From: Pontibacter sp. FD36
GTDB taxonomy: Bacteria; Bacteroidota; Bacteroidia; Cytophagales; Hymenobacteraceae
Assembly (NCBI RefSeq): GCF_015686655.1
Contig: NZ_JADPMP010000010.1
Location: 62,001 to 126,000, forward strand
Length of the DNA: 64,000 bases
Direction of reading: 5' to 3'
Under the pieces are notes generated by a model, which saw nothing but the letters and a program-made list of their open reading frames with translations, made no database searches and was not told the origin of the DNA. Made by a program: the position numbers and the translations under genes. This document shows positions 1 through 64,000 of this stretch, in pieces. Numbering within the stretch: position 1 is the stretch's first letter; each line of letters begins with the position of its first letter.

Positions 1-80
1 TGGAGCGCATGGTCGACGGCAAACAGTTTCATGTGACCATACCTGAGTTTTCGCTTATCGTACCTTATAAGTTGAATTGA
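1..80 (+). CDS. C-terminal end of an unidentified protein (partial)
   Basis: The third frame is open from the window edge to a TGA at 78-80 and encodes about 25 residues ending in LIVPYKLN. The other two forward frames stop within the first 45 bases, so this is the likely 3' end of a gene that begins outside the window. Too little is present to assign a family. The stop is followed by AT-rich repeats. Confidence 0.5.
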   Translation, partial: ERMVDGKQFHVTIPEFSLIVPYKLN

Positions 81-240
81 TTGCTGATGGTTAAATTGCT
101 GAATTGTTAAATTATTTATACCTATTAATCGTAAATTCGGCTATACCTTTAAATTTGTAGTTTCTGCAGGATACATCAGATTCACTATTAGAACATCTTC
201 CAGAAAACAACAATTTAACCATCAACAATTTAACAATTAA
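79..240. repeat. AT-rich inverted repeat pair in the spacer
   Basis: Bases 79-113 read as GATGGTTAAATTG-type blocks, and bases 209-239 carry the opposite orientation (CAATTTAACCATCAACAATT). The two could pair across the spacer. A related string recurs at about 4916-4945. Two AGGTATA-type motifs (near 118 and 145) lie between the arms. No gene is visible in this spacer. Confidence 0.5.
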
Positions 241-243
241 GTT

Positions 244-1029
244 TTGCTTCCCTTCCACCTTGCGGCTAATTACCTGCTTTACCGCCTCAGGGCTTTTAAG
301 CTGCACGGAGTCCACTCCCCTTTCGTATTTGATCTGTACCATCATGTGATCCGGCACGATGGGGACTACTATGCCTATCCGCTGATTGAAGATTTGCGTG
401 CTTCGCTGCTGTTTGAGGATCGGACTATACCTGTCACCGATTTTGGAGCGGGGCCCAAGGCCGGACTGAAGAAAGACCGCAAAATCAGCTACATTGCCCG
501 CACCTCAGCCAAACCAGCCAAATATGCCCAACTGCTTTTCCGGTTGGTAGCACATTTCAGGCCCGGTACCGTTTTCGACCTGGGCACCTCCCTCGGTCTC
601 ACTAGCTCATACCTGGCGATGGGGAACAAACAGGCCAGCGTCTATACTTTTGAAGGATGCCCGTCGATAGCGGCAGAGGCAAAAGTAAATTTTGAAAAGC
701 TGGGTTTGCGCCATGTGCAGCAGGTTATTGGCAACCTGGATGACACATTGCCACAGCAACTGCAGGAAGTGAAGCAGCTGGATTTTGTGTTCTTCGACGG
801 GAATCACCGCTACGAACCCACCATGCGTTATTTCGAAGCCTGCCTGAGCAAGCACCACGAACACAGTGTGTTTGTAGTGGATGACCTCTATTGGTCAGCG
901 GAGATGAAGCAAGCCTGGCAGGAGATCAAGAAGCACCCGCAGGTATGCCAAACGGTTGACCTGTTCTACATCGGACTTGTCTTCTTCCGCAGGACCCAGC
1001 CGAAAGAGCATTTCACGCTGCTGTATTAA
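244..1029 (+). CDS. Class I SAM-dependent methyltransferase
   Basis: The 261-residue protein has a Rossmann-type SAM site at residues 110-118 (VFDLGTSLG), an acidic residue after strand 2 (TFEG, near 135) and a conserved FFDGNHRY segment near 183-190, as in O-methyltransferase-like proteins. The N-terminal HGVHSPFVFDLY segment is shared by a Bacteroidota family of this type. The substrate cannot be told from sequence. The only start upstream of the conserved N-terminus is TTG at 244. It converges with the next gene, and the two stop codons overlap by a few bases. Confidence 0.85.
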   Translation: MLPFHLAANYLLYRLRAFKLHGVHSPFVFDLYHHVIRHDGDYYAYPLIEDLRASLLFEDRTIPVTDFGAGPKAGLKKDRKISYIARTSAKPAKYAQLLFRLVAHFRPGTVFDLGTSLGLTSSYLAMGNKQASVYTFEGCPSIAAEAKVNFEKLGLRHVQQVIGNLDDTLPQQLQEVKQLDFVFFDGNHRYEPTMRYFEACLSKHHEHSVFVVDDLYWSAEMKQAWQEIKKHPQVCQTVDLFYIGLVFFRRTQPKEHFTLLY

Positions 1030-1802
1030 TCGTTTTCCTTTACCACATGCGCCTGCCAGCCGCCGTATACGCCATTAAACTCCTCCGCCAGTTGCCAAAG
1101 CCCTAAGGTAGTGGTATGGATCTCTTCCTCGGTAACAGGCTGCACTCTCTCTATTACTATGCTATAGGGAACATCAGATTCATTTTGGTTTACCCCCTCC
1201 TGCACCAGGGTATAGCCGGCTTCTCCCACGGCACTTTTGAAAGCAGTTCTGTCTTCCTCCGTCGCGAAACTAACGAAGTGTGATACAGAACGGGGAATAT
1301 GATGCTCGTCACCCTGCTCTTCCATCATGCGCAGAATACGGCTGTTTCGGATGCTTTGCATATCAGCAGGCTCCGGAAACAGGAAGTCCAGGTATAGGCC
1401 CCAGTCGCTATCAAGTAGGTTATTCGCTGCAAAGGTATAATTCGGAAACTGCTGCATGACGTTGGTAGCAATCACCTCCGGCAAAGCTTCCTGTCCGCTG
1501 TAGAAGTAAAAGCTGCGTTTGCCGTCGTGCAGCAGTTTGCCTACAAAGGCTGCTTGCAGGGAGTTCTGAAACGCCTCCACCAGTGCTTCTTCTATTGCCT
1601 CGAGCTGCTCCCACTCAGCTTCGTCAGCCGGAAAACCATCGGCATCGGGCTGCTGCAGCGCCACGACAAGTTCAAAAGCGCGGTGCTGTTCAGGTATAGG
1701 AGCCAGGTTTTCAAAAGCCAGATCGACGCTCACGCAAGCAGGGCGATCATTGATATCGCAGAAATAAACTTCCCACTCGGGGGTATAGGCAGGTACGGTC
1801 AT
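1026..1802 (-). CDS. DUF695 / RraB-like (ribonuclease E inhibitor-like) protein
   Basis: The 258-residue protein is acidic. Residues about 5-140 resemble DUF695 (starting TPEWEVYFCDINDRPA). Residues about 150-255 resemble the RraB fold (SRILRMMEEQGDEHHIPRSV, then a GYTLVQEG segment). In proteobacteria RraB binds RNase E and alters mRNA decay; here that role is only a family-based guess. It has no signal peptide or membrane segment, so it is probably cytoplasmic. It lies downstream of kdsA on the same strand but is separated from it by a terminator-like hairpin, so it is probably transcribed on its own. Confidence 0.75.
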   Translation of the reverse strand: MTVPAYTPEWEVYFCDINDRPACVSVDLAFENLAPIPEQHRAFELVVALQQPDADGFPADEAEWEQLEAIEEALVEAFQNSLQAAFVGKLLHDGKRSFYFYSGQEALPEVIATNVMQQFPNYTFAANNLLDSDWGLYLDFLFPEPADMQSIRNSRILRMMEEQGDEHHIPRSVSHFVSFATEEDRTAFKSAVGEAGYTLVQEGVNQNESDVPYSIVIERVQPVTEEEIHTTTLGLWQLAEEFNGVYGGWQAHVVKEND

Positions 1803-1819
1803 AGGTATAATCTGAAAGA

Positions 1820-1857
1820 AATAAGGAGAGCATCAACCACGGTCAATGCTCTCCTTT
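1820..1857 (-). terminator. Terminator-like hairpin downstream of kdsA
   Basis: Perfect 11-bp arms AAGGAGAGCAT (1823-1833) and ATGCTCTCCTT (1846-1856) with a 12-base loop. On the minus strand the stem is followed by ATTTCTTT, a moderate T-tract. It sits just after the kdsA stop codon. Confidence 0.7.
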
Positions 1858-1875
1858 GATACGTTAAAAGGCTGC

Positions 1876-2691
1876 TTAGCGAATAGCCTGGCGAATACGC
1901 ACTAATTTCTGGAGCATGCCTTCGAGCTGGTCAAGTGGCAGCATATTGGCTCCGTCCGATTTCGCTATCGATGGCTGCGGGTGCGTTTCGATGAACAGAC
2001 CGTCTGCTCCCACCGCAATAGCTGCTTTTGCAATCGTCTCAATCAGGGCTGGTTTGCCACCCGTCACACCGGAGCTTTGGTTCGGCTGCTGCAGCGAATG
2101 CGTCACGTCCATCACCACTGGCACACCATTCGTCTGCATTTCAGGCAGGTTGCGGAAGTCCACCACCATATCTGAGTAGCCAAAGCTGTTGCCACGGTCG
2201 GTTAGGATCACTTTGTCGTTTCCGAACTCGCGTACCTTATCCACGGCAAATCGCATGGCCTCGCCTGACAGGAACTGCCCTTTTTTGATGTTTACCACCT
2301 TGCTTGTTTTAGCGGCTGCCACGAGCAGGTCGGTCTGACGGCACAGGAAAGCCGGGATCTGGAGCACATCCACATACTCAGCAGCCATAGCCGCCTCGTT
2401 GCTCTCGTGAATATCCGTTACGGTTGGTATATCAAAAGTCTGGCTCACCTTCTGCAGGATACGCAGCGCCTTCTCGTCGCCTATACCTGTAAATGAGTCC
2501 AGGCGGGAACGGTTGGCTTTGCGGTAAGAGCCTTTAAAGATCAAGGGAATCTCCAGCTTGTCGGTAATGGTAACAAGTCGCTCGGCTATCTGTAGGGCCA
2601 TTTCCTCACCTTCAATAGCGCATGGGCCAGCCATCAAAAAGAAGTTGCCAGAGTCTGTATGTTTTAATTTCGGTATTTCGAACATAGTCAA
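1876..2691 (-). CDS. kdsA: 3-deoxy-8-phosphooctulonate (KDO-8-phosphate) synthase
   Basis: The enzyme condenses phosphoenolpyruvate with arabinose-5-phosphate to make KDO-8-phosphate for the LPS inner core, in the cytoplasm. The 271 residues fit the family length. Diagnostic segments are MAGPCAIEG near residues 20-28, FKGSYRKANRSR, and DVTHSLQQPNQSSGVTGG. The Cys in AGPC (residue 24) is the position that binds metal in class II enzymes and is Asn in the metal-independent E. coli type, so a metal-dependent enzyme is predicted. The start could be ATG at residue 1 or residue 3. It is flanked by a promoter-like element upstream and a hairpin downstream, so it is likely monocistronic. Confidence 0.96.
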   Translation of the reverse strand: MTMFEIPKLKHTDSGNFFLMAGPCAIEGEEMALQIAERLVTITDKLEIPLIFKGSYRKANRSRLDSFTGIGDEKALRILQKVSQTFDIPTVTDIHESNEAAMAAEYVDVLQIPAFLCRQTDLLVAAAKTSKVVNIKKGQFLSGEAMRFAVDKVREFGNDKVILTDRGNSFGYSDMVVDFRNLPEMQTNGVPVVMDVTHSLQQPNQSSGVTGGKPALIETIAKAAIAVGADGLFIETHPQPSIAKSDGANMLPLDQLEGMLQKLVRIRQAIR

Positions 2692-2717
2692 TTGCTTGGT
2701 TTATACCTTTCGGTCTG

Positions 2718-2725
2718 CAAATTTA
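2718..2725 (-). promoter_or_regulatory. Possible -7 element for kdsA
   Basis: On the minus strand the bases read TAAATTTG, matching the Bacteroidota -7 consensus TAnnTTTG, 27 bases before the kdsA start codon. No clear TTG was found at the usual -33 spacing, so only half of the promoter is supported. Confidence 0.35.
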
Positions 2726-2786
2726 GTCAGATGCAGGGGAATTAGGAAATGAGTTATGGTTGATTGCTAATTGTTGATTGTTGATT

Positions 2787-2990
2787 GTCTGAATCTTTAT
2801 ATAGGGCCCCTACCCCAAGGATTTACAGGATTTAAGGATTCACAGGATTCTCACTGTCGATTGTACTTTAAATTAATCCTGAACATTACGAAATCAATTG
2901 TTCTACTAGTTCAATCCTGAAAATCCATTAATCCTGATTCAGACAAATTATACCTGGGCACGATTCGGACAGGTCACGACCTGTCCCTAC
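2787..2990. repeat. Modular intergenic repeat, copy A
   Basis: The element is bounded by an inverted pair, GTCTGAATC (2787-2795) and GATTCAGAC (2936-2944), with many AGGATT/AATCCT pairs between them. It ends in a hairpin with 9-bp arms GGACAGGTC and GACCTGTCC (2967-2986). Bases 2787-2824 are identical, in reverse orientation, to 18176-18213. Bases 2936-2972 match 18205-18241 with one difference. It fills most of the spacer between kdsA and the next gene, and no ORF is supported there. Confidence 0.75.
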
Positions 2991-3017
2991 GAAATCAAAC
3001 AAATCCCCTTCTAACTC

Positions 3018-3611
3018 TCAAACTCCCAACCTCCTCAATTCCACAAACAGTTCCCTCCCCTGCCTTGGCGGAATGGAGTTATAAGAAGTTTCGAAGTGGA
3101 GAAACTCGAAATAGGGCTCGAAATAGGTGCGGTACTCTTCGCGACTGCCACCGAAGGGTGGACCTGAGTGTTCGAAGGTAGTGTCGAAAAGGAGGCCGAC
3201 CAGTTTCCCGCCAGGCACAAGTAAATTAGCGCATTGGCGGGCATAGTCTGCACGGAGCTTTGGGTCGATGGCGCAGAAAAAGGTTTGCTCTACGATCAGG
3301 TCATATTTGCCCCCGAGCTCAAAGAAGTCCTGAAGCAGCAATTGATCCTTGGGGAAGTCCGGCACCCGTTCGGAGAAGTGATGAAGTGGCGCCTCGGCAA
3401 CATCAACTATATAGGTATGTGTGAAACCTTTACGGAACAAATATTCCGCTTCGTATGCGTTGCCGCATCCCGGAACCAGTATGCGTTGACCTGTGTTAGG
3501 CATCTGATTGAAATAATCGCGGAGCGGAGGCGTTATAGCCCCAACATCCCAACCCGTCTGGCCCAGTTGGTAGCGGTTTTGCCAGTAGTCGGCATTAAAT
3601 TCTTGTTTCAT
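3018..3611 (-). CDS. TPMT-family SAM-dependent methyltransferase
   Basis: The 197-residue protein has the thiopurine methyltransferase signature: YWQNRYQLGQTGWDVG at residues 9-24 and the SAM-binding segment ILVPGCGNAYEAEYL at about 45-59, followed by VEQTFFCAIDP. Family members methylate thiols or halides and related small nucleophiles; the natural substrate is not clear. It is cytoplasmic, with no signal peptide. It is divergent from the coiled-coil membrane protein, with 76 bases between the starts. Confidence 0.88.
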   Translation of the reverse strand: MKQEFNADYWQNRYQLGQTGWDVGAITPPLRDYFNQMPNTGQRILVPGCGNAYEAEYLFRKGFTHTYIVDVAEAPLHHFSERVPDFPKDQLLLQDFFELGGKYDLIVEQTFFCAIDPKLRADYARQCANLLVPGGKLVGLLFDTTFEHSGPPFGGSREEYRTYFEPYFEFLHFETSYNSIPPRQGRELFVELRRLGV

Positions 3612-3687
3612 CTTGTATGATAATAGCTCAAAAGTCTTAAATTTGAAACTTGCATACGCACCATTCCAGGCAGCAAAAGCTTAAAAT

Positions 3688-4668
3688 ATGAGTACGCTGG
3701 AAAAAAAAGACACCCAAAAAGAACATCAGCCCATGAACCCTTCTGAAAAAAGAAGCAACCGCAAACTCCTGATTAGTGGCCTCCTTGTCATCCTGATCAG
3801 CATTAACGGTATCCTGCTTTACATGAATTATCAGAAAAAAGAGAAAAACGAGGAGCAGGCCGAGGTGATCCGTGTGAAAGATAAAGAACTGGAGAACCAG
3901 ATAAAAGTTTACGAAGCCCTGAAGGCTGATTTTGAGCGCCAGAGCCAGGAACTGCAGGCGATGGGTCTCGAGAACGACTCGCTGGAGGCACAGATCGCGT
4001 CTATTTCTTCCGACCTGAATGAGCTGCGAGGCTTCCGCAAGAGCAGCTACAGCCTGGCTGACCAGCGCCGCTTCCGCGACCGTGCCCAGGCTTTTGAGCA
4101 GCAACTGAAACAGAAAGACCAGGAAATCGCTACGCTGAAGCAGGACAATGAAGTGCTCTTCACAGAAAACACATCGCTCAAAACGACTCAAAACCGACTG
4201 AGCGATAGCCTCACCACCATGAAGACCACCAACGAAACGCTGGTAGAGAAGGTAAAAGTGGCCTCGAGACTCGAAGCGCAGCGCATGAATGTTTTTGCGG
4301 TAAATAAGCGCGGCAAAGAGCTGGATGACAAGAACAATGAATTCAGAATGAGAAACGTGGAGAAGATCCGCGTGACCTTTAACCTGGGTAAGAACGATGT
4401 AGCACCACGTGAGCCAAAGACGATTTACATGCGTCTGATCGAGCCGGATGGCGCCGCCCTGTATAATCTTTCTACTGGTTCAGGTTCGTTTGAGATTGAC
4501 GGCGAGGACATGTACTACACCGCTAAGCGCGACATTGTGTTTGATAACACGCAGCAGCAGGTGAGCTTTGTTTACAACAAGAACGCAGAGTATAAGAAAG
4601 GCCAGCATACCATTGAGCTGTATGCTGACGGCTTCCTGATCGGATCAACTAACTTTGTGCTGAAATAA
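3688..4668 (+). CDS. Membrane-anchored coiled-coil protein of unknown function
   Basis: The 326 residues consist of a short charged N-terminus, one membrane helix at about 27-47 (LLISGLLVILISINGILLYM), and a long charged coiled-coil-like stretch at about 50-215 rich in E, K, Q and L. A compact C-terminal domain of about 100 residues follows (VEKIRVTFNLGKNDVAPREP onward), which looks beta-rich. The layout suggests a periplasmic rod anchored in the inner membrane. I do not recognise a named family. It is followed by a strong terminator and appears to be a single-gene unit. ATG at residue 16 is an alternative start. Confidence 0.75.
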   Translation: MSTLEKKDTQKEHQPMNPSEKRSNRKLLISGLLVILISINGILLYMNYQKKEKNEEQAEVIRVKDKELENQIKVYEALKADFERQSQELQAMGLENDSLEAQIASISSDLNELRGFRKSSYSLADQRRFRDRAQAFEQQLKQKDQEIATLKQDNEVLFTENTSLKTTQNRLSDSLTTMKTTNETLVEKVKVASRLEAQRMNVFAVNKRGKELDDKNNEFRMRNVEKIRVTFNLGKNDVAPREPKTIYMRLIEPDGAALYNLSTGSGSFEIDGEDMYYTAKRDIVFDNTQQQVSFVYNKNAEYKKGQHTIELYADGFLIGSTNFVLK

Positions 4669-4690
4669 CACTTAAACCCTAAAGTCTGAA

Positions 4691-4719
4691 AGCCCCTGCC
4701 CTTAGGCCGGGGCTTTTTT
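4691..4719 (+). terminator. Rho-independent terminator
   Basis: Arms AGCCCC (4691-4696) and GGGGCT (4709-4714), extended by an inner GCC/GGC pairing, followed by TTTTTT. It lies 23 bases after the coiled-coil gene. Confidence 0.85.
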
Positions 4720-4858
4720 GTTAGCAATGTCGTCGTTTTGGGAGTTGGTTTGTTTCATGCATGATAACTATCTCCTAGGACTTAACACAGCGAATCTCCA
4801 GGAAGTGATGTAGCGCGTATGACGGCTAAGTCATTCCTGTTTCAAAGTACAGCCATCG

Positions 4859-4886
4859 TGCGGACAGGTCGCGACCCGTCCCTACC
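4859..4886. repeat. Intergenic hairpin repeat, copy C
   Basis: GGACAGGTC-GC-GACCCGTCC followed by CCTAC, a near copy of the hairpin at 2967-2990 and of the degenerate one at 18237-18258. It is followed by an AGGTATA motif and an AT-rich CATCAACAATTTAAC string related to 209-239. The rest of the 4720-4956 spacer shows no gene. Confidence 0.65.
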
Positions 4887-4956
4887 ATCAAGAATAGGTA
4901 TAGCTGATATAACAATTCAGCCATCAACAATTTAACAATCAACATGTAAATCCATA

Positions 4957-4986
4957 AAAAAAACCCTATCCTGAGGAAAGGGTTTT
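4957..4986 (-). terminator. Rho-independent terminator of cphA
   Basis: AAACCCT and AGGGTTT arms flank a short loop. On the minus strand the stem is followed by a run of seven T. It lies about 60 bases after the cphA stop. Confidence 0.8.
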
Positions 4987-5048
4987 AGTCCATCGTTCAC
5001 ATGAAATTCTCTAACGCAGGCGTTAGAATTTAATCAACAAGAAAATTT

Positions 5049-7679
5049 TTACTCCACCAGCATACTGCTGCGGTGCTGTATTACTTTAAAGCTCTCCACC
5101 ATCTTCACCGATTCGTGGACGTCTTCCGTGAAAATCGCTACAAAGGACTCCGGCTCAGCGTTTTCCAGCGCATAGGCGATGGCACGCATCTCTTCCGGAA
5201 TCACCTTCACTTGCTTATGTGGTGCCACGTCTTCTATACCTTGCATCATTGGCAAAGTGATCTCCTCAGGTGTCTTCCCGCGCAGGTCGTTGTCGAGGCG
5301 AATGATGATCTCGTCAAAGATCTCGCCTGCAACTCGCCCTATCTCGTAGAAATCTTCTGTCCTGCGGTCGCCAACGCCAGCGATGACACCAACCTTGCGC
5401 GTCACGTCCAGATCTTCCATAAAGCCACCGATGGCCTTCAGACCGCCCACGTTGTGTGCATAGTCCACGAGCACCTCGAAGTTCGGGAACTGGAACAGGT
5501 TCATGCGGCCCGGCGTTTTGTCCGGTGAAGGTATAAAGGTGCGCAGGCCACGCTTAATGTCTTCTATGTCAAAGTGCGATACATAGCCAGCCAACGCAGC
5601 AGCCAGTATGTTCTCTATATTAAATTTCGCTTTTCCTCCAAAAGTCAGCGGCACGTCAGCCACTCGATCTATCCGGATCTTGTAGCTGTTTTTGAAGATC
5701 GAGATATACCCGTTTTCAAAAACCGCCGCCAGTCCCCCTTTGGCAATGTGCTTGAGTATGCGCGGATTGTTTTCGTCCATACTAAAGAAAGCTACCTTAC
5801 ATTTCAGCTCCTCTGCCATCGCATACACCAGGTCATCATCAGCGTTCAGAATGGCGTAACCATCTTTGCTCACGCTCTTCGGGATAACCGATTTCACCTT
5901 CGCCAGGTCCTCCAGCGTATGGATGTCACGCAGACCCAGGTGGTCGGAGCTTACGTTCGTCACAATGCCAATATCGCACTGATCGAACCCAAGGCCTGAG
6001 CGCAGCAAGCCTCCCCGGGCGCACTCCAGCACTGCAAAGTTCACGGTCGGGTCCTTGAGCACAAACTGTGCACTGTAAGCCCCTGTCGTATCACCCTTCT
6101 CAAGCAGCTTGTCCTGTATGTAGATCCCCTCAGTAGTGGTATACCCAACCTGATAACCCTTGCTCTTAACCATGTGCGCAATCAGGCGTGTGGTAGTGGT
6201 CTTACCGTTGGTCCCCGTCACAGCCACAATCGGGATGCGGGCGGGCTTGCCATGCGGAAACAGCATATCGATCACCGGCTCGGCCACATTACGCGGCAAA
6301 CCGTAGGTTGGCGAAATGTGCATCCTGAAGCCAGGGGCTGCATTTACCTCCAGTACAGCACCTCCTGCTTCGTTAAGCGGGATAGCAATGTCGGTTGTCA
6401 TCACGTCGATGCCGCAGATATCCAGCCCCACTAGACCGGCAATTCGCTCGGCCATCAGGATGTTGTAAGGATCTACTAAGTCAGTAACGTCAGTTGCAGT
6501 GCCTCCAGTACTTATGTTCGCCGTACTTTTCAGGTATAGCACCTCCCCTTCGGGCAGAACAGACTGATTAGTAAGGTCTTTAGCCTTTAAAATATTTTTG
6601 GTGTGTTGATCAATTTTTATGCGGGTCAGAGCCTTTTCGTGCCCCACTCCCCTACGCGGGTCTTTGTTCTCCAGGTCGACCAGCTGCTTGATCGTGGAGA
6701 CGCCGTCGCCGGTTATCATAGCCGGAGTGCGCTTGGCGGCTGCCACAAACTTTTTGTTTATGACCAGCAGGCGGAAGTCAAAGCCCTGAATGTAGCGCTC
6801 TACCAGCACGGCCTCCGAGTATTTCTGAGCGGCTGCCAATCCTTTGACCGCGTCTTTCCAGTTCGTGATGTTGATGGTAGCGCCTTTGCCGTGGTTGCCG
6901 TCCAGCGGCTTAAGCACCAGTGGGTACCCCAGCCTGTCCACGGCTCGCTTCAGCTCCTCCTGATCATACACAGTAGTGCCATTGGGAACAGGTATACCCG
7001 CTTCCTCGAGCAGTTCTTTGGTAGCGTTCTTGTCTCCGGCTATCTCCACGGCAAAGCAGGCAGTGCCGCAGGTCATGGTGGCCTGTATGCGCTTCTGGTT
7101 CACACCATACCCCAGCTGTATAAGCGAGTGACGGTTGAGGCGGATATGAGGTATACCGCGACTCTGCGCCTCTGATACAATAGAGTAAGTACTCGGTCCG
7201 AAATACTCGTCTTCCCGGATCTGGTGCAGCCGGTCGATGTCTTCGTCAAGTTTATACTTCTCACCTTTGATGAGCGCTTCAGTAATGCGCAAGGCAGCAT
7301 GGGCCGCGTACTCACCGGCGCGCTCTTCCTGGTATGAGAAAATAACGAAATGCGTACCCTGCTCGTGGGCCATGTAACAGCGCCCGTAGCCGCTCTCCAT
7401 ACCGGCCTGAGTTTGTAGCTCCAGCGCGATGTGCTGCACGACGTGAGCGAAGGTAGTGCCTTCCTCCACCGATTTAAAGAAACCGCCTTCCACGCCCGCA
7501 GCAGCCCGGTGGGCATACATTTCGGGGAGCAGTCGATTGAGTCGGGTAGCGAAGCCGGGCACTTCGTGGGTAAGGGTATCAGCCAGTTCTTCCAGGTCCA
7601 GCTTGAGTACGATAATTTTGGGATGCTCAACAGACCAGAAATTTGGTCCGCGCATGATGCGCAAGTCTGTAATCTTCAT
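5049..7679 (-). CDS. cphA: Cyanophycin synthetase
   Basis: CphA alternately adds Asp and Arg to build the nitrogen reserve polymer cyanophycin, using ATP. The 876 residues match the family length. The order is an N-terminal domain (about 1-160), an ATP-grasp domain (about 210-470, with GNHGKGATINI at 261-271 and VLEVNAAPGF at 442-451), then a Mur-ligase-like domain with P-loop GTNGKTTT at 489-496. The TANISTGGTATDVTD segment near 386-400 is typical of the family. No cyanophycinase or isoaspartyl dipeptidase lies beside it in this window, although these often accompany cphA. A terminator follows and a gene-free stretch precedes it, so it is transcribed alone. I see no truncation. Confidence 0.95.
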   Translation of the reverse strand: MKITDLRIMRGPNFWSVEHPKIIVLKLDLEELADTLTHEVPGFATRLNRLLPEMYAHRAAAGVEGGFFKSVEEGTTFAHVVQHIALELQTQAGMESGYGRCYMAHEQGTHFVIFSYQEERAGEYAAHAALRITEALIKGEKYKLDEDIDRLHQIREDEYFGPSTYSIVSEAQSRGIPHIRLNRHSLIQLGYGVNQKRIQATMTCGTACFAVEIAGDKNATKELLEEAGIPVPNGTTVYDQEELKRAVDRLGYPLVLKPLDGNHGKGATINITNWKDAVKGLAAAQKYSEAVLVERYIQGFDFRLLVINKKFVAAAKRTPAMITGDGVSTIKQLVDLENKDPRRGVGHEKALTRIKIDQHTKNILKAKDLTNQSVLPEGEVLYLKSTANISTGGTATDVTDLVDPYNILMAERIAGLVGLDICGIDVMTTDIAIPLNEAGGAVLEVNAAPGFRMHISPTYGLPRNVAEPVIDMLFPHGKPARIPIVAVTGTNGKTTTTRLIAHMVKSKGYQVGYTTTEGIYIQDKLLEKGDTTGAYSAQFVLKDPTVNFAVLECARGGLLRSGLGFDQCDIGIVTNVSSDHLGLRDIHTLEDLAKVKSVIPKSVSKDGYAILNADDDLVYAMAEELKCKVAFFSMDENNPRILKHIAKGGLAAVFENGYISIFKNSYKIRIDRVADVPLTFGGKAKFNIENILAAALAGYVSHFDIEDIKRGLRTFIPSPDKTPGRMNLFQFPNFEVLVDYAHNVGGLKAIGGFMEDLDVTRKVGVIAGVGDRRTEDFYEIGRVAGEIFDEIIIRLDNDLRGKTPEEITLPMMQGIEDVAPHKQVKVIPEEMRAIAYALENAEPESFVAIFTEDVHESVKMVESFKVIQHRSSMLVE

Positions 7680-8260
7680 GGGAATGGGTAAGCAGCTTGT
7701 TTTGCCTGTCAGCTATGTTGTAGGTGTTGAGAGATACAGCAATAGTAGAATTGCCTGCTTGCAATACGTTATACGTTGACAAAGGATATAGCCGCTTTTG
7801 AAAATTTAGTACGCTTGAAAGGAAGCTATTCGGAATTAGCTACTTAGGTACAGGAAAGCGTTCAGACAGGTTGGAAAGCTTAGTTGAGTGCTTTGGGAAT
7901 GATTGTCATCCCCCTACCCCCTTCGAAGGGGGACTCTTGCTATATCTGCCACATTACAGGTATAAGCCTTGTAGCATCTGTCACGTAACACTGGCAGGTA
8001 TAGCAAGACTAACTCGCACCCTAGCTATGAAACAAGCAGCGGCGCCGTGTGCGCTTTTCGGCGCTCCACTGTTCGAGCGTTCAGCGAGTTTGGAGCGTCT
8101 TGATTTTTTTGCTTACTTTTTTCATCAAGGAAAAAAGTAAGGCCCGCCCGGCCAGGGCATAAGGTGCCCGCCTGGCTAAGGCAATCTATGAAACAGGTCA
8201 GGTTGCTATACCTTCAGCCACCGCTTTGCAAAAAGCAAACTTCCTCAAGAAGGAGAGGAC
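7680..8260. other. Gene-free stretch with strong hairpins
   Basis: No credible gene is seen in about 580 bases. It contains a perfect 16-base palindrome CCCCCTTCGAAGGGGG (7917-7932), and a 12-bp perfect stem CTTACTTTTTTC / GAAAAAAGTAAG with a 6-base loop (8112-8141). A GC-rich GCCCGCC segment and several AGGTATA motifs (near 7960, 7997 and 8211) follow or lie between. The 89-codon open frame at 7871-8140 runs through both hairpins and is probably not a gene. The upstream region of cphA must lie at its left end. Confidence 0.6.
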
Positions 8261-8299
8261 AAAAAAAATCGCCCGGTCATGTATACAGACCGGGCGATC
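8261..8299 (-). terminator. Terminator of the tRNA-Cys gene
   Basis: Perfect stem ATCGCCCGGTC / GACCGGGCGAT around the loop ATGTATACA. On the minus strand it is followed by eight T. It lies directly after the tRNA. Confidence 0.88.
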
Positions 8300-8305
8300 A
8301 AGAAG

Positions 8306-8376
8306 AGGTAACGAGCGGATTCGAACCGCTGTAGCAGCTTTTGCAGAGCTGAGCCTAGCCACTCGGCCACGTTACC
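8306..8376 (-). tRNA. tRNA-Cys (GCA anticodon)
   Basis: On the minus strand the acceptor arms GGTAACG and CGTTACC pair over 7 bp, with discriminator U as expected for tRNA-Cys. The anticodon loop CTGCAAA gives GCA. The T-arm GCGGTTCGAATCCGC is canonical. The length is 71 bases without CCA, which is not encoded. Confidence 0.95.
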
Positions 8377-8501
8377 CTGATTGGAGTGCAAATATAAGCA
8401 GAGAAGTATGCTTGTCAAACAATCAGGTCATATTTTTTAAACGCCAATAGGTATAGCGTTCATAATAAGCCCCTTATTTTTCAATACAACTGTTGCGATT
8501 T

Positions 8502-8864
8502 CTATTTTGGTAGCGGTGCTCCTACAGGTATAGCGCAATCGTGACCTGGCTGACCGTGCGGCGGGTTGGTACCGGCAGCAACAGAACCAGACACTTGTGG
8601 CTGGAAGGCAGGCTGCGGTGCAGTCAATTTAGGCTGTGCCGGCAAATCAAGCGGAGCGCCCACTTCGATGTCGCAGCGGTGACCAGGCTGGCCGTGCGCA
8701 GGATTCAGGGCTACAGTACCCGCTGGAGTAGCTGTTGCAGCGTTCGTGTTAGCTGGCGCGGTAGTTGGCTGGGTTGTAGCTGTTTCAGCTTTTTTATTGT
8801 CTTCTGAGCAAGCGCTAAAACCGATCAGGGCAGCAGCCAGCAGTACGTTAACGGTGGTTTTCAT
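8502..8864 (-). CDS. Small lipoprotein with two His/Cys repeats
   Basis: The 120-residue protein starts MKTTVNVLLAAAL and has a lipobox ending GFSAC, giving a lipidated Cys19. A low-complexity Thr/Ala linker (about 27-50) leads to two near-identical repeats, at 54-72 (NPAHGQPGHRCDIEVGAPL) and at 100-118 (NPPHGQPGHDCAIPVGAPL), the second almost at the C-terminus. Each repeat has two His and one Cys in fixed spacing, so metal or haem binding is a possible role, but this is inference. A longer frame begins 45 bases upstream, but its extra residues would sit before the signal peptide. I know of similar small Bacteroidota lipoproteins without a proven function. Confidence 0.8.
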   Translation of the reverse strand: MKTTVNVLLAAALIGFSACSEDNKKAETATTQPTTAPANTNAATATPAGTVALNPAHGQPGHRCDIEVGAPLDLPAQPKLTAPQPAFQPQVSGSVAAGTNPPHGQPGHDCAIPVGAPLPK

Positions 8865-9254
8865 GCAATGATTTAATAAGGTGTGCGGCCTTCTGCACCT
8901 GCCATCCATTTGGCAGACCAGGGCGCTTTTGTTACAACCGACAAGCTACCAAAAAGGTGCCGCAAAACCAAAATCCATCCGACATACGGTCAATTCTGCC
9001 TGTCTAAAAACTCCTTCTGCGTACCATAACTTTATCACTCCTTTCCGGGTATATTCAGGAAAACCTCTATGCGCTTCCGCCTTTGTCCGGAACACGCGCT
9101 GCCTGACTGCCGTACCCGGACTTGTTAAGGCTGCTCGCATAGCACTTATCCATTACAATAACACATTATAAATCCAGGCCGTATCAGCCAGGCAGCGGTG
9201 CAGAAGGAAACAGGTAACGTCCTTAAGACTTCAGAGCCGTATTTGATTATCGTT

Positions 9255-10313
9255 ATGAACAGACTTCTATTCTTAGACGCTTTAAGGGGCATTGCCGCAC
9301 TCTCAGTGGCCCTTTTCCACTATACTTCCGTTTACCGCAGCCTTTACGGCCACAGCTTCTCCCCTGCTTTCGACTTCGACTACGGTTTGTTTGGGGTGGA
9401 GCTCTTCTTTATGATCTCAGGCTTTGTGATCTTCTTCAGTTTCGACAGGATCAAGAGCGGAAGTGAGTTTCTCTTTAACCGCAGCATCCGGCTTTACCCG
9501 ACTTACTGGTTCAGCATGATCACAACTTTCGTGGTGGTACAAACATTTGGCCTGCCCGGCTTAGAGACCACCTTCACCGACATGCTCGTTAACCTGACCA
9601 TGTTCCAGAAGCTGGCCCGCGTACCAGATGTGGACGGAGTATACTGGTCGCTGTTTTCGGAGTGGATGTTCTACCTGATGATGCTTGGCCTGTTCATGAC
9701 CAATAACCTGAAGCGTATTTTGTGGGTGGGTCCGGTATGGGTGCTGCTGAGCCTGGTGCACAAGTATGGCGTTAGCTTTGGTCCGGTCGGTGCCATCCTG
9801 AACCTATACCATGGCGTGTTCTTCTATGCGGGCATCCTCTTTTACCTGCTTATGAAGCAGCCCGAAAAACGGAACATTGTACTTGCTCACCTGCTCTTCT
9901 GTATCGCCGTGATTGTGGCGATATACCTGCCGGAAGGTCTTCCGCATACGCTCGTGGTTATTTCCTTCTTCGGGGTATTTTACCTGGGGTTGATTGGCAA
10001 GATGGACTTCCTGGTGAACAAGGTGCTGCTCTTCCTGGGCAGTATCTCCTATGCACTCTACCTGATCCACCAGTTTGTAGGTTATGTGATCATCAACGAG
10101 ACGAAACACTTGTTCGGCGATAGCCTGCTGGTGATCGTGCCACCACTTGCCATCACACTTACAGCGGCCTGGCTGATTACAGCCTATGTTGAAAAGCCGG
10201 TCGTAAGCAGACTCAAAAGCTGGTACAAACAACGGTCAGGCCATACTTTGCCACAGGAGAAGAAAGTACCCGTCAGTGGATTTGCTAAGCCCGAAACTGC
10301 CCCTACTAAATAG
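9255..10313 (+). CDS. Acyltransferase 3 family membrane protein
   Basis: The protein (352 residues from this start) opens with RLLFLDALRGIAALSVALFH, the family hallmark, including the Arg and the His needed for activity. About ten hydrophobic helices follow, ending near residue 325 in a short basic tail. The family O-acylates sugars of LPS, capsule or peptidoglycan at the inner membrane. The ATG at 9255 is preferred over a frame opening 57 bases upstream, because the family motif begins within a few residues of it. It stands alone and is not linked to the polysaccharide locus in this window. Confidence 0.9.
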   Translation: MNRLLFLDALRGIAALSVALFHYTSVYRSLYGHSFSPAFDFDYGLFGVELFFMISGFVIFFSFDRIKSGSEFLFNRSIRLYPTYWFSMITTFVVVQTFGLPGLETTFTDMLVNLTMFQKLARVPDVDGVYWSLFSEWMFYLMMLGLFMTNNLKRILWVGPVWVLLSLVHKYGVSFGPVGAILNLYHGVFFYAGILFYLLMKQPEKRNIVLAHLLFCIAVIVAIYLPEGLPHTLVVISFFGVFYLGLIGKMDFLVNKVLLFLGSISYALYLIHQFVGYVIINETKHLFGDSLLVIVPPLAITLTAAWLITAYVEKPVVSRLKSWYKQRSGHTLPQEKKVPVSGFAKPETAPTK

Positions 10314-10329
10314 GTATAGTCGGTCAGAG

Positions 10330-11247
10330 CTAAACTCCAGGCTGGCTATAAGCTACCGCTATTTCTGCACCTAACCGGGCATTGTGCCTGATCAGCGCGA
10401 TATTGGCTTCGAGGCTTTCGCCCTGGCTATGCTCAGCAATATACTTTAATAGAAAAGGAGTAACGGCCTTGCCCTTGATATGCTGCTGTGCGGCGGCGTG
10501 CAAGGCCTGGGTGATATACCATTCCATTTCAGGCGCCGGCACTTCAAACTTTTCAGGTATGGGATTCGCTATCAGTGCAGCTCCATCCAGTCCCAACTCC
10601 CATTTGATGCGTAACAGGCTCGCAATTTCCCGGGCAGAGTCCAGTCGCAGTGGCGAGGCAAAACCGCTCTGGCGGGAGTAAAAGCTGGGGAAGGCATCCT
10701 GGCCGAAAGTAACAACCGGTATCCCTTTCGTCTCAAGATATTCCAGGGTCAGCCCTATATCCAAGATCGACTTCACGCCCGCTGATACCACCGCTACGGA
10801 GGTCTGCCCCATTTCGGTCAGGTCTGCCGAGATATCCATGGTGGTCTCTGCTCCCCTATGCACACCCCCGATCCCGCCTGTAACAAACACCCGTATACCT
10901 GCCATAGCGGCAATGCGCATAGTGGCAGCGACCGTTGTAGCGCCATCGGTTTTCTGACTGATGACGTAAGGCATATCCACCAGGCTCACCTTCCAGACAT
11001 CCTTCGCCTGGCCCAGGTGCTCGATCTGCTGCTTCGTAAGGCCTATGCAGCACTTGCCGTCTAGTATAGCAATGGTAGCAGGTATAGCACCCGCTCCCCG
11101 AACCACCTCCTCAACCTCCAGGGCCGTCTGCACATTTTGCGGGTAAGGCATACCGTGGGCGATGATCGTAGACTCAAGGGCCACGACAGCTTTGCCTTGA
11201 GCCAGGGCCTGCTGCACTTCGGGGAGTATTTGGAGGTAAGGGTTCAT
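10330..11247 (-). CDS. psuG: Pseudouridine-5'-phosphate glycosidase
   Basis: The enzyme splits pseudouridine 5'-phosphate into uracil and ribose 5-phosphate, breaking the C-C glycosidic bond, in RNA turnover. The 305 residues fit the family. Segments typical of it include VALESTIIAHGMPYPQN near 23-39, TGGIGGVHRGAETTMDISADL near 125-145, and the Lys and Asp positions in VSAGVKSILDIG. A partner pseudouridine kinase (psuK) or nucleoside transporter is not adjacent. It converges with the acyltransferase gene with a 16-base gap. Confidence 0.95.
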   Translation of the reverse strand: MNPYLQILPEVQQALAQGKAVVALESTIIAHGMPYPQNVQTALEVEEVVRGAGAIPATIAILDGKCCIGLTKQQIEHLGQAKDVWKVSLVDMPYVISQKTDGATTVAATMRIAAMAGIRVFVTGGIGGVHRGAETTMDISADLTEMGQTSVAVVSAGVKSILDIGLTLEYLETKGIPVVTFGQDAFPSFYSRQSGFASPLRLDSAREIASLLRIKWELGLDGAALIANPIPEKFEVPAPEMEWYITQALHAAAQQHIKGKAVTPFLLKYIAEHSQGESLEANIALIRHNARLGAEIAVAYSQPGV

Positions 11248-11365
11248 GGGGTTGGTGATTCTTTCGCTACGGTTCTTAAAATTGACAGATTAACTCAGAT
11301 CAGTCTTTTATGCTTATACCTGATCGGGTAATCAAGAAATTGGTAAAAACGGCACGTATAGCAAT

Positions 11366-11926
11366 CTAGCGGTTCGTTGTATTGTCTTTGCCCTCGTAAA
11401 TCAGCTGTACCACCCCGGATCTAAACCTGTTTACCTCTTTCAGATCAAGGTTTATTCTTTCTTTCAATTCTTGAAAAAGGGGTTTACCCGCCCCTAAAAC
11501 GGTAGGGTGCACGGAAATCCGGTAAATATCGATTAACCCATGCTGTATAAAAGTTGTTATAAGTTTTGCGCCACCATACAGCCAGATGTCTTTGCCGTCC
11601 TGCTTTTTGATCTCGGCAATCTTTTCGGGTATACCTGAGGAAATAAAAGTGACATCTCCGTCCTGTTGCTCTTTGCTGGTGAAAACCACCTTCTTCTTAG
11701 AATGAACAGCCGTCCAGATGGCCTTCTCCGTTTCGCTTGCGTTGGGTTCTGGCTCAAAGTTGCCCCACATCTCATAGCTCACCCGGCCATAGAGTATGGT
11801 GTCTATACCTGCCAGAAAGCCTTGGAAGTCCATGTCCTCATCCATGACACACCAATCGACTTCGCCATTCGGTCCTTCAATGTATCCGTCGAGGGTTATA
11901 GCCAGGTCTAAAATTACTTTTCGCAT
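11366..11926 (-). CDS. Dihydrofolate reductase / RibD C-terminal family protein
   Basis: The protein (186 residues from ATG at 11926) starts MRKVILDLAITLDGYIEGPNG and carries DTILYGRVSYEMW and DIWLYGGAKLITTFIQHGLID, typical of the YyaP/YwjB group of RibD-C-like reductases. These bind NADPH, but most have no known substrate. The six residues before this ATG are not part of the conserved fold. It is cytoplasmic and not in an obvious operon. Confidence 0.88.
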   Translation of the reverse strand: MRKVILDLAITLDGYIEGPNGEVDWCVMDEDMDFQGFLAGIDTILYGRVSYEMWGNFEPEPNASETEKAIWTAVHSKKKVVFTSKEQQDGDVTFISSGIPEKIAEIKKQDGKDIWLYGGAKLITTFIQHGLIDIYRISVHPTVLGAGKPLFQELKERINLDLKEVNRFRSGVVQLIYEGKDNTTNR

Positions 11927-12011
11927 AGGTTGGAGGTGTTGCACTATGTTGGGTAAGGCTATTTAAAGTGAACGTGCTTAGCTACTTTATAGGTGTTGTT
12001 GGCAGCTGTGT

Positions 12012-12890
12012 CTATTTTCTTTTGTTTCTTGACGAGATTTCAGGTACACTATTTCCAGGTCTTAGTTCTGTAACTATACTTGCTTGAGGGTAATATCTTT
12101 TAATCAAATGTCTAACAGGAGTCCCAGTCTCTTTACTTTCATTAAAAAGATTTTCGAGAGTTTCTTCAGACATTGTTTCACCTTCAGGCATTTGTATTAA
12201 GGTACTTGTGTGGAAAGGTGCATTATCCCAATCATCGGTTCTCTTCATTAAACTATCAACCTCTTCTAAGAATTCTTCATCTTCCAAAATAGACATTCCT
12301 GCTCCATAAGTATTTTTCCACAATACCTTGTCGGAAGCTTCTTCAACTAATCTAAACATAAAAACATCTTGGTCAGACAAAGGAATATGAAAGTCGTTGA
12401 ATTTTAGAAAAACGTATCCATCAACTGTCATTTGGAGATGGAAATGTGGGAAGTCAGCATTTTTTGAGTTAGAGTGTCCTTGCCTGTCTGTTTTTCCAAT
12501 ATTTATTGACCATTCAATATTTTTATATCTCACAGTATATTCTGTGATTTTGGCGGGGTTCATTTCATCTTTTAAATCATTGATGTTTTTTAGTGGAACT
12601 TCAAGATTTGCAATCCACCTGATATAACTGTCAAATTGAAAAAAACCAATTGGTTGAACCAAGTATTTCTCAAAGTGCTTCTTCTTGATTCCTTTAGGTT
12701 TTAGAAACCAGTGGAAGCAAGGATTACTTTCCTCAAAAAAATCGAGAGGTTGGGTACAAAGTGAACAGATTCCCTTTTTATAAGCTGCCTTAAATTCTTC
12801 GTATACCTTCCGATTTTCTTCAAGCTGCCGCTTATTTCCTTCTTCAATTTGTTCAGGAGTTAAGCTGTCAATGAATTCTCTTATATTCAT
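12012..12890 (-). CDS. Unrecognised AT-rich orphan gene; Cys/His cluster and HIT-like HxH motif
   Basis: I do not recognise the 292-residue protein. It has an N-terminal Lys/Glu-rich helix, then C42-x2-C45 followed by C58-x-H60, which could form a zinc site. A segment INIGKTDRQGHSNSK then ADFPHFHLQM follows, with H149 and H151. The last part resembles the phi-H-phi-H motif of HIT-superfamily nucleotide hydrolases and transferases, and some HIT proteins do carry a Cys pair at the N-terminus. The C-terminal third is acidic and looks soluble. Base composition is distinctly more AT-rich than its neighbours, which suggests recent transfer. It stands alone. Confidence 0.7.
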   Translation of the reverse strand: MNIREFIDSLTPEQIEEGNKRQLEENRKVYEEFKAAYKKGICSLCTQPLDFFEESNPCFHWFLKPKGIKKKHFEKYLVQPIGFFQFDSYIRWIANLEVPLKNINDLKDEMNPAKITEYTVRYKNIEWSINIGKTDRQGHSNSKNADFPHFHLQMTVDGYVFLKFNDFHIPLSDQDVFMFRLVEEASDKVLWKNTYGAGMSILEDEEFLEEVDSLMKRTDDWDNAPFHTSTLIQMPEGETMSEETLENLFNESKETGTPVRHLIKRYYPQASIVTELRPGNSVPEISSRNKRK

Positions 12891-13080
12891 TTTTTATTAC
12901 ATTACTGCTAGCAGGAGTACCTACTCCTACTATCTGAACTATGTGTGGAATTAGAAAGCCGTTAACAGAAGACCTCCTTCCATCACAGGTATAGCATTAA
13001 GCTAATATAACATATATTTACCGAAAGTCTTATCGGCACACGCCATTTTTAAAGTATAGCTAACAGACTAACATAAAACA

Positions 13081-13112
13081 AAAAAGGCCCCGGATCTCTC
13101 CGAGGCCTTTCA
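13081..13112 (-). terminator. Rho-independent terminator of rpsA
   Basis: AGGCCCCGG and CCGAGGCCT pair with one bulge around TCTCT. On the minus strand the stem is followed by a T-run (the complement of the A-run at 13076-13085). It lies about 20 bases after the stop. Confidence 0.85.
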
Positions 13113-13131
13113 TTATAGGACAAACTTAGTA

Positions 13132-15018
13132 CTAAGCGTTGTTCTCTTCTTCAGCAGACTCGTCATCAGAACCTTTTGCCTTTTTAGCAGCAGCAGCTTC
13201 CAACTTCTTCACGCCAGCTTCTTTCTCGTTCTCCAGCATCTGCTCTTTCAGGGCAGAAAGTGCGTCCAGGTCACCCAAGGTAGACTTGTTCTCAGCTTCT
13301 TTCTGAACTTTTGGAGCTTTCTCCTTCTTCTCACCACCGGCAGCAGGTGCAGCTTTCTTAGTGGCCTTCGCGATACGTGCGTTGTCAGCCTCAGAGTAAG
13401 TAGCAGTGTGCGACAGGATGATCTTACGGTCGTCCTTAGAGAATTCAGTTACACGGAAGTCAAGGCTCTCACCAGCTTCTACCTGTGAACCGTCTTCTTT
13501 CTGCAGACCTTTAGGGAATGAGAAACCTTCGATGCCGTATGGCAGCTCCAGTGTAGCGCCTCTGTCTGACTTCTCAAGTACAGTAGCTTTGTGTACTGAA
13601 CCTACGTTGAATACAGACTCGAACGTATCCCAAGGGTTCTCCTCCAGCTGCTTGTGACCAAGAGCAAGTCTTCTGTTAGCTACGTCAAGCTCCAGAACAA
13701 CTACGTCGAGGTTTTCACCAACTTTCACGAACTCAGATGGGTGCTTGATCTTCTTAGTCCAAGACAGGTCAGATACGTGTACCAGGCCATCAACACCTTC
13801 TTCCAGCTCCAGGAACAGACCGAAGTTTGTCAGGTTACGAACTACGCCAGTGTGCTTCGTGCCAACTGCATATTTCGTGATAACATCTTCCTTCGTCCAT
13901 GGATCTTCAGTAAGCTGCTTGATACCAAGTGACATCTTACGCTCTTCGCGGTCAAGTGTCAATACAACTGCCTCAACCTCGTCGCCTTGCTTGATGAAGT
14001 CTTGTGGGTTGCGCAGGTGCTGTGACCATGACATTTCAGAAACGTGGATCAGACCTTCAACGCCTGGCATCAGCTCAAGGAATGCGCCGTAGTCAGCTAC
14101 GTTAACGATCTTACCTTTTACTCTAGAACCAACTTCAATTTCAGCTGGAAGAGCATCCCATGGGTGCGGAGTAAGCTGCTTCATGCCAAGAGAGATACGC
14201 TTCTTGTCATCATCGAAGTCAAGCACTACCACGTTCACCTTCTGGTCAAGGTTCAATACTTCTTCTGGGTGATTAATACGTCCCCAAGAGATATCTGTGA
14301 TGTGAAGCAGACCGTCTACGCCACCAAGGTCGATGAACACACCGAAGTTTGTCATGTTCTTGATAACACCTTCCAGAACCTGACCTTTTTCCAGGTTGTT
14401 CAGGATGGCTGCACGCTGCTGCTCCAGGTCTTTCTCGATAAGTACTTTGTGAGATACAACCACGTTGTCGAAAGCGGCGTTGATTTTCACAACTTTCACT
14501 TCCATTTTCTTACCAACGAACACGTCGAAGTCACGGATCGGCTTCACGTCGATCTGAGAACCTGGCAAGAAGGCTTCAACACCGTAGAGGTCCATGATCA
14601 GACCACCTTTGGTTCTTCTCTTCACTACACCCTCCAGAACGTTGTCGTTCTCAAGTGCGTCATAGATCTTAGCCCAGGCAGATACAATCTTCGCTTTCTT
14701 GCGAGAAAGGATCAGCTGACCGTTCGGGTCTTCCTGGTCTTCGATGAATACTTCAACCTCGTCACCAACTTTCAGTTCAGGAAGATCTCTGAATTCTGAA
14801 ACTGGCACCAGGCCGTCAGATTTGAAACCGATGTTCAGGATCACGTCACGATCAGTGATGCCTACCACGATTCCTTTAACAACCTCCTGCTCCTGTACGG
14901 TAGTCAGGGTGTCGTCATACATTTTTTCCATTTCAGCGCGCTCTTCTTTGCTGTAGCCGCCACCGAAACCTTGAGACTCAAACTTGTCCCAATCGAAATT
15001 TTCTGGAGAATTACTCAT
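13132..15018 (-). CDS. rpsA: 30S ribosomal protein S1
   Basis: S1 binds mRNA on the 30S subunit and helps initiation. The 628 residues hold six S1 (OB-fold) repeats between about 40 and 550. The third to fifth are the clearest: NFGVFIDLGGVDGLLHITDI, YGAFLELMPGVEGLIHVSEM and NFGLFLELEEGVDGLVHVSD. A Lys/Ala/Glu-rich tail follows from about 555. It contains no copy of the AGGTATA motif that is frequent elsewhere. Codon use is typical of a highly expressed gene. It is flanked by a terminator and a leader of about 100 bases. Confidence 0.97.
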   Translation of the reverse strand: MSNSPENFDWDKFESQGFGGGYSKEERAEMEKMYDDTLTTVQEQEVVKGIVVGITDRDVILNIGFKSDGLVPVSEFRDLPELKVGDEVEVFIEDQEDPNGQLILSRKKAKIVSAWAKIYDALENDNVLEGVVKRRTKGGLIMDLYGVEAFLPGSQIDVKPIRDFDVFVGKKMEVKVVKINAAFDNVVVSHKVLIEKDLEQQRAAILNNLEKGQVLEGVIKNMTNFGVFIDLGGVDGLLHITDISWGRINHPEEVLNLDQKVNVVVLDFDDDKKRISLGMKQLTPHPWDALPAEIEVGSRVKGKIVNVADYGAFLELMPGVEGLIHVSEMSWSQHLRNPQDFIKQGDEVEAVVLTLDREERKMSLGIKQLTEDPWTKEDVITKYAVGTKHTGVVRNLTNFGLFLELEEGVDGLVHVSDLSWTKKIKHPSEFVKVGENLDVVVLELDVANRRLALGHKQLEENPWDTFESVFNVGSVHKATVLEKSDRGATLELPYGIEGFSFPKGLQKEDGSQVEAGESLDFRVTEFSKDDRKIILSHTATYSEADNARIAKATKKAAPAAGGEKKEKAPKVQKEAENKSTLGDLDALSALKEQMLENEKEAGVKKLEAAAAKKAKGSDDESAEEENNA

Positions 15019-15127
15019 AATGTTTTACTGCTCTGGAGAAGCCACCGACTTAGAGCAATAGGCCGGTTTGGTTTGGTTTTACATTTCCCCGAACGCAGTG
15101 CCGGGGCCATTCACTCGAATGAAGGGG

Positions 15128-15135
15128 CAAAAGTA
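15128..15135 (-). promoter_or_regulatory. Possible -7 element for rpsA
   Basis: On the minus strand TACTTTTG matches TAnnTTTG, about 110 bases before the rpsA start. The intervening leader contains a hairpin CCCCG / CGGGG near 15087-15107, which might be a regulatory structure. No clear -33 TTG was found. Confidence 0.35.
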
Positions 15136-15139
15136 AGGA

Positions 15140-15561
15140 ATACTTAGAAATAATGCTAGTATATAGAAGAGATTTTGCAAAAGAAACGACAGGTGTAAGT
15201 GCTTGATACAGAAGGCACACGTCCCTGTATCTACTTCATCACTCACCTACCACAGCAGCAGGTATAGCTCTACCCTTAGTCAGCCAACAGCCATTCATCT
15301 ATCCTATCAATTTAACAAAACCAAGACAGACGCTGACCGAGTTACAGGTAGAGATTATCTTAGTGCTTCCTCCTTATAGGTATACAGAATAGTTAAAACA
15401 GTCGGAAGCCCCCTTATTCTAGTGGAAAATCCATCCTGATCAAGCAGAAGCAAGCAGCACAATTTAGCATCTTCAACTTATCATACAGACACTAACACAG
15501 CACAACCTGATGATTAACATCTTATCAAAAACTAACTAAATATATTAGCAACCATATATTA
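15140..15561. other. Gene-free spacer upstream of rpsA
   Basis: About 420 AT-leaning bases lie between the rpsA leader and the stop of the HNH gene. AGGTATA motifs occur near 15259 and 15378. I see no ORF, tRNA or strong hairpin in it. Confidence 0.5.
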
Positions 15562-16074
15562 CTACTTCTTGGCTATCTTCAGGTAGATCTGCCAGTCCTC
15601 ATTAGAGTCGTTCAGGTGCTGTTGCAGGAAGGTATAGAGGGAGGGTCTGGAGGGGTGGCGGTGCAGCTTGAGGCCGGCTTCTTCGGGGGTTCGGTCGCCT
15701 TTGCGAGAATTGCACCTGGAGCAGGCCGTGACGATATTCTGCCAACTGGTCTCCCCTCCCCTGGAGCGTGGTAAGAGGTGGTCCAGGGTCAGGTTACGGG
15801 AAGTACCGCAGTACTGGCAAAGGAAGTTGTCGCGACGCAGCACATTGTGCCTGCTGAGGGCTATACCGTAGTATGGCACCTTCACGTAGCGTTGCAGCCG
15901 GATGACAGAAGGAACAGGATAAGAAGTGCTGACCGTACGCAAAACAGCGCCATTGGCTTTAGAAATAAGCTCTGCCTTTTCGAGATAGACAAGCAAAAAG
16001 GCCTTGGTCACCGTGCAGACGGCGATTGCGCTGAAGTCTTGGTTCAATATCAGCACTTTGTCTCTCATGACCAT
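15562..16074 (-). CDS. HNH endonuclease family protein
   Basis: The 170-residue protein has the HNH core CQYCGTSRNLTLDHLLPRS, then NIVTACSRCNSRKGDRTPEE: two CxxC zinc pairs around the DH and N residues. The N-terminal DKVLILNQDFSAIAVCTV is shared by a widespread bacterial family. Its cellular role is unclear; it is not next to restriction genes. It is probably cotranscribed with the NlpC/P60 gene 77 bases upstream. ATG at residue 3 is an alternative start. Confidence 0.9.
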   Translation of the reverse strand: MVMRDKVLILNQDFSAIAVCTVTKAFLLVYLEKAELISKANGAVLRTVSTSYPVPSVIRLQRYVKVPYYGIALSRHNVLRRDNFLCQYCGTSRNLTLDHLLPRSRGGETSWQNIVTACSRCNSRKGDRTPEEAGLKLHRHPSRPSLYTFLQQHLNDSNEDWQIYLKIAKK

Positions 16075-16151
16075 TCTTTGAACTTTTGCTATAGCTTCTA
16101 CGAGAATTAACCAACTCGTTATAGCCTAAGTTCAAAGAAAAATGCTGAGAA

Positions 16152-16928
16152 TCAGGAAAAAATGCGCTTGATGATACGTAGTTTATGGGAGTAACGCTTG
16201 CGCTCGGCATTGTAAATACCATTGTGGTCGAGGGTGTCGATGCGGATCTCGCCATGGGCGTGCATGATCTGCTGCCCTTCCAGCATGATGCCTACGTGGG
16301 TAATACGACCTTCTTCGTTGGCGAAATAAGCCAGATCGCCTGGTTGAGTCTGCGTAGCAAAGTGCACTTCATCGCCCACCGCTACCTGCTGGCTCGCGTC
16401 ACGTGGCAATTGATAGCCGCAAAGGCCGTATACCTGCTGCGTAAAGCCCGAACAGTCGATCCCGAACATAGACTTACCACCCCACAGATAGGGCGCTTTC
16501 AGGAAGCCCATGGCCAGTTTGGCAAGCTGAGCCGTTGTAACCAGTACAGCAGGGTTCGTGGCCCGGCCGCTGTACTGATAGCTTTGACCATCAATACGCA
16601 GGCTCATGCCGTCAAAAAAGGGCAGGTAAGCCCCTATCCCTACCGGAATACGCATATCGGAACTGCTCACCACCTGCACAATATCCAAAGCCCTAGGGTG
16701 CTGCGCCGCCTTCCACTCACTGTAGTAACTCGCGGAGACTGACACATACTGCTTATAGTCTATCCAGCCGATATATCCATCCGAAGCCAGTTTCACCTGC
16801 ACCCAGTTTTCTTGCTTGCTGAGCACCTCCAGACACTCCCCAAAGAGCACCTGTGTCACCATTTCCGCCTTGTCAGAAGGCTCAGCGCGCATCGGCACCA
16901 GACTGAGCATGCATATTCCGTAGTCCAT
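16152..16928 (-). CDS. C40 (NlpC/P60) peptidase with SH3-like domain
   Basis: From ATG at 16928 the protein is 258 residues. An SH3-like domain (about 1-62, ending GWIDYKQY) precedes the NlpC/P60 domain with Cys159 in FGIDCSGF, His211 in ITHVGIM and a His in IMHAHG (223 or 225). Such enzymes cut D-Glu-diamino acid bonds in peptidoglycan peptides. The frame opens 69 bases further upstream, but that part is low-complexity and lies in repeat DNA. No signal peptide is visible from this start, so it may act in the cytoplasm on recycled peptides. Confidence 0.9.
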   Translation of the reverse strand: MDYGICMLSLVPMRAEPSDKAEMVTQVLFGECLEVLSKQENWVQVKLASDGYIGWIDYKQYVSVSASYYSEWKAAQHPRALDIVQVVSSSDMRIPVGIGAYLPFFDGMSLRIDGQSYQYSGRATNPAVLVTTAQLAKLAMGFLKAPYLWGGKSMFGIDCSGFTQQVYGLCGYQLPRDASQQVAVGDEVHFATQTQPGDLAYFANEEGRITHVGIMLEGQQIMHAHGEIRIDTLDHNGIYNAERKRYSHKLRIIKRIFS

Positions 16929-17166
16929 TTTTGATTGAGTGAGTTGGTGAATGCCTGAGTTAGTGATTTTTGAATGAGTAGTTGAGTGATCTGGCAATTA
17001 TTGACTGAGCGGATGGGTGATTCATGCTGGTGATTGAATAAATTTCTTGATTGTAGACCTTGTAGGAGCTTCTTTTCCAACGAAAAATATCAAACACCCA
17101 CCTAACCAATTGCAAATTCAAAATTAAAAATCACTCATTTACCAACTCACTCATTCACTCAATTCC
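16929..17166. repeat. Low-complexity spacer with GATTGAGTGAGTT-like strings
   Basis: Strings such as TTGATTGAGTGAGTTGG (near 16931), TGAGTAGTTGAGTG, and the reverse form CAACTCACTCATTCACTC (near 17143) recur, with another at 18045-18062. They flank smpB and its neighbour on both sides. No gene is visible. Confidence 0.45.
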
Positions 17167-17640
17167 CTAATATCCACTTCGGTCAAGTTCGCGTTTTATG
17201 TCCTTTGCCTTGATGTCTTCCCGCTTGTCGTGCAGCTTCTTACCGCGTGCCAGTGCAACCTCTACTTTAGCGAATCCGCGTTCGCTGATGAACATCCGCG
17301 TTGGTATCATTGTCACGCCTTGCTCCTGCACGCCCTTCTCCAGTTTCTTGAGTTCGCTCTTGTTTACGAGGAGTTTGCGCACGCGCATCGGCTCGTGGTT
17401 AAAGTGCGTACCTTCCGTGTAGGTGGAGATATGCACGTTGTGCAGGTATAGCTCGCCGTTGTGCAGCACGCAGTAGCCGTCCTGCAGGTTTACCTGGCCT
17501 TCCCGGATCGATTTGATCTCGGTGCCTTTGAGCATGATGCCTGCCGTATACTTGTCCAGAAACTGGTACTCAAAAGAAGCCCTGCGGTTCTGGATGTTGA
17601 CGTGCTTCTTGATTCTGTCTTTATCTTTTGCTTTCGTCAT
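17167..17640 (-). CDS. smpB: SsrA-binding protein SmpB
   Basis: SmpB brings tmRNA to stalled ribosomes for trans-translation. The 157 residues fit the family. The conserved parts are NRRASFEYQFLDKYTAGIML, GTEIKSIREGQVNLQDGYC and the C-terminal KLHDKREDIKAKD tail that enters the decoding centre. It starts 1 base after the stop of the thioesterase gene, so the two form an operon. Confidence 0.96.
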   Translation of the reverse strand: MTKAKDKDRIKKHVNIQNRRASFEYQFLDKYTAGIMLKGTEIKSIREGQVNLQDGYCVLHNGELYLHNVHISTYTEGTHFNHEPMRVRKLLVNKSELKKLEKGVQEQGVTMIPTRMFISERGFAKVEVALARGKKLHDKREDIKAKDIKRELDRSGY

Positions 17641-17641
17641 G

Positions 17642-18034
17642 CTATTTCGTTGGAGCCAGTATACTGGCCAATTTTTCTTTCATTAAAATCTTCTGCCCGG
17701 TCTCACCATCTGCCACCAGCCTGTCCCCTACCCGGGCTTCAAAGCTACAAATCACATTGTTGGCATCCTGCGACTTCAGGTAAGCCGTTATTTCGATCAC
17801 ATCCCCCTCAAAAGCCGGGCTTTTATGATTGATAGTCAGAAATGTACCTACACCCTCTTCATCCTCATCTTTCATCTCCAATACAAACAAGCGCCCTGCC
17901 CACTCAGCCGCCTGAGCCAATGAAAAGGTACTGCAAACCGCATGCACCAGTCCATCATCAAAACGAGCAAAGTCCGCCTCTGTTACCGTTTTGCGGTATA
18001 CCTTGCTGTCGCCGGTTTGGAAGGGGTTCTTCAT
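17642..18034 (-). CDS. Hotdog-fold thioesterase family protein
   Basis: The 130-residue protein has the layout of the FlK-like/thioesterase group: VTEADFARFDDGLVHAVCST near the N-terminus, then GVGTFLTINHKSPAFEGDVI and a beta strand pattern. This family hydrolyses acyl-CoA or related thioesters; no substrate can be named. It is directly upstream of smpB. Confidence 0.8.
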   Translation of the reverse strand: MKNPFQTGDSKVYRKTVTEADFARFDDGLVHAVCSTFSLAQAAEWAGRLFVLEMKDEDEEGVGTFLTINHKSPAFEGDVIEITAYLKSQDANNVICSFEARVGDRLVADGETGQKILMKEKLASILAPTK

Positions 18035-18079
18035 TTTTGAATTAGTGATTGAGTGAGTTAGTGATTATGGGTATTGTTA

Positions 18080-18260
18080 AATGGATGATTGTTGATTAAC
18101 AGGATTTGAAGATCCACAGGATTGAGATAGCTGAACAATCGATATTGAGAATCCTGTTAATCCTTATAATCCTGAAAATCCTTGGGGTAGGGGCCCTATA
18201 TAAAGATTCAGACAAATTATACCTGTGCACGATTCGGACAGTTTGCGACCTGTCCCTACA
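18080..18260. repeat. Modular intergenic repeat, copy B
   Basis: The same modules as at 2787-2990, in another order. AGGATT/AATCCT blocks occupy about 18107-18182. Bases 18176-18213 are an exact reverse copy of 2787-2824, joined without a gap to a segment (18205-18241) that matches 2936-2972 with one difference. A degenerate hairpin (GGACAGTTT / GACCTGTCC) ends it. It sits between the thioesterase gene and tsaD, in a spacer without genes. Confidence 0.75.
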
Positions 18261-18310
18261 GTATACCCTCTCAAACTCCTCAACTCCCAAAATATCAAAC
18301 CCCCAAACCT

Positions 18311-19318
18311 CTAAAACTTCATCCTCGGCTCAGGGCTCACATACTGATCAGCAAAGTCACCTTTAAGATACTGGTAATGAGCCGTTATAGCAATCATACC
18401 TGCATTATCGGTACAATACTGAAAAGCCGGGATGTAGACGTTCCAATCGTACTTTTTGGCGTAGTCCTGCAGGGCCTCGCGAAGGCCGGAGTTGGCAGAC
18501 ACGCCACCAGCGATAGCCACTTCTTTTATACCCAGGTCCTTTGCCGCCAACACCACTTTCTTCAGCAGGGTCTTGATCAGGGTATACTGCACGCTGGCGC
18601 AGATATCAGCCAGGTTCTCCTGTACGAAGTTCGGGTTGTCTTTCGTTTTATCTTTAAGGAAGTAAAGCACGGAGGTTTTGATGCCGCTGAACGAAAAGTC
18701 GTAGCCGGGCATATTGCCTACCGGGAACTCGAAGGCCTTTGGGTTACCCTGTGCCGCCGTCTTGTCGAGCATGGGTCCACCCGGATAGGGCAAGCCGAGC
18801 ATTTTAGCGGTCTTGTCAAAGGCCTCCCCTACAGCATCGTCTGTGGTCTGGCCAATAATCTCCATGTCCAGGTGGTCTTTTACGAGCACAACCTGGGTAT
18901 GGCCGCCGCTCACAGTCAGGCACAGGAACGGAAAATTGGGTTTTGGATCATCGATGAAGTGCGCCAGGATGTGCGCCTGCATGTGGTTTACATCAATAAG
19001 GGGGATGTTGAGGCCCAGCGCAAACGACTTGGCAAATGAGCTGCCTACCAGCAAAGCACCCAGCAAGCCCGGGCCGCGGGTAAAAGCCACTGCATTTAAG
19101 TCAGTTTTGTTTACATTTGCTGTACTCAAGGCCTGCTGTACCACCGGAATAATGTTCTGTTGGTGTGCTCGCGACGCAAGCTCCGGCACAACACCGCCGT
19201 ATTTTTCGTGAACGGCCTGAGTAGCAATAACATTTGACAAAACCTTGCCGCCACGTATAACCGCAGCAGAGGTTTCGTCGCACGAAGATTCAATTGCTAA
19301 AATTGTAGGTTCAATCAT
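18311..19318 (-). CDS. tsaD: tRNA threonylcarbamoyladenosine transferase subunit
   Basis: TsaD transfers the threonylcarbamoyl group to A37 of ANN-reading tRNAs. The 335 residues match the family: ILAIESSCDETSAAVI at 6-21, the metal-binding His pair in NHMQAH (near 109-114), CLTVSGGHTQ, and PYPGGPMLDK. It is divergent from the TamB-like gene with only 3 bases between start codons, so each promoter must lie inside the other gene or much further away. Confidence 0.97.
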   Translation of the reverse strand: MIEPTILAIESSCDETSAAVIRGGKVLSNVIATQAVHEKYGGVVPELASRAHQQNIIPVVQQALSTANVNKTDLNAVAFTRGPGLLGALLVGSSFAKSFALGLNIPLIDVNHMQAHILAHFIDDPKPNFPFLCLTVSGGHTQVVLVKDHLDMEIIGQTTDDAVGEAFDKTAKMLGLPYPGGPMLDKTAAQGNPKAFEFPVGNMPGYDFSFSGIKTSVLYFLKDKTKDNPNFVQENLADICASVQYTLIKTLLKKVVLAAKDLGIKEVAIAGGVSANSGLREALQDYAKKYDWNVYIPAFQYCTDNAGMIAITAHYQYLKGDFADQYVSPEPRMKF

Positions 19319-19321
19319 CTT

Positions 19322-22300
19322 TTGGAAAAAGAACAGTCCATAAATTACTTCAAAGTTATAGGAAAAGCCATTCTAAAAATAGTTTTGGCCTTAATCCTGT
19401 TGCTTTTGGTGGCATTTGCGGTTGTTTTTGTGGCCATTCGCTACCCAGGGGTGCAAACCAAGGTCGCCCAGAAAGCAGCCGAGTACATCTCCCGTACCAT
19501 TGATCACGAAGTCACGATCGGGCGTGTGGATATCGAGTTTTTCAGCAACGTGATTCTGGAACAGGTGAAGGTGCTCGATTACCGGGGTGAGGAGCTCTTT
19601 TACGTAGGTCGGGCCGAGGCAGACATCAGCCTGTTCTCTATCTTCCGGCCAAACACCCTGGGTATAGCCACGCTGGAGCTGCAGGAGCCACGGGCTAACC
19701 TGGTGCAGTACGAGGGCACCGATTCCCTCAACCTATCCACCTTCATCACTTCACTCGGCAATCTGATCACTAAAGACACGACCAAGGCTTCCCAACCCTT
19801 CGAGTTCTCGATCGATGAACTGATCATCAAAAACGGCGCCTTTACCTACGACGACTTCAACCGTGCCCCCACCGACTACGGCATCGACTACTTTCACCTG
19901 GGTATAGACAGCATCTCGGCACGCTTTACGGAGTTTGAGCCCGGCGACACCCTTAAGGTCCGGGTAACAGACCTGACTGCTTTCGAACGTCCGTCCGGTA
20001 TACGGCTGCACAATCTCGATGTGTTGATGACCTATGCTTCTACCTTCTGGGAATGGGACGAGCTCGACCTGCGAGTGAACGAAAGCAATGTGCAGGAGTA
20101 CATCCGCTTTGATTATAACCGTTTTGGCAACTTCTCCGACTTTATCGATAGCGTGACGATGACGGCCCGTGTGAAGGACTCGCGGGTGTATTCCCGTGAC
20201 ATTGCCCTCTTTGCCCCACAGATCAAAGACTACAATGAGAATGCCTACATCGCATCGGGGGAATTTGAAGGTCGTGTAGCGGAGTTCGTGGCGACCAACC
20301 TGGATGTAAAGTATGGGCAGAACACCCACATTGTAGGCACCATGAACGTGGATGGCCTGCCTAACTGGGGTGAAACCTTTGCCAACATCCGCCTTCAGAC
20401 CTCTACGCTTAATGCCGATGACATCAAGCAGTTTCTGCCTGCCGATGCCTATACCATCGCCTCCCGCTTAGGAACAGTGAAGATCGACGGGCGCTTCCTG
20501 GGTTTCTACAATGACTTTGTGGCCAATGGCAGTTTTGCTACGGCGCTGGGCAATGTGCAGTCCGACATCAACATGAAGATAAACCGGAGCAACAATGCCT
20601 CCTCTTACCGTGGTCGACTTAAAACACAGAATTTCAACATCGGTCGCCTGATAGGCAATGCGGACGTTATCAAAACGATCACCATGGATGGTCGTGTTGT
20701 GGGATCTAGCTTTACACTGGAAGATGCCCGCATGGAGATCAACGCAGATATTGCACAGCTTCACCTCCTTGATTATAACTACCGCAACATCCGCACGGAC
20801 GGCACCCTGAGCCGCCAGCGTTACGAGGGTCGCTTTGCCATTGCTGACCCGAACCTCGTCTTTACGGCCAATGGCGAAGTGAACCTGGCAAATAACAACC
20901 AGGCTTTCAACCTGAGGGCTGATCTGGACAAAGCCGACCTGAAAGCGCTACGCATTTCGGATAAGTCGGTGATCGTACAGGCCAATGCTGACCTCAATTT
21001 CCGCGGCCTCCGACTTGATGACTTTGAGGGCACCGCCTTCTTTGACAGTGCCGCCGTCACTTACGAAGGCCAGCGTGTCGCCCTCGACACGATCCGGGTA
21101 CAGTCACGTATCGGTGAGGGTATACGCAGTCTTACGCTCCGCTCTACCCCACTGGCCTTGCGCGTGAGCGGTGACTTTGATTACTCCGTCCTGATAGACG
21201 ATCTGAAGCAACTGGTGCAGGAGTACCAACTGAACTTTGAGAGTAACGATGCCGCCACAGCTGCTTATTATAGCCGCAAGCGGCCCTCTAACCGTCCCGA
21301 ATATAGCCTCGACTATGATCTATACCTGCGGCGGGTCAATCCGCTTATCCATTTATTTGTGCCAGAGCTTACTGTTTCTGACTTCTCAAAGTTGGAGGGC
21401 ACTTTCCGGCATGGCAATACAGTTATCCTAACATCCTATGCGCAGATAGACACGATCCTGTATGATGATGTAACACTATACGAGAATGACATAGAGCTTA
21501 GTACCTCCAAGCTGCAAAACAGTCCGGATGTGCTGGCCAGTGCCCAGTTTACCTCCGAAAAGCAGGTACTTCCTTCCGTGGGTGAAACAGAGCGCCTCCT
21601 GCTGGAAGCGATCTGGAGTGAGCGCACGATCGGGTTTTATACCAACCTGCTGCAACCCGCTTTTAACAACCAAGCCACCGTGGTTGGCGACATTAATTTC
21701 CTCCAGGACCGCCTACAGGTGGTATTTGGCAGATCCAATATTACCCTTCGCGAAACTCCATGGGCTTTCCAACCGGGCAGTATGGTGTACATCAGCGAGA
21801 ACGGAAAGCGCTTTGATTTTGAAGAACTGATTCTTTCCAACCAGGATCAGATCATCCGGGTAGACGGCGCCATCGGTCAGGACCCAGGTAGTACGCTGGT
21901 GGCCAGCATCAAGAACTTTGACCTCCGCAACCTCAACCCGCTCATGCCCGAGCAGATCAGAGGTACCCTGAATGCTGAACTGACGGCACAGGATGTTTAT
22001 AATAATGCCCTTCTGAACGCAGGCATGCGCGTCGACTCGTTCTACCTCGACAATGTATTGATCGGCGACATCCGGGGCAAGGGCGACTGGAACAATGAAC
22101 AGCAGCAGATGGTGGTCGATGTGGACGTAGAACGGAACAGCAAGAAAGTATTAACACTGACAGGCAACTACTATCCCCGTGCCGAAGAAGAGCAACTGGA
22201 TATGCTGGCCGTGCTGGACGAGACCCAGCTCAAGATTGTGGAGCCGATCCTGAAACCGATCATGTCGCAGCTGGAGGGAACCATGGAGGGGCGCATCCGG

Positions 22301-23899
22301 GTGCTCGGCAAGTTGTCGGCACCGATCCTGACTGGCTCTGTCATGGTTACCGGCGGTCAGTTCCGCTTCGATTACCTTGGCACCACCTACCGATTCTCCG
22401 ACCGGGTCTACTTCGGGGCCAATAGCATTAGCTTCCGCAATGCGCAGCTGCGTGACCTATATGGTAATGTAGGCACTGTGACAGGCGGCATCGCCCACGA
22501 TGGCTTCCAGAACATGGTGCTCGACCTGAATGCCCGCTTCCGGAACCTCATGATCCTGAACACGACTTACGAACAAAACGAACTCTACTATGGTACCGCC
22601 TTTGGCACCGGTACAGCCAGCGTGCTGGGTCCTGTGGACAACCTGAAGATAGACGTGAACGCCCGAAGCGACGCCAACACCCGTATTGTTGTGCCGCTTG
22701 ACAACCAGACCGACCTGGCCCGCAAAGACTTTATCCGTTTTGTAAACCGCAACATCAGCGACTCAACCGGTGTGGCCGTGGCAGTGGAAGAGCAGCGGGT
22801 TGACCTTTCTGGCATTAACATGAATTTTGACCTGGACGTGACTGATGACGCCTATTTCGAGATCATCATCGACCGGCAGACAGGTGACGTGATCCGGGGT
22901 TCAGGTAGCGGACAAATCCAAATGACGATTGACACCCGGGGCGAGTTTAATATGTATGGCAACTTTGAGATTGCCAATGGCGCCTATAACCTTAACCTAC
23001 TGGAGGGGGTGGTATCACGTGAATTCCGGGTGACGCCTGGAGGTACTCTGTCCTGGAACGGCGACCCGCTGGAAGGCATCATGGACCTGCGTGCCACCTA
23101 TACTCAAAGCGCATCCTTAGCCGATATTATGACCAACCGAGGCGAAAGCGATTTAACATCTGCTCCGCAAGGTCGCTACCCGGTAACGGCGATTGTTGAT
23201 CTGAAAGGTCCTATACTGACACCCGAAATTCGGCTGGGCCTGGACTTTGAGAGTATGCCGGCCAATGCCCGCCTGCAGCTTGACCCTATCATTGCAGCTA
23301 TCCGCAACGATGAAAATGAATTGAACAGACAAGTGTTCAGCTTACTTGTACTGCGCAGGCTGGCCCCTATTGGCATGTTTGCCTCTTTTGACAATGCTGG
23401 CGTTTCAGCAGTGGGCGGTAGTTTGGGAAGCTTGCTCACAGGGCAACTCAGCGGCCTGCTCAACTCCATAGACAGCAATCTGGAGGTCGATATCGGCCTG
23501 GGTGATGTGAGTCAGGATGCGCTCTCCACTTTGCAACTGCGCCTGAGCTATACCTTCTTTCAGGGGCGCCTGCGGGTAAGTAGCCAGACAGGTATAGGCG
23601 CAGCCGCACAGTCCGAGCAGGCTGGTGGCAACAACCGAAGCTCTTATCAGGGTAACTGGTCCATCGAGTACTACATCACACAGAGCGGCGAGTTGAGAGC
23701 CCGACTGGAGTATAACACCCTGCCTGAAAACTACCGCACCCGGGTTTCGAATACGCAGCGCCTTAGCTTACTGCACACAAAGCGCTTCGACAATCTGCGG
23801 GAGCTCTTTGGCCGGGATCGGGATGCACGCCGCGAGCGCCGACGCGAGCAGCGGGAAACACCCATCATCCTCGACTCCGACCCACGCATGAATCTGTAA
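19322..23899 (+). CDS. TamB-like translocation/assembly protein (DUF490 family)
   Basis: The 1525-residue protein has an N-terminal membrane anchor at about 14-38 (ILKIVLALILLLLVAFAVVF) and then a very long beta-rich repeat region. The C-terminal DUF490/TamB domain (about 1050-1470) includes GSGSGQIQMTIDTRGEFNMYGN and RQVFSLLVLRRLAP. TamB-like proteins span the periplasm and move lipids or assist outer-membrane protein assembly. The start is TTG at 19322: no ATG or GTG lies between it and the in-frame stop at 19298, and starting later would remove the membrane anchor. Pairing with tsaD appears common in Bacteroidota. A terminator follows directly. Confidence 0.9.
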   Translation: MEKEQSINYFKVIGKAILKIVLALILLLLVAFAVVFVAIRYPGVQTKVAQKAAEYISRTIDHEVTIGRVDIEFFSNVILEQVKVLDYRGEELFYVGRAEADISLFSIFRPNTLGIATLELQEPRANLVQYEGTDSLNLSTFITSLGNLITKDTTKASQPFEFSIDELIIKNGAFTYDDFNRAPTDYGIDYFHLGIDSISARFTEFEPGDTLKVRVTDLTAFERPSGIRLHNLDVLMTYASTFWEWDELDLRVNESNVQEYIRFDYNRFGNFSDFIDSVTMTARVKDSRVYSRDIALFAPQIKDYNENAYIASGEFEGRVAEFVATNLDVKYGQNTHIVGTMNVDGLPNWGETFANIRLQTSTLNADDIKQFLPADAYTIASRLGTVKIDGRFLGFYNDFVANGSFATALGNVQSDINMKINRSNNASSYRGRLKTQNFNIGRLIGNADVIKTITMDGRVVGSSFTLEDARMEINADIAQLHLLDYNYRNIRTDGTLSRQRYEGRFAIADPNLVFTANGEVNLANNNQAFNLRADLDKADLKALRISDKSVIVQANADLNFRGLRLDDFEGTAFFDSAAVTYEGQRVALDTIRVQSRIGEGIRSLTLRSTPLALRVSGDFDYSVLIDDLKQLVQEYQLNFESNDAATAAYYSRKRPSNRPEYSLDYDLYLRRVNPLIHLFVPELTVSDFSKLEGTFRHGNTVILTSYAQIDTILYDDVTLYENDIELSTSKLQNSPDVLASAQFTSEKQVLPSVGETERLLLEAIWSERTIGFYTNLLQPAFNNQATVVGDINFLQDRLQVVFGRSNITLRETPWAFQPGSMVYISENGKRFDFEELILSNQDQIIRVDGAIGQDPGSTLVASIKNFDLRNLNPLMPEQIRGTLNAELTAQDVYNNALLNAGMRVDSFYLDNVLIGDIRGKGDWNNEQQQMVVDVDVERNSKKVLTLTGNYYPRAEEEQLDMLAVLDETQLKIVEPILKPIMSQLEGTMEGRIRVLGKLSAPILTGSVMVTGGQFRFDYLGTTYRFSDRVYFGANSISFRNAQLRDLYGNVGTVTGGIAHDGFQNMVLDLNARFRNLMILNTTYEQNELYYGTAFGTGTASVLGPVDNLKIDVNARSDANTRIVVPLDNQTDLARKDFIRFVNRNISDSTGVAVAVEEQRVDLSGINMNFDLDVTDDAYFEIIIDRQTGDVIRGSGSGQIQMTIDTRGEFNMYGNFEIANGAYNLNLLEGVVSREFRVTPGGTLSWNGDPLEGIMDLRATYTQSASLADIMTNRGESDLTSAPQGRYPVTAIVDLKGPILTPEIRLGLDFESMPANARLQLDPIIAAIRNDENELNRQVFSLLVLRRLAPIGMFASFDNAGVSAVGGSLGSLLTGQLSGLLNSIDSNLEVDIGLGDVSQDALSTLQLRLSYTFFQGRLRVSSQTGIGAAAQSEQAGGNNRSSYQGNWSIEYYITQSGELRARLEYNTLPENYRTRVSNTQRLSLLHTKRFDNLRELFGRDRDARRERRREQRETPIILDSDPRMNL

Positions 23900-23925
23900 A
23901 GCCCGGAACACTAGCCGGGCTTTTT
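23900..23925 (+). terminator. Rho-independent terminator
   Basis: AGCCCGG (23900-23906) and CCGGGCT (23915-23921) form a 7-bp stem with loop AACACTAG, followed by T-rich sequence. It begins immediately after the TamB-like stop codon. Confidence 0.88.
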
Positions 23926-23967
23926 GCATTAGCTGGCCGGAAGCACCTCATATTTAAATAATATTTC

Positions 23968-23975
23968 TATTTTTG
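23968..23975 (+). promoter_or_regulatory. Possible -7 element for the ftsX operon
   Basis: TATTTTTG matches TAnnTTTG, 17 bases before the ftsX ATG and after the preceding terminator. No -33 TTG at standard spacing was seen. The transcript leader would be very short. Confidence 0.4.
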
Positions 23976-23991
23976 CACGGAAGCGTATCGT

Positions 23992-24891
23992 ATGGCAACA
24001 ACTACCCCCAAGACAGTCAAGAAGAAGAAGCTCGGTAATTACCCGCATGCCATGGTGGTGTTCTCCATCTCCCTGGCTTTGTTTGTAATTGGCCTGTTTG
24101 GCATGCTGCTGATTCATGCTGGCAAGCTCTCCGACATTGTGAAAGAAAGCATTGAAATGCAGGTATACCTGGATCGTGATCTGACACAGGTACAGCTGGA
24201 CCGCTTGCAGAAGACACTGGCTGCGAAAGAGTACGTGGCTTATAAGGGAGACACAGCTCAGGTTCGGTTCCTTTCAAAAGAAGAGGGTGCCAAGGCCTTT
24301 CTCGAAGAGACCGGTGAAGACTTCATGGCCTTTTTGGGAGATAACCCACTTCGTGACACCTATGTGCTCCGCATCAATGCCGAGAGCTCCAGTTCAGCCC
24401 AGCTTAAAGGTATAAAAAACGACATCGAAGGTATAGAGGGGGTGTATGAAGTACAGTATGTGGAGAGCCTGATCGAGTCTATTAACAGCAATATTCAGAA
24501 AATCAGCATCCTGCTGATCGCATTTGCAGGTATACTGGTACTGGTGGTGATTATCCTGATCAACAACACCATCAAACTTGCCTTGTACTCCCAGCGATTC
24601 CTGATCCGGAGTATGCAATTGGTGGGTGCTACCTCTTTCTTTATTCAGCGACCTTTTCTTAACCGCGCCGCATTTCAAGGCATCATAAGTGGCATTGTTG
24701 CATCTGTTTTGCTTTTTGCGTTGATGCAGTATGCTTACCGTGAGATTACAGAACTGAGTCTGCTTAAAGACGAAGAGCAGATGTACATGCTCATGATCGC
24801 CCTGATCGTATTGGGTGCCGTAATCGGTTTCCTGAGCTCTTACCGCGCCGTACGCAAGTACCTGCGCCTTTCACTTGACGAATTATATTAA
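23992..24891 (+). CDS. ftsX: Cell division protein FtsX
   Basis: FtsX is the permease-like part of FtsEX, which activates peptidoglycan hydrolases at the septum. The 299 residues show four membrane helices (about 20-42, 165-190, 220-242, 262-284) with the extracytoplasmic loop between the first two. The N-terminus is Lys-rich. It heads a run of five genes on the same strand. The gene for its ATPase partner FtsE is not in the window. Confidence 0.94.
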   Translation: MATTTPKTVKKKKLGNYPHAMVVFSISLALFVIGLFGMLLIHAGKLSDIVKESIEMQVYLDRDLTQVQLDRLQKTLAAKEYVAYKGDTAQVRFLSKEEGAKAFLEETGEDFMAFLGDNPLRDTYVLRINAESSSSAQLKGIKNDIEGIEGVYEVQYVESLIESINSNIQKISILLIAFAGILVLVVIILINNTIKLALYSQRFLIRSMQLVGATSFFIQRPFLNRAAFQGIISGIVASVLLFALMQYAYREITELSLLKDEEQMYMLMIALIVLGAVIGFLSSYRAVRKYLRLSLDELY

Positions 24892-24892
24892 T

Positions 24893-25120
24893 ATGGAAAA
24901 TAAGAACAAGCTTGCCTTTGGCAGAAAGAACTACATCCTGATGCTGGTGGGCATTGCCGTGCTGGCAGTTGGTTTTATCATCATGACGCTCGATGACGAG
25001 CAGTATGGCCTCGGCTTTATGGGTATCACATTGGGCCCGATCGTGGTCATGGCCGGCTTTGTGATCGAGCTGTTTGCGATCATGGTGAAAGATAGAACAC
25101 ACGAAAACACAGAAGAGTAG
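24893..25120 (+). CDS. DUF3098 small membrane protein
   Basis: From ATG at 24893 the protein has 75 residues: MENKNKLAFGRKNYILML, then two hydrophobic helices (about 16-35 and 45-66), ending in a charged tail. It is a small Bacteroidota-type protein that sits between ftsX and uppP. The start lies one base after the ftsX stop. Its function is unknown; co-location suggests an envelope role. Confidence 0.88.
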   Translation: MENKNKLAFGRKNYILMLVGIAVLAVGFIIMTLDDEQYGLGFMGITLGPIVVMAGFVIELFAIMVKDRTHENTEE

Positions 25121-25124
25121 TTAG

Positions 25125-25958
25125 ATGAGTGAATGGCAGGCTATCATTTTAGCCATAGTTGAAGGACTTACCGAATTTTTGCCTGTATCCTCTACAGGTC
25201 ACATGATCATTGCTTCGGCCCTGATGGGTATAAACGAGCTTCCGATCACCAAGATATTTGCCGTAAACATTCAGTTTGGTGCTATCCTGTCGGTGGTGGT
25301 GCTGTATTGGAAGCGCTTTCTCAACAGTTTTGAGTTTTATCAGAAACTGATCTTTGCCTTTATACCTGCGGCAGTCATTGGCTTCCTCCTCAACGACGTA
25401 ATCGACGCGATGCTGGGCAGTGTGTTTATCACAGCTGTGATGCTGGTGGCTGGCGGTGTGGTACTGCTCTTCGTGGACAAGTGGTTCGCCCATGCCCAGG
25501 AAAACAAGATCACCTATAAGAATGCGCTTGTTATCGGTTTCTTTCAGTGCATTGCTATGATTCCGGGCGTTTCGCGCTCTGCAGCTTCTATTATCGGTGG
25601 CCTTACCCAAGGCATCAACCGCAAGGCGGCAGCTGAATTCTCCTTCTTTCTGGCGGTACCTACTATGCTGGCAGCAGCGGGTTATAAGCTGGTAAAAGAC
25701 CTGCTCAAGCTTGAGATCTCAGACATCGTCACCTTCGACCTCGTAAAAATCAGAAACAGCTTCGACGTCATCACAGCCGATGATCTGCGCCTGTTGCTTA
25801 TCGGCAATGTGGTTGCTTTTATAGTGGCTATGATTGCGATCAGGTTCTTCATCAACTTCCTGACCAAGTATGGCTTCAAGATGTTCGGGTATTACCGTAT
25901 AGCACTAGGTATAGCCTTGCTGGCACTGCTGGCCATGGGTGTTGACTTAAGAGTATAA
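25125..25958 (+). CDS. uppP: Undecaprenyl-diphosphatase UppP (BacA)
   Basis: This membrane enzyme removes a phosphate from undecaprenyl diphosphate to recycle the lipid carrier used for peptidoglycan and surface glycans. The 277 residues include the active-site motifs [14 protein letters not shown] (13-26) and [13 protein letters not shown] (near 150), and about eight membrane helices. It starts 4 bases after the DUF3098 stop. Confidence 0.96.
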
Positions 25959-25959
25959 C

Positions 25960-26655
25960 ATGAACTACAACTTTGAAGCAGGCGAGATACTGCTCCTTGA
26001 TAAACCGCTTACCTGGACGTCGTTTGACGTGGTGAAAAAAGTGCGCAATACCCTGCGTGTAAAGAAGATCGGCCATGCCGGCACCCTTGATCCTCTGGCA
26101 TCGGGACTGCTGATCCTGTGCACCGGTAAGTTCACCAAGCGCATCGACGAGATACAGGCGCAGGAAAAAGAGTACACCGGCACCATCACACTGGGCCAGA
26201 CCACTCCCTCTTACGACCTCGAAACGCCCGTAAGCGAAAGCAAGGACATCAGTCACCTGACACCAGAGGACATACAAGCTGCTGCCAATAGTTTCGTAGG
26301 CACCATTGAGCAGATACCTCCTATTTACTCGGCGGTGATGATAGACGGCAAACGTGCCTATGACCTGGCCCGCAAAGGCAAGGAGGCCGAGATGAAGCCG
26401 CGCACTGTGACCATCAAGGCGTTTGACATCACAAACATTGAGGGAGCTGTTATTTCTTTTAAAGTGATTTGCAGCAAAGGCACCTACATCCGCAGCCTGG
26501 CCCACGATCTGGGACAGAAGTTAGGAGTAGGCGCACACCTGTCTGCCCTGGTGCGCACCCGTATCGGGGAGTACAAGTTAGAGGATGCCCTCACGATCGA
26601 AGACATTCAGGAAATCAGAAGAGCCCAACTCGAAGCGAATGGAAGTAATTCGTGA
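25960..26655 (+). CDS. truB: tRNA pseudouridine(55) synthase
   Basis: TruB makes pseudouridine 55 in the T loop of tRNAs. The 231-residue protein has the catalytic Asp44 in GHAGTLDPLASGLL and the later motifs IPPIYSAVMIDGKRAYDLAR and CSKGTYIRSLAHDLG. It is shorter than E. coli TruB and lacks most of the C-terminal PUA domain, as is common in Bacteroidota. It starts 1 base after uppP and overlaps ribF by 17 bases. Confidence 0.96.
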   Translation: MNYNFEAGEILLLDKPLTWTSFDVVKKVRNTLRVKKIGHAGTLDPLASGLLILCTGKFTKRIDEIQAQEKEYTGTITLGQTTPSYDLETPVSESKDISHLTPEDIQAAANSFVGTIEQIPPIYSAVMIDGKRAYDLARKGKEAEMKPRTVTIKAFDITNIEGAVISFKVICSKGTYIRSLAHDLGQKLGVGAHLSALVRTRIGEYKLEDALTIEDIQEIRRAQLEANGSNS

Positions 26656-27568
26656 TATAGCTGAGTTTCCGAAGCTGAGTTTCCCGGTGGTCACCAGCGG
26701 CACCTTCGACGGGGTGCATGTAGGCCACCAGAAGATTCTGCAGCGCGTGAAAGAACGTGCCCGCCAGACTAATGGTCAGAGTGTGGTGATCACCTACTGG
26801 CCACACCCGCGCCTGGTGCTCTTTCCGGAGGACAATGACCTCAAGCTGCTCGCCACCATCGAGGAGCGCATTGAACAGCTGCGCAGCTTCGGGATTGACT
26901 TCCTGCTGATCATACCGTTTACCAAAGCATTCTCCCGCCTGAGTTCGCGCACCTTTATTGAAGATGTGCTCGTGAAGGCCATCCATACCAAAGTACTCGT
27001 CATTGGGTACGATCACCGCTTCGGGAAAAACCGCGAAGGCAGTTTTGAACATCTGAAAGCCCGCTCCGCTCAATACGGCTTCGAAGTAGAAGAAATTCCA
27101 CGTCAGGATGTGGACGATATCGGTGTGAGCTCCACTAAAATCCGGAAGGCAATTGAGTCGGGTGATATACCTACAGCCAACCGCTACCTGGGCCATACTT
27201 ACAGCCTTACCTCTACCGTGGTGGAAGGCAACAAATTGGGCCGCACCATTGGCTTCCCGACTGCCAACCTGGCCATGCCCGCCTCGCACAAGCTTATACC
27301 TGCCCATGGCGTGTATGCGGTTTGGGTAAAGCACAACGAACAGCGGCTACCCGGTATGATGAACATCGGCATACGCCCGACAGTTGACGGTTCTCACCTC
27401 ACCCTGGAAGTACACCTGATCAATTTTGAGGGCAATCTCTATGGCCATACCCTGACCGTTGAGTTTGTGGAAATGCTGCGTCAGGAAAAGAAATTTGAAG
27501 GATTTGAAGCCCTTAAGGCCCAGTTAGCCAAGGATAAAGATGCCGCTATGCGTATACTTCAGGCGTAG
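26639..27568 (+). CDS. ribF: Bifunctional riboflavin kinase / FAD synthetase
   Basis: RibF phosphorylates riboflavin to FMN and then adenylates it to FAD. From ATG at 26639 the protein has 309 residues. The adenylyltransferase motif TFDGVHVGHQK is at 22-32, DVDDIGVSSTKIRKAI follows mid-protein, and the kinase domain has GRTIGFPTANLA and MMNIGIRPTVDG. The frame opens 54 bases earlier inside truB, but this ATG gives the normal N-terminus. It is the last gene of the ftsX run. Confidence 0.96.
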   Translation: MEVIRDIAEFPKLSFPVVTSGTFDGVHVGHQKILQRVKERARQTNGQSVVITYWPHPRLVLFPEDNDLKLLATIEERIEQLRSFGIDFLLIIPFTKAFSRLSSRTFIEDVLVKAIHTKVLVIGYDHRFGKNREGSFEHLKARSAQYGFEVEEIPRQDVDDIGVSSTKIRKAIESGDIPTANRYLGHTYSLTSTVVEGNKLGRTIGFPTANLAMPASHKLIPAHGVYAVWVKHNEQRLPGMMNIGIRPTVDGSHLTLEVHLINFEGNLYGHTLTVEFVEMLRQEKKFEGFEALKAQLAKDKDAAMRILQA

Positions 27569-27694
27569 TCAGGTATAGCAAATACCGTTTCGACTAAACA
27601 ATCCATCCCTTAAAACAGTAATCTAAACGATTTCGGGCTCTACAGACTCAGGTATAGGTCCGGAATTCAGATAGCTTTTTTAGGCAGAATTTGG

Positions 27695-29578
27695 ATGGAG
27701 CACATTACCCTTCTTTACGACCCGGCACAGGAACATGTAGTACAGGATCAAATCATACCTGTATTCGGGGACCAGATTTCCCAGGTACAGCCCTTTCAAC
27801 ATAATGAAGTAAGCCGTCTAGCCATTGCGCATGCCTGTTGTGTGGTCACTTACCTCAACGACGAACAGCTTTCCGAAGTAGTGCCAGCTGCCATACGAGA
27901 GAAGTGGACGCTAGGCTTTCTGCCCCACCCTGACATGAAAGAGGCGCGACAAGGGTATGGCATATCGGGTGACCTGCTGGAGGCAATCGTGGATATTCGC
28001 CAGAGAGACAAAGGTATAAACGCCGACCTCCTGATCTGCAACGACAAGCCCGTTTTCAATACCGTGGTGATCGGCAACAGCCTGAGCCTGATGTCGGCCA
28101 ATGTGTCGCGCAACCCTATTTTGTCGCGCATGGACAAGGTAAAGAGCATCTTCCGCCACCCGGAACTACTCAAGCCCCGGCCTTTCACCATCACGACCGG
28201 TAACAAGCCGCCCATCAAAACAGCTGCTTTGGGTATTATATCTGTGCTGCACGGCAAAAGCTCGCTGGTGTCACGTATTCTGCTGAAAGACTCCTTCATC
28301 AATGACGGGCGATTGCATGTGCTTATACTGGCACCGCGCAGCATCATGGAGCTGGTCAGGTTCTCGGTTTCGTCTGCTTTTGGTCAGAACGGCAGCCAGC
28401 GGATGCCCTCGTTTATCGGACACATCAAAACGCGGTCTGTGTTGATCAGCAGCGAGATCCCGATGGACTTTTCGCAGGACAACAAGCTAATGAGTTCCAG
28501 GGAAATCGAGCTGCATGTGAGCGCTGATAAACTCACCATCATACCCGGGCGCTACCTGGTGGTTGATAATAAAAAAAGTGACGCTGAGGAGAAATTTAAA
28601 GTAGGCACGCTGCCCCAGGGGGAGTCTTTCCTAAAAGAGTTTGCGGCAGAATCATTGCCGTGGGTATTCCATGCCTCCACGCACGAGTTCAAGGGCTTGT
28701 TCACCGTGCTGCGGGAAAATGCGAGGCCATCCAGCGCCTACCTTACCTTGATGGTACTTTCCACGATGCTGGCCACTTTCGGTTTGTTTGCCAACTCTAC
28801 CCCTGTTATCATTGGTGCCATGATCCTGGCTCCTCTGATGTCCCCGATCATATCGCTCTCCATGGGTGTGCTGCGTCAAGACCGCAAACTAACACTCCAA
28901 AGCATGAAGACAATCGGCTATGGCTTGCTGCTAGGCTATATTGCTGCCATACTGCTGACTTGGCTCAGTCCTCTGCAAGCCATGAACGATGAAATAACCG
29001 CCCGCATACGTCCTAACCTCCTGGACCTGGGTGTGGCTATCGTGTCAGGTATAGCAGGCGCTTATGCACACGCCCGTGAAGAAGTAGCCAAGACACTGGC
29101 AGGTGTCGCTATTGCGGTCGCGCTTGTCCCTCCGCTGGCTGTGTCTGGTATCGGCATCGGCTGGGCTGACTGGGATGCTTTCATCGGTGCGCTGCTCCTG
29201 CTGATGACCAACCTGGCAGGCATTGTGCTGGCTGGTTCCTTCACGTTCATGCTGTTAGGCTTCAGCCCCCTGCATCTGGCCAAGAAGGGACTATTGGTAT
29301 CGTTGCTGGTGGTAGTGATCGTGAGTATGCCGCTGGGCTACGGCTCCTTTACCATGATCCGGGACCATAAGGTGATCCGTTCTCTCAGCAACTTTACTGT
29401 AGACGACATTACCGTCAAGCAGGTATCCGTTGTCCGCGGCAATCCCATGACCCTGAGCGTGACGCTTGTATCAGAGGAGCCGATTGACAACGAGGATCTG
29501 GATCGCGTGAAAGCTGCTATCTCCCGGGAAGTAGGAACAGAAGTAATGTTGGAAGCCCTGATCGTGGTGAAAAAATAA
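27695..29578 (+). CDS. DUF389 membrane protein with a degenerate diacylglycerol-kinase-like N-terminal domain
   Basis: The C-terminal half (about 345-580) is a DUF389 domain with about six helices, including FANSTPVIIGAMILAPLMSP. The N-terminal 300 residues look like the lipid/NAD kinase fold. LGFLPHPDMKEARQ (73-86) sits where kinases have GIIPLGTGNDFAR. ADLLICNDKPVFNTVVIG (110-127) aligns with the strand pair that follows, and a late IELHVSADKLTIIPG segment resembles the second lobe. The nucleotide-binding GGDGT is replaced by TYLNDEQ (52-58), so it is probably not catalytic. It is a monocistronic plus-strand gene. Function is unknown; a lipid or nucleotide sensor coupled to a membrane domain is a guess. 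Confidence 0.85.
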   Translation: MEHITLLYDPAQEHVVQDQIIPVFGDQISQVQPFQHNEVSRLAIAHACCVVTYLNDEQLSEVVPAAIREKWTLGFLPHPDMKEARQGYGISGDLLEAIVDIRQRDKGINADLLICNDKPVFNTVVIGNSLSLMSANVSRNPILSRMDKVKSIFRHPELLKPRPFTITTGNKPPIKTAALGIISVLHGKSSLVSRILLKDSFINDGRLHVLILAPRSIMELVRFSVSSAFGQNGSQRMPSFIGHIKTRSVLISSEIPMDFSQDNKLMSSREIELHVSADKLTIIPGRYLVVDNKKSDAEEKFKVGTLPQGESFLKEFAAESLPWVFHASTHEFKGLFTVLRENARPSSAYLTLMVLSTMLATFGLFANSTPVIIGAMILAPLMSPIISLSMGVLRQDRKLTLQSMKTIGYGLLLGYIAAILLTWLSPLQAMNDEITARIRPNLLDLGVAIVSGIAGAYAHAREEVAKTLAGVAIAVALVPPLAVSGIGIGWADWDAFIGALLLLMTNLAGIVLAGSFTFMLLGFSPLHLAKKGLLVSLLVVVIVSMPLGYGSFTMIRDHKVIRSLSNFTVDDITVKQVSVVRGNPMTLSVTLVSEEPIDNEDLDRVKAAISREVGTEVMLEALIVVKK

Positions 29579-29738
29579 CTCCTCACCTGAGCTGGGACGG
29601 ATTTCACCTAAAAACGAAAGGGCTTCAATTGTATATGGCCTTTTTTCTATCTAACTTTCTATCGGATAAAATCTAAGTTCAATGGCTGTCGGTGCTGGCT
29701 ATACCTGCCGGACTGGCACATAAGCATACCTTCTAACA

Positions 29739-30437
29739 ATGATAAATAAAACTGTAAAGAACGCACAGGAGGCCCTGCAGGGTGTGCAGGACGGCATGAC
29801 CCTGATGCTGGGCGGCTTTGGCTTGTGCGGTATCCCCGAGAACGCCATTCAGGAGCTCCTGCGCCTAGGCGTGAAAGACCTGACCTGTATTTCGAATAAC
29901 GCCGGTGTGGACGACTTTGGCATTGGCCTGCTCCTGCAGCAACGCCAGGTAAAGAAGATGATCTCCAGCTATGTGGGCGAGAATGCGGAGTTTGAGCGCC
30001 AGTTGCTGAGCGGTGAACTGGAAGTAGAGTTGATTCCGCAAGGTACGCTGGCAGAGCGCATCCGTGCTGGTGGTGCTGGTATACCTGCCTTCTTTACGCC
30101 TGCCGGTTATGGCACTGAAGTAGGCGAGGGTAAGGAAAGTCGTGAGTTCAACGGCAAAATGTACCTGATGGAAGAGTGGCTGAAAGCAGACTTCTCATTT
30201 GTGAAAGCATGGAAAGGCGACACAGCCGGTAATCTGATCTTTAAAGGCACTGCCCGCAACTTCAACCCGATGATGGCCGCAGCCGGTAAGATCACAGTGG
30301 CGGAGGTAGAGGAGCTGGTGCCGGCCGGTGAACTGGACCCGAACATGATCCATACGCCGGGCATTTATGTGCAGCGCATTTTCCAGGGCGAGAAGTACGA
30401 GAAGCGTATTGAACAGCGCACAGTTAGAACCGCTTAA
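29739..30437 (+). CDS. scoA: 3-oxoacid CoA-transferase subunit A
   Basis: Subunit A of a two-chain CoA transferase, probably moving CoA between succinate and acetoacetate. The 232 residues carry the family-I opening [18 protein letters not shown], followed by [13 protein letters not shown] and [20 protein letters not shown]. It is 11 bases upstream of subunit B. Acetate-acetoacetate specificity (AtoDA-like) cannot be excluded. Confidence 0.94.
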
Positions 30438-30448
30438 CCGACAAACAA

Positions 30449-31105
30449 ATGGCTTTAGACAAAAATCAGATAGCGAAACGAATCGCAAAAGAAGTAAAGA
30501 ACGGCATGTATGTGAACCTGGGCATCGGTATACCTACGCTGGTGGCCAATTACATTCCGGAGGGCGTGGAAGTGGTGCTGCAGTCGGAGAACGGGTTGCT
30601 GGGTATGGGCCCCTTCCCTACCGAAGACAAGGTGGACGCCGACCTGATCAATGCCGGCAAGCAGACGATCACAACACTGCCTGGCTCCTCCATTTTCAGT
30701 TCTGCCGAGAGCTTTGGTATGATCCGGGGTGAGCATGTGGACCTGACCATTCTGGGTGCCATGGAGGTATCAGAGCAGGGCGACATTGCCAACTGGAAGA
30801 TTCCAGGCAAAATGGTGAAAGGTATGGGCGGCGCCATGGACCTCGTGGCCTCCGCCAAAAACATCATTGTGGCGATGCAGCACACCGCACGTGACGGATC
30901 CTCAAAGCTGCTCAAAGAATGTACCCTGCCGATCACAGGTCTTAAATGCATCAAGAAGATCGTGACCGACCTGGCTGTGCTCGAAGTGACTGATGATGGT
31001 TTCAGACTACTGGAGCGCGCGCCTGGCGTGAGTGTGGAAGAGATACAGAAAGCGACGGAAGGACGCCTGATTGTAGAGGGGGATATTCCAGAAGTGCAGC
31101 TTTAA
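30449..31105 (+). CDS. scoB: 3-oxoacid CoA-transferase subunit B
   Basis: The 218-residue catalytic subunit. The nucleophilic Glu is residue 47 in [11 protein letters not shown], and [15 protein letters not shown] precedes it. [15 protein letters not shown] and KTIVAM-like strands are in their usual places. It pairs with subunit A upstream, and a terminator follows. Confidence 0.95.
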
Positions 31106-31127
31106 GGAGCTATACCTGTTACACCGA

Positions 31128-31155
31128 AAGCGCAGTGCAAAACTGCGCTTTTTCT
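31128..31155 (+). terminator. Rho-independent terminator after scoAB
   Basis: AAGCGCAGT (31128-31136) and ACTGCGCTT (31142-31150) form a 9-bp perfect stem with loop GCAAA, followed by TTTC and further T. Confidence 0.88.
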
Positions 31156-31258
31156 TTTTAAATTTGCATGAAGGCGCTTTTTAACGCTTTCGAACAAAAT
31201 ATCATATCAAAACGATACTTGCTTCACGTATACCTGAGGCAAGCAACCACTAATATAT

Positions 31259-32809
31259 ATGAGTGAAAAGATAGAAGCGAATTCTGAGCACAGACTGTTA
31301 CTGCGCCAGCTGGAACTCAAAGACTACAAGGAAGTGAAAGAGATCATGGATCTGGTGTACTCTAACATTGACGGCGCCTGGACCAGAAAAGAATTCTCCA
31401 ATCTCCTCAAAAAATTCCCGGATGGCCAGATCTGTATAGAAGACAAAGGTCAGGTAGTGGCCGTAGCGCTCAGCCTGATCGTAGACTACGCCGTGTATGG
31501 CGACAAACATACCTATGAGCAGATCGTGGACAGAGGCACTTTCAAATCACACGATCCGGAGGGTGACACGCTCTATGGAATTGACGTATTTGTGCACCCG
31601 GAGTACCGCAACCTGCGTCTGGGCCGTCGTCTGTATGACGCCCGCAAGGAAATATGCGAGAACCTGAACCTGCGCGGCATCATAGCCGGTGGCCGTATAC
31701 CTGGCTATAAAGACTATGCAGACAAGCTGACGCCTGCCAAGTACATTGAGATGGTGCGGAACAAGGAGCTGGCAGACCCGGTGCTGTCGTTCCAGCTGAG
31801 CAACGACTTCCACGTCCGTAAGATCCTGAAAGGTTACCTCCCCGATGATACAGATTCCCGCGCCTACGCGACCCTGCTCGAGTGGGTAAACGTGTATTAC
31901 GAAGAGAAGGAAAAGCTGATCGGTGGCAAAAAGACCGTTGTGCGTATCGGCATTGTGCAGTGGCAGATGCGTGCCGTAAAGTCCCTCGAGGACATGATGC
32001 AGCAGATCGAGTTCTTTGTGGACACCGTGAGTTCATACAAATCAGACATCGTGGTATTCCCTGAGTTCTTCAATGCTCCCCTCATGGCCCTCTCCAAAGA
32101 AGACTCTCCTTCAGAGGCTATCCGAAATATGGCGGAGTACACCGACGAGATAAGAGAGCAAATGATTCACATGGCGCTCTCCTACAATATCAACATCATT
32201 GCAGGCAGCATGCCGGAGTACTACGACAACAAGCTCTATAACGTGAGCTACCTCTGCCGCCGCGACGGTACTTATGACAAGCAGTACAAGCTGCACGTGA
32301 CACCAGACGAATCTCATTACTGGGGTATGCGCGGTGGTCATAAGCTAAAGATCTTCGATACCGACATCGGTAAGATCGGCATCCTGATCTGCTACGACGT
32401 GGAGTTCCCGGAACTGGCCCGTATGCTGTCTGACATGGATATGAAGATTCTATTTGTACCGTACTGGACCGATACCAAGAACGCCTACCTGCGCGTGCGC
32501 CTCTGCGCCCAGGCCCGAGCCATCGAGAATGAGTGCTATGTGGCCATCACAGGTAGCGTGGGTAACCTCCCGAAAGTAGAGAACATGGACATCCAGTACT
32601 CTCAGTCCGCCGTCTTCTCCCCTTCCGACTTCGCCTTTCCACACGATGCTGTGGTAGCCGAAGCTACGCCGAACACAGAAATGACCCTGATCGCTGACCT
32701 GGACCTGGACCTGCTCAAGGACCTGAACACAGCTGGCAGCGTGCGTAATCTCAAAGATCGCCGTAAGGATCTGTATAATTTGAGTTGGGTACTGAGGCAG
32801 GAGGAGTAG
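31259..32809 (+). CDS. GNAT acetyltransferase fused to a carbon-nitrogen hydrolase (nitrilase family)
   Basis: The 516 residues combine an N-terminal GNAT domain (about 12-215, with VHPEYRNLRLGRRLYDAR binding acetyl-CoA) and a nitrilase-fold amidase domain (about 227-510). The catalytic triad is visible: Glu269 in FPEFF, Lys344 in DKQYKLH and Cys378 in LICYDVEFPE. The fused form is a known family, but the substrates are not established. It is cytoplasmic. It is monocistronic, ended by a large palindromic terminator shared with the convergent Wzz-like gene. Confidence 0.93.
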   Translation: MSEKIEANSEHRLLLRQLELKDYKEVKEIMDLVYSNIDGAWTRKEFSNLLKKFPDGQICIEDKGQVVAVALSLIVDYAVYGDKHTYEQIVDRGTFKSHDPEGDTLYGIDVFVHPEYRNLRLGRRLYDARKEICENLNLRGIIAGGRIPGYKDYADKLTPAKYIEMVRNKELADPVLSFQLSNDFHVRKILKGYLPDDTDSRAYATLLEWVNVYYEEKEKLIGGKKTVVRIGIVQWQMRAVKSLEDMMQQIEFFVDTVSSYKSDIVVFPEFFNAPLMALSKEDSPSEAIRNMAEYTDEIREQMIHMALSYNINIIAGSMPEYYDNKLYNVSYLCRRDGTYDKQYKLHVTPDESHYWGMRGGHKLKIFDTDIGKIGILICYDVEFPELARMLSDMDMKILFVPYWTDTKNAYLRVRLCAQARAIENECYVAITGSVGNLPKVENMDIQYSQSAVFSPSDFAFPHDAVVAEATPNTEMTLIADLDLDLLKDLNTAGSVRNLKDRRKDLYNLSWVLRQEE

Positions 32810-32813
32810 GAAT

Positions 32814-32872
32814 TTAACTAAAACTAAAAGAGGGCTGTCATTAACTGACAGCCCTCTTTTAGTTTTAGTTAA
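32814..32872. terminator. Perfect 27-bp-stem bidirectional terminator
   Basis: Bases 32814-32840 and 32846-32872 are exact reverse complements, with a 5-base loop TTAAC. The core is AGAGGGCTGTCA / TGACAGCCCTCT flanked by A/T-rich arms that give T-tracts in both directions. It sits between convergent genes and can end both transcripts. Confidence 0.92.
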
Positions 32873-32885
32873 GTTAGAGCAAAAG

Positions 32886-33800
32886 CTAAGCTAATGCTGC
32901 TCTCCTCCTCTTTTTGTTTTCAAGAATAACAGCCACCATTATTCCGAAAAGTAAACCAACCAATCCGCTGATAGCCAAGTATTTTTTTAAACTCGGCCCA
33001 GTAGGTCGCAACCTCGGCGTAAATCCAGTCACGATCTCTACGTTTGCAAGTTTCTCCAAGTCTGCTTCCAAATTAACCTGTTCTTTGTACATGGAGATAC
33101 TTTCACGGTACAAATTGGTAGGATCTATGGGCTGACCGTATACGAACCCATTAACAGGCCCTCTTGGCTCGCTTACATTCGTTTTCATACTATCAATAGA
33201 AGATATTTCTCCTCTAAGCTTAGCAATCATATTTTCAACCTGCTTTTGCTTAATTCTCTTTTGACGTGCAAAATATCTATTGTTTTCCAGGTAGTTCATG
33301 ATAGCCGGTTCCAGATTATCAAAAAGCTGAGGGTCATAAATAGTTAGCTCAATTCGAAAAGGAGAACCCGTAAGCACACTGTCTTCATCGATCCTATTCT
33401 GATCAAGATTATAAAAATTCATTTCTTTGATTTCTTTTGCAGTGGCTGCTGTTATATCTAACCTTTCTGCCACCGCTTCGAAGTTGTCATCTTCTATCAT
33501 CTCCGAAAGTTTATTTAACTGATCCTCAATAAACTCATTTCGGATATTAGCTAAAACTAAAGTCATAGAAGAGGTATAGAAAGGTTTTATGAGTGAGTAC
33601 AAACCATATCCAATACCTATACTAAGCGAAGTAAAGATAAATAAAAATGCAGCCCTCCTTATAATAAGCTGAATAAGGTTGCTAATCCCCCTCTCAATGT
33701 TGATTCCAAATTCTCCCAGTTTTTTAAAAACTATGTTCAAATCAATTTCATCCTGAGTGTATTCTCTTTTAGCTTTATCTTTATCGTCTAAATTATACAT
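32886..33800 (-). CDS. Wzz-like polysaccharide chain-length determinant
   Basis: The 304-residue protein has two membrane helices: about 50-72 (AAFLFIFTSLSIGIGYGLY) and near the C-terminus (about 272-292, LAISGLVGLLFGIMVAVILE). A large periplasmic domain with coiled-coil tendency lies between them, with FTPRLRPTGPS before the second helix. This is the Wzz/FepE layout that sets glycan length. There is no C-terminal tyrosine kinase domain. It is divergent from the polysaccharide operon and AT-rich like it. Confidence 0.88.
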   Translation of the reverse strand: MYNLDDKDKAKREYTQDEIDLNIVFKKLGEFGINIERGISNLIQLIIRRAAFLFIFTSLSIGIGYGLYSLIKPFYTSSMTLVLANIRNEFIEDQLNKLSEMIEDDNFEAVAERLDITAATAKEIKEMNFYNLDQNRIDEDSVLTGSPFRIELTIYDPQLFDNLEPAIMNYLENNRYFARQKRIKQKQVENMIAKLRGEISSIDSMKTNVSEPRGPVNGFVYGQPIDPTNLYRESISMYKEQVNLEADLEKLANVEIVTGFTPRLRPTGPSLKKYLAISGLVGLLFGIMVAVILENKKRRRAALA

Positions 33801-33819
33801 TGTTAACCCAATTTTTAGG

Positions 33820-33827
33820 CAAATATA
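33820..33827 (-). promoter_or_regulatory. Possible -7 element for the Wzz-like gene
   Basis: On the minus strand TATATTTG matches TAnnTTTG, 20 bases before the start codon. No clear -33 element. The 215-base divergent spacer must hold promoters for both directions. Confidence 0.4.
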
Positions 33828-33921
33828 GTTGATAATGTAAATAGTATATTACTTACTAATTAAAATCATTGAATATCAACCGAGGGATATTCTAGTAATG
33901 AAAAATCGCACTGATTCAATA

Positions 33922-33929
33922 TATTTTTG
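33922..33929 (+). promoter_or_regulatory. Possible -7 element for the polysaccharide operon
   Basis: TATTTTTG matches TAnnTTTG, 87 bases before the GTG start of the flippase gene. No convincing -33 TTG. It implies a leader of about 80 bases. Confidence 0.35.
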
Positions 33930-34015
33930 CCTGTTAATATTCCTGAAATTTTGATACACCTTCTTAAAGCGCTAACTTGCCGCCCATTTGAAATAACACG
34001 TTTAATTGATAGTAG

Positions 34016-35293
34016 GTGAGTCTCGCTTCACGTGTCCTCGACAGGATATCTAAAAAACAACTTTATAAGAATTTTCTTGCACTACTTGTATTACAAGGAA
34101 GTAACTATATAATCCCGTTAATAACTCTTCCTTATATTATTCGCACATTAGGACCTGACAAGTTTGGTCTGATAGCATTTGCACAAGCATTTATACAATA
34201 TTTTATTATCATAACGGACTTTGGCTTTGATCTGTCGGCTACAAGACAAATCTCTATTAATAGGCATGACAAGCAAAAGGTTTCTAAGATATTTACATCT
34301 GTCCTTATTATAAAAATTTCGCTGTTTGCGCTTGGCCTTCTAATATTTCTACCGCTCATTCATTATATGCCCGATTTTAGTGCAGAAAAAGAACTTTTAA
34401 TGTGGTTCTATCTATCTGTACTGGCACAGGCGCTTTTCCCTATCTGGTTATTTCAAGGTTTAGAAACCATGAAATACATAACCTACCTAAACATCATTTC
34501 AAAAGTAATTTTTAATAGCCTCATTTTGCTCTTCATAAAAAGTGAAGCTGAGTACATACTTTATCCTGTTCTCCAATCCACAACATCACTCGCAGCAAGT
34601 GTTTTAGGAATAATAATTGTTATTGGTAGTCTGCAAGTAAGGTTCAGTAAAGTATCAAAAGCAGATCTTATAATTCAGATTAAGGAAGGATGGTATATAT
34701 TCATTTCTAATGTTACTATAAGTTTATATACAGTATCAAGTGCCTTTGTACTGGGATTATTCTTCAATAATAGGATTGTGGGTTATTACTCTTCTGCGGA
34801 GAGGGTTGTAAAAGCTTTCCAAGGTTTATTAAGCCCTGTTACACAAGCTATATACCCACATGTAAGTAATCTGTTTAATACGTCACGTAAAGACGCGATT
34901 ATTTTCTTGAGAAAGGCTACTTTATTAGTTGGAGTATTTACTTTTACGCTCTCTGCGGGTCTATTTTTCGCTTCAGATCTTATTGTAGATTATCTCTTTA
35001 AGGATGCCTATGAAGAATCTAAGTTAGTTTTGCGCATACTGGCGTGGGTACCATTTATTGTTGCAATGAGTAACATTTTTGGTATTCAAACTATGCTTAA
35101 TTTAAAATACAGGAAACAATTCTTTCGCATTTTGCTAATTTGCAGTGCTATTCACCTGGCCATAGTGGTAGTCCTAGGATACAATTTTATGCATATCGGT
35201 GTAGCAACTTCTGTACTTTTCACAGAAGCTCTCATAGCAATTATGATGTATAGATTTCTGGTAACAAAACGGATATATCTTATAAAATTATAA
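34016..35293 (+). CDS. Oligosaccharide flippase (Wzx-like, MOP superfamily)
   Basis: The 425-residue polytopic protein has about 12 helices. It opens with SKKQLYKNFLALLVLQGSNY-type sequence, then IIPLITLPYIIRTLGPDKFG, the usual start of Wzx/RfbX proteins. It should move lipid-linked repeat units across the inner membrane. The start is GTG at 34016. It is the first gene of the operon, 1 base from glf. Confidence 0.9.
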   Translation: MSLASRVLDRISKKQLYKNFLALLVLQGSNYIIPLITLPYIIRTLGPDKFGLIAFAQAFIQYFIIITDFGFDLSATRQISINRHDKQKVSKIFTSVLIIKISLFALGLLIFLPLIHYMPDFSAEKELLMWFYLSVLAQALFPIWLFQGLETMKYITYLNIISKVIFNSLILLFIKSEAEYILYPVLQSTTSLAASVLGIIIVIGSLQVRFSKVSKADLIIQIKEGWYIFISNVTISLYTVSSAFVLGLFFNNRIVGYYSSAERVVKAFQGLLSPVTQAIYPHVSNLFNTSRKDAIIFLRKATLLVGVFTFTLSAGLFFASDLIVDYLFKDAYEESKLVLRILAWVPFIVAMSNIFGIQTMLNLKYRKQFFRILLICSAIHLAIVVVLGYNFMHIGVATSVLFTEALIAIMMYRFLVTKRIYLIKL

Positions 35294-35294
35294 A

Positions 35295-36398
35295 ATGTAC
35301 GATTATTTAATAGTAGGTGCTGGCATGTACGGGGCTACATTTGCCCGTGAAATGACTGACAAAGGCAAGAAGTGTCTTGTAATTGACAGAAGAAGCCATA
35401 TTGCTGGAAACTGTTATACAGAAAATAAAGAGGGAATAAACATACATAAATATGGTGCGCATATTTTCCATACAGATGATGAGAATATCTGGAATTATGT
35501 GCAGCGTTTTGCTGAATTCAATAATTTCAAAAATAGTCCTCGCGTCAGGTATAAAGACAAAATATATTCTTTCCCGATAAACCTGTTCACATTATACCAA
35601 ATATATGGGGTACAAACACCTGAAGAAGCAAGGCAGAAGTTGGAAGAGGTAAGAGTTAAGAATGATAATCCACAAAACTTAGAAGAGTGGATACTGTCGC
35701 AGGTTGGTGAGGAAATTTATGATATCTTCATAAAAGGCTACACTACAAAGCAGTGGATGAAAGATCCAAAGGAACTACCTTCATTTATCATCAAGCGGTT
35801 GCCTATTAGGCTGAACTTTAATGATAACTATTTCTTTGACAGATTTCAAGGTATACCTATCGGAGGCTATACAAAACTATTTGAGAATTTGCTTTCAGGT
35901 ATAGAGGTGCAACTTGACACGGACTATTTTGCTGATCGCGATTATTTCGATGGTCTGGCCGACAAAGTTGTATTTACTGGCAGGATTGATGAATTCTATA
36001 ATTACCGTTTTGGCGAGTTGGAATATAGGACACTCCGATTTGAGCATTCCTATCATGCTATAGAAGATTATCAAGGGAATGCTGTGGTAAATTACACAGA
36101 ACTGGATATACCTTATACCCGGATAATAGAACACAAGCACTTTGAGTTTGGTAAACAACCTTATACTTATGTCACCAAAGAGTACCCGGAAGTGTGGCAA
36201 AAAGACAGCATTCCGTATTATCCAATTAATGACGATACGAATACCAAAATATTTAACCAGTATAAAACTCTCAGTAAAGAGGAAACGAAATACATATTTG
36301 GTGGTCGTTTAGCAGACTACCGATACTATGACATGCACCAGGTAATCGGTTCGGCACTGGCAAAGGTTCGCAGAATTGAGGAAACCATTTCAGCTTAA
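35295..36398 (+). CDS. glf: UDP-galactopyranose mutase
   Basis: Glf converts UDP-galactopyranose to UDP-galactofuranose with reduced FAD. The 367 residues match: the dinucleotide-binding YLIVGAGMYGATFARE, then KYGAHIFHTDD and a later FGGRLADYRYYDMHQVIG typical of Glf. It predicts galactofuranose in the glycan made here. It is the second gene of the operon. Confidence 0.97.
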   Translation: MYDYLIVGAGMYGATFAREMTDKGKKCLVIDRRSHIAGNCYTENKEGINIHKYGAHIFHTDDENIWNYVQRFAEFNNFKNSPRVRYKDKIYSFPINLFTLYQIYGVQTPEEARQKLEEVRVKNDNPQNLEEWILSQVGEEIYDIFIKGYTTKQWMKDPKELPSFIIKRLPIRLNFNDNYFFDRFQGIPIGGYTKLFENLLSGIEVQLDTDYFADRDYFDGLADKVVFTGRIDEFYNYRFGELEYRTLRFEHSYHAIEDYQGNAVVNYTELDIPYTRIIEHKHFEFGKQPYTYVTKEYPEVWQKDSIPYYPINDDTNTKIFNQYKTLSKEETKYIFGGRLADYRYYDMHQVIGSALAKVRRIEETISA

Positions 36399-36403
36399 AA
36401 TAC

Positions 36404-37579
36404 ATGCGAATTTTATTTTACTGCCTCACATTCTATCCTGAAAACTCTGGTTACTCTAATGCTTTTCAGAATCTTGTCAAAGCTATTACAAACTATTACC
36501 CTGAAGTACAGATCGATTTAGTAACACCGAATAACTTAGGAGATAAAGCTGAGTTTTCAGCCCCTAACGTGAATGTGATCAGGTTAAACTATAAGCTTAC
36601 AAAAAATAAGCTTGGTTTCTTTTTAAACAGCTACCTGTTTGCAAAGCAATTCAATCAGCTGTTCTTAAAACAGAATTATGATCTAGCCTTTGTTGAAACC
36701 TTTGAAGATTATGTATTTCTGAGTAACCTACATCGAAATGTTTACAAGAAACTATTGGTAAGGGTTCACTCTACATTCGAGACAGAATACATGGTTTACT
36801 TCCCTAATTTTAAATATAAGTTAGGAAAATATATTTTAAAGAATTTTGTATTCAACAAAGTAAAGTACGTTGCATCTACAAATAACTTCCACATAGACTT
36901 TATCAAAACTCACTACTTAGATAACAACTTATACCATATAGCCCATAAAGGCTATTTTACACTTCCGAATACGATGCCAATGGTAGCGGGTGATACTCAA
37001 GGTGATAGTATCCCAGTTGGAAAGCTGAAGTTTTTTACACTAGGTAGAATGGACGAAGGCGGTTATCTGCAGAAGGGATTTGACGATTTGCTCAATGCAT
37101 TAATCCTTATAAAGGATAAAGTGAGAGATAAAATAGAAGTAAAAATAGTTGGTAAAGGAGATTACCAGGCGAAACTTAAATCAAAGGCTAAAGAAAACAA
37201 TCTAAGTTTTATACAATTTATTGACGGTTTTACGCATCATGAAACATTGGAACAGCTGATAGCTTCTGATGTAGTCATACTACCGTCGCGGTATGAAGGC
37301 CTGTCGATGTTTGCCTTAGAAGCTATTGCAACATCTAATGCCGTACTGTTTTCTAATACAGGTGGATTGATCGATCTGGTCGAAAACAATGGGTTTCTGT
37401 TTGAGCCACAGAACGTAGAAGACATGGCTTGCAAAATTGAAAAATTGGTTTTCTCATCCCCGGTAGCTTTAGCAGAGATGAAAAGAAATTCTGTTAATGT
37501 ATTCACAGCAAAGTTTTCGGAGAAAGCAACCGCAGACAAATTCTATAATATTCTTAAGATAGTTAAAGCTGATAATTAA
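36404..37579 (+). CDS. GT4-type glycosyltransferase
   Basis: The 391-residue GT-B protein has an N-terminal acceptor domain (YCLTFYPENSGYSNAFQNLV) and a C-terminal donor domain with FTLGRMDEGGYLQKGFDDLL and the E-x7-E-like motif PSRYEGLSMFALEAIATS. It has no membrane helix and should act at the cytoplasmic face. Its TAA overlaps the ATG of the next gene. The sugar added is unknown. Confidence 0.9.
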   Translation: MRILFYCLTFYPENSGYSNAFQNLVKAITNYYPEVQIDLVTPNNLGDKAEFSAPNVNVIRLNYKLTKNKLGFFLNSYLFAKQFNQLFLKQNYDLAFVETFEDYVFLSNLHRNVYKKLLVRVHSTFETEYMVYFPNFKYKLGKYILKNFVFNKVKYVASTNNFHIDFIKTHYLDNNLYHIAHKGYFTLPNTMPMVAGDTQGDSIPVGKLKFFTLGRMDEGGYLQKGFDDLLNALILIKDKVRDKIEVKIVGKGDYQAKLKSKAKENNLSFIQFIDGFTHHETLEQLIASDVVILPSRYEGLSMFALEAIATSNAVLFSNTGGLIDLVENNGFLFEPQNVEDMACKIEKLVFSSPVALAEMKRNSVNVFTAKFSEKATADKFYNILKIVKADN

Positions 37580-39483
37580 TGTGTGGAATTACGGGGTTTT
37601 GTGATTTTACCTCCAGGTCAGGTATAGAACATTTAAAACTAATGACCAATGCTTTGGAACATCGGGGACCAGATGACTCCGGCATCAAAGTATGGGGTAA
37701 TGATAACAGCAGTGTTGGATTTGGCCATAGGAGATTGTCTATTCTGGACTTGTCCATGAATGGCCATCAGCCGATGCTCAGCCTAAATAGTCAGTTTGCT
37801 ATTGTCTACAACGGTGAAGTTTACAATTTCGCGGATATAAGAAAGGAACTTCAGCAACTAGGTTATCAATTTAATTCTAATTCTGATACAGAAGTTATTT
37901 TAAATGCATTTATAGCCTGGGGAATAGATTCAGTTCATAAGTTCATAGGCATGTTCGCCTATGCTATTTATGATATCCAGAACCAGCTTATTCACATCGT
38001 ACGTGATAGAGCTGGTGTCAAGCCGCTTTATTATTATTTTCATGAAGGGCTTTTTCTCTTTTCGTCTGAATTAAAGGCTTTCTATAAACACACAGCTTTC
38101 CAGAAACAAATAGATTATGATAGTGTAGGCAATTTCCTTCAATATGGATACATCCCTACCCCTTATACGATTTTCCAAAATACGCATAAGCTAAAGCCAG
38201 GTCATTCCCTTACCATTGATTTAAGAACTCAGCAAATTAATGACAAGCCTTATTGGGACCTATCCCAATTCTACGGTGCAAATACTGGAATTTCGATAGA
38301 GCAGGCTATTGAAGAAATAGAACCCTTACTTATTTCCGCCTGCAATTACAGAATGGTATCGGATGTCCCGGTAGGTGTTTTCCTGAGCGGTGGATATGAC
38401 AGCACATTAGTTACGGCACTTATTCAGGCTAACCAGTCTCAAAAGCTGAAGACTTTTTGTATTGGATTCGATGACAAGCAATTTAACGAAGCAAAGTATG
38501 CAAGGGAGGTAGCCAATCATTTGGGGACAGACCACACAGAATATAATTGCACTCCAGACGATTTGCTGAACATTGTGCCTGATTTGCCCTACATATATGA
38601 TGAGCCATTTGGAGATAGCTCAGCGGTGCCAACTATTTTGGTTAGCAGAATTGCTCAGAAACATGTATCTGTCGTGTTATCTGCCGATGCAGGCGACGAG
38701 GTTTTTGCTGGATATGGAAAGTACTCAACCTTCCTTTCAATCTACCAGAAGTATAATAATATTCCAAGCTATGCAAAAAAGGCACTATCCAGGATATTAG
38801 AAACTAATATCCACAGAGGACTGGACTTTTTGAATATCTATAACCTCGAAACGCGTGTCGCAAAAACGAAAGAACTTTTCTCAAATCAGGATATTAATGC
38901 TTACTTCAATGTCCTAAGCCAGTTCTTCTCCACAGAAGAAATCACTTTACTTTTAAAGGGCTCTTACAATTCCGGAAGGAGTACATTCTTCAATTCGGGC
39001 AGAAATAGTATAGGAGGTGATGATATGAACTCACTCCTATTGACAGATTTCAGAACCTTTTTGCTAGACGACATTTTAACTAAAGTTGACAGGGCAACTA
39101 TGTCGGTTAGCATTGAAGGTCGTGAACCATTGTTAGATCATCGCATAGCTGAGTATGTGGCAAAGCTACCTTCTTCCTATAAAATTAAGGATGGAGTTTC
39201 AAAATACATGCTTAAAGAAATAGTGCACAAGTATGTGCCATCAACGATAATGAATCGTCCTAAGATGGGATTCAGTATACCATTATCTAAATGGCTGAAT
39301 GCTGATCTGAAGCCAATGGTGATGGACTACTTTAGCCCGGACTATATCAAATCTCAAGGTATTTTTGACCCTATGAGATTTAACAGCATAAGAGATCAGT
39401 ATGTTAAAGAGAAAAAATATAACCCACAGAAAATGTGGTTTATATTGATGTTTCAGATGTGGCATGAGAAATGGATGAATTAG
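37579..39483 (+). CDS. asnB: AsnB-type glutamine-dependent amidotransferase
   Basis: The 634 residues comprise an N-terminal glutamine amidohydrolase domain with Cys2 as nucleophile (MCGITGF) and a synthetase domain with PP-loop SGGYDS (270-275) and GREPLLDHRIAEYVAKLP. It is annotated as asparagine synthase by homology. Within a glycan operon such proteins often amidate uronic acids, which is the better guess here. It is translationally coupled to the upstream glycosyltransferase (TAATG). Confidence 0.92.
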   Translation: MCGITGFCDFTSRSGIEHLKLMTNALEHRGPDDSGIKVWGNDNSSVGFGHRRLSILDLSMNGHQPMLSLNSQFAIVYNGEVYNFADIRKELQQLGYQFNSNSDTEVILNAFIAWGIDSVHKFIGMFAYAIYDIQNQLIHIVRDRAGVKPLYYYFHEGLFLFSSELKAFYKHTAFQKQIDYDSVGNFLQYGYIPTPYTIFQNTHKLKPGHSLTIDLRTQQINDKPYWDLSQFYGANTGISIEQAIEEIEPLLISACNYRMVSDVPVGVFLSGGYDSTLVTALIQANQSQKLKTFCIGFDDKQFNEAKYAREVANHLGTDHTEYNCTPDDLLNIVPDLPYIYDEPFGDSSAVPTILVSRIAQKHVSVVLSADAGDEVFAGYGKYSTFLSIYQKYNNIPSYAKKALSRILETNIHRGLDFLNIYNLETRVAKTKELFSNQDINAYFNVLSQFFSTEEITLLLKGSYNSGRSTFFNSGRNSIGGDDMNSLLLTDFRTFLLDDILTKVDRATMSVSIEGREPLLDHRIAEYVAKLPSSYKIKDGVSKYMLKEIVHKYVPSTIMNRPKMGFSIPLSKWLNADLKPMVMDYFSPDYIKSQGIFDPMRFNSIRDQYVKEKKYNPQKMWFILMFQMWHEKWMN

Positions 39484-39489
39484 AGCTAC

Positions 39490-40590
39490 ATGAGAATCAA
39501 TATTTTTTTCATTATCCCCTCCTTGCATGGTGGTGGATCTGAGCGATTTGTTACGCATCTGGTAAAGAATCTGAATGCAGTTAAATTTAATATAACACTG
39601 GTATTAGTTAGAAAAGAAGGTGTATTCTTAAGTGAGATTCCATCTCATGTCCGAATTTTGGATTTGAATCTTAGCAGGACAAGGTATGCTCCATTTAAAG
39701 TAATAAAACTGATCTGGCGGCATAAACCGGATATTGTATTCTCTACTCTCGGTCATTTAAATCTAGTCATTGCAGGAATAAGGCATGTTCTCCCAAAATC
39801 AACTAAATTTATTGCCAGAGAATCAAGCACAGTAAGTGTACACAACAAAAATGAGGTATATCCAGCCTTATTTGATTTTCTGTTCAGAACAGTCTATAGA
39901 TCATTTGATAAAATTGTGTGTCAATCCCGATACATGCAGCATGATCTACTAAAGAATTATAATATACCTGTTGAGAAAACGATAGTTATCAATAACCCAA
40001 TAGATGAGGACTATATCCGTTTCAAGGCAGGCATGGCTAGCACACCGTTTCCGGCGGACAAAATAAATTTTGTGGCGGTTGGAAGGCTGTCCAAAGAAAA
40101 GGGGTTTGATAGACTAATAGAATCATTCAAGATTATTCGGGATAAAAGCATACACTTAAACATTATTGGGGACGGTGTGGATAAAGTAAAGCTGCAACAA
40201 TATGTGGCAGCAGCAGGGCTCGGTGAGAGCATTTCGTTTTTAGGTTTTCAGAGTAATCCATACCCGTATATGGAATCTGCCAAGGCTCTTATTCAAACAT
40301 CATACTATGAAGGCTTTCCGAATGTAATAATAGAAGCAAATGCTTGCGGCACACCGGTAATTGGATTCAAAAGCCCAGGGGGTATTGCCGAAATTGTTGA
40401 CAATATCAAAAGCGGATGGCTGATTGAGGACGGCAATTTGGCTGAATTAGCTAATAAGATACAGGAAGTAGCCTATATTAAATTTGATCCGGAATCTGCA
40501 AAGAGTTATACATCAGCCAGATTCTCTTTAAAGAAAATAATCGGCGAATACGAACAGTTGTTCATCAGCATTCTTAACAGGAAAGCATAA
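39490..40590 (+). CDS. GT4-type glycosyltransferase
   Basis: The 366 residues open with FFIIPSLHGGGSERFVTHLV, the GGG acceptor loop of GT4 enzymes, and contain AVGRLSKEKGFDRLIESF and the donor-site motif SYYEGFPNVIIEANACGTPV. A soluble, cytoplasmic enzyme is expected. It lies between asnB and the first polymerase-like gene with gaps of about 10 bases or less. Confidence 0.93.
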   Translation: MRINIFFIIPSLHGGGSERFVTHLVKNLNAVKFNITLVLVRKEGVFLSEIPSHVRILDLNLSRTRYAPFKVIKLIWRHKPDIVFSTLGHLNLVIAGIRHVLPKSTKFIARESSTVSVHNKNEVYPALFDFLFRTVYRSFDKIVCQSRYMQHDLLKNYNIPVEKTIVINNPIDEDYIRFKAGMASTPFPADKINFVAVGRLSKEKGFDRLIESFKIIRDKSIHLNIIGDGVDKVKLQQYVAAAGLGESISFLGFQSNPYPYMESAKALIQTSYYEGFPNVIIEANACGTPVIGFKSPGGIAEIVDNIKSGWLIEDGNLAELANKIQEVAYIKFDPESAKSYTSARFSLKKIIGEYEQLFISILNRKA

Positions 40591-40600
40591 GGATATATAG

Positions 40601-41920
40601 ATGAGAGTATCGTTAAATAATATACTATTTTATTCATTACTTACGCTCCCTATTTCTTTCAAAATCCAGTTTTATGAAGGGGTGTTTTTATACCCGCAGG
40701 AGATAATTATGGCTTTAGTTATTCTACTAATTGTCATTGTTGATTCAAAAAGATATTTGCATTTACCTAAATATATAAGTCCTTTCTTTTATTATTTAAT
40801 TTCGATTGGCATCATTGTACTATGCACTCTCATTTCATTCGCCAACTATATTGATATTTCTGGTCTGTTTAAATCTATTAAGTATGGGCTTTATATTGTA
40901 GCGATATGCCTTATTGCTAAAAATAACTTTTACTCGTTTGTCGATACATTTAATAAAATAGCATTCTTAAGTATTCTGTTCACTATATCCCTTTATGCTA
41001 TCCAGTGGTACAACTATCCAGGTAGCACTGGCGATTATTTCTCACTTACTACATGGGATGTAAACTACGTACCTTCTGGGTTATCAAATCTGAACTTAAG
41101 CCTTTCTGATTTCACTTTTTCCCGGTCGGCTGGTAATCATGGTATTTATGGGTCTTACTTAGTCCTTGTATACATCCTCAATATTCACATTTTAGTTTCT
41201 GAAAATATAAAGGAGAATAAGTTTAGTTTGATTTTAGTAATATTAGCGGTTTTCAATTTACTCCTATTAACCTCAAGGGAGTCTATATTGATTTTTGTGC
41301 TGGTTAATGCAGCCTTTTTTCTAAAAGATTTGCTTCGTCTCAGGATAAAAAAAATATACTTCTACTTTTTTATAGCGCTTTCGGTATTCCTGATCGTAAT
41401 CATCTCAAAAGGCGTCAATTTGGGTCTTATTAATAAGATACAGTATACAATTGAATCATTTTCAACCTCTGGAGGGGAGCAGAATCTGAACCTTAGGTTC
41501 AATGTATGGGTATTAATTCTGCTTTCTTATCTGTTGTTCCCATTACACCTTTTAATAGGCTATGGTTATAATGAACCTAATTTTATAGATTACCTGGAAC
41601 AGACAAATGCGGAATTAGCTCACTTTCAGCATTTTGCCACCGTTCCTGAAAGTTTGTTCTTTGTAATGCTAGCATATGGAGGCATTCTTGCGCTAATATC
41701 CATTTGCCTTTTTTTCTTAACCATTTTGCTTAAAACCTTTAATCTGCGTAAATTTTCTCCCCTTCATACACTTTTCTTTTATTTTGTGATAGGACTGCTT
41801 ATAACTAATAATACTGGAGCATCTCTTATGTCGGATTTACTTCTGGCACAGTTTTCTCTTTTTTATATTTTCATCAACAAGACTTATGAGCAAGATAAAG
41901 CTGTTGCTTATAACCGTTAG
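40601..41920 (+). CDS. O-antigen polymerase-like (Wzy) membrane protein
   Basis: The 439-residue protein is very hydrophobic, with about 11 helices and a large extracytoplasmic loop (about residues 130-185 and again near 310-350). This fits Wzy-type polymerases, which are conserved in topology but not in sequence. Its end overlaps the next glycosyltransferase by 35 bases. It is strongly AT-rich. Confidence 0.78.
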   Translation: MRVSLNNILFYSLLTLPISFKIQFYEGVFLYPQEIIMALVILLIVIVDSKRYLHLPKYISPFFYYLISIGIIVLCTLISFANYIDISGLFKSIKYGLYIVAICLIAKNNFYSFVDTFNKIAFLSILFTISLYAIQWYNYPGSTGDYFSLTTWDVNYVPSGLSNLNLSLSDFTFSRSAGNHGIYGSYLVLVYILNIHILVSENIKENKFSLILVILAVFNLLLLTSRESILIFVLVNAAFFLKDLLRLRIKKIYFYFFIALSVFLIVIISKGVNLGLINKIQYTIESFSTSGGEQNLNLRFNVWVLILLSYLLFPLHLLIGYGYNEPNFIDYLEQTNAELAHFQHFATVPESLFFVMLAYGGILALISICLFFLTILLKTFNLRKFSPLHTLFFYFVIGLLITNNTGASLMSDLLLAQFSLFYIFINKTYEQDKAVAYNR

Positions 41921-42971
41921 GGCAGATTACGGTGGAGGGCCGCGCCACGTAGATTTACTTATAAATAATATTTCTGCTGACTTTAAAGTACATGTGGCCT
42001 GTCCCGATGATAAGCCCTATTACGGCTTATGGCAGCGAAATCAGCATGTTAATGGTATTTTCAATCTACCCCATCGTAAGTTTAAAACGAGCGCGCTTTT
42101 AGCTCTATCTAAATTTATAAAAGAAAATAGTATCTCCGTTGTCCACTCACATGGGAAAGGAGCAGGCGTTTACTCTCGATTTCTGAAAATACTAAACCCT
42201 GCACTAAAAGTAGTTCATACCTTCCACGGCGTGCATACACAGGAGTATGGCAAAGTAGCCAAGATGCTTTACTACGGCTATGAAAATGCAGCCAAACACC
42301 TGACAGACAAGTTCATCAATGTGTCTTATGGAGAAGGGGATATTTGCGTTACAGGTGGGTTTTGCCAAAAGGAGAAGCAGACAACGATTTACAACGGCGT
42401 TCCTGATCTTTCTACACTCACAAAAGCGAATGGAAAGAGCTCAGCAGAGACATTTGAAGTAGTCTCTATCTCCAGGTTTGACTTTTCAAAGCATATGCAG
42501 CTAGCTTTGAAAATTGCTGCCCTACTTCACGATCATAAGCACATTAAGTTTATCTGGGTTGGCGATGGTCCGGACAAGCTAAGCTTGGAGAAACAGGCGG
42601 AATCGGATGGGTTAACTAATATTGTATTTACCGGTTTTACTGATAATCCCGAGAAATATTTACAATCAGCTAAACTATACCTGTCTACCTCTAGATGGGA
42701 AGGTCTACCACTCTCTTTGGTGGAAGCAGCATCATTGAGTATTCCGATCGTGGCTACTAATGTGACAGGCAATAATGAAGTGGTTCAACATGGTGTAAAC
42801 GGTTTTTTGTACCAATCAGATTCTCCTCAGGATGCAGCAGATGCTATTATAAAGCTGATTCAGAATCAAGCGCTACTTGATGAATTTTCGAATAATTCCC
42901 GAAGAATATATGAAGATAAGTTCACGGTTGATTTGATGGTGAATAAAACTGAACTGGTGTATAAAACCTAA
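41886..42971 (+). CDS. GT4-type glycosyltransferase
   Basis: The 361 residues start LLLITVRADYGGGPRHVDLL and include VVHTFHGVHTQEYG, then VSISRFDFSKHMQLALKIAA and the donor motif TSRWEGLPLSLVEAASLSIP. GT-B fold, cytoplasmic. The start overlaps the polymerase-like gene, so translation is coupled. Confidence 0.92.
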   Translation: MSKIKLLLITVRADYGGGPRHVDLLINNISADFKVHVACPDDKPYYGLWQRNQHVNGIFNLPHRKFKTSALLALSKFIKENSISVVHSHGKGAGVYSRFLKILNPALKVVHTFHGVHTQEYGKVAKMLYYGYENAAKHLTDKFINVSYGEGDICVTGGFCQKEKQTTIYNGVPDLSTLTKANGKSSAETFEVVSISRFDFSKHMQLALKIAALLHDHKHIKFIWVGDGPDKLSLEKQAESDGLTNIVFTGFTDNPEKYLQSAKLYLSTSRWEGLPLSLVEAASLSIPIVATNVTGNNEVVQHGVNGFLYQSDSPQDAADAIIKLIQNQALLDEFSNNSRRIYEDKFTVDLMVNKTELVYKT

Positions 42972-43019
42972 TTAGTTTCAATTTACTGCCGATGTAGTTA
43001 TATTGCCAAACTTATCAAA

Positions 43020-43733
43020 ATGATTACTATGATAGACAGAGACTTAAATTATGGCAGGCACATCATCAAAAGCTATCTGTCTTCAGAAGGTGTTGGTCCT
43101 AAGACTGTATTAGATTTAGGCGCTGGTCAGGGAGCTGATTTGCTGATTGCACGACATGCAAACCCTGAAGCGACATTACACGCTGTCGAGTGCTATGGCC
43201 CCTACATAGAAAGTTTAAAATCGAAAAATATAGAGGTTCATTCATTGAACATTGAATGTGATTCACTACCGTTTGAAGACCAGTCTATCGATATAGTGAT
43301 TGCAAACCAGATATTGGAACATACGAAGGAAATCTTCTGGATATTCCATGAAGTAACAAGAGTCCTAAAACCTGGTGGCAAATTTATAGTGGGGGTTCCT
43401 AACTTGGCATCATTTCACAATAGACTTATGCTATTATTTGGCTCCCAACCGACTAGTTTAAAGAACAATAGCGCTCATGTGAGAGGTTATACTTTACCTG
43501 ATCTAAAAAGATTTGTACATTCTTGTTTCCCGAATGGGTATAAGATTTCTAAATTTGCCGGGAGCAATTTTTATCCTTTTCCTCCAATGCTGGCTCGGCC
43601 ATTAGCGAGTCTCCTACCTAGTATGGCATGGGCGATTTTTCTAATGCTGGAAAAAAAGAATACTTACACCAATGAGTTTCTGAATTATCCGATAACGGAG
43701 AGGCTGGAAACTAACTTCTATTTAGGCAAATAG
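43020..43733 (+). CDS. Class I SAM-dependent methyltransferase
   Basis: The 237-residue protein has motif I TVLDLGAGQGADLLI and a later DIVIANQILEHTKEIFWIFH with VLKPGGKFIVGVPN, typical of type-11 methyltransferases. In this setting it may O-methylate a sugar. The C-terminal half has a hydrophobic segment (PLASLLPSMAWAIFLML) that may be membrane-associated. ATG at residue 4 is an alternative start. Its TAG overlaps the GTG of the next gene. Confidence 0.88.
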   Translation: MITMIDRDLNYGRHIIKSYLSSEGVGPKTVLDLGAGQGADLLIARHANPEATLHAVECYGPYIESLKSKNIEVHSLNIECDSLPFEDQSIDIVIANQILEHTKEIFWIFHEVTRVLKPGGKFIVGVPNLASFHNRLMLLFGSQPTSLKNNSAHVRGYTLPDLKRFVHSCFPNGYKISKFAGSNFYPFPPMLARPLASLLPSMAWAIFLMLEKKNTYTNEFLNYPITERLETNFYLGK

Positions 43734-44845
43734 TGAAAACAGCTATAGTACATGATTGGATTCCATTAATGGGGGGAGCCGAAAAAGTATTGGAAGAAAT
43801 TCACCGTTCTTATCCGGGGAACATCTATACTTTAATGAAAAACGAGGACGCTATTAAAGGCACTTATTTCAGCAATTGTACTATCAATACCTCTTTCATC
43901 CAAAGATTACCTTTCTCCAAGAATAAATATAGAAGCTATTTGCCATTATTTCCAATGGCGGTAGAGCAGTTCAACCTTACTGGGTATGACTTGGTCATAT
44001 CCTCTTCTTATGCAGTTGCGAAGGGCGCTCTGACGAATTCAAATCAGCTCCACATTTGCTACTGCCACTCCCCTATTCGTTATGCCTGGGATCTTTATCA
44101 TCAATACCTGGAGGAAGCAAACTTAAAGAAAGGTATCAAGGGGATAATTGCAAAATCTGTTCTCCATTATATAAGGTTATGGGATGCGTCAACTATTAAC
44201 CGAGTAGACCATTTCATTGCTAACTCGAACTACATTGCAAGGCGGATTAAGAAAGTTTATAATAGGGAGGCTACTGTCATTTACCCTCCAGTTGACGTGG
44301 ATAATTTCAGTCTTTGTGTAAACAAGGAAGATTTCTATATGACCGCTTCACGTATGGTATCATACAAGAGAATAGATCTGATAGTAGAAGCCTTCTCAAA
44401 AATGCCAGACAAGAAGCTGATTGTAATAGGTGAAGGTCCTGATTTTAATAAGATTAAAGCGAAAGCAGGCAATAATATTATAATGTTAGGTTACCAGCCT
44501 TACGATGTGCTTAAAGACCACATGCAACGTGCTAAAGCATTTGTCTTTGCAGCCGAAGAGGATTTTGGTATTACACCTGTCGAGGCACAAGCCTGTGGTA
44601 CTCCGGTGATAGCCTTCGGAAAAGGTGGCACCTTGGAAACAGTTAAACTTGAGACAGGTGTGTTTTTCTATTCCCAAGAATGCGATAGTATCATAAAGGC
44701 TGTAGACGAGTTTGAATCCCGAGCTCACATTTTTGATAGTTATGTAATAAGGGCAAATGCGGAGAGGTTCAGCAGGCAAAACTTTGTTGCTAATTTCAAG
44801 TCCTTTATCAAGAGCAAGTACGATGAGTTTATACAACAGGATTAG
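43733..44845 (+). CDS. GT4-type glycosyltransferase (mannosyltransferase-like)
   Basis: The 370 residues start KTAIVHDWIPLMGGAEKVLE and contain ICYCHSPIRYAWDLYHQYLE and AAEEDFGITPVEAQACGTPV, a pattern common in WbaZ/MtfB-like mannosyl- or related transferases. The start is GTG at 43733. Donor specificity is a family-level guess. It overlaps the next gene by 23 bases. Confidence 0.92.
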   Translation: MKTAIVHDWIPLMGGAEKVLEEIHRSYPGNIYTLMKNEDAIKGTYFSNCTINTSFIQRLPFSKNKYRSYLPLFPMAVEQFNLTGYDLVISSSYAVAKGALTNSNQLHICYCHSPIRYAWDLYHQYLEEANLKKGIKGIIAKSVLHYIRLWDASTINRVDHFIANSNYIARRIKKVYNREATVIYPPVDVDNFSLCVNKEDFYMTASRMVSYKRIDLIVEAFSKMPDKKLIVIGEGPDFNKIKAKAGNNIIMLGYQPYDVLKDHMQRAKAFVFAAEEDFGITPVEAQACGTPVIAFGKGGTLETVKLETGVFFYSQECDSIIKAVDEFESRAHIFDSYVIRANAERFSRQNFVANFKSFIKSKYDEFIQQD

Positions 44846-46061
44846 TGGCGTAACACAAGGAGTGCGAGAAGACTACTTAGCACTACTAACTTATATTTAC
44901 GCTCTCCTGTTACCACTACCAAATAATTTAAAATCTCCTGCTCTTATCTTATTAGCCATCATATGGCTTATACAAGGTATAAAAACGGGATTTAACTTAA
45001 AGGATATTTTGAGAAACAGAGTTTTCCAATTATTCCTGCTTTTATACTTCCTCTACTTTATCTCATTTTTACTTAGTCCTAACAAAGAGTCATTGGATCT
45101 TCTTATACTCCAAACCTCTATTCCACTACTACCACTCATCTTTTATCAAAAATTAGAGCGAAAGGAGATTCGATATGCAGTACTCTGCTTTGCGGTTAGT
45201 ACCTTCTTTGTTTCAATTTGGGCATTGTATAAAACTTATACTGTCTACTTCAACTCATTTGATATCACTTATGAGAACCTGAAAACATTAAATTGGGCCT
45301 ATTTCTCATTCACCTTACCTATTTCCATAAACTTTCATGCCCCCTATTTTGGCCTATATGTTGGTACCGCTTTTGTTGTAACCCTTCATACCGTGTATCA
45401 AAGTGAATTAGCACGACTGCGGTGGCCTCTTAAAGTATTAATGATAATTGGAATCATATATTTTCTGATTTTTCTGGCAGTACTTTCATCACGGACAGCA
45501 TTATTTGCTACAATAGGTGTATCTTCTATAGTACTTACTGTTCACCTCATTCTCAAAAAAAAGATTTACCTAACTGTTGCTCTCGTTGTAATAGCTACAC
45601 TCTTTTCTTTAACAGCATACAATACAATTCCTTATTTATTTGCCAAAATGAGTAGTTCTGCTGGCCATAGTGAAAGGCAGATTTTATGGACTACAGCACT
45701 CTCAGTGATAAAGGAAAACCCTGTATGGGGAGTGACAACAGGCGAAAGAACTAAAATACTGCAGAACAAATACGAAGAAATTAATTTTGAATCAGGTATA
45801 GAAAATAACCTGAATGCCCATAATCAGTATCTGGATATCGCAGTTTCATTGGGTATACCTGGCTTGGTCGTTCTTATTTTGTGCTATTCGGCTATCATAC
45901 AATATGCTTCTTCACATCACAATGGGCTGCTACTGATGTTCATCTTAATCTTTTCGCTTTGCTCAGTTACAGAATCACTTCTTCATAGGCAATTCGGTGT
46001 AGTATTATTTTCGTTCTTCTGCGCTATATTTGTCTTTGCTGAAAAACCAAAGCCAAATTAA
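44823..46061 (+). CDS. O-antigen ligase/polymerase-family membrane protein
   Basis: From ATG at 44823 the protein has 412 residues and about 10-12 helices. A large periplasmic loop holds SSAGHSERQILWTTALSVIKENPVWGV and NLNAHNQYLDIAVSLGIPGL; the conserved HNQYLD is typical of the Wzy_C/O-antigen ligase (WaaL) group. It should join a finished glycan to its acceptor or polymerise it. The alternative start at 44757 lies inside the previous gene. Confidence 0.85.
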   Translation: MSLYNRISGVTQGVREDYLALLTYIYALLLPLPNNLKSPALILLAIIWLIQGIKTGFNLKDILRNRVFQLFLLLYFLYFISFLLSPNKESLDLLILQTSIPLLPLIFYQKLERKEIRYAVLCFAVSTFFVSIWALYKTYTVYFNSFDITYENLKTLNWAYFSFTLPISINFHAPYFGLYVGTAFVVTLHTVYQSELARLRWPLKVLMIIGIIYFLIFLAVLSSRTALFATIGVSSIVLTVHLILKKKIYLTVALVVIATLFSLTAYNTIPYLFAKMSSSAGHSERQILWTTALSVIKENPVWGVTTGERTKILQNKYEEINFESGIENNLNAHNQYLDIAVSLGIPGLVVLILCYSAIIQYASSHHNGLLLMFILIFSLCSVTESLLHRQFGVVLFSFFCAIFVFAEKPKPN

Positions 46062-46066
46062 TTTAA

Positions 46067-47449
46067 ATGCCCGGCCTGTACTCCCGATATATCAAACCTA
46101 TACATGCATTAGGCGATGCAGTAGCTATCTCTATTTCAGCTGCAGGTGCTTACTGGCTGGCGGAGGGGACTTTAGCTGGTTTTTTCACACAACCTTATGC
46201 TAATTTTCTGGCTTATGGTCTGATAGCCTGGTTTGTGTGTACGAGTTTACTCGGTATTTATAAGTTTTACCGGGTTACCCGTCTCCTCAAGATAGTGGTG
46301 AACGTACTGAAAGTGACGCTGCTCTATTTGATTCTGATAGAGGCAATCCTCAATATACTGGATACTTCAGAATTCTCCCGAAGCTTCTTACTACACCATT
46401 ATTTAATGCTGGCCAGTCTGGTGATCCTTTGGCGTATTATCGTCATCACATCATTGAGAGTGTACAGAAAGAAGGGGTACAATTACCGAAAAGTAATCAT
46501 TATCGGGTACACGGCACCAGGGAAAGAACTGCGTCGCTTCTTCAAAAACCACCCGGAGCATGGCTACCGTTTTATGGGCTTCTTTGATGACAAGCAAGTG
46601 CAGGAATCCGATGTGGTCGGTAAAATTGATGAAATCGAGGAGTTTGTGACGCAAAACGATGTCGATGAGATCTACTGTAGTCCCTTTGAGCTGCAGAAGC
46701 ATCAAATCGTGCGACTGCTTAATTTTGTAGATAACAACCTGATCCGCCTGAAATTTCTGCCTGAGCCAGGCGGACTGCCCTACCAGAAGCTACAGGTAGA
46801 TTTCTATGACATGCTGCCTGTGCTTATTTTCCGCTCGATTCCGCTTGACGATTCGATCAATAAGTTTCTGAAGCGTAGTTTCGATATCGTGTTCTCATCA
46901 CTTGTCATTTTGTTCATCCTTTCGTGGCTGCTTCCTATTCTGGCTATCCTTATCAGGCTCGACTCTAAAGGTCCTATCTTTTTTAAACAGGAGCGCTCCG
47001 GGTTGGACAACCAGAAGTTTAAGTGCTGGAAGCTCCGTACCATGTACGTGAACAACGAGGCCAACTCCAAACAGGCGCAGCGTGGGGATTCCCGCATCAC
47101 ACCGATCGGGGCCTTCCTTCGCAAAACCAGTTTGGATGAATTACCGCAGTTCTTCAATGTACTGATGGGACAGATGTCGATTGTAGGTCCAAGACCGCAC
47201 ATGCTGAGCCATACCATGTACTACTCCACGCTGGTGGATAAGTTCATGGTGCGGCATTTTATCAAACCAGGTATAACGGGCTTGTCACAGGTGCGTGGCT
47301 TCCGAGGCGACACGAGTGAGATACACCAGATGCGCGGCCGTGTGAAACTCGATATTTTTTATCTCGAAAACTGGTCTTTCATCCTCGATCTCAAAATTGT
47401 CTTCTACACGGTGTACAACATGCTGCGGGGCGAGGACAACGCATTTTAA
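46067..47449 (+). CDS. Polyprenyl-phosphate sugar phosphotransferase (WcaJ-like)
   Basis: This enzyme starts a glycan by moving a sugar-1-phosphate to undecaprenyl phosphate. The 460 residues have four N-terminal helices, a nucleotide-binding-like middle domain (VIIIGYTAPGKELRRFF), one more helix and the catalytic domain with SFDIVFSSLVILFILSWLLP, FKCWKLRTM, SLDELPQFFNVLMGQMSIVG and PRPH. It is the last gene of the locus. Base composition rises to flank levels within it, suggesting that it straddles the edge of a transferred region. Confidence 0.94.
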   Translation: MPGLYSRYIKPIHALGDAVAISISAAGAYWLAEGTLAGFFTQPYANFLAYGLIAWFVCTSLLGIYKFYRVTRLLKIVVNVLKVTLLYLILIEAILNILDTSEFSRSFLLHHYLMLASLVILWRIIVITSLRVYRKKGYNYRKVIIIGYTAPGKELRRFFKNHPEHGYRFMGFFDDKQVQESDVVGKIDEIEEFVTQNDVDEIYCSPFELQKHQIVRLLNFVDNNLIRLKFLPEPGGLPYQKLQVDFYDMLPVLIFRSIPLDDSINKFLKRSFDIVFSSLVILFILSWLLPILAILIRLDSKGPIFFKQERSGLDNQKFKCWKLRTMYVNNEANSKQAQRGDSRITPIGAFLRKTSLDELPQFFNVLMGQMSIVGPRPHMLSHTMYYSTLVDKFMVRHFIKPGITGLSQVRGFRGDTSEIHQMRGRVKLDIFYLENWSFILDLKIVFYTVYNMLRGEDNAF

Positions 47450-47505
47450 AAATCAGCCCACGCATTTGCTCCTGTTTTAGTAACTTCGCCTGCAAAGTTG
47501 AAAAC

Positions 47506-48912
47506 ATGAGCAAGGAAAAACCATCTATACCGAAAGGAACACGTGACTTTGGCCCCGCTGTGGTGGTCAAGCGCAATTATATATTTGGCGTGATCAAGCG
47601 CACCTTCGAGAAATTCGGCTACCTGCCGCTCGAAACCCCCGCCATGGAGCAGCTGTCTGTGCTGACTGGCAAGTACGGCGATGAAGGCGACCAGCTGATC
47701 TTCAAAATCCTCAATTCGGGTGACTTCCTGAGCAAGACCACAGCTGCTGATATCGAGCAGGGTTCCAAGCACCTGACCCGCAAGATATCCGAGAAAGCAC
47801 TTCGCTACGACCTGACGGTACCATTCGCCCGCTTTGTAGTGATGAACCGCAACGAAATCAGCTTCCCTTTTAAGCGTTACCAGATTCAGCCGGTATGGCG
47901 TGCCGATCGTCCGCAGCGTGGCCGCTATCGCGAGTTTTACCAGTGCGATGCTGATGTGGTGGGTACCAACTCCCTGCTTTGTGAAGCCGAGATCGTGCAG
48001 ATGATCGACGAGGTGCTGGTTAGCTTGGGTATGACAGACTTCACGATCAAGATCAACCACCGAGGTATACTGGCAGGTATAGCAGAGGCCATCAGAGAGA
48101 AAGGTCGTGAGGGCGACATTTGCGTGGCCATTGACAAACTCGACAAGATCGGAGCGGAAGGTGTGCGCAAAGAGTTGTTGGAGCGAGGTATAGCCGAGGG
48201 TGCCGTGGATAGACTGGAGCCGCTTTACGACCTGAAAGGGTCTAACCAGGAAATATTAGACCAACTTCAAACACTGCTCGGTAATACAGAAGAAGGGCAG
48301 CGTGGCCTGAAAGACCTTCGGGAGGTATGGGAGTACCTGGATAACCTGGGAAGTGATGCTCTTGTAACGCAGAACCCATCCGGTCAGCCGCGTCTGCAGC
48401 TGGATGTGACACTGGCCCGTGGCCTCTCCTATTATACCGGCTGTATCTTTGAAGTAAAGGTGAATAACGCCAATATGGGCAGCATCAGCGGCGGTGGCCG
48501 TTACGACAACCTGACAGGCATGTTTGGTATGCCAGGCGTTTCGGGTGTCGGCTTCTCATTTGGTGTAGACCGTATTTATGATGTGCTGGAAGAGCTGCAG
48601 CTGTTCCCGGCAAGCAGTGAGGTGGGTACTAAGGTGCTCATCGTGCAGTTTGACAAGGAGTCGGAGCGCTACGCCCTGCCCCTGCTGCAGAAACTGCGCA
48701 ACGCAGGTATAGCTTCGGAGCTATATCCAGAAAGTGCCAAGTTGAAAAAGCAGATGAGCTATGCTGACCAGAAGAAAATACCGTTTGTGCTGCTGGTAGG
48801 TTCCGAGGAAATGACATCCGGCAAGCTGAAGCTGCGTGATATGCAGTCCGGCGAGCAGGACGAGCTGTACATCGACGACATCATCGCCCAGTTAAAATCT
48901 GAATCACTATAA
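47506..48912 (+). CDS. hisS: Histidyl-tRNA synthetase
   Basis: HisRS charges tRNA-His. The 468 residues hold the class II motifs: PKGTRDFGP, then YDLTVPFARFVV, RYQIQPVWRADRPQRGRYRE (motif 2), the family histidine signature LSYYTGCIFEV, and GGGRYDNL. A C-terminal anticodon-binding domain follows (KVLIVQFDKESERYALPLLQ). It is 9 bases upstream of hutH, so the two are probably cotranscribed. Confidence 0.96.
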   Translation: MSKEKPSIPKGTRDFGPAVVVKRNYIFGVIKRTFEKFGYLPLETPAMEQLSVLTGKYGDEGDQLIFKILNSGDFLSKTTAADIEQGSKHLTRKISEKALRYDLTVPFARFVVMNRNEISFPFKRYQIQPVWRADRPQRGRYREFYQCDADVVGTNSLLCEAEIVQMIDEVLVSLGMTDFTIKINHRGILAGIAEAIREKGREGDICVAIDKLDKIGAEGVRKELLERGIAEGAVDRLEPLYDLKGSNQEILDQLQTLLGNTEEGQRGLKDLREVWEYLDNLGSDALVTQNPSGQPRLQLDVTLARGLSYYTGCIFEVKVNNANMGSISGGGRYDNLTGMFGMPGVSGVGFSFGVDRIYDVLEELQLFPASSEVGTKVLIVQFDKESERYALPLLQKLRNAGIASELYPESAKLKKQMSYADQKKIPFVLLVGSEEMTSGKLKLRDMQSGEQDELYIDDIIAQLKSESL

Positions 48913-48921
48913 ACAAACAGC

Positions 48922-50427
48922 ATGAGTGAAGTTCACCATATCTCCAGTCAGCACCTGAGCCTGGAGCGCATCGAGGAAATCATCAGCCGCAGGTATAGTC
49001 TGGCCCTGTCGCAGGAGGCGGAAGAGCGTATTTTGCACTGCTACGACTACCTGCACCTCAAGATCGCCAGCTCCGACAAGAGCATTTACGGCATCAATAC
49101 CGGCTTCGGGTCGCTTTATAAAAAGCAGATCTCGCACGACAACTTGGAGCAGCTGCAGCGCAACCTGATGATGTCGCATGCCTGCGGCATGGGCGACGAG
49201 GTGCCGGCTGAGGTAGTGAAACTGATGCTTTTGCTGAAGATACAGTCGCTGGCCTATGGTAACAGTGGTGTGCAACTGCAGACCGTAAAGCGCCTGATCG
49301 ACTTTTATAACCGCGACATCTATCCGATCGTGTACCAGCAGGGTTCACTTGGGGCCAGTGGTGACCTGGCTCCGCTGGCGCACCTCTGCCTGCCGCTGAT
49401 CGGTTTGGGAGAGGTATACTACCAGGGCTACCGCCTGGAGAGCCGCCACGTGCTGGAGATGTTCAGCTGGGAACCGATTGCCCTGCAGGCAAAAGAAGGA
49501 CTTGCTTTGCTCAACGGTACCCAGTTTATGAGTGCCTATGGAGTGCATTGTTTGTTGCAGGGCCGCCGGTTGTCTCGCACGGCTGATGTGGTAGGAGCTC
49601 TGTCCCTGGATGCTTTCGACGGACGCATTGAGCCGTTTAACCACCTGATTCACCAGGCGCGTCCGCATCCCGGGCAGATTGAGACGGCTGCGAATTTCCG
49701 ACAGCTGCTACAGGGCAGTGAACTGATCAGCCAGTTCAAGCAACATGTGCAGGACCCCTACTCCTTCCGCTGCATTCCGCAGGTACATGGCGCATCGAAA
49801 GACGCCATCCGCTATGCTGAGGGGGTGATCCTGACTGAGATCAATTCCGTAACCGACAATCCGAACATCTTCCCGGATGAAGACGAAATTATTTCGGGTG
49901 GTAACTTCCATGGCCAGCCACTTGCCCTGGCGCTGGACTTTCTGGCGATTGCACTGGCTGAGCTGGGCAGTATATCCGAACGGCGTACGTACCAGCTGAT
50001 CTCAGGCAGCCGCGGTTTGCCAGATTTCCTGGTAGCGGAGCCCGGACTGAACTCCGGCTTTATGATCACGCAGTATACGGCGGCATCCATTGTAAGCCAA
50101 ACCAAACAGCTTTGCACGCCAGCTTCCATTGACACCATCCCATCCTCCAATGGACAGGAAGACCATGTGAGCATGGGCTCTAATGCGGCCACAAAGCTGT
50201 ATAAAGTGGTGCAGAATGTGGAGAGGGTACTGGCTATTGAGCTGATGAACGCTGCGCAGGCGCTGGAATTCAGACGTCCGCTACGCAGCTCACCATTGCT
50301 GGAGCAGCTGTTTGCTGAATATCGTGAGCAGATTCCTTTTGTGAGTACCGACCGGGTGATGCATCCAGATATGCAACGAAGCGTAGACTTTATCAGGGCT
50401 TACAGCTTACCTGTTCTACAGAATTAA
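48922..50427 (+). CDS. hutH: Histidine ammonia-lyase
   Basis: The enzyme removes ammonia from histidine to give urocanate. The 501 residues contain the MIO-forming Ala-Ser-Gly at 145-147 (GSLGASGDLAPLAHL). The selectivity pair is Ser85-His86 (MMSHACGMG), as in histidine lyases rather than the HL or FL seen in tyrosine or phenylalanine lyases. Other hut genes (urocanase, imidazolonepropionase) are absent here. Pairing with hisS puts histidine charging and breakdown in one transcript. Confidence 0.9.
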   Translation: MSEVHHISSQHLSLERIEEIISRRYSLALSQEAEERILHCYDYLHLKIASSDKSIYGINTGFGSLYKKQISHDNLEQLQRNLMMSHACGMGDEVPAEVVKLMLLLKIQSLAYGNSGVQLQTVKRLIDFYNRDIYPIVYQQGSLGASGDLAPLAHLCLPLIGLGEVYYQGYRLESRHVLEMFSWEPIALQAKEGLALLNGTQFMSAYGVHCLLQGRRLSRTADVVGALSLDAFDGRIEPFNHLIHQARPHPGQIETAANFRQLLQGSELISQFKQHVQDPYSFRCIPQVHGASKDAIRYAEGVILTEINSVTDNPNIFPDEDEIISGGNFHGQPLALALDFLAIALAELGSISERRTYQLISGSRGLPDFLVAEPGLNSGFMITQYTAASIVSQTKQLCTPASIDTIPSSNGQEDHVSMGSNAATKLYKVVQNVERVLAIELMNAAQALEFRRPLRSSPLLEQLFAEYREQIPFVSTDRVMHPDMQRSVDFIRAYSLPVLQN

Positions 50428-50440
50428 GTGACGATACATA

Positions 50441-50490
50441 AAAAGAGAGATCCGCAGCAGTTCCCGGTACTGTTGCGGATCTCTCTTTTT
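50441..50490 (+). terminator. Rho-independent terminator after hisS-hutH
   Basis: AAAAGAGAGATCCGCA (50441-50456) and TGCGGATCTCTCTTTT (50474-50489) form a 16-bp perfect stem, with further CAGT/ACTG pairing near the loop and a T-tract. Confidence 0.92.
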
Positions 50491-50534
50491 AATTACCTGC
50501 GTTGATTTACATTTCCCGGTTAATAAAGACTTTT

Positions 50535-50559
50535 CCTATACCTGAATTTTAGGTATAGG
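50535..50559. repeat. Hairpin made of two opposed AGGTATAG motifs
   Basis: CCTATACCT (50535-50543) and AGGTATAGG (50551-50559) are exact reverse complements around GAATTTT. It lies just upstream of the CHU_C gene and after the hutH terminator. Confidence 0.7.
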
Positions 50560-50574
50560 CTTTTCTCCTATCCC

Positions 50575-52563
50575 TTGCTTGACTATATTCGTAGCACACC
50601 CTATACCTATCGCTTGAGACTACTGCTATTCATATCGTTTCTTTTCGCTGCTATACCTGTTTTGGGACAGGAAGGCTGTTTTAGGGCTATACAGAATGAA
50701 AAGCCAGTAAAGGTGATCTGCGCAGGTATACCGGTATATTTTCAGGATTGCAGTTCCGACCAAAACCCATTGTATACCACATTCTATGATCCGGGACCAG
50801 AGGCATTTGATCCACAAAACTTCGATCAGAATGAACTGGTGAACCGCGGGGCCGATGGGCGGTTTCAATATACTTTCACGCAGCCCGGCAAATACATCAT
50901 CACGCAGATCATCAATCGCGGAGGTGGCAACAGCACCACAATTGAGCCCCAGGAATTTGAAGTAGTCGCGACTCCGGCTCCCAGTTTCACGGTGGAGCCC
51001 TGCGCCAGCAGATCGGTTCAGGTCTCCATTGCGGACATCGGATACAACTTGTACGACATTGATTATGGGGACAACACCGTAGTACGAGGCGTGGCAGCCG
51101 GCGAACAACCTTTCTATACCTATCAGGGTACAGCTGCTTCTTTTACCATCACGGTGCGTGGCAAGTACACGGGCAGCTCCTGTGAGACAAGCGGCACCAA
51201 CACTGTCACGCTATTGCCGACTCCTCCCACACCCCTGATCGCAAAGCTGGAAGTGCTGCGGGAGGCGGCAGATGGTGAGATCCTATTCACGTTGGAGAAT
51301 CTGCAACCGGGCTACCGCTATGTGCTGGAGCGACGCAGCACAGCAGCCGGCAATTTTGAACCAATCTTTACAAGTGCACCAGCTACTCAAAACAGGTGGA
51401 TTGACTTCAGGATAGGCAATGTGGACACCCGGCAGCCCCTACAGTTTCGGATCCGACCTGCCGATAACTGCGGCAATCAGCTGCCTATCTTTTCAGCTCC
51501 CGTTAGCAGCCTGGTACTGGGTGTGCAGACGGGCAATGAACTGGCTAACCTCAGCTGGACAGGTATAGGAGAGAATGTGCAGCGCTACCAGTTATACCGC
51601 GAGGGCAATCTGGTTGCAGAGCTGAACAGCAATACGACCACCTATACCGACCTCAACCTGAGTTGCGGACAAAACTATTGTTACCAGGTAATCAGCATCC
51701 TGAACAACGGACAAAGCCGCTCGATTTCAGCTTCCCGCTGCGTGCAGGCCACCTCAACAGCCACGCCGCCCGCCGGCTACCTGTACAGCACCTACGACCT
51801 GAACAACCAGGTACAAGTGGCACTCACGATTCCAGAAGGCCAGACAGCCCAGCAGATCCGTTTCCAGCGCAGCATCGATGGGGCTCCCTTTGCTGATCTG
51901 GCAACGGGCGCACAGACAGCGTACACAGACCCGCTGCAACCGCTGAGTCCGGCTTGCTACCGCGCCAGCTATACCAACCCCTGTGAGCGCAGCTCGGCTC
52001 TCAGCAATACCACCTGCCCGGTATACCTGATCGCGCTACCGCAGGAGAACGCCCCGGTTGTCTCGTTGGGCTGGACGGGCTATGTTGGTTTTCCGGATGG
52101 CGTGAGCCAGTATACGCTGGAGCTTCTGGATGCTGACGGTCGGGTGGTCAGCAGTATACAGGTTACGGGCAATACCTACACCGACCGCAACCTGAGTGAG
52201 GAACTGCAGGAGCTGCGCTACCGTGTCCGGGTGACTTCTGGTAACGGCACTGCCACCTCTTATTCCAACACCGTGGTCATCCAGCAGCCTTTGCAGGTGC
52301 ATATTCCCAATGCCTTTACGCCAAACGGTGATGGGCTCAATGATGTGCTCGAAGTAAAGGGGCGCTTCATCAGGTCCTTCAACATCAAGGTATACAACGG
52401 CATGGGGCAGGTCGTGTTTGCCTCTGACGACCGCAACAACGGCTGGGACGGCACCTACCAGGGCAAACCACAGCCAGCAGGAGCCTATGCCTACGAAATC
52501 AACATTGTGAGTAATAACGGGGAAGCAAAACGCCGCATCGGCACTGTCACGCTTCTGCGCTAA
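50575..52563 (+). CDS. Secreted protein with type B T9SS sorting domain (CHU_C)
   Basis: The 662 residues have a signal peptide (about 12-32, LRLLLFISFLFAAIPVLGQ), a PKD-like region, two or three fibronectin-type modules and a C-terminal gliding-motility domain (about 575-662: HIPNAFTPNGDGLNDVLEVK, then GWDGTYQGKPQPAGAYAYE). Such proteins are exported by the type IX system to the cell surface. The start is TTG at 50575; its N-terminus (LLDYIRS) parallels that of the neighbouring secreted protein (MLDFIRF), which supports this choice. The specific role is unknown. Confidence 0.88.
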   Translation: MLDYIRSTPYTYRLRLLLFISFLFAAIPVLGQEGCFRAIQNEKPVKVICAGIPVYFQDCSSDQNPLYTTFYDPGPEAFDPQNFDQNELVNRGADGRFQYTFTQPGKYIITQIINRGGGNSTTIEPQEFEVVATPAPSFTVEPCASRSVQVSIADIGYNLYDIDYGDNTVVRGVAAGEQPFYTYQGTAASFTITVRGKYTGSSCETSGTNTVTLLPTPPTPLIAKLEVLREAADGEILFTLENLQPGYRYVLERRSTAAGNFEPIFTSAPATQNRWIDFRIGNVDTRQPLQFRIRPADNCGNQLPIFSAPVSSLVLGVQTGNELANLSWTGIGENVQRYQLYREGNLVAELNSNTTTYTDLNLSCGQNYCYQVISILNNGQSRSISASRCVQATSTATPPAGYLYSTYDLNNQVQVALTIPEGQTAQQIRFQRSIDGAPFADLATGAQTAYTDPLQPLSPACYRASYTNPCERSSALSNTTCPVYLIALPQENAPVVSLGWTGYVGFPDGVSQYTLELLDADGRVVSSIQVTGNTYTDRNLSEELQELRYRVRVTSGNGTATSYSNTVVIQQPLQVHIPNAFTPNGDGLNDVLEVKGRFIRSFNIKVYNGMGQVVFASDDRNNGWDGTYQGKPQPAGAYAYEINIVSNNGEAKRRIGTVTLLR

Positions 52564-52588
52564 CCCAGGACCGATACGGCGTAACTCA

Positions 52589-55500
52589 CTATCTATCAAC
52601 TACTATTTTCACAGTCTGCACCCCGTCAGCACTGGTAATCCGAGCCAGGTACATGCCTTTTTTCAAAGAGGAAACATCCAACTGCACTTCGGTTGTCTCG
52701 CCCGCTCTTGTATGGCCCTGTCTTACCTGTTGCATCAGTGCCCCTTTCATATCAAACAGCTGCAGCTCGTAAGCACTTTCCACAGTCGGGGTAAAACGTA
52801 TCGTCGTGCGTGCATTAGCTGGATTCGGATAGGCCAGCAGTTCGGCTGATGCCAGTCTCTGCATACCTTCCCCATTAGCAGCAAACAGGTCGCGGTTGTC
52901 TTTTCTGCCATTGATCACGATGTTCCCCCAACCGATGCGGGGTCCGGTTTCAGATGACAGGTCGTAAATATCACCTCCGGACTCAAAGTTGTCGAACACA
53001 ACTGCATTGCCACGGTTAAGGTCCCAGATGCGGATACGGAGCTGGTCGTTGGGATCGTTCTTGCCTTTGCCACCCGCGTCGCGCACCGACACGATATACC
53101 CGAATCGGCCTACGCCCTGCAGTTGTGCCGTCCCTTTCCAGATGGCTTGGTTGCCGGTGATCACCAGCCAGTCGAGCGCTCCGCTTTGAGAGAACTTCTG
53201 CTTGTTCACGGTCAGCTGCACTGTGCCTTGCGGTCTGGTGGCGTGCTTATTCTGATACCGGACAGAGAACGAAAATTCAGCTTCGAGCTTTTGGTTATTA
53301 CCACCCAATCCGAAATTGGCCAATGCGATACTGCCAAAGCCCTGCACATGGCCGGCTTCCGGATCATAAATGACGTGCCACTGGTTATAGTCTTTGTTGG
53401 TCGCTTCCAGGCAGCTTTCTGAAAAGTCAAGCCCCACCTGGTAGATGCCCGCCTGGGTATAGGTATGCTTGCCTGTTATGCGCGGAGTGCCAAAAGCGGT
53501 ATAGGACATACTCGGCTCAGAGCCATCGCCCCAGGTCCAGCGCAGACCAGTGTCTTCAGTGAGGATATAGGGCGAAAAGTCAGCGGTAGTGCGTGCCTCC
53601 CAGCCTGCCCGAATGGCATAAGGCGCCAGGTATAGCTGCACGTTTACAGGTATAGCGCAGGTTGGCTCTTCCGTGGTTTGACTGTATTTTACGGTTAGGA
53701 GGTCAAAATTCGTATCAGGCGAGTAGACCGTATTCACCTCAAATACATTTCTGTCTTTGTCCAGAGCCAAAAGTTGTTGCGTATGATTAGCCTGCCCTTC
53801 CTTGAACACATCCCATACCCTGGCGCCATCTGAGGTCTGGTATTTCACGATTTGCACACCATCAGTAGCCCTGTACGCTACATAGATACCTCCTGCCTCG
53901 TCGAGTTCAACATCTGAAATAGCCCCCTGGAAGGGAGATGTCCATATAACACCGGGCTCCTCTGTGCTCAGCTTGATTAGCCTGTTATTAAAACTCGTTA
54001 CGTAGACTCCGCCAGCATTGTCAAGGATCAGGTTCGACAAGCTGCCTGAGTTTGTTACCTCATCAATGGTAGGCTGCCGCCATACGAACGCCCCACTAGC
54101 TGCCTCAAACTTAAGCAGGTAGGCCACTTGCTCACCTGTGTCCAGAATGTCGAGGGCAGCCAGGTATACGCCTGACGTGGTATCAACGGCTATACCCGTC
54201 ACCTGGTGTTCAGTCTGTCGGTTGCTGCTGTTGTAAATCTCGTTCCACAGCACACTACCGTCGCCGCCCGCATACTTTGCCAGAGCCAGATTGTTTACTA
54301 CAGCGGGGGCACGTTCGGTGCCAGTCACATACACATCACCTGTTTCGTCCAGAGCGAAGGCAACCAACTCATTCATGTCACTGCCTGGGTCTTGTCGCCC
54401 ATAACGCTTCGTCCAGAGCTCCTGACCTGTTTCAGTGTCAACCTTGATCAGGAAATCCTCTTGAGGAAGATCGAACTGTGGACTAACCGTGCCCATGATG
54501 TAGAGATTCCCCTGCTGGTCGAGTTGTATTTCCCTGCCTAGGTTGGCATCCGTAGGACCATGCTCTTGTTCCCAGATCGTCTCGCCCGTAGCACCGCTCA
54601 GTTTAAGCTGCCTGATTTGCGGACGCCCATCGCTTCCGTACATGCTTAGCATCATATACACAGTGCCCGCTGCGTCTACTGCCAGATGTTTGGTCTGCCT
54701 GATATCACTGTTATAGAACTGCCTGTCCCAAAGCAATTCCCCGTCAGGCGAGTACTTGAGCAAAAAAGCATGCTGGTACGGACGTGAAGCATCCGGGTTC
54801 CCGCTGGTGCCCGTAACATACACATTACCATCATCATCTGTCACCATGTTAGCTGGCTGATCTATACCTGGTAAAGTGTGGATGAAGGTAGTATTGAAAA
54901 CAAGCGCACCTGTAGCTGTCTGGAGGCTCGCCGCAAAAAGGTGAGAATCAACACCACCGGAGGTTCCGGTCAGGTGCAAAGTGCCTGCTTCGGATACTTT
55001 CACCCCATTCAGTACATAGGTGCCGTCTTCCTGAGATGTATATTCCCATACCTGCTCCCCATTGGCAGCGCTATACCTGCCAACCGCATAGGCAGCATCT
55101 GAGAGTGTGACGCCCAGGTAAGCATGACCCGCCTCGTCAGTGTTAAGGTCGGCAAAAGTGCCCTGGTGCTGGCTTGACCAGCGTAAACTGCCACCAGCAG
55201 CCCCATAACTTGTCAGTTGAGTGCCTCCCTGCACGGTGCTGACCAGGTAAAGCCCTCCTGCCTCATCAGCCACCATCTGCTCGGGTACACCTGCACTCTG
55301 TAGTGGCTCGTGCCACACCTGATTGCCAATGGCAGCGTCATACCTGATCAGGAAACTTCCTTCGGGTTGATCAGGATCCGTTGCATATTGTATCCCCCAG
55401 GTATAAACACCCCCTGTTTCGTCCAGGGTAAGTTGCATGGCACGGTTCTGCTGATTGGTATCGTGTTGCACTTGCCAAAGCAGAGAGCCATCGGCCCCGC

Positions 55501-56242
55501 TGTACTTTGTCGTCAGCATTTGGCTGGCGTTATCTAAAATACCCGTGCTACCCGTCAGGTAAATGTCTCCCTGACTGTCCAGGGCTATACCTGCCACACG
55601 CTGGTATACATTAGGGGGCACGGTTCCAGATACAGCTTGTACCCACATCTTTTCCCCATTAGTGGCATCGTACTTAAACAATTGTGTAAAGTCACCAGGC
55701 ATATTAAAATGGCCAGAGCCAACCATGACCACCCCTCCCCTATTATCTGCCAATAGCTCTATGCCTGTCATCGTACTGGAAGGCGACTCCGTATTTCCCC
55801 AAACCACCTGGCCATCCGCTATAGCAAATTTCACTACGTAAACCATTGTTCTGGAGCCCATGTCAACCGTGGAAGCTGCTACGTAAAAACCCGTTTCGTC
55901 CAGTGCGACATCGTTCACTTCATGAGGGTATTGGAACAGAGGGAAATGGTGCTGCCAGAGCACTTCGCCCGTGGGACTAAACTTAGCCGCCACAAAGGCA
56001 TCATAATTAGTAGGAGAACCCAGGGTGTTGCTTCTGCTGTTGCCCACCACATAGGTGTTGCCAACTGCATCAACGGCGCTAATAGCACCTGACTGAAACG
56101 TGGGAAAATCGCTGCCATAGCGCTGCTCCCAGGCTTCTGTAACCTGCTGCGCCAAAACAGGCTGCACAAGAAGTGAAAGGAACAAAGATACGACTAACAG
56201 GAATCCATAGCCCCGATTAGAAAAGCGTATAAAATCTAACAT
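52589..56242 (-). CDS. T9SS-secreted protein with about 16 propeller-type (SBBP/PQQ-like) repeats
   Basis: The 1217 residues start with a signal peptide (about 10-32, ending QPVLAQQ). About 16 repeats of the form D-x-x-G-x-(V/L/I)-Y-(V/L)-x-G run from residue 50 to about 860, for example DSQGDIYLTGSTG and DDDGNVYVTGTSG. A PKD-like domain (FSPYILTEDTGLRWTWGDGS) and a lectin-like stretch follow. The C-terminus is a type A T9SS sorting domain (YPNPANARTTIRF to the final VKIVVDR). It should be exported to the surface; ligand unknown. It converges with the CHU_C gene, 25 bases apart. Confidence 0.9.
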   Translation of the reverse strand: MLDFIRFSNRGYGFLLVVSLFLSLLVQPVLAQQVTEAWEQRYGSDFPTFQSGAISAVDAVGNTYVVGNSRSNTLGSPTNYDAFVAAKFSPTGEVLWQHHFPLFQYPHEVNDVALDETGFYVAASTVDMGSRTMVYVVKFAIADGQVVWGNTESPSSTMTGIELLADNRGGVVMVGSGHFNMPGDFTQLFKYDATNGEKMWVQAVSGTVPPNVYQRVAGIALDSQGDIYLTGSTGILDNASQMLTTKYSGADGSLLWQVQHDTNQQNRAMQLTLDETGGVYTWGIQYATDPDQPEGSFLIRYDAAIGNQVWHEPLQSAGVPEQMVADEAGGLYLVSTVQGGTQLTSYGAAGGSLRWSSQHQGTFADLNTDEAGHAYLGVTLSDAAYAVGRYSAANGEQVWEYTSQEDGTYVLNGVKVSEAGTLHLTGTSGGVDSHLFAASLQTATGALVFNTTFIHTLPGIDQPANMVTDDDGNVYVTGTSGNPDASRPYQHAFLLKYSPDGELLWDRQFYNSDIRQTKHLAVDAAGTVYMMLSMYGSDGRPQIRQLKLSGATGETIWEQEHGPTDANLGREIQLDQQGNLYIMGTVSPQFDLPQEDFLIKVDTETGQELWTKRYGRQDPGSDMNELVAFALDETGDVYVTGTERAPAVVNNLALAKYAGGDGSVLWNEIYNSSNRQTEHQVTGIAVDTTSGVYLAALDILDTGEQVAYLLKFEAASGAFVWRQPTIDEVTNSGSLSNLILDNAGGVYVTSFNNRLIKLSTEEPGVIWTSPFQGAISDVELDEAGGIYVAYRATDGVQIVKYQTSDGARVWDVFKEGQANHTQQLLALDKDRNVFEVNTVYSPDTNFDLLTVKYSQTTEEPTCAIPVNVQLYLAPYAIRAGWEARTTADFSPYILTEDTGLRWTWGDGSEPSMSYTAFGTPRITGKHTYTQAGIYQVGLDFSESCLEATNKDYNQWHVIYDPEAGHVQGFGSIALANFGLGGNNQKLEAEFSFSVRYQNKHATRPQGTVQLTVNKQKFSQSGALDWLVITGNQAIWKGTAQLQGVGRFGYIVSVRDAGGKGKNDPNDQLRIRIWDLNRGNAVVFDNFESGGDIYDLSSETGPRIGWGNIVINGRKDNRDLFAANGEGMQRLASAELLAYPNPANARTTIRFTPTVESAYELQLFDMKGALMQQVRQGHTRAGETTEVQLDVSSLKKGMYLARITSADGVQTVKIVVDR

Positions 56243-56624
56243 AGAAATGGAGTAAATTTATTGTACCATATATAGTTATAATCACACAGAGGCAGTGTTA
56301 CCCTAGTATAAGAAGACACAAAAAGGGTGTAATTTGTGGAACGGGAGCAGGTAGACTACAACTGACAAAAAAGCCAGCCAAGCAAACAATTTATTATATA
56401 TATAATTACAATACGAAAGTTATGTCTCTCTGGACAAATAAATTTTAAAGCATTAGTGCAAATAAATCGTCTGATATAATTGGATCATTTTATTAAAGAA
56501 GTATTACCCACTCATCTCGCCGGCACCATTTCTCCCTTAATTCAAGATATGCTTGTATATTTGTATACCCCTGAGCATTGGGGCACGTTTATACCTGTAC
56601 AGTACACCATAAAGAAGATAGACT
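56243..56624. other. AT-rich divergent spacer
   Basis: About 380 bases between the T9SS gene and the YbaB-family gene, facing apart. A plus-strand TATATTTG (56556-56563) matches the -7 consensus, 62 bases before the YbaB start. An AGGTATA-type motif lies near 56592. No gene is seen. Confidence 0.45.
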
Positions 56625-56960
56625 ATGTTTGATATGATGGGCATGATGGGCAAGATGAAAGAAGTCCAGGCCAAAATGAAAGAAGCGCAGGACAACCTGC
56701 AGCACATTACCGTTACCGCCGAGTCGGGCGCGGGCCTCGTGAAAGCGACCGTGAATGGCCAGCGCAAGCTCCTCAAGATTGAAATTGACGATTCCATCCT
56801 GAACACGAACGACCGCGACATGGTGAACGACCTGGTGGTAGCTGCCGTGAACAACGCCATGCTGACTGCGGGCGAACGCGCAGCTGAAGAAATGAAAAAG
56901 AGCACTGAAGGCCTTTTACCTAACATCCCCGGTTTAGATCTAGGAAACTTTGGACTCTAA
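56625..56960 (+). CDS. YbaB/EbfC family nucleoid-associated protein
   Basis: The 111-residue protein starts MFDMMGMMGKMKEVQAKMKE and contains TVTAESGAGLVKATVNGQRK and LVVAAVNNAMLTAGERAAEE, the helix-strand-helix layout of this DNA-binding dimer. In many bacteria it neighbours recR or dnaX; here it precedes a GT2 gene, with an overlap of 11 bases. Confidence 0.95.
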   Translation: MFDMMGMMGKMKEVQAKMKEAQDNLQHITVTAESGAGLVKATVNGQRKLLKIEIDDSILNTNDRDMVNDLVVAAVNNAMLTAGERAAEEMKKSTEGLLPNIPGLDLGNFGL

Positions 56961-57972
56961 TCCCTGCCTCACGGCGATTGTAATACTTAACTGGAATGGA
57001 CTCCGCTATCTGCAGGAGTTTTTGCCCTCGGTAGTGGCCAACAGCTCTGGCTGCGAAGTTATTGTGGCCGACAATGCCTCTACCGATGGCTCTATTTCTT
57101 TCTTACAGGAGCACTTCCCGCAAGTGCGCATCATCCACAACGACGACAACTACGGTTTTTGCGAGGGGTATAACATCGCCCTGCGCCAGATCGATGCCAA
57201 GTACTATGTGCTGCTGAACTCTGATGTGGACGTGCCGCCGGGCTGGACAGAACCGATCATCCAATTAATGGAAGCCGACGAGAACATCGCCGTCTGCCAG
57301 CCCAAGATCGTTTCGCAGCAACACCCTGATTTTTTTGAGTACGCAGGTGCTGGCGGCGGTATGCTGGATACCCTGGGCTATCCTTTTTGCCGTGGGCGCC
57401 TTTTTGAAACGCTGGAAGAAGACCGCGGGCAGTACAATGATGTAGCAGAGGTATTCTGGGCAACAGGTGCCTGTATGTTCGTGCGAGCCAATGTATACCA
57501 CGGTCTGGGGGGATTAGAGCCTGCTTTTTTTGCGCACATGGAGGAGATAGATTTTTGCTGGCGCGCCAAGAACGTGGGTTATAAGGTCATGTATAACGGC
57601 AACAGCCAGGTATACCACGTGGGAGGCGGTACACTGCACAAGTCTAATCCGCGCAAAACTTACCTGAACTTTCGCAATGGCATGGCCTTGCTGTACAAAA
57701 ACCTGCCTGCCGGGGAGCTGTTTTCAATAGTTGTTATCCGCATCCTGCTGGACTGGGTAGCTGCCCTGCGTATGCTGCTGGCAGGCCAGTCAGCCGACGC
57801 CAAAGCAGTGCTCCAGGCACACGCCGACCTGTTGCGCAAAAGCAGTTATTGGCGCCAGCGCAGAAAAGAACAGCAGCTGAAAGGTACTTTTCCGGCTATG
57901 ACAGGCGTTTACAGAGGAAGTATTGTGTGGCAATACTTTGTGCGCCAGCGACGCACAGTGCGGGATTTATAG
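56950..57972 (+). CDS. GT2-family glycosyltransferase
   Basis: The 340-residue protein has the GT-A opening TAIVILNWNGLRYLQEFLPS, VIVADNASTDGS and VLLNSDVDVPPGW (the DxD-like site), then ATGACMFVRANVYHGLGG and a C-terminal helix. It resembles rhamnosyl- or similar transferases for cell-surface glycans. The start is TTG at 56950, overlapping the YbaB gene; no ATG lies before the conserved strand. It converges with the PspC gene, with a 6-base overlap of the ends. Confidence 0.92.
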   Translation: MDSNPCLTAIVILNWNGLRYLQEFLPSVVANSSGCEVIVADNASTDGSISFLQEHFPQVRIIHNDDNYGFCEGYNIALRQIDAKYYVLLNSDVDVPPGWTEPIIQLMEADENIAVCQPKIVSQQHPDFFEYAGAGGGMLDTLGYPFCRGRLFETLEEDRGQYNDVAEVFWATGACMFVRANVYHGLGGLEPAFFAHMEEIDFCWRAKNVGYKVMYNGNSQVYHVGGGTLHKSNPRKTYLNFRNGMALLYKNLPAGELFSIVVIRILLDWVAALRMLLAGQSADAKAVLQAHADLLRKSSYWRQRRKEQQLKGTFPAMTGVYRGSIVWQYFVRQRRTVRDL

Positions 57973-58185
57973 ATCCCAAACAGTGCTGCGTTCGCGGCGC
58001 AGGTGCTTGCTTACGTTCATCCAGAAGGCCATAATGAAATAGAGAATGATTGGCGAGCCCAGTGTGAAAAACGAAATGTAGATAAAGGACAGGCGAATGC
58101 TGCTAGAGGCTATGCCAAGCTTCTCACCCAACATGGCGCAGACACCAAAAGCCTGAGATTCGATAAAATATTGTAGCCTTTTCAC
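57967..58185 (-). CDS. PspC-domain membrane protein
   Basis: The 72-residue protein has the PspC opening MKRLQYFIESQAFGVCAMLGEKLG, a hydrophobic helix (about 30-52, RLSFIYISFFTLGSPIILYF) and a basic C-terminus ending VWDL. In other bacteria PspC acts in envelope stress sensing. No other psp gene is adjacent. Confidence 0.88.
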   Translation of the reverse strand: MKRLQYFIESQAFGVCAMLGEKLGIASSSIRLSFIYISFFTLGSPIILYFIMAFWMNVSKHLRRERSTVWDL

Positions 58186-58314
58186 TTTCGTTTGATTTAA
58201 TTTTAAAAGTAGGAATTATACAGGTCACTGTCAAAAAAAATCGACAAACCCCATAAATACAACGCTATAACGCAGGTCGCTACCTATATCTTACGTTGTA
58301 TACCTGATTCGGAT

Positions 58315-60102
58315 ATGAAACACAACAAAAAAAACGCTGCTTTGTTCCTGCCCCTGGCTGTTGTTATGCTCACGGCCAACACAGGCTGCACCCTGCAGCG
58401 CATGGTAAAACAAGCCCAAAAGCAGGAAATTGAAGTCACCCCGAATCCACTCGTCGCCAACGGCGAAGAAGTGGTGTTTGAGCTAAAGGCTACCCTGCCT
58501 GAGAAGATGCTGAAGAACAACCAGGACTACCGCTATAAGATAGATGTGGTATACGAAGCCGCCGGCCAGCAGCGGGAACACCTGGGAGCACTTAACTTTG
58601 ATATCGGCAACTATCTCTACGAAAACCGTCGCCCTACCATCACACAGGAGTTTGCCTTTCCCTACGCTCCGCACAAAAACAAAGGCCGATTACTGGTGCA
58701 AGGTACAGCTATCGACAAGCGCAAGCGTGACCGGGTGGCCTATACCCAGGAAGAGCAGGTAGCAACTGGCCTCAACACCACGGCCCTGCTGATGGTGCGC
58801 AGCAATGACTATACCTACGTGCCGGATAATTACAAGACCATGGCCGAGGGTCCTGCCAGCATCATGTTTTACTTCGACGAAAACCAATTCGCCACCAAAA
58901 ACTACCTGGGTGAAAACCTTCCCCTACTGGACCAGTACGCGATGGACACGGTGAAGCAGCAGACCATCAAGGTGATCGGAAGCCAGGCGCCGAACGAAAA
59001 AGGCACTGACCTGGCGCAGAAACGCGCCAAAGCGCTTGCCGATTACTACCGCAGCAAGGTAAGTCTGCTGGACTACTCGGGCAAGAAGGTCGAGATCAGC
59101 ACAGAAATAGAGCCAACCGACTGGGTAACCTTGTTGGAGCGCGTAAACAAGTCGGCTTTGCCGAAAGCCCAGAAGCAGGAGATAACTACAATACTGCAAG
59201 GTACTGGCTCCGACAAGCAGAAAGCAGATGCCCTGCAGCAGAGTGCAGCCTTCGACTACATACGCAAGTATGTCTACCCGACCATGCGCTTTGCACGTGT
59301 GGAGGTGGACTACAACCGCGCCCGCAAATCTGACTACGAGCTATACCTGCTGGCCCGCCGCATCGCCGACGGGTCTGCCAGCGCTGATGTACTCACGGCC
59401 GACGAGTTGCAGTATGCCGCTACCCTGACTCCCCTGCTGGCTGAGCGCCGCAAGCTGTACGAGGCAGCCGTGAAGACCACCGATAAATGGCCTGCCTATT
59501 ACAACCTGGGCGTGGTGTATACCGAGATGGCCCGCAAAGAGTACCGTACGAAGGCCAGAGAAGCGCTGCTCGATAAGGCCATCCACAACCTGAACTTTGC
59601 CGGATTCCGCAATCCAACGGCCGAAGTAAACTACGCTTTGGCCAGCGCCTATCACCTGCGCGGCGAACGTGAGAAGGCCCTGCAGATCTACGATTACGCC
59701 ATTAGGCTCGGGGGTGAACAGGAACTCCTGCACCGTATCTTTACCGACAAAGCCGCCCTCGAAATGGAAATGGGCCTTTACGATGAAGCCATCCGCAGCC
59801 TGACCTATTCCGGCGATGACTACCAGACCAACATGAACCTGGGGCTGAGTTACCTGCTGAAAGAAAACTACGAGGGAGCACGAGACTATTATGAAAAAGC
59901 CCTGGAACTAAAGCAGGATGATCCGCTGGCGCATTACTCACTGGCCATCGTGGGTGCTCGTCAGCAGAACGAGGGCATGGTGCGCATCCATTTGCGCCGG
60001 GCTATTCAGAAGGACCGCAGCTACATGGAACGCGCATTCGACGATCCGGAATTCGCCGCCTATCACGGCAAACAGGCATTCCGGGAAGCGATGATACGAT
60101 AA
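58315..60102 (+). CDS. Lipoprotein with OmpA-like middle domain and C-terminal TPR repeats
   Basis: The 595 residues start with a lipoprotein signal peptide (lipidated Cys25 in TANTGC; the -3 residue Asn is unusual). A beta-rich domain (about 40-190) and a region around 190-280 that resembles OmpA-type peptidoglycan binding (FYFDENQFATKNY, then NEKGTDLAQKRAKALADYYR) follow. About five TPR units (about 390-590, for example TNMNLGLSYLLKENYEGARD and YYEKALELKQDDPLAHYSLA) end it. It is probably in the outer membrane, facing the periplasm. I cannot give a precise function. It is a single gene upstream of pdhB. Confidence 0.82.
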   Translation: MKHNKKNAALFLPLAVVMLTANTGCTLQRMVKQAQKQEIEVTPNPLVANGEEVVFELKATLPEKMLKNNQDYRYKIDVVYEAAGQQREHLGALNFDIGNYLYENRRPTITQEFAFPYAPHKNKGRLLVQGTAIDKRKRDRVAYTQEEQVATGLNTTALLMVRSNDYTYVPDNYKTMAEGPASIMFYFDENQFATKNYLGENLPLLDQYAMDTVKQQTIKVIGSQAPNEKGTDLAQKRAKALADYYRSKVSLLDYSGKKVEISTEIEPTDWVTLLERVNKSALPKAQKQEITTILQGTGSDKQKADALQQSAAFDYIRKYVYPTMRFARVEVDYNRARKSDYELYLLARRIADGSASADVLTADELQYAATLTPLLAERRKLYEAAVKTTDKWPAYYNLGVVYTEMARKEYRTKAREALLDKAIHNLNFAGFRNPTAEVNYALASAYHLRGEREKALQIYDYAIRLGGEQELLHRIFTDKAALEMEMGLYDEAIRSLTYSGDDYQTNMNLGLSYLLKENYEGARDYYEKALELKQDDPLAHYSLAIVGARQQNEGMVRIHLRRAIQKDRSYMERAFDDPEFAAYHGKQAFREAMIR

Positions 60103-60117
60103 GTTACGCGCTATACA

Positions 60118-60147
60118 TTGCAAATTGACAGACTTATCTTAATTTTA
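60118..60147 (+). promoter_or_regulatory. Possible promoter of pdhB
   Basis: TTG (60118-60120) is followed after exactly 19 bases by TAATTTTA (60140-60147), one mismatch from the Bacteroidota pattern TTG-N19-TAnnTTTG. The pdhB start is 28 bases further on. Confidence 0.45.
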
Positions 60148-60175
60148 CCAACTGAACCGAGATTTTAACATTAAT

Positions 60176-61159
60176 ATGCGAAGTATACAGTTTAGAGAAG
60201 CCCTTCGTGAAGCCATGTCAGAGGAAATGCGCCGTGACAAGAGCGTGTTCCTGATGGGTGAGGAAGTAGCCGAATACAATGGTGCTTACAAAGTGAGCCA
60301 GGGCATGTTGGACGAATTTGGTCCTGAGCGTGTGATTGACACTCCTATTGCCGAACTTGGCTTTGCCGGTATTGGCGTAGGTGCCTCTATGAACGGCCTG
60401 CGCCCTATCGTAGAGTTCATGACATTCAACTTCTCACTGGTAGCCATTGACCAGGTGATCAACTCTGCCGCCAAAATGATGTCTATGTCAGGCGGTCAGT
60501 ACTCCTGCCCGATGGTGTTCCGCGGCCCGACTGGTAGCGCTGGTATGCTGTCTTCACAGCACTCCCAGAACTTTGAAAACTGGTACGCTAACACCCCTGG
60601 CTTGAAAGTAGTGGTTCCTTCTAACCCTTACGATGCGAAGGGATTGTTGAAGTCTTCTATCCGCGACAACGATCCGGTGATCTTCATGGAATCGGAGCAG
60701 ATGTACGGCGACAAAGGCGAGGTGCCTGAAGAAGAATACCTGATCCCGATCGGTGTAGCTGACATTAAGCGTGAAGGCTCTGACGTGACCATTGTATCGT
60801 TTGGCAAGATGATGAAAGTAGTTTTGGCTGCCGCTGAAGAATTAGCGAAAGACGGCATCAATGCTGAAGTGATCGACCTGCGCACGGTGCGTCCGATTGA
60901 TTACAAAACGCTGATCGAGTCTGTGAAGAAAACCAACCGCATGGTGGTAGTAGAAGAAGCATGGCCACTGGCCTCTATTTCTGCTGAGCTGGCTTACCAT
61001 ATTCAGAGCAACGCATTCGATTACATGGATGCCCCTGTGAAGCGTGTGACATGCCGCGACGTGCCACTTCCTTATGCCCCTACTCTGATCGAAGCTTCCC
61101 TTCCAAACGTGGAACGTACGATTGAAGCAGTAAAGCAAGTAATGTATAAGAAAGCTTAA
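60176..61159 (+). CDS. pdhB: Pyruvate dehydrogenase E1 component, beta subunit
   Basis: The beta chain of the alpha2beta2 E1 enzyme that decarboxylates pyruvate with thiamine diphosphate. The 327 residues match the family: RSIQFREALREAMSEEMRRD, GEEVAEYNGAYKVSQGM, FRGPTGSAGMLSSQHSQNFE and VEEAWPLASISAELAYHIQS. The alpha subunit is not adjacent. No AGGTATA motif lies in the gene. A strong terminator follows. Confidence 0.95.
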   Translation: MRSIQFREALREAMSEEMRRDKSVFLMGEEVAEYNGAYKVSQGMLDEFGPERVIDTPIAELGFAGIGVGASMNGLRPIVEFMTFNFSLVAIDQVINSAAKMMSMSGGQYSCPMVFRGPTGSAGMLSSQHSQNFENWYANTPGLKVVVPSNPYDAKGLLKSSIRDNDPVIFMESEQMYGDKGEVPEEEYLIPIGVADIKREGSDVTIVSFGKMMKVVLAAAEELAKDGINAEVIDLRTVRPIDYKTLIESVKKTNRMVVVEEAWPLASISAELAYHIQSNAFDYMDAPVKRVTCRDVPLPYAPTLIEASLPNVERTIEAVKQVMYKKA

Positions 61160-61178
61160 CTAGCTTACTGACATAAAT

Positions 61179-61216
61179 AAAAACGCCCCCTGGCTTCTGA
61201 GTCAGGGGGCGTTTTT
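61179..61216 (+). terminator. Rho-independent terminator after pdhB
   Basis: AAACGCCCCCTG and CAGGGGGCGTTT pair over 12 bp around GCTTCTGAGT and are followed by TTTATTT. Confidence 0.92.
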
Positions 61217-61358
61217 ATTTGACAGAAACTTTATTCCGGGGAATAGTTGCTTTCAATGTGAAATCACTAGCATGGGAAGCAAAGTAAGCCCTCTAAAAGT
61301 CTTCAGGAATTAGGTTAAAAGTGATTGTCTGCTTCGAATGAGCAGATCGGCCCTCCTT

Positions 61359-61769
61359 CTAATCTAGTATTCTCACAGCAATCGGATTTAGGTGCTCGCC
61401 TTCATTCTCGACTTGAACCTCTACTCTACTGCCTTCCTTCAGTTGGTCGAATGTGACTGTTTCACCGTTTCTGGTCAGTCTAGTAGTTTCTCTGAAATAA
61501 AGCTCGAGTGTTTGATTATCGTCAGTTTCCACATAGATCTCCGTCCTTTCAGGTTCTACTTTTTTCACACTGCCTTGATACGTGCCAGATGCTACGGAAC
61601 TGGATTCGCCATGCTGTGATTCCATTTCATTTGAGCCATCATTGGGTGATTCCATGGTGGTTGTGGTGTTATCTTGCGACTCTGTGGTATCGGAACCGCC
61701 ATCCTGACAACTGAATAGAAATAGTGAAAGTAGCGCAAAGGCTGCGAATACTGATTTAAGGTTTTTCAT
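61359..61769 (-). CDS. Small lipoprotein with a C-terminal beta-barrel-like domain
   Basis: The 136-residue protein has a lipobox ending LFSC (Cys21), a Ser/Thr/Glu-rich linker (about 25-60), then a domain of about 70 residues: TYQGSVKKVEPERTEIYVET, then LTRNGETVTFDQLKEGSRVE and VRILD. This resembles the OB-like DUF5666 fold, but I am not certain. It is probably tethered to a membrane. The gene is alone. Confidence 0.75.
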   Translation of the reverse strand: MKNLKSVFAAFALLSLFLFSCQDGGSDTTESQDNTTTTMESPNDGSNEMESQHGESSSVASGTYQGSVKKVEPERTEIYVETDDNQTLELYFRETTRLTRNGETVTFDQLKEGSRVEVQVENEGEHLNPIAVRILD

Positions 61770-61876
61770 AGGTTAGATTTTTGAATTTATGCTATAGTTT
61801 CTCTTATTCCGTTTACAACTGCCTGTTTTATACGCTTCAGTCAAAAATTGTTTGTCTCCTGCCAGCTGTGTTCGCT

Positions 61877-62827
61877 TCAGTTCAACCCCGACTTCCGTTT
61901 TACCTCCACCTTACCGGTTTCTTCATCCTCCTCCACTTCCTGCTTCTCCACCTTTACGGCGGTGTCAGAGGGTTTTATCCCCTGGTCATGTTCTTCGGAA
62001 TATACCTGCGTGAATTCCGCGCCCAAAAGAAAGATGATCGAGGTATAGTATACCCAAACCAGAATCAGTACGAGCGAGCCGGCAGCCCCGTAGGTATCGG
62101 CCAGCGGGTCATGTTGAAAGTAAATGTTGAGGACGTACTTGCCCAGTGTAAACAGTATAGCTGTGACCACAGCGCCCACCCATACATTCGGCCAGCGAAT
62201 TTTGGCGTCGGGCAGTACTTTGAAGATAGCTGCAAAAATAACGGTGGCAATGGCAATGGATACCAGTATGTTACCAATCGTAACCAGGTATACCGCTATA
62301 CCTGACAGCTCCTGCCGCAGGTAATCGTAGACCAGGCCCAGCACCACATCAATCGAGAGCGAGACGAGCAGCAAAAACCCGAAACTGACTACCAGCGCCA
62401 GCGACAGGATGCGCCCGAGTACCAGTTTCATAAGGCCTTTCTCTGTCTTTGCTTTCACCTTCCACATGGCATTGAGCGAGTCCTGCAGCGCTACAAACAC
62501 GGTTGTCGCACTAAAGGCCATGACCAGCACGCCCACAATAGTCCCAATAGTACTTGACTCCGACTGGCTGGCATTTTCGATAATACTCTGGATCTGGGAT
62601 GCGCTGTTGCGCCCCATAATACCGCCGACCTGGTTCACGACCTCCCCACGCACTGCATCCTGCCCAAAAGCAGCACCTGCAATCCGGATGGTGATGATCA
62701 GGACGGCTGGCAGCGAGAAGATGGTATAAAAGCCAATGATCGCGGCGTAATCCAGCGGATTGTCGTCAAAGAACTTCTTAAAAGTTTGCTTGGTGAGTTC
62801 CCAGGTTGTTTTAAGCTTTTTCTGCAT
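61877..62827 (-). CDS. YihY/virulence factor BrkB family membrane protein
   Basis: The 316-residue protein opens with TWELTKQTFKKFFDDNPLDY and AAIIGFYTIFSLPAVLIITI, then has about six helices, NAMWKVKAKTEKG, and the late FTLGKYVLNIYFQHDPLADTY. GAAGSLVLILVWVYYTSIIF completes the family signature. Once called RNase BN, the family is now viewed as integral membrane proteins with unknown function. The C-terminal tail is charged. An inverted AGGTATA pair lies inside the gene at 62285-62304. Confidence 0.92.
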   Translation of the reverse strand: MQKKLKTTWELTKQTFKKFFDDNPLDYAAIIGFYTIFSLPAVLIITIRIAGAAFGQDAVRGEVVNQVGGIMGRNSASQIQSIIENASQSESSTIGTIVGVLVMAFSATTVFVALQDSLNAMWKVKAKTEKGLMKLVLGRILSLALVVSFGFLLLVSLSIDVVLGLVYDYLRQELSGIAVYLVTIGNILVSIAIATVIFAAIFKVLPDAKIRWPNVWVGAVVTAILFTLGKYVLNIYFQHDPLADTYGAAGSLVLILVWVYYTSIIFLLGAEFTQVYSEEHDQGIKPSDTAVKVEKQEVEEDEETGKVEVKRKSGLN

Positions 62828-62905
62828 ACCTGCTTTCTGTTTCCCTTAAGTAATCCCATACGGCAAAGCGTACTCCAGGATTTGGGAAAGGCAGGTAGAG
62901 CATGG

Positions 62906-63625
62906 CTAGGCAGGCTGAAGCACGAGTCGGGCCAGGTAGTTGCCATACTCGCCCTCATAAAGCTGCCCGAAGGTATAGCCATGGTCAGTAGCGTAGTCTT
63001 CCAGAATAGCAGGATCGATGAAAAGCCACCTGAACTCTCCGGTCTGATGCTCCTTGTAGCGCATATTATACAGCACCTCCCCATAGTAGCCCGCATTCAG
63101 ATCAAGCAGCACAGAGCCATCCTCCTCTTCAAACATGTAGAGTATGTCTGACGACTCGAGCAGAATCTGCCCACCCGGATTAAGAAGCGTTTTGGCATGC
63201 TCCAGGAAGCGCTCCAGCCCCTCCAGATCACCGGCTATACCTATTCCGTTCATCAGCAGCAGCAGCGTGTCGTAGCGCTCGCCACTAAGTTTAAAAATAT
63301 CCTGCTGCACTACCTGCCGTACACCTTGCGCCTGCATGGCCTGCACCGCTCCGGCTGACAAATCGAGCGCTGTTACATCAACCCCACGCTCTTGCAGCGC
63401 CAGGCTGTGGCAACCGGCCCCCGCGCCTACATCCAGTACACGTCCGTGGCAAGCCTCCAGCGCCAGCAGCTCGAGCCTCGGCATCCCATCGGGTGTGCGA
63501 AACAGGTAAGCTGCTCTTATCTCGTCATCTTCGGTCAGGTTACTTTCCACCACAATGCTTGCCTCAAGGTTTCCGGCCATAAAGTCCTGTATAGCAGCCC
63601 CCACCGGGTCATTTTTCATCTCCAT
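62906..63625 (-). CDS. Class I SAM-dependent methyltransferase
   Basis: The 239 residues carry motif I VLDVGAGAGCHSLALQERG near 79-97, an acidic residue at the end of strand 2 (VTALDLSAG) and NPGGQILLESSDILYMF. Substrate unknown. A cytoplasmic enzyme of general type. It lies 78 bases upstream of the BrkB-family gene on the same strand. Confidence 0.9.
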   Translation of the reverse strand: MEMKNDPVGAAIQDFMAGNLEASIVVESNLTEDDEIRAAYLFRTPDGMPRLELLALEACHGRVLDVGAGAGCHSLALQERGVDVTALDLSAGAVQAMQAQGVRQVVQQDIFKLSGERYDTLLLLMNGIGIAGDLEGLERFLEHAKTLLNPGGQILLESSDILYMFEEEDGSVLLDLNAGYYGEVLYNMRYKEHQTGEFRWLFIDPAILEDYATDHGYTFGQLYEGEYGNYLARLVLQPA

Positions 63626-63831
63626 GCTGTCTGATTATTTTTTGCAAAGAAAAGAAATCTCTTTCTTTCTTTTTTTAAAGTTGAACTTATCCAATTATAT
63701 ATTTTACTCCATATTGAATCACCTGCCTAATTATCAGCCATTTAGAGATAAAAAAATAGCATACACCGTTGCATTAATCAGAAATTTATGTAGATTGGCA
63801 ATCAATAATCGACCTAGACCTGCGTTTACCT

Positions 63832-64000
63832 ATGAACACGACACTATTTAGCCACATTCAATTGATGAATCCCGTGCTTGAAAGCCGATACTTAAAACTG
63901 GAAGAGTCGCGCAACCGACTGATCGGCGAGCTTGAGGGCCTGGATGAAGAGCTCTTGAACCGGCCCGCCGCCACTGGTAAGTGGTCCATCAACCAGATTG
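63832..64000 (+). CDS. DinB-family protein (N-terminal part; runs off the window)
   Basis: From ATG at 63832 the open frame continues to the window edge, giving 56 residues that end RPAATGKWSINQI. The KWS-x2-Q motif is typical of DinB/YfiT-like metal-binding four-helix bundles. ATG at 63865 (MNPVLESRYLKLEE) is an alternative start. The metal-binding His residues would lie beyond the edge. Confidence 0.75.
   Translation, partial: MNTTLFSHIQLMNPVLESRYLKLEESRNRLIGELEGLDEELLNRPAATGKWSINQI

What the first reader, a model, noticed from the sequence alone, without database searches (positions are those of the whole stretch)
12012..12890. AT-rich orphan protein combines a Cys/His cluster with a HIT-like HxH motif
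The gene stands out in base composition and has no recognised family. C42-x2-C45 with C58-x-H60, and a later PHFHLQM preceded by INIGKTDRQGHS, resemble the zinc site and catalytic strand of HIT-superfamily proteins, but the spacing and the long acidic C-terminal part are unlike standard members. It may be a divergent nucleotide-processing enzyme, perhaps acquired.
Basis: inference. Interest (0 to 1): 0.55.

Follow-up and report, generated by a model that had tools for sequence, protein, structure and literature searches.

The report
Rare hotspot-borne orphan protein, Cys/His-rich core
This is a rare, AT-rich gene found at a spot where related bacteria carry many different genes; its invariant cysteines and histidines look like a metal or active site, but the proposed match to the HIT enzyme family could not be shown.

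Summary
The gene is real: 292 aa, minus strand 12012-12890, GC 0.344 in surroundings of 0.47-0.53, no family hit. All quoted motifs are there. Three intact homologues (45-53% identity: a congener, a Saprospiraceae MAG, Sunxiuqinia elliptica) keep C42, C45, C58, H60, H139, H149, H151, Q153, and also D166 and H168. Read from sequence, H149/H151/Q153 and D166/H168 share one face of a beta hairpin, like an active or metal site. HFHLQ has the HxHxQ form of the GalT branch, but HIT membership is not supported: profile comparisons give at most 3.1% probability with marginal controls. Both structure predictions failed (pLDDT 41 and 38), so the fold test was impossible. 'Acquired' is supported: the site just downstream of rpsA is hypervariable (18 clusters of first gene in 24 congeners), and the family is rare (2 of 50 genomes of the genus). 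Two of five known loci lie near defence-like genes. Most likely a zinc-stabilised hydrolase or nuclease carried as single-gene cargo; activity is inferred, not shown. Interest modest.

The parts
12012..12890 (-). orphan protein gene, 292 aa
   Evidence: ORF and translation; three intact homologues at 45-53% identity
12711..12767 (-). Cys/His cluster C42-x2-C45-x12-C58-x-H60, candidate zinc site
   Evidence: invariant in 4 of 4 intact copies
12474..12497 (-). loop before the HxH strand; G132, D135, G138, H139 invariant
   Evidence: alignment
12387..12449 (-). P148-H149-F-H151-L-Q153 strand, D157-G158 turn, return strand ending N165-D166-F167-H168: candidate active-site hairpin
   Evidence: invariant residues; the hairpin is a reading of the sequence, with low-confidence models
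11945..13131 (.). hypervariable spot between the RibD_C/DHFR-like gene and rpsA that holds the gene
   Evidence: comparison with 23 congeneric loci
13080..13111 (-). rpsA intrinsic terminator, so the gene is probably transcribed on its own
   Evidence: 13-pair stem followed by a U run, z -3.99 for the 72-nt stretch; 52-60 bp here conserved in the four closest loci compared
11366..11944 (-). RibD C-terminal domain (dihydrofolate-reductase-like) protein, one flank
   Evidence: Pfam PF01872, E 2.5e-25
13132..15018 (-). ribosomal protein S1 (rpsA), other flank
   Evidence: six S1 stretches, PF00575 E 1.2e-79

Best explanation
A rare accessory protein of Bacteroidota, carried as exchangeable single-gene cargo. 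Its conserved core (about residues 38-190) probably has an N-terminal zinc site made by C42, C45, C58 and H60 that holds the fold, and an antiparallel beta meander in which one face of a hairpin presents H149, H151, Q153, D166 and H168, with H139 and D135 from the preceding loop. The most likely work of such a face is phosphoester or nucleotide-linkage hydrolysis (metal-assisted or by a catalytic histidine) on a nucleic acid or nucleotide, and the likely role is defence or competition between mobile elements. Shown: the gene, the invariance, the hypervariable spot, the rarity, defence-like neighbours at two homologous loci. Inferred: zinc binding, the hairpin geometry, hydrolase or nuclease activity, the role.
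For: Residues invariant in 4 of 4 intact copies at 45-53% identity. The core is the conserved part: 66 of 153 positions invariant in 38-190, against 7 of 37 before and 21 of 102 after. Around a D157-G158 turn H149/H151/Q153 would face the same way as F164/D166/H168, with F/Y150, L/I152, M154, V156, F161, F167 on the other side (residues). Both poor models place strands at 117-122, 125-131 and about 149-156 and a helix from 173. Context: in L003 the gene lies between a 383-aa protein that I read as PD-(D/E)xK-like and an OLD-family ATPase-TOPRIM protein; in G004 it lies beside DUF5677 and a UvrD-type helicase, with McrBC genes 5-9 kb away. Hypervariable rpsA spot, with integrase-family genes at or next to it in 2 of 24 loci.
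Against: No fold was obtained, so the hairpin is a reading of the sequence, and the supposed inner face also holds invariant N165 and K/R163. No family or PDB sequence match supports any enzyme class: profile hits in the PDB have E 0.011 or worse and look like chance; the single protein has none at E<=10. Three of five loci show no defence-like neighbour: the window copy, L004 (DUF6994 and, by my reading, sugar-metabolism genes) and the broken copy in G499 (by my reading). No partner gene is shared. The 383-aa neighbour has no significant Pfam or PADLOC hit.
Confidence: 0.42

Rival explanations
1. A strongly diverged member of the GalT/Ap4A-phosphorylase branch of the HIT superfamily: H151 the nucleophile, Q153 in place of the third His, CxxC plus His a structural zinc.
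For: PHFHLQM fits HXHXQ, the GalT-type motif (wording seen in PMC7705103, passages only); a strand and a glycine-containing loop precede it; hhalign puts PHFHLQM on the GalT C-terminal HIT-like strand with score 24.0, reached by 1 of 100 shuffles.
Against: hhalign probability 0.6-0.8% for HIT and 2.1-3.1% for GalT; HIT scores were reached by 14, 7 and 6 of 100 shuffles, GalT by 1, 2 and 0 of 100, and both by 2 of 60 in a second run, the same as HNH. The GalT alignment has 7% identity. Tight hairpins on both sides of the motif strand and invariant D166/H168 are not HIT features as I recall them. The fold matches name no HIT protein in the rows listed, but the models are too poor for this to count.
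Confidence: 0.17
2. A non-enzymatic zinc-binding protein, for example a nucleic-acid-binding protein or an inhibitor or sensor; the histidines are structural or bind a second metal.
Against: The model is of very low confidence, so those rows mean little; invariance of H149, H151, Q153, D166 and H168 is more than a structural site would seem to need.
Confidence: 0.27
3. An HNH/treble-clef nuclease (CxxC...H60 as the metal finger) or an HUH nuclease (H149-F-H151 as HUH).
For: CSLC...CFHW resembles the start of an HNH finger (hhalign score 18.8 to HNH, 2 of 60 shuffles reach it); H-F-H is His-hydrophobic-His.
Against: No Asn or His is invariant in the 41 residues after H60 (the next is N102) and no tyrosine after H151 is invariant, as an HUH nuclease needs; the HUH (Y1 transposase) profile score is reached by 19 of 60 shuffles.
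Confidence: 0.06
4. A decaying or functionless acquired gene.
For: The copy in G499 is broken by stops and frame changes; distribution is sporadic.
Against: The window copy and three others are intact with motif residues kept at 45-53% identity.
Confidence: 0.05

Closest known systems
HIT superfamily, GalT / Ap4A phosphorylase branch (PF02744 and relatives)
   Same: H-x-H-x-Q motif on a predicted strand; a CxxC earlier in the chain
   Different: profile similarity marginal at best; extra invariant D166/H168 and tight hairpins; one short chain without a second GalT half
HIT proper (PF01230)
   Same: alternating histidines and hydrophobic residues
   Different: third His is Gln in 4 of 4; profile scores reached by 6-14 of 100 shuffles; all 19 related genomes searched have a PF01230 match of their own
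Single-gene cargo of variable chromosomal spots
   Same: AT-rich lone gene at a site where congeners carry other genes
   Different: this cargo family has no model in the four libraries searched

Membership tests
[quoted passage not shown]
   third position is Q153 in 4 of 4
HIT superfamily (GalT/Ap4A phosphorylase branch) | H-x-H-x-Q-phi-phi motif | tested here: met
   full motif in 3 of 4; the window copy has M-T at the last two positions, so it meets HxHxQ-phi only; definition seen in PMC7705103 passages
HIT superfamily | sequence-profile similarity to family members | tested here: not met
   0 Pfam hits for the window protein at E<=10; no HIT or GalT family among the hits of the 4 members; hhalign probability at most 3.1%. 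Power is low: Neff 1.7 for the query, 2.5 and 2.8 for the templates
HIT superfamily | HIT fold with the motif strand lining a nucleotide pocket | tested here: inconclusive
   models with mean pLDDT 40.7 and 38.3, pTM 0.30 and 0.24; Foldseek gives nothing at E<=0.001
HIT superfamily | nucleotide hydrolase or transferase activity through the central His | not testable with these tools
   needs purified protein
HUH endonuclease | catalytic tyrosine C-terminal to the HUH motif (recalled) | tested here: not met
   invariant Tyr are Y30, Y76, Y89, Y122 only, all before H149
HNH endonuclease | Asn and His/Asn following the first His of the finger (recalled) | tested here: not met
   no invariant N or H between H60 and N102; position 72 is H/N/Y/H; profile score marginal, 2 of 60 shuffles
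Horizontally exchanged cargo gene | present at a site where close relatives carry other genes | tested here: met
   18 clusters of first minus-strand ORF among 24 congeneric loci; this gene only in G000

The most novel reading that the evidence does not exclude
A new enzyme family that reached a GalT-like HxHxQ site independently, with a second invariant D-x-H on the same hairpin face, acting as a one-gene anti-phage or anti-plasmid nuclease or nucleotide hydrolase exchanged at the rpsA spot and, in one MAG, built into an operon with an OLD-family nuclease.
Probability: 0.12. Interest if true: 0.6.

Novelty: new member of a known kind. Interest (0 to 1): 0.3.

Why it matters
It is one more undescribed accessory protein family with a clear, testable active-site-like cluster. 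The hypervariable slot behind rpsA, seen in the 24 congeneric loci compared and with integrase-family genes at or next to it in two of them, is a defined place to look for further uncharacterised cargo, some of it possibly defensive.

Tried and rejected
Relatives in phages, plasmids and viral contigs: none credible. Of the five weak phage rows (E 0.8-7) I looked at one, in a Pseudomonas phage: the match covers 27 residues near the end of a 247-aa protein (sequence) that I take, from its place before the helicase gene, to be a replication protein; it reads CQFL where this family has CxxC and has no HxHxQ part; rejected as chance. The eight viral stretches carry no relative in a profile search of their six frames (best E 0.13).

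The G195 match (E 7.9e-4, three stops inside) was not recovered with the profile and was dropped as chance. My translation was of the + strand although the match is on the - strand of that contig, so probably shows nothing.

Weak hits dropped: YkyB, MA3, BING4CT (Pfam, one member each, best E 0.02-0.28), acetoacetate-CoA ligase (NCBIfam, one member, E 0.00095), phrog_13373 (28-34 residues of two members, E 0.0048 and 0.063), nuclear cap-binding protein and Get1 (PDB, E 0.011-0.089). None is shared by the whole family, and none covers the HxHxQ strand in all.

Fold searches were run on models too poor to trust and are not used as evidence for or against HIT. In one search only 50 of 471 rows are listed.

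Rows left out of the profile tests: in the HIT set 19 sequences were used; L020 and L036 (over-long frames) were dropped and L037 was not used; L042 and L043 went into the GalT set (14 sequences), and L056 was left out. HNH: 22 of 25 loci, three long proteins dropped. HUH: 17 of 25 loci. These sets come from related genomes only, so they are narrow. In the motif count the HIT and GalT loci (L020-L056) were left out.

Papers: 'HIT domain + anti-phage + Bacteroidetes' 0 papers; 'DUF5677' 1 paper, listing with start of abstract only, not relevant; 'histidine triad / GalT / HxHxQ' 55 papers, 8 listed, one looked at by passages; 'rpsA + integration hotspot + Bacteroidetes' 0 papers. These say only that this library has no such paper.

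Not tested: integron-type attC sites or other recombination repeats at the rpsA spot.

Full report
What is there. The window 12012-12890 (-) encodes a 292-aa protein. It is AT-rich (GC 0.344, GC3 0.284) in surroundings of 0.47-0.53 (10-15 kb). It lies alone between a RibD_C/DHFR-like gene and rpsA, downstream of an rpsA terminator (13080-13111, z -3.99 for the stretch folded). Four profile libraries give no hit for this protein at E<=10, and phmmer against PDB chains gives none.

Homologues. Intact copies: G004 of the same genus (45%), a Saprospiraceae MAG (L003, 52%) and Sunxiuqinia elliptica (L004, 53%). One genome of the same family, G499, holds a copy broken by stops and frame changes, in which the first two motif cysteines are replaced. 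Counts, own genome included: 2 of 59 relatives; 2 of 50 in the genus; 3 of 150 in the family sample; 1 of 390 in the order sample; 1 of 315 in the class sample; 1 of 395 in the phylum sample with the profile. With the single protein the phylum sample gave 2 of 395, the second being a match with three stops that I dropped. The genome-contig scan with the single protein found two relatives; it reaches close relatives only. None in plasmids or viral contigs, nothing credible in phages. So it is rare and patchy, spread over distinct Bacteroidota lineages.

Conservation. In the four intact copies 94 of 292 positions are invariant, and 8 of 11 Cys/His are (p 0.006): C42, C45, C58, H60, H139, H149, H151, H168. 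The middle part 38-190 is the conserved core (66 of 153), the ends less so (7 of 37; 21 of 102). Reading the core: Y-K-N-I (122-125) and V-D-G (156-158) look like tight hairpin turns. If D157-G158 is a two-residue turn, H149, H151, Q153 and F164, D166, H168 share one face, and F/Y150, L/I152, M154, V156 with F161, F167 the other; invariant N165 and K/R163 also fall on that other face, so the alternation is not perfect (residues). That is an inference from sequence. The two AlphaFold2 runs place strands at 117-122, 125-131 and about 149-156, but with mean pLDDT 40.7 and 38.3 and pTM 0.30 and 0.24, from only three sequences each.

Is it HIT? The motif is of the HXHXQ-phi-phi form reported for GalT-like HIT proteins (PMC7705103, passages seen), fully so in 3 of 4, and not HphiHphiHphiphi. 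Among 290 ORFs examined, H-phi-H-phi-Q occurs only in this family's four members; HIT and GalT loci were not in that set. Profile-profile comparison is weak: HIT probability 0.6-0.8%, GalT 2.1-3.1%. Shuffle controls: HIT reached by 14, 7 and 6 of 100; GalT by 1, 2 and 0 of 100, for the full profile and two cuts; a second run gave 2 of 60 for HIT, GalT and HNH alike and 19 of 60 for HUH. The GalT alignment does set PHFHLQM on the C-terminal HIT-like strand, yet at 7% identity. Power is low: Neff 1.7 for the query, 2.5 and 2.8 for the templates. Foldseek on the two poor models returned nothing at E<=0.001; the top rows of the first were PUR repeats (best E 0.096), the best of the second had E 2.2. 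I do not file it as a HIT protein; 'works somewhat like one' stays open. HUH fails for lack of an invariant tyrosine after the motif, and HNH for lack of an invariant N or H in the 41 residues after H60.

Acquired? Yes, by position. The rpsA end was recovered in 37 of 39 genomes searched; L057-L080 are the 24 loci of the genus (25 genomes of the genus were in the search; G018 gave no match). The first minus-strand ORF of at least 90 aa beyond rpsA within 1.5 kb falls into 18 clusters in these 24 loci: this gene (G000 only), a GNAT acetyltransferase (G008, G009; Pfam run on the G009 copy), an S41 peptidase (G016), DUF2625 (G010), a methyltransferase-like protein (G001, below cut-off), FMN reductase (G004, clustering with G013), proteins without a Pfam hit (G015, G020, G012, G017, G006), an integrase-family protein (G003), and others not scanned. 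G013 also has a 99-aa integrase-family piece one gene further on. In five (G011, G023, G007, G019, G024) the first such ORF reads like the cphA-like gene that in the window lies 5.4 kb further on, so the window seems to carry added material between rpsA and it (the name cphA and the match are my reading). Some upstream leader is shared (12905-12951 with G010 and G002; 70% over 228 bp with G015), so cargo may be swapped behind a partly kept leader. The G004 homologue is not at this spot (contig C1, rpsA on C9).

Neighbours of homologues. L003: a 383-aa protein with a PD-(D/E)xK-like stretch (my reading; no significant Pfam hit), then the homologue, an OLD-family ATPase-TOPRIM protein, and a 1284-aa protein with a P-loop-like match below the Pfam cut-off, all on one strand with gaps of 96-183 bases. 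G004: DUF5677 just upstream, then a UvrD-type helicase, with McrBC genes 5-9 kb away. L004: DUF6994 downstream, sugar-metabolism genes around by my reading. G499 and the window: no defence-like neighbour that I recognised. Thus two of five loci are defence-like, and no partner is shared.

Conclusion. An undescribed, rare, horizontally exchanged protein family with an invariant Cys/His site and a probable active-site hairpin. A zinc-stabilised hydrolase or nuclease with a defence or competition role is the best guess (0.42).

Noticed in passing
window 11945-13131 and L057-L080: The site downstream of rpsA is hypervariable across the genus: 18 clusters of first minus-strand ORF in 24 loci, many AT-rich (GC 0.32-0.45), with integrase-family genes at or next to it in G003 and G013.
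   Followed up: partly
window 32886-47449: A second AT-rich stretch (33-46 kb) reads as an ordinary exopolysaccharide cluster: chain-length protein, flippase, UDP-galactopyranose mutase, glycosyltransferases, asparagine synthase, polymerase/ligase-like proteins, initiating sugar transferase (names by reading of the ORFs; no family search).
   Followed up: no
L003 4851-12826: A four-gene, same-strand set (383-aa nuclease-like protein by reading, the homologue, OLD-family ATPase-TOPRIM, 1284-aa NTPase-like protein) that looks like an undescribed defence operon.
   Followed up: partly
L011 2517-3394: A broken copy of the gene in G499, with the first two motif cysteines replaced but PHFHLQM kept.
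   Followed up: partly
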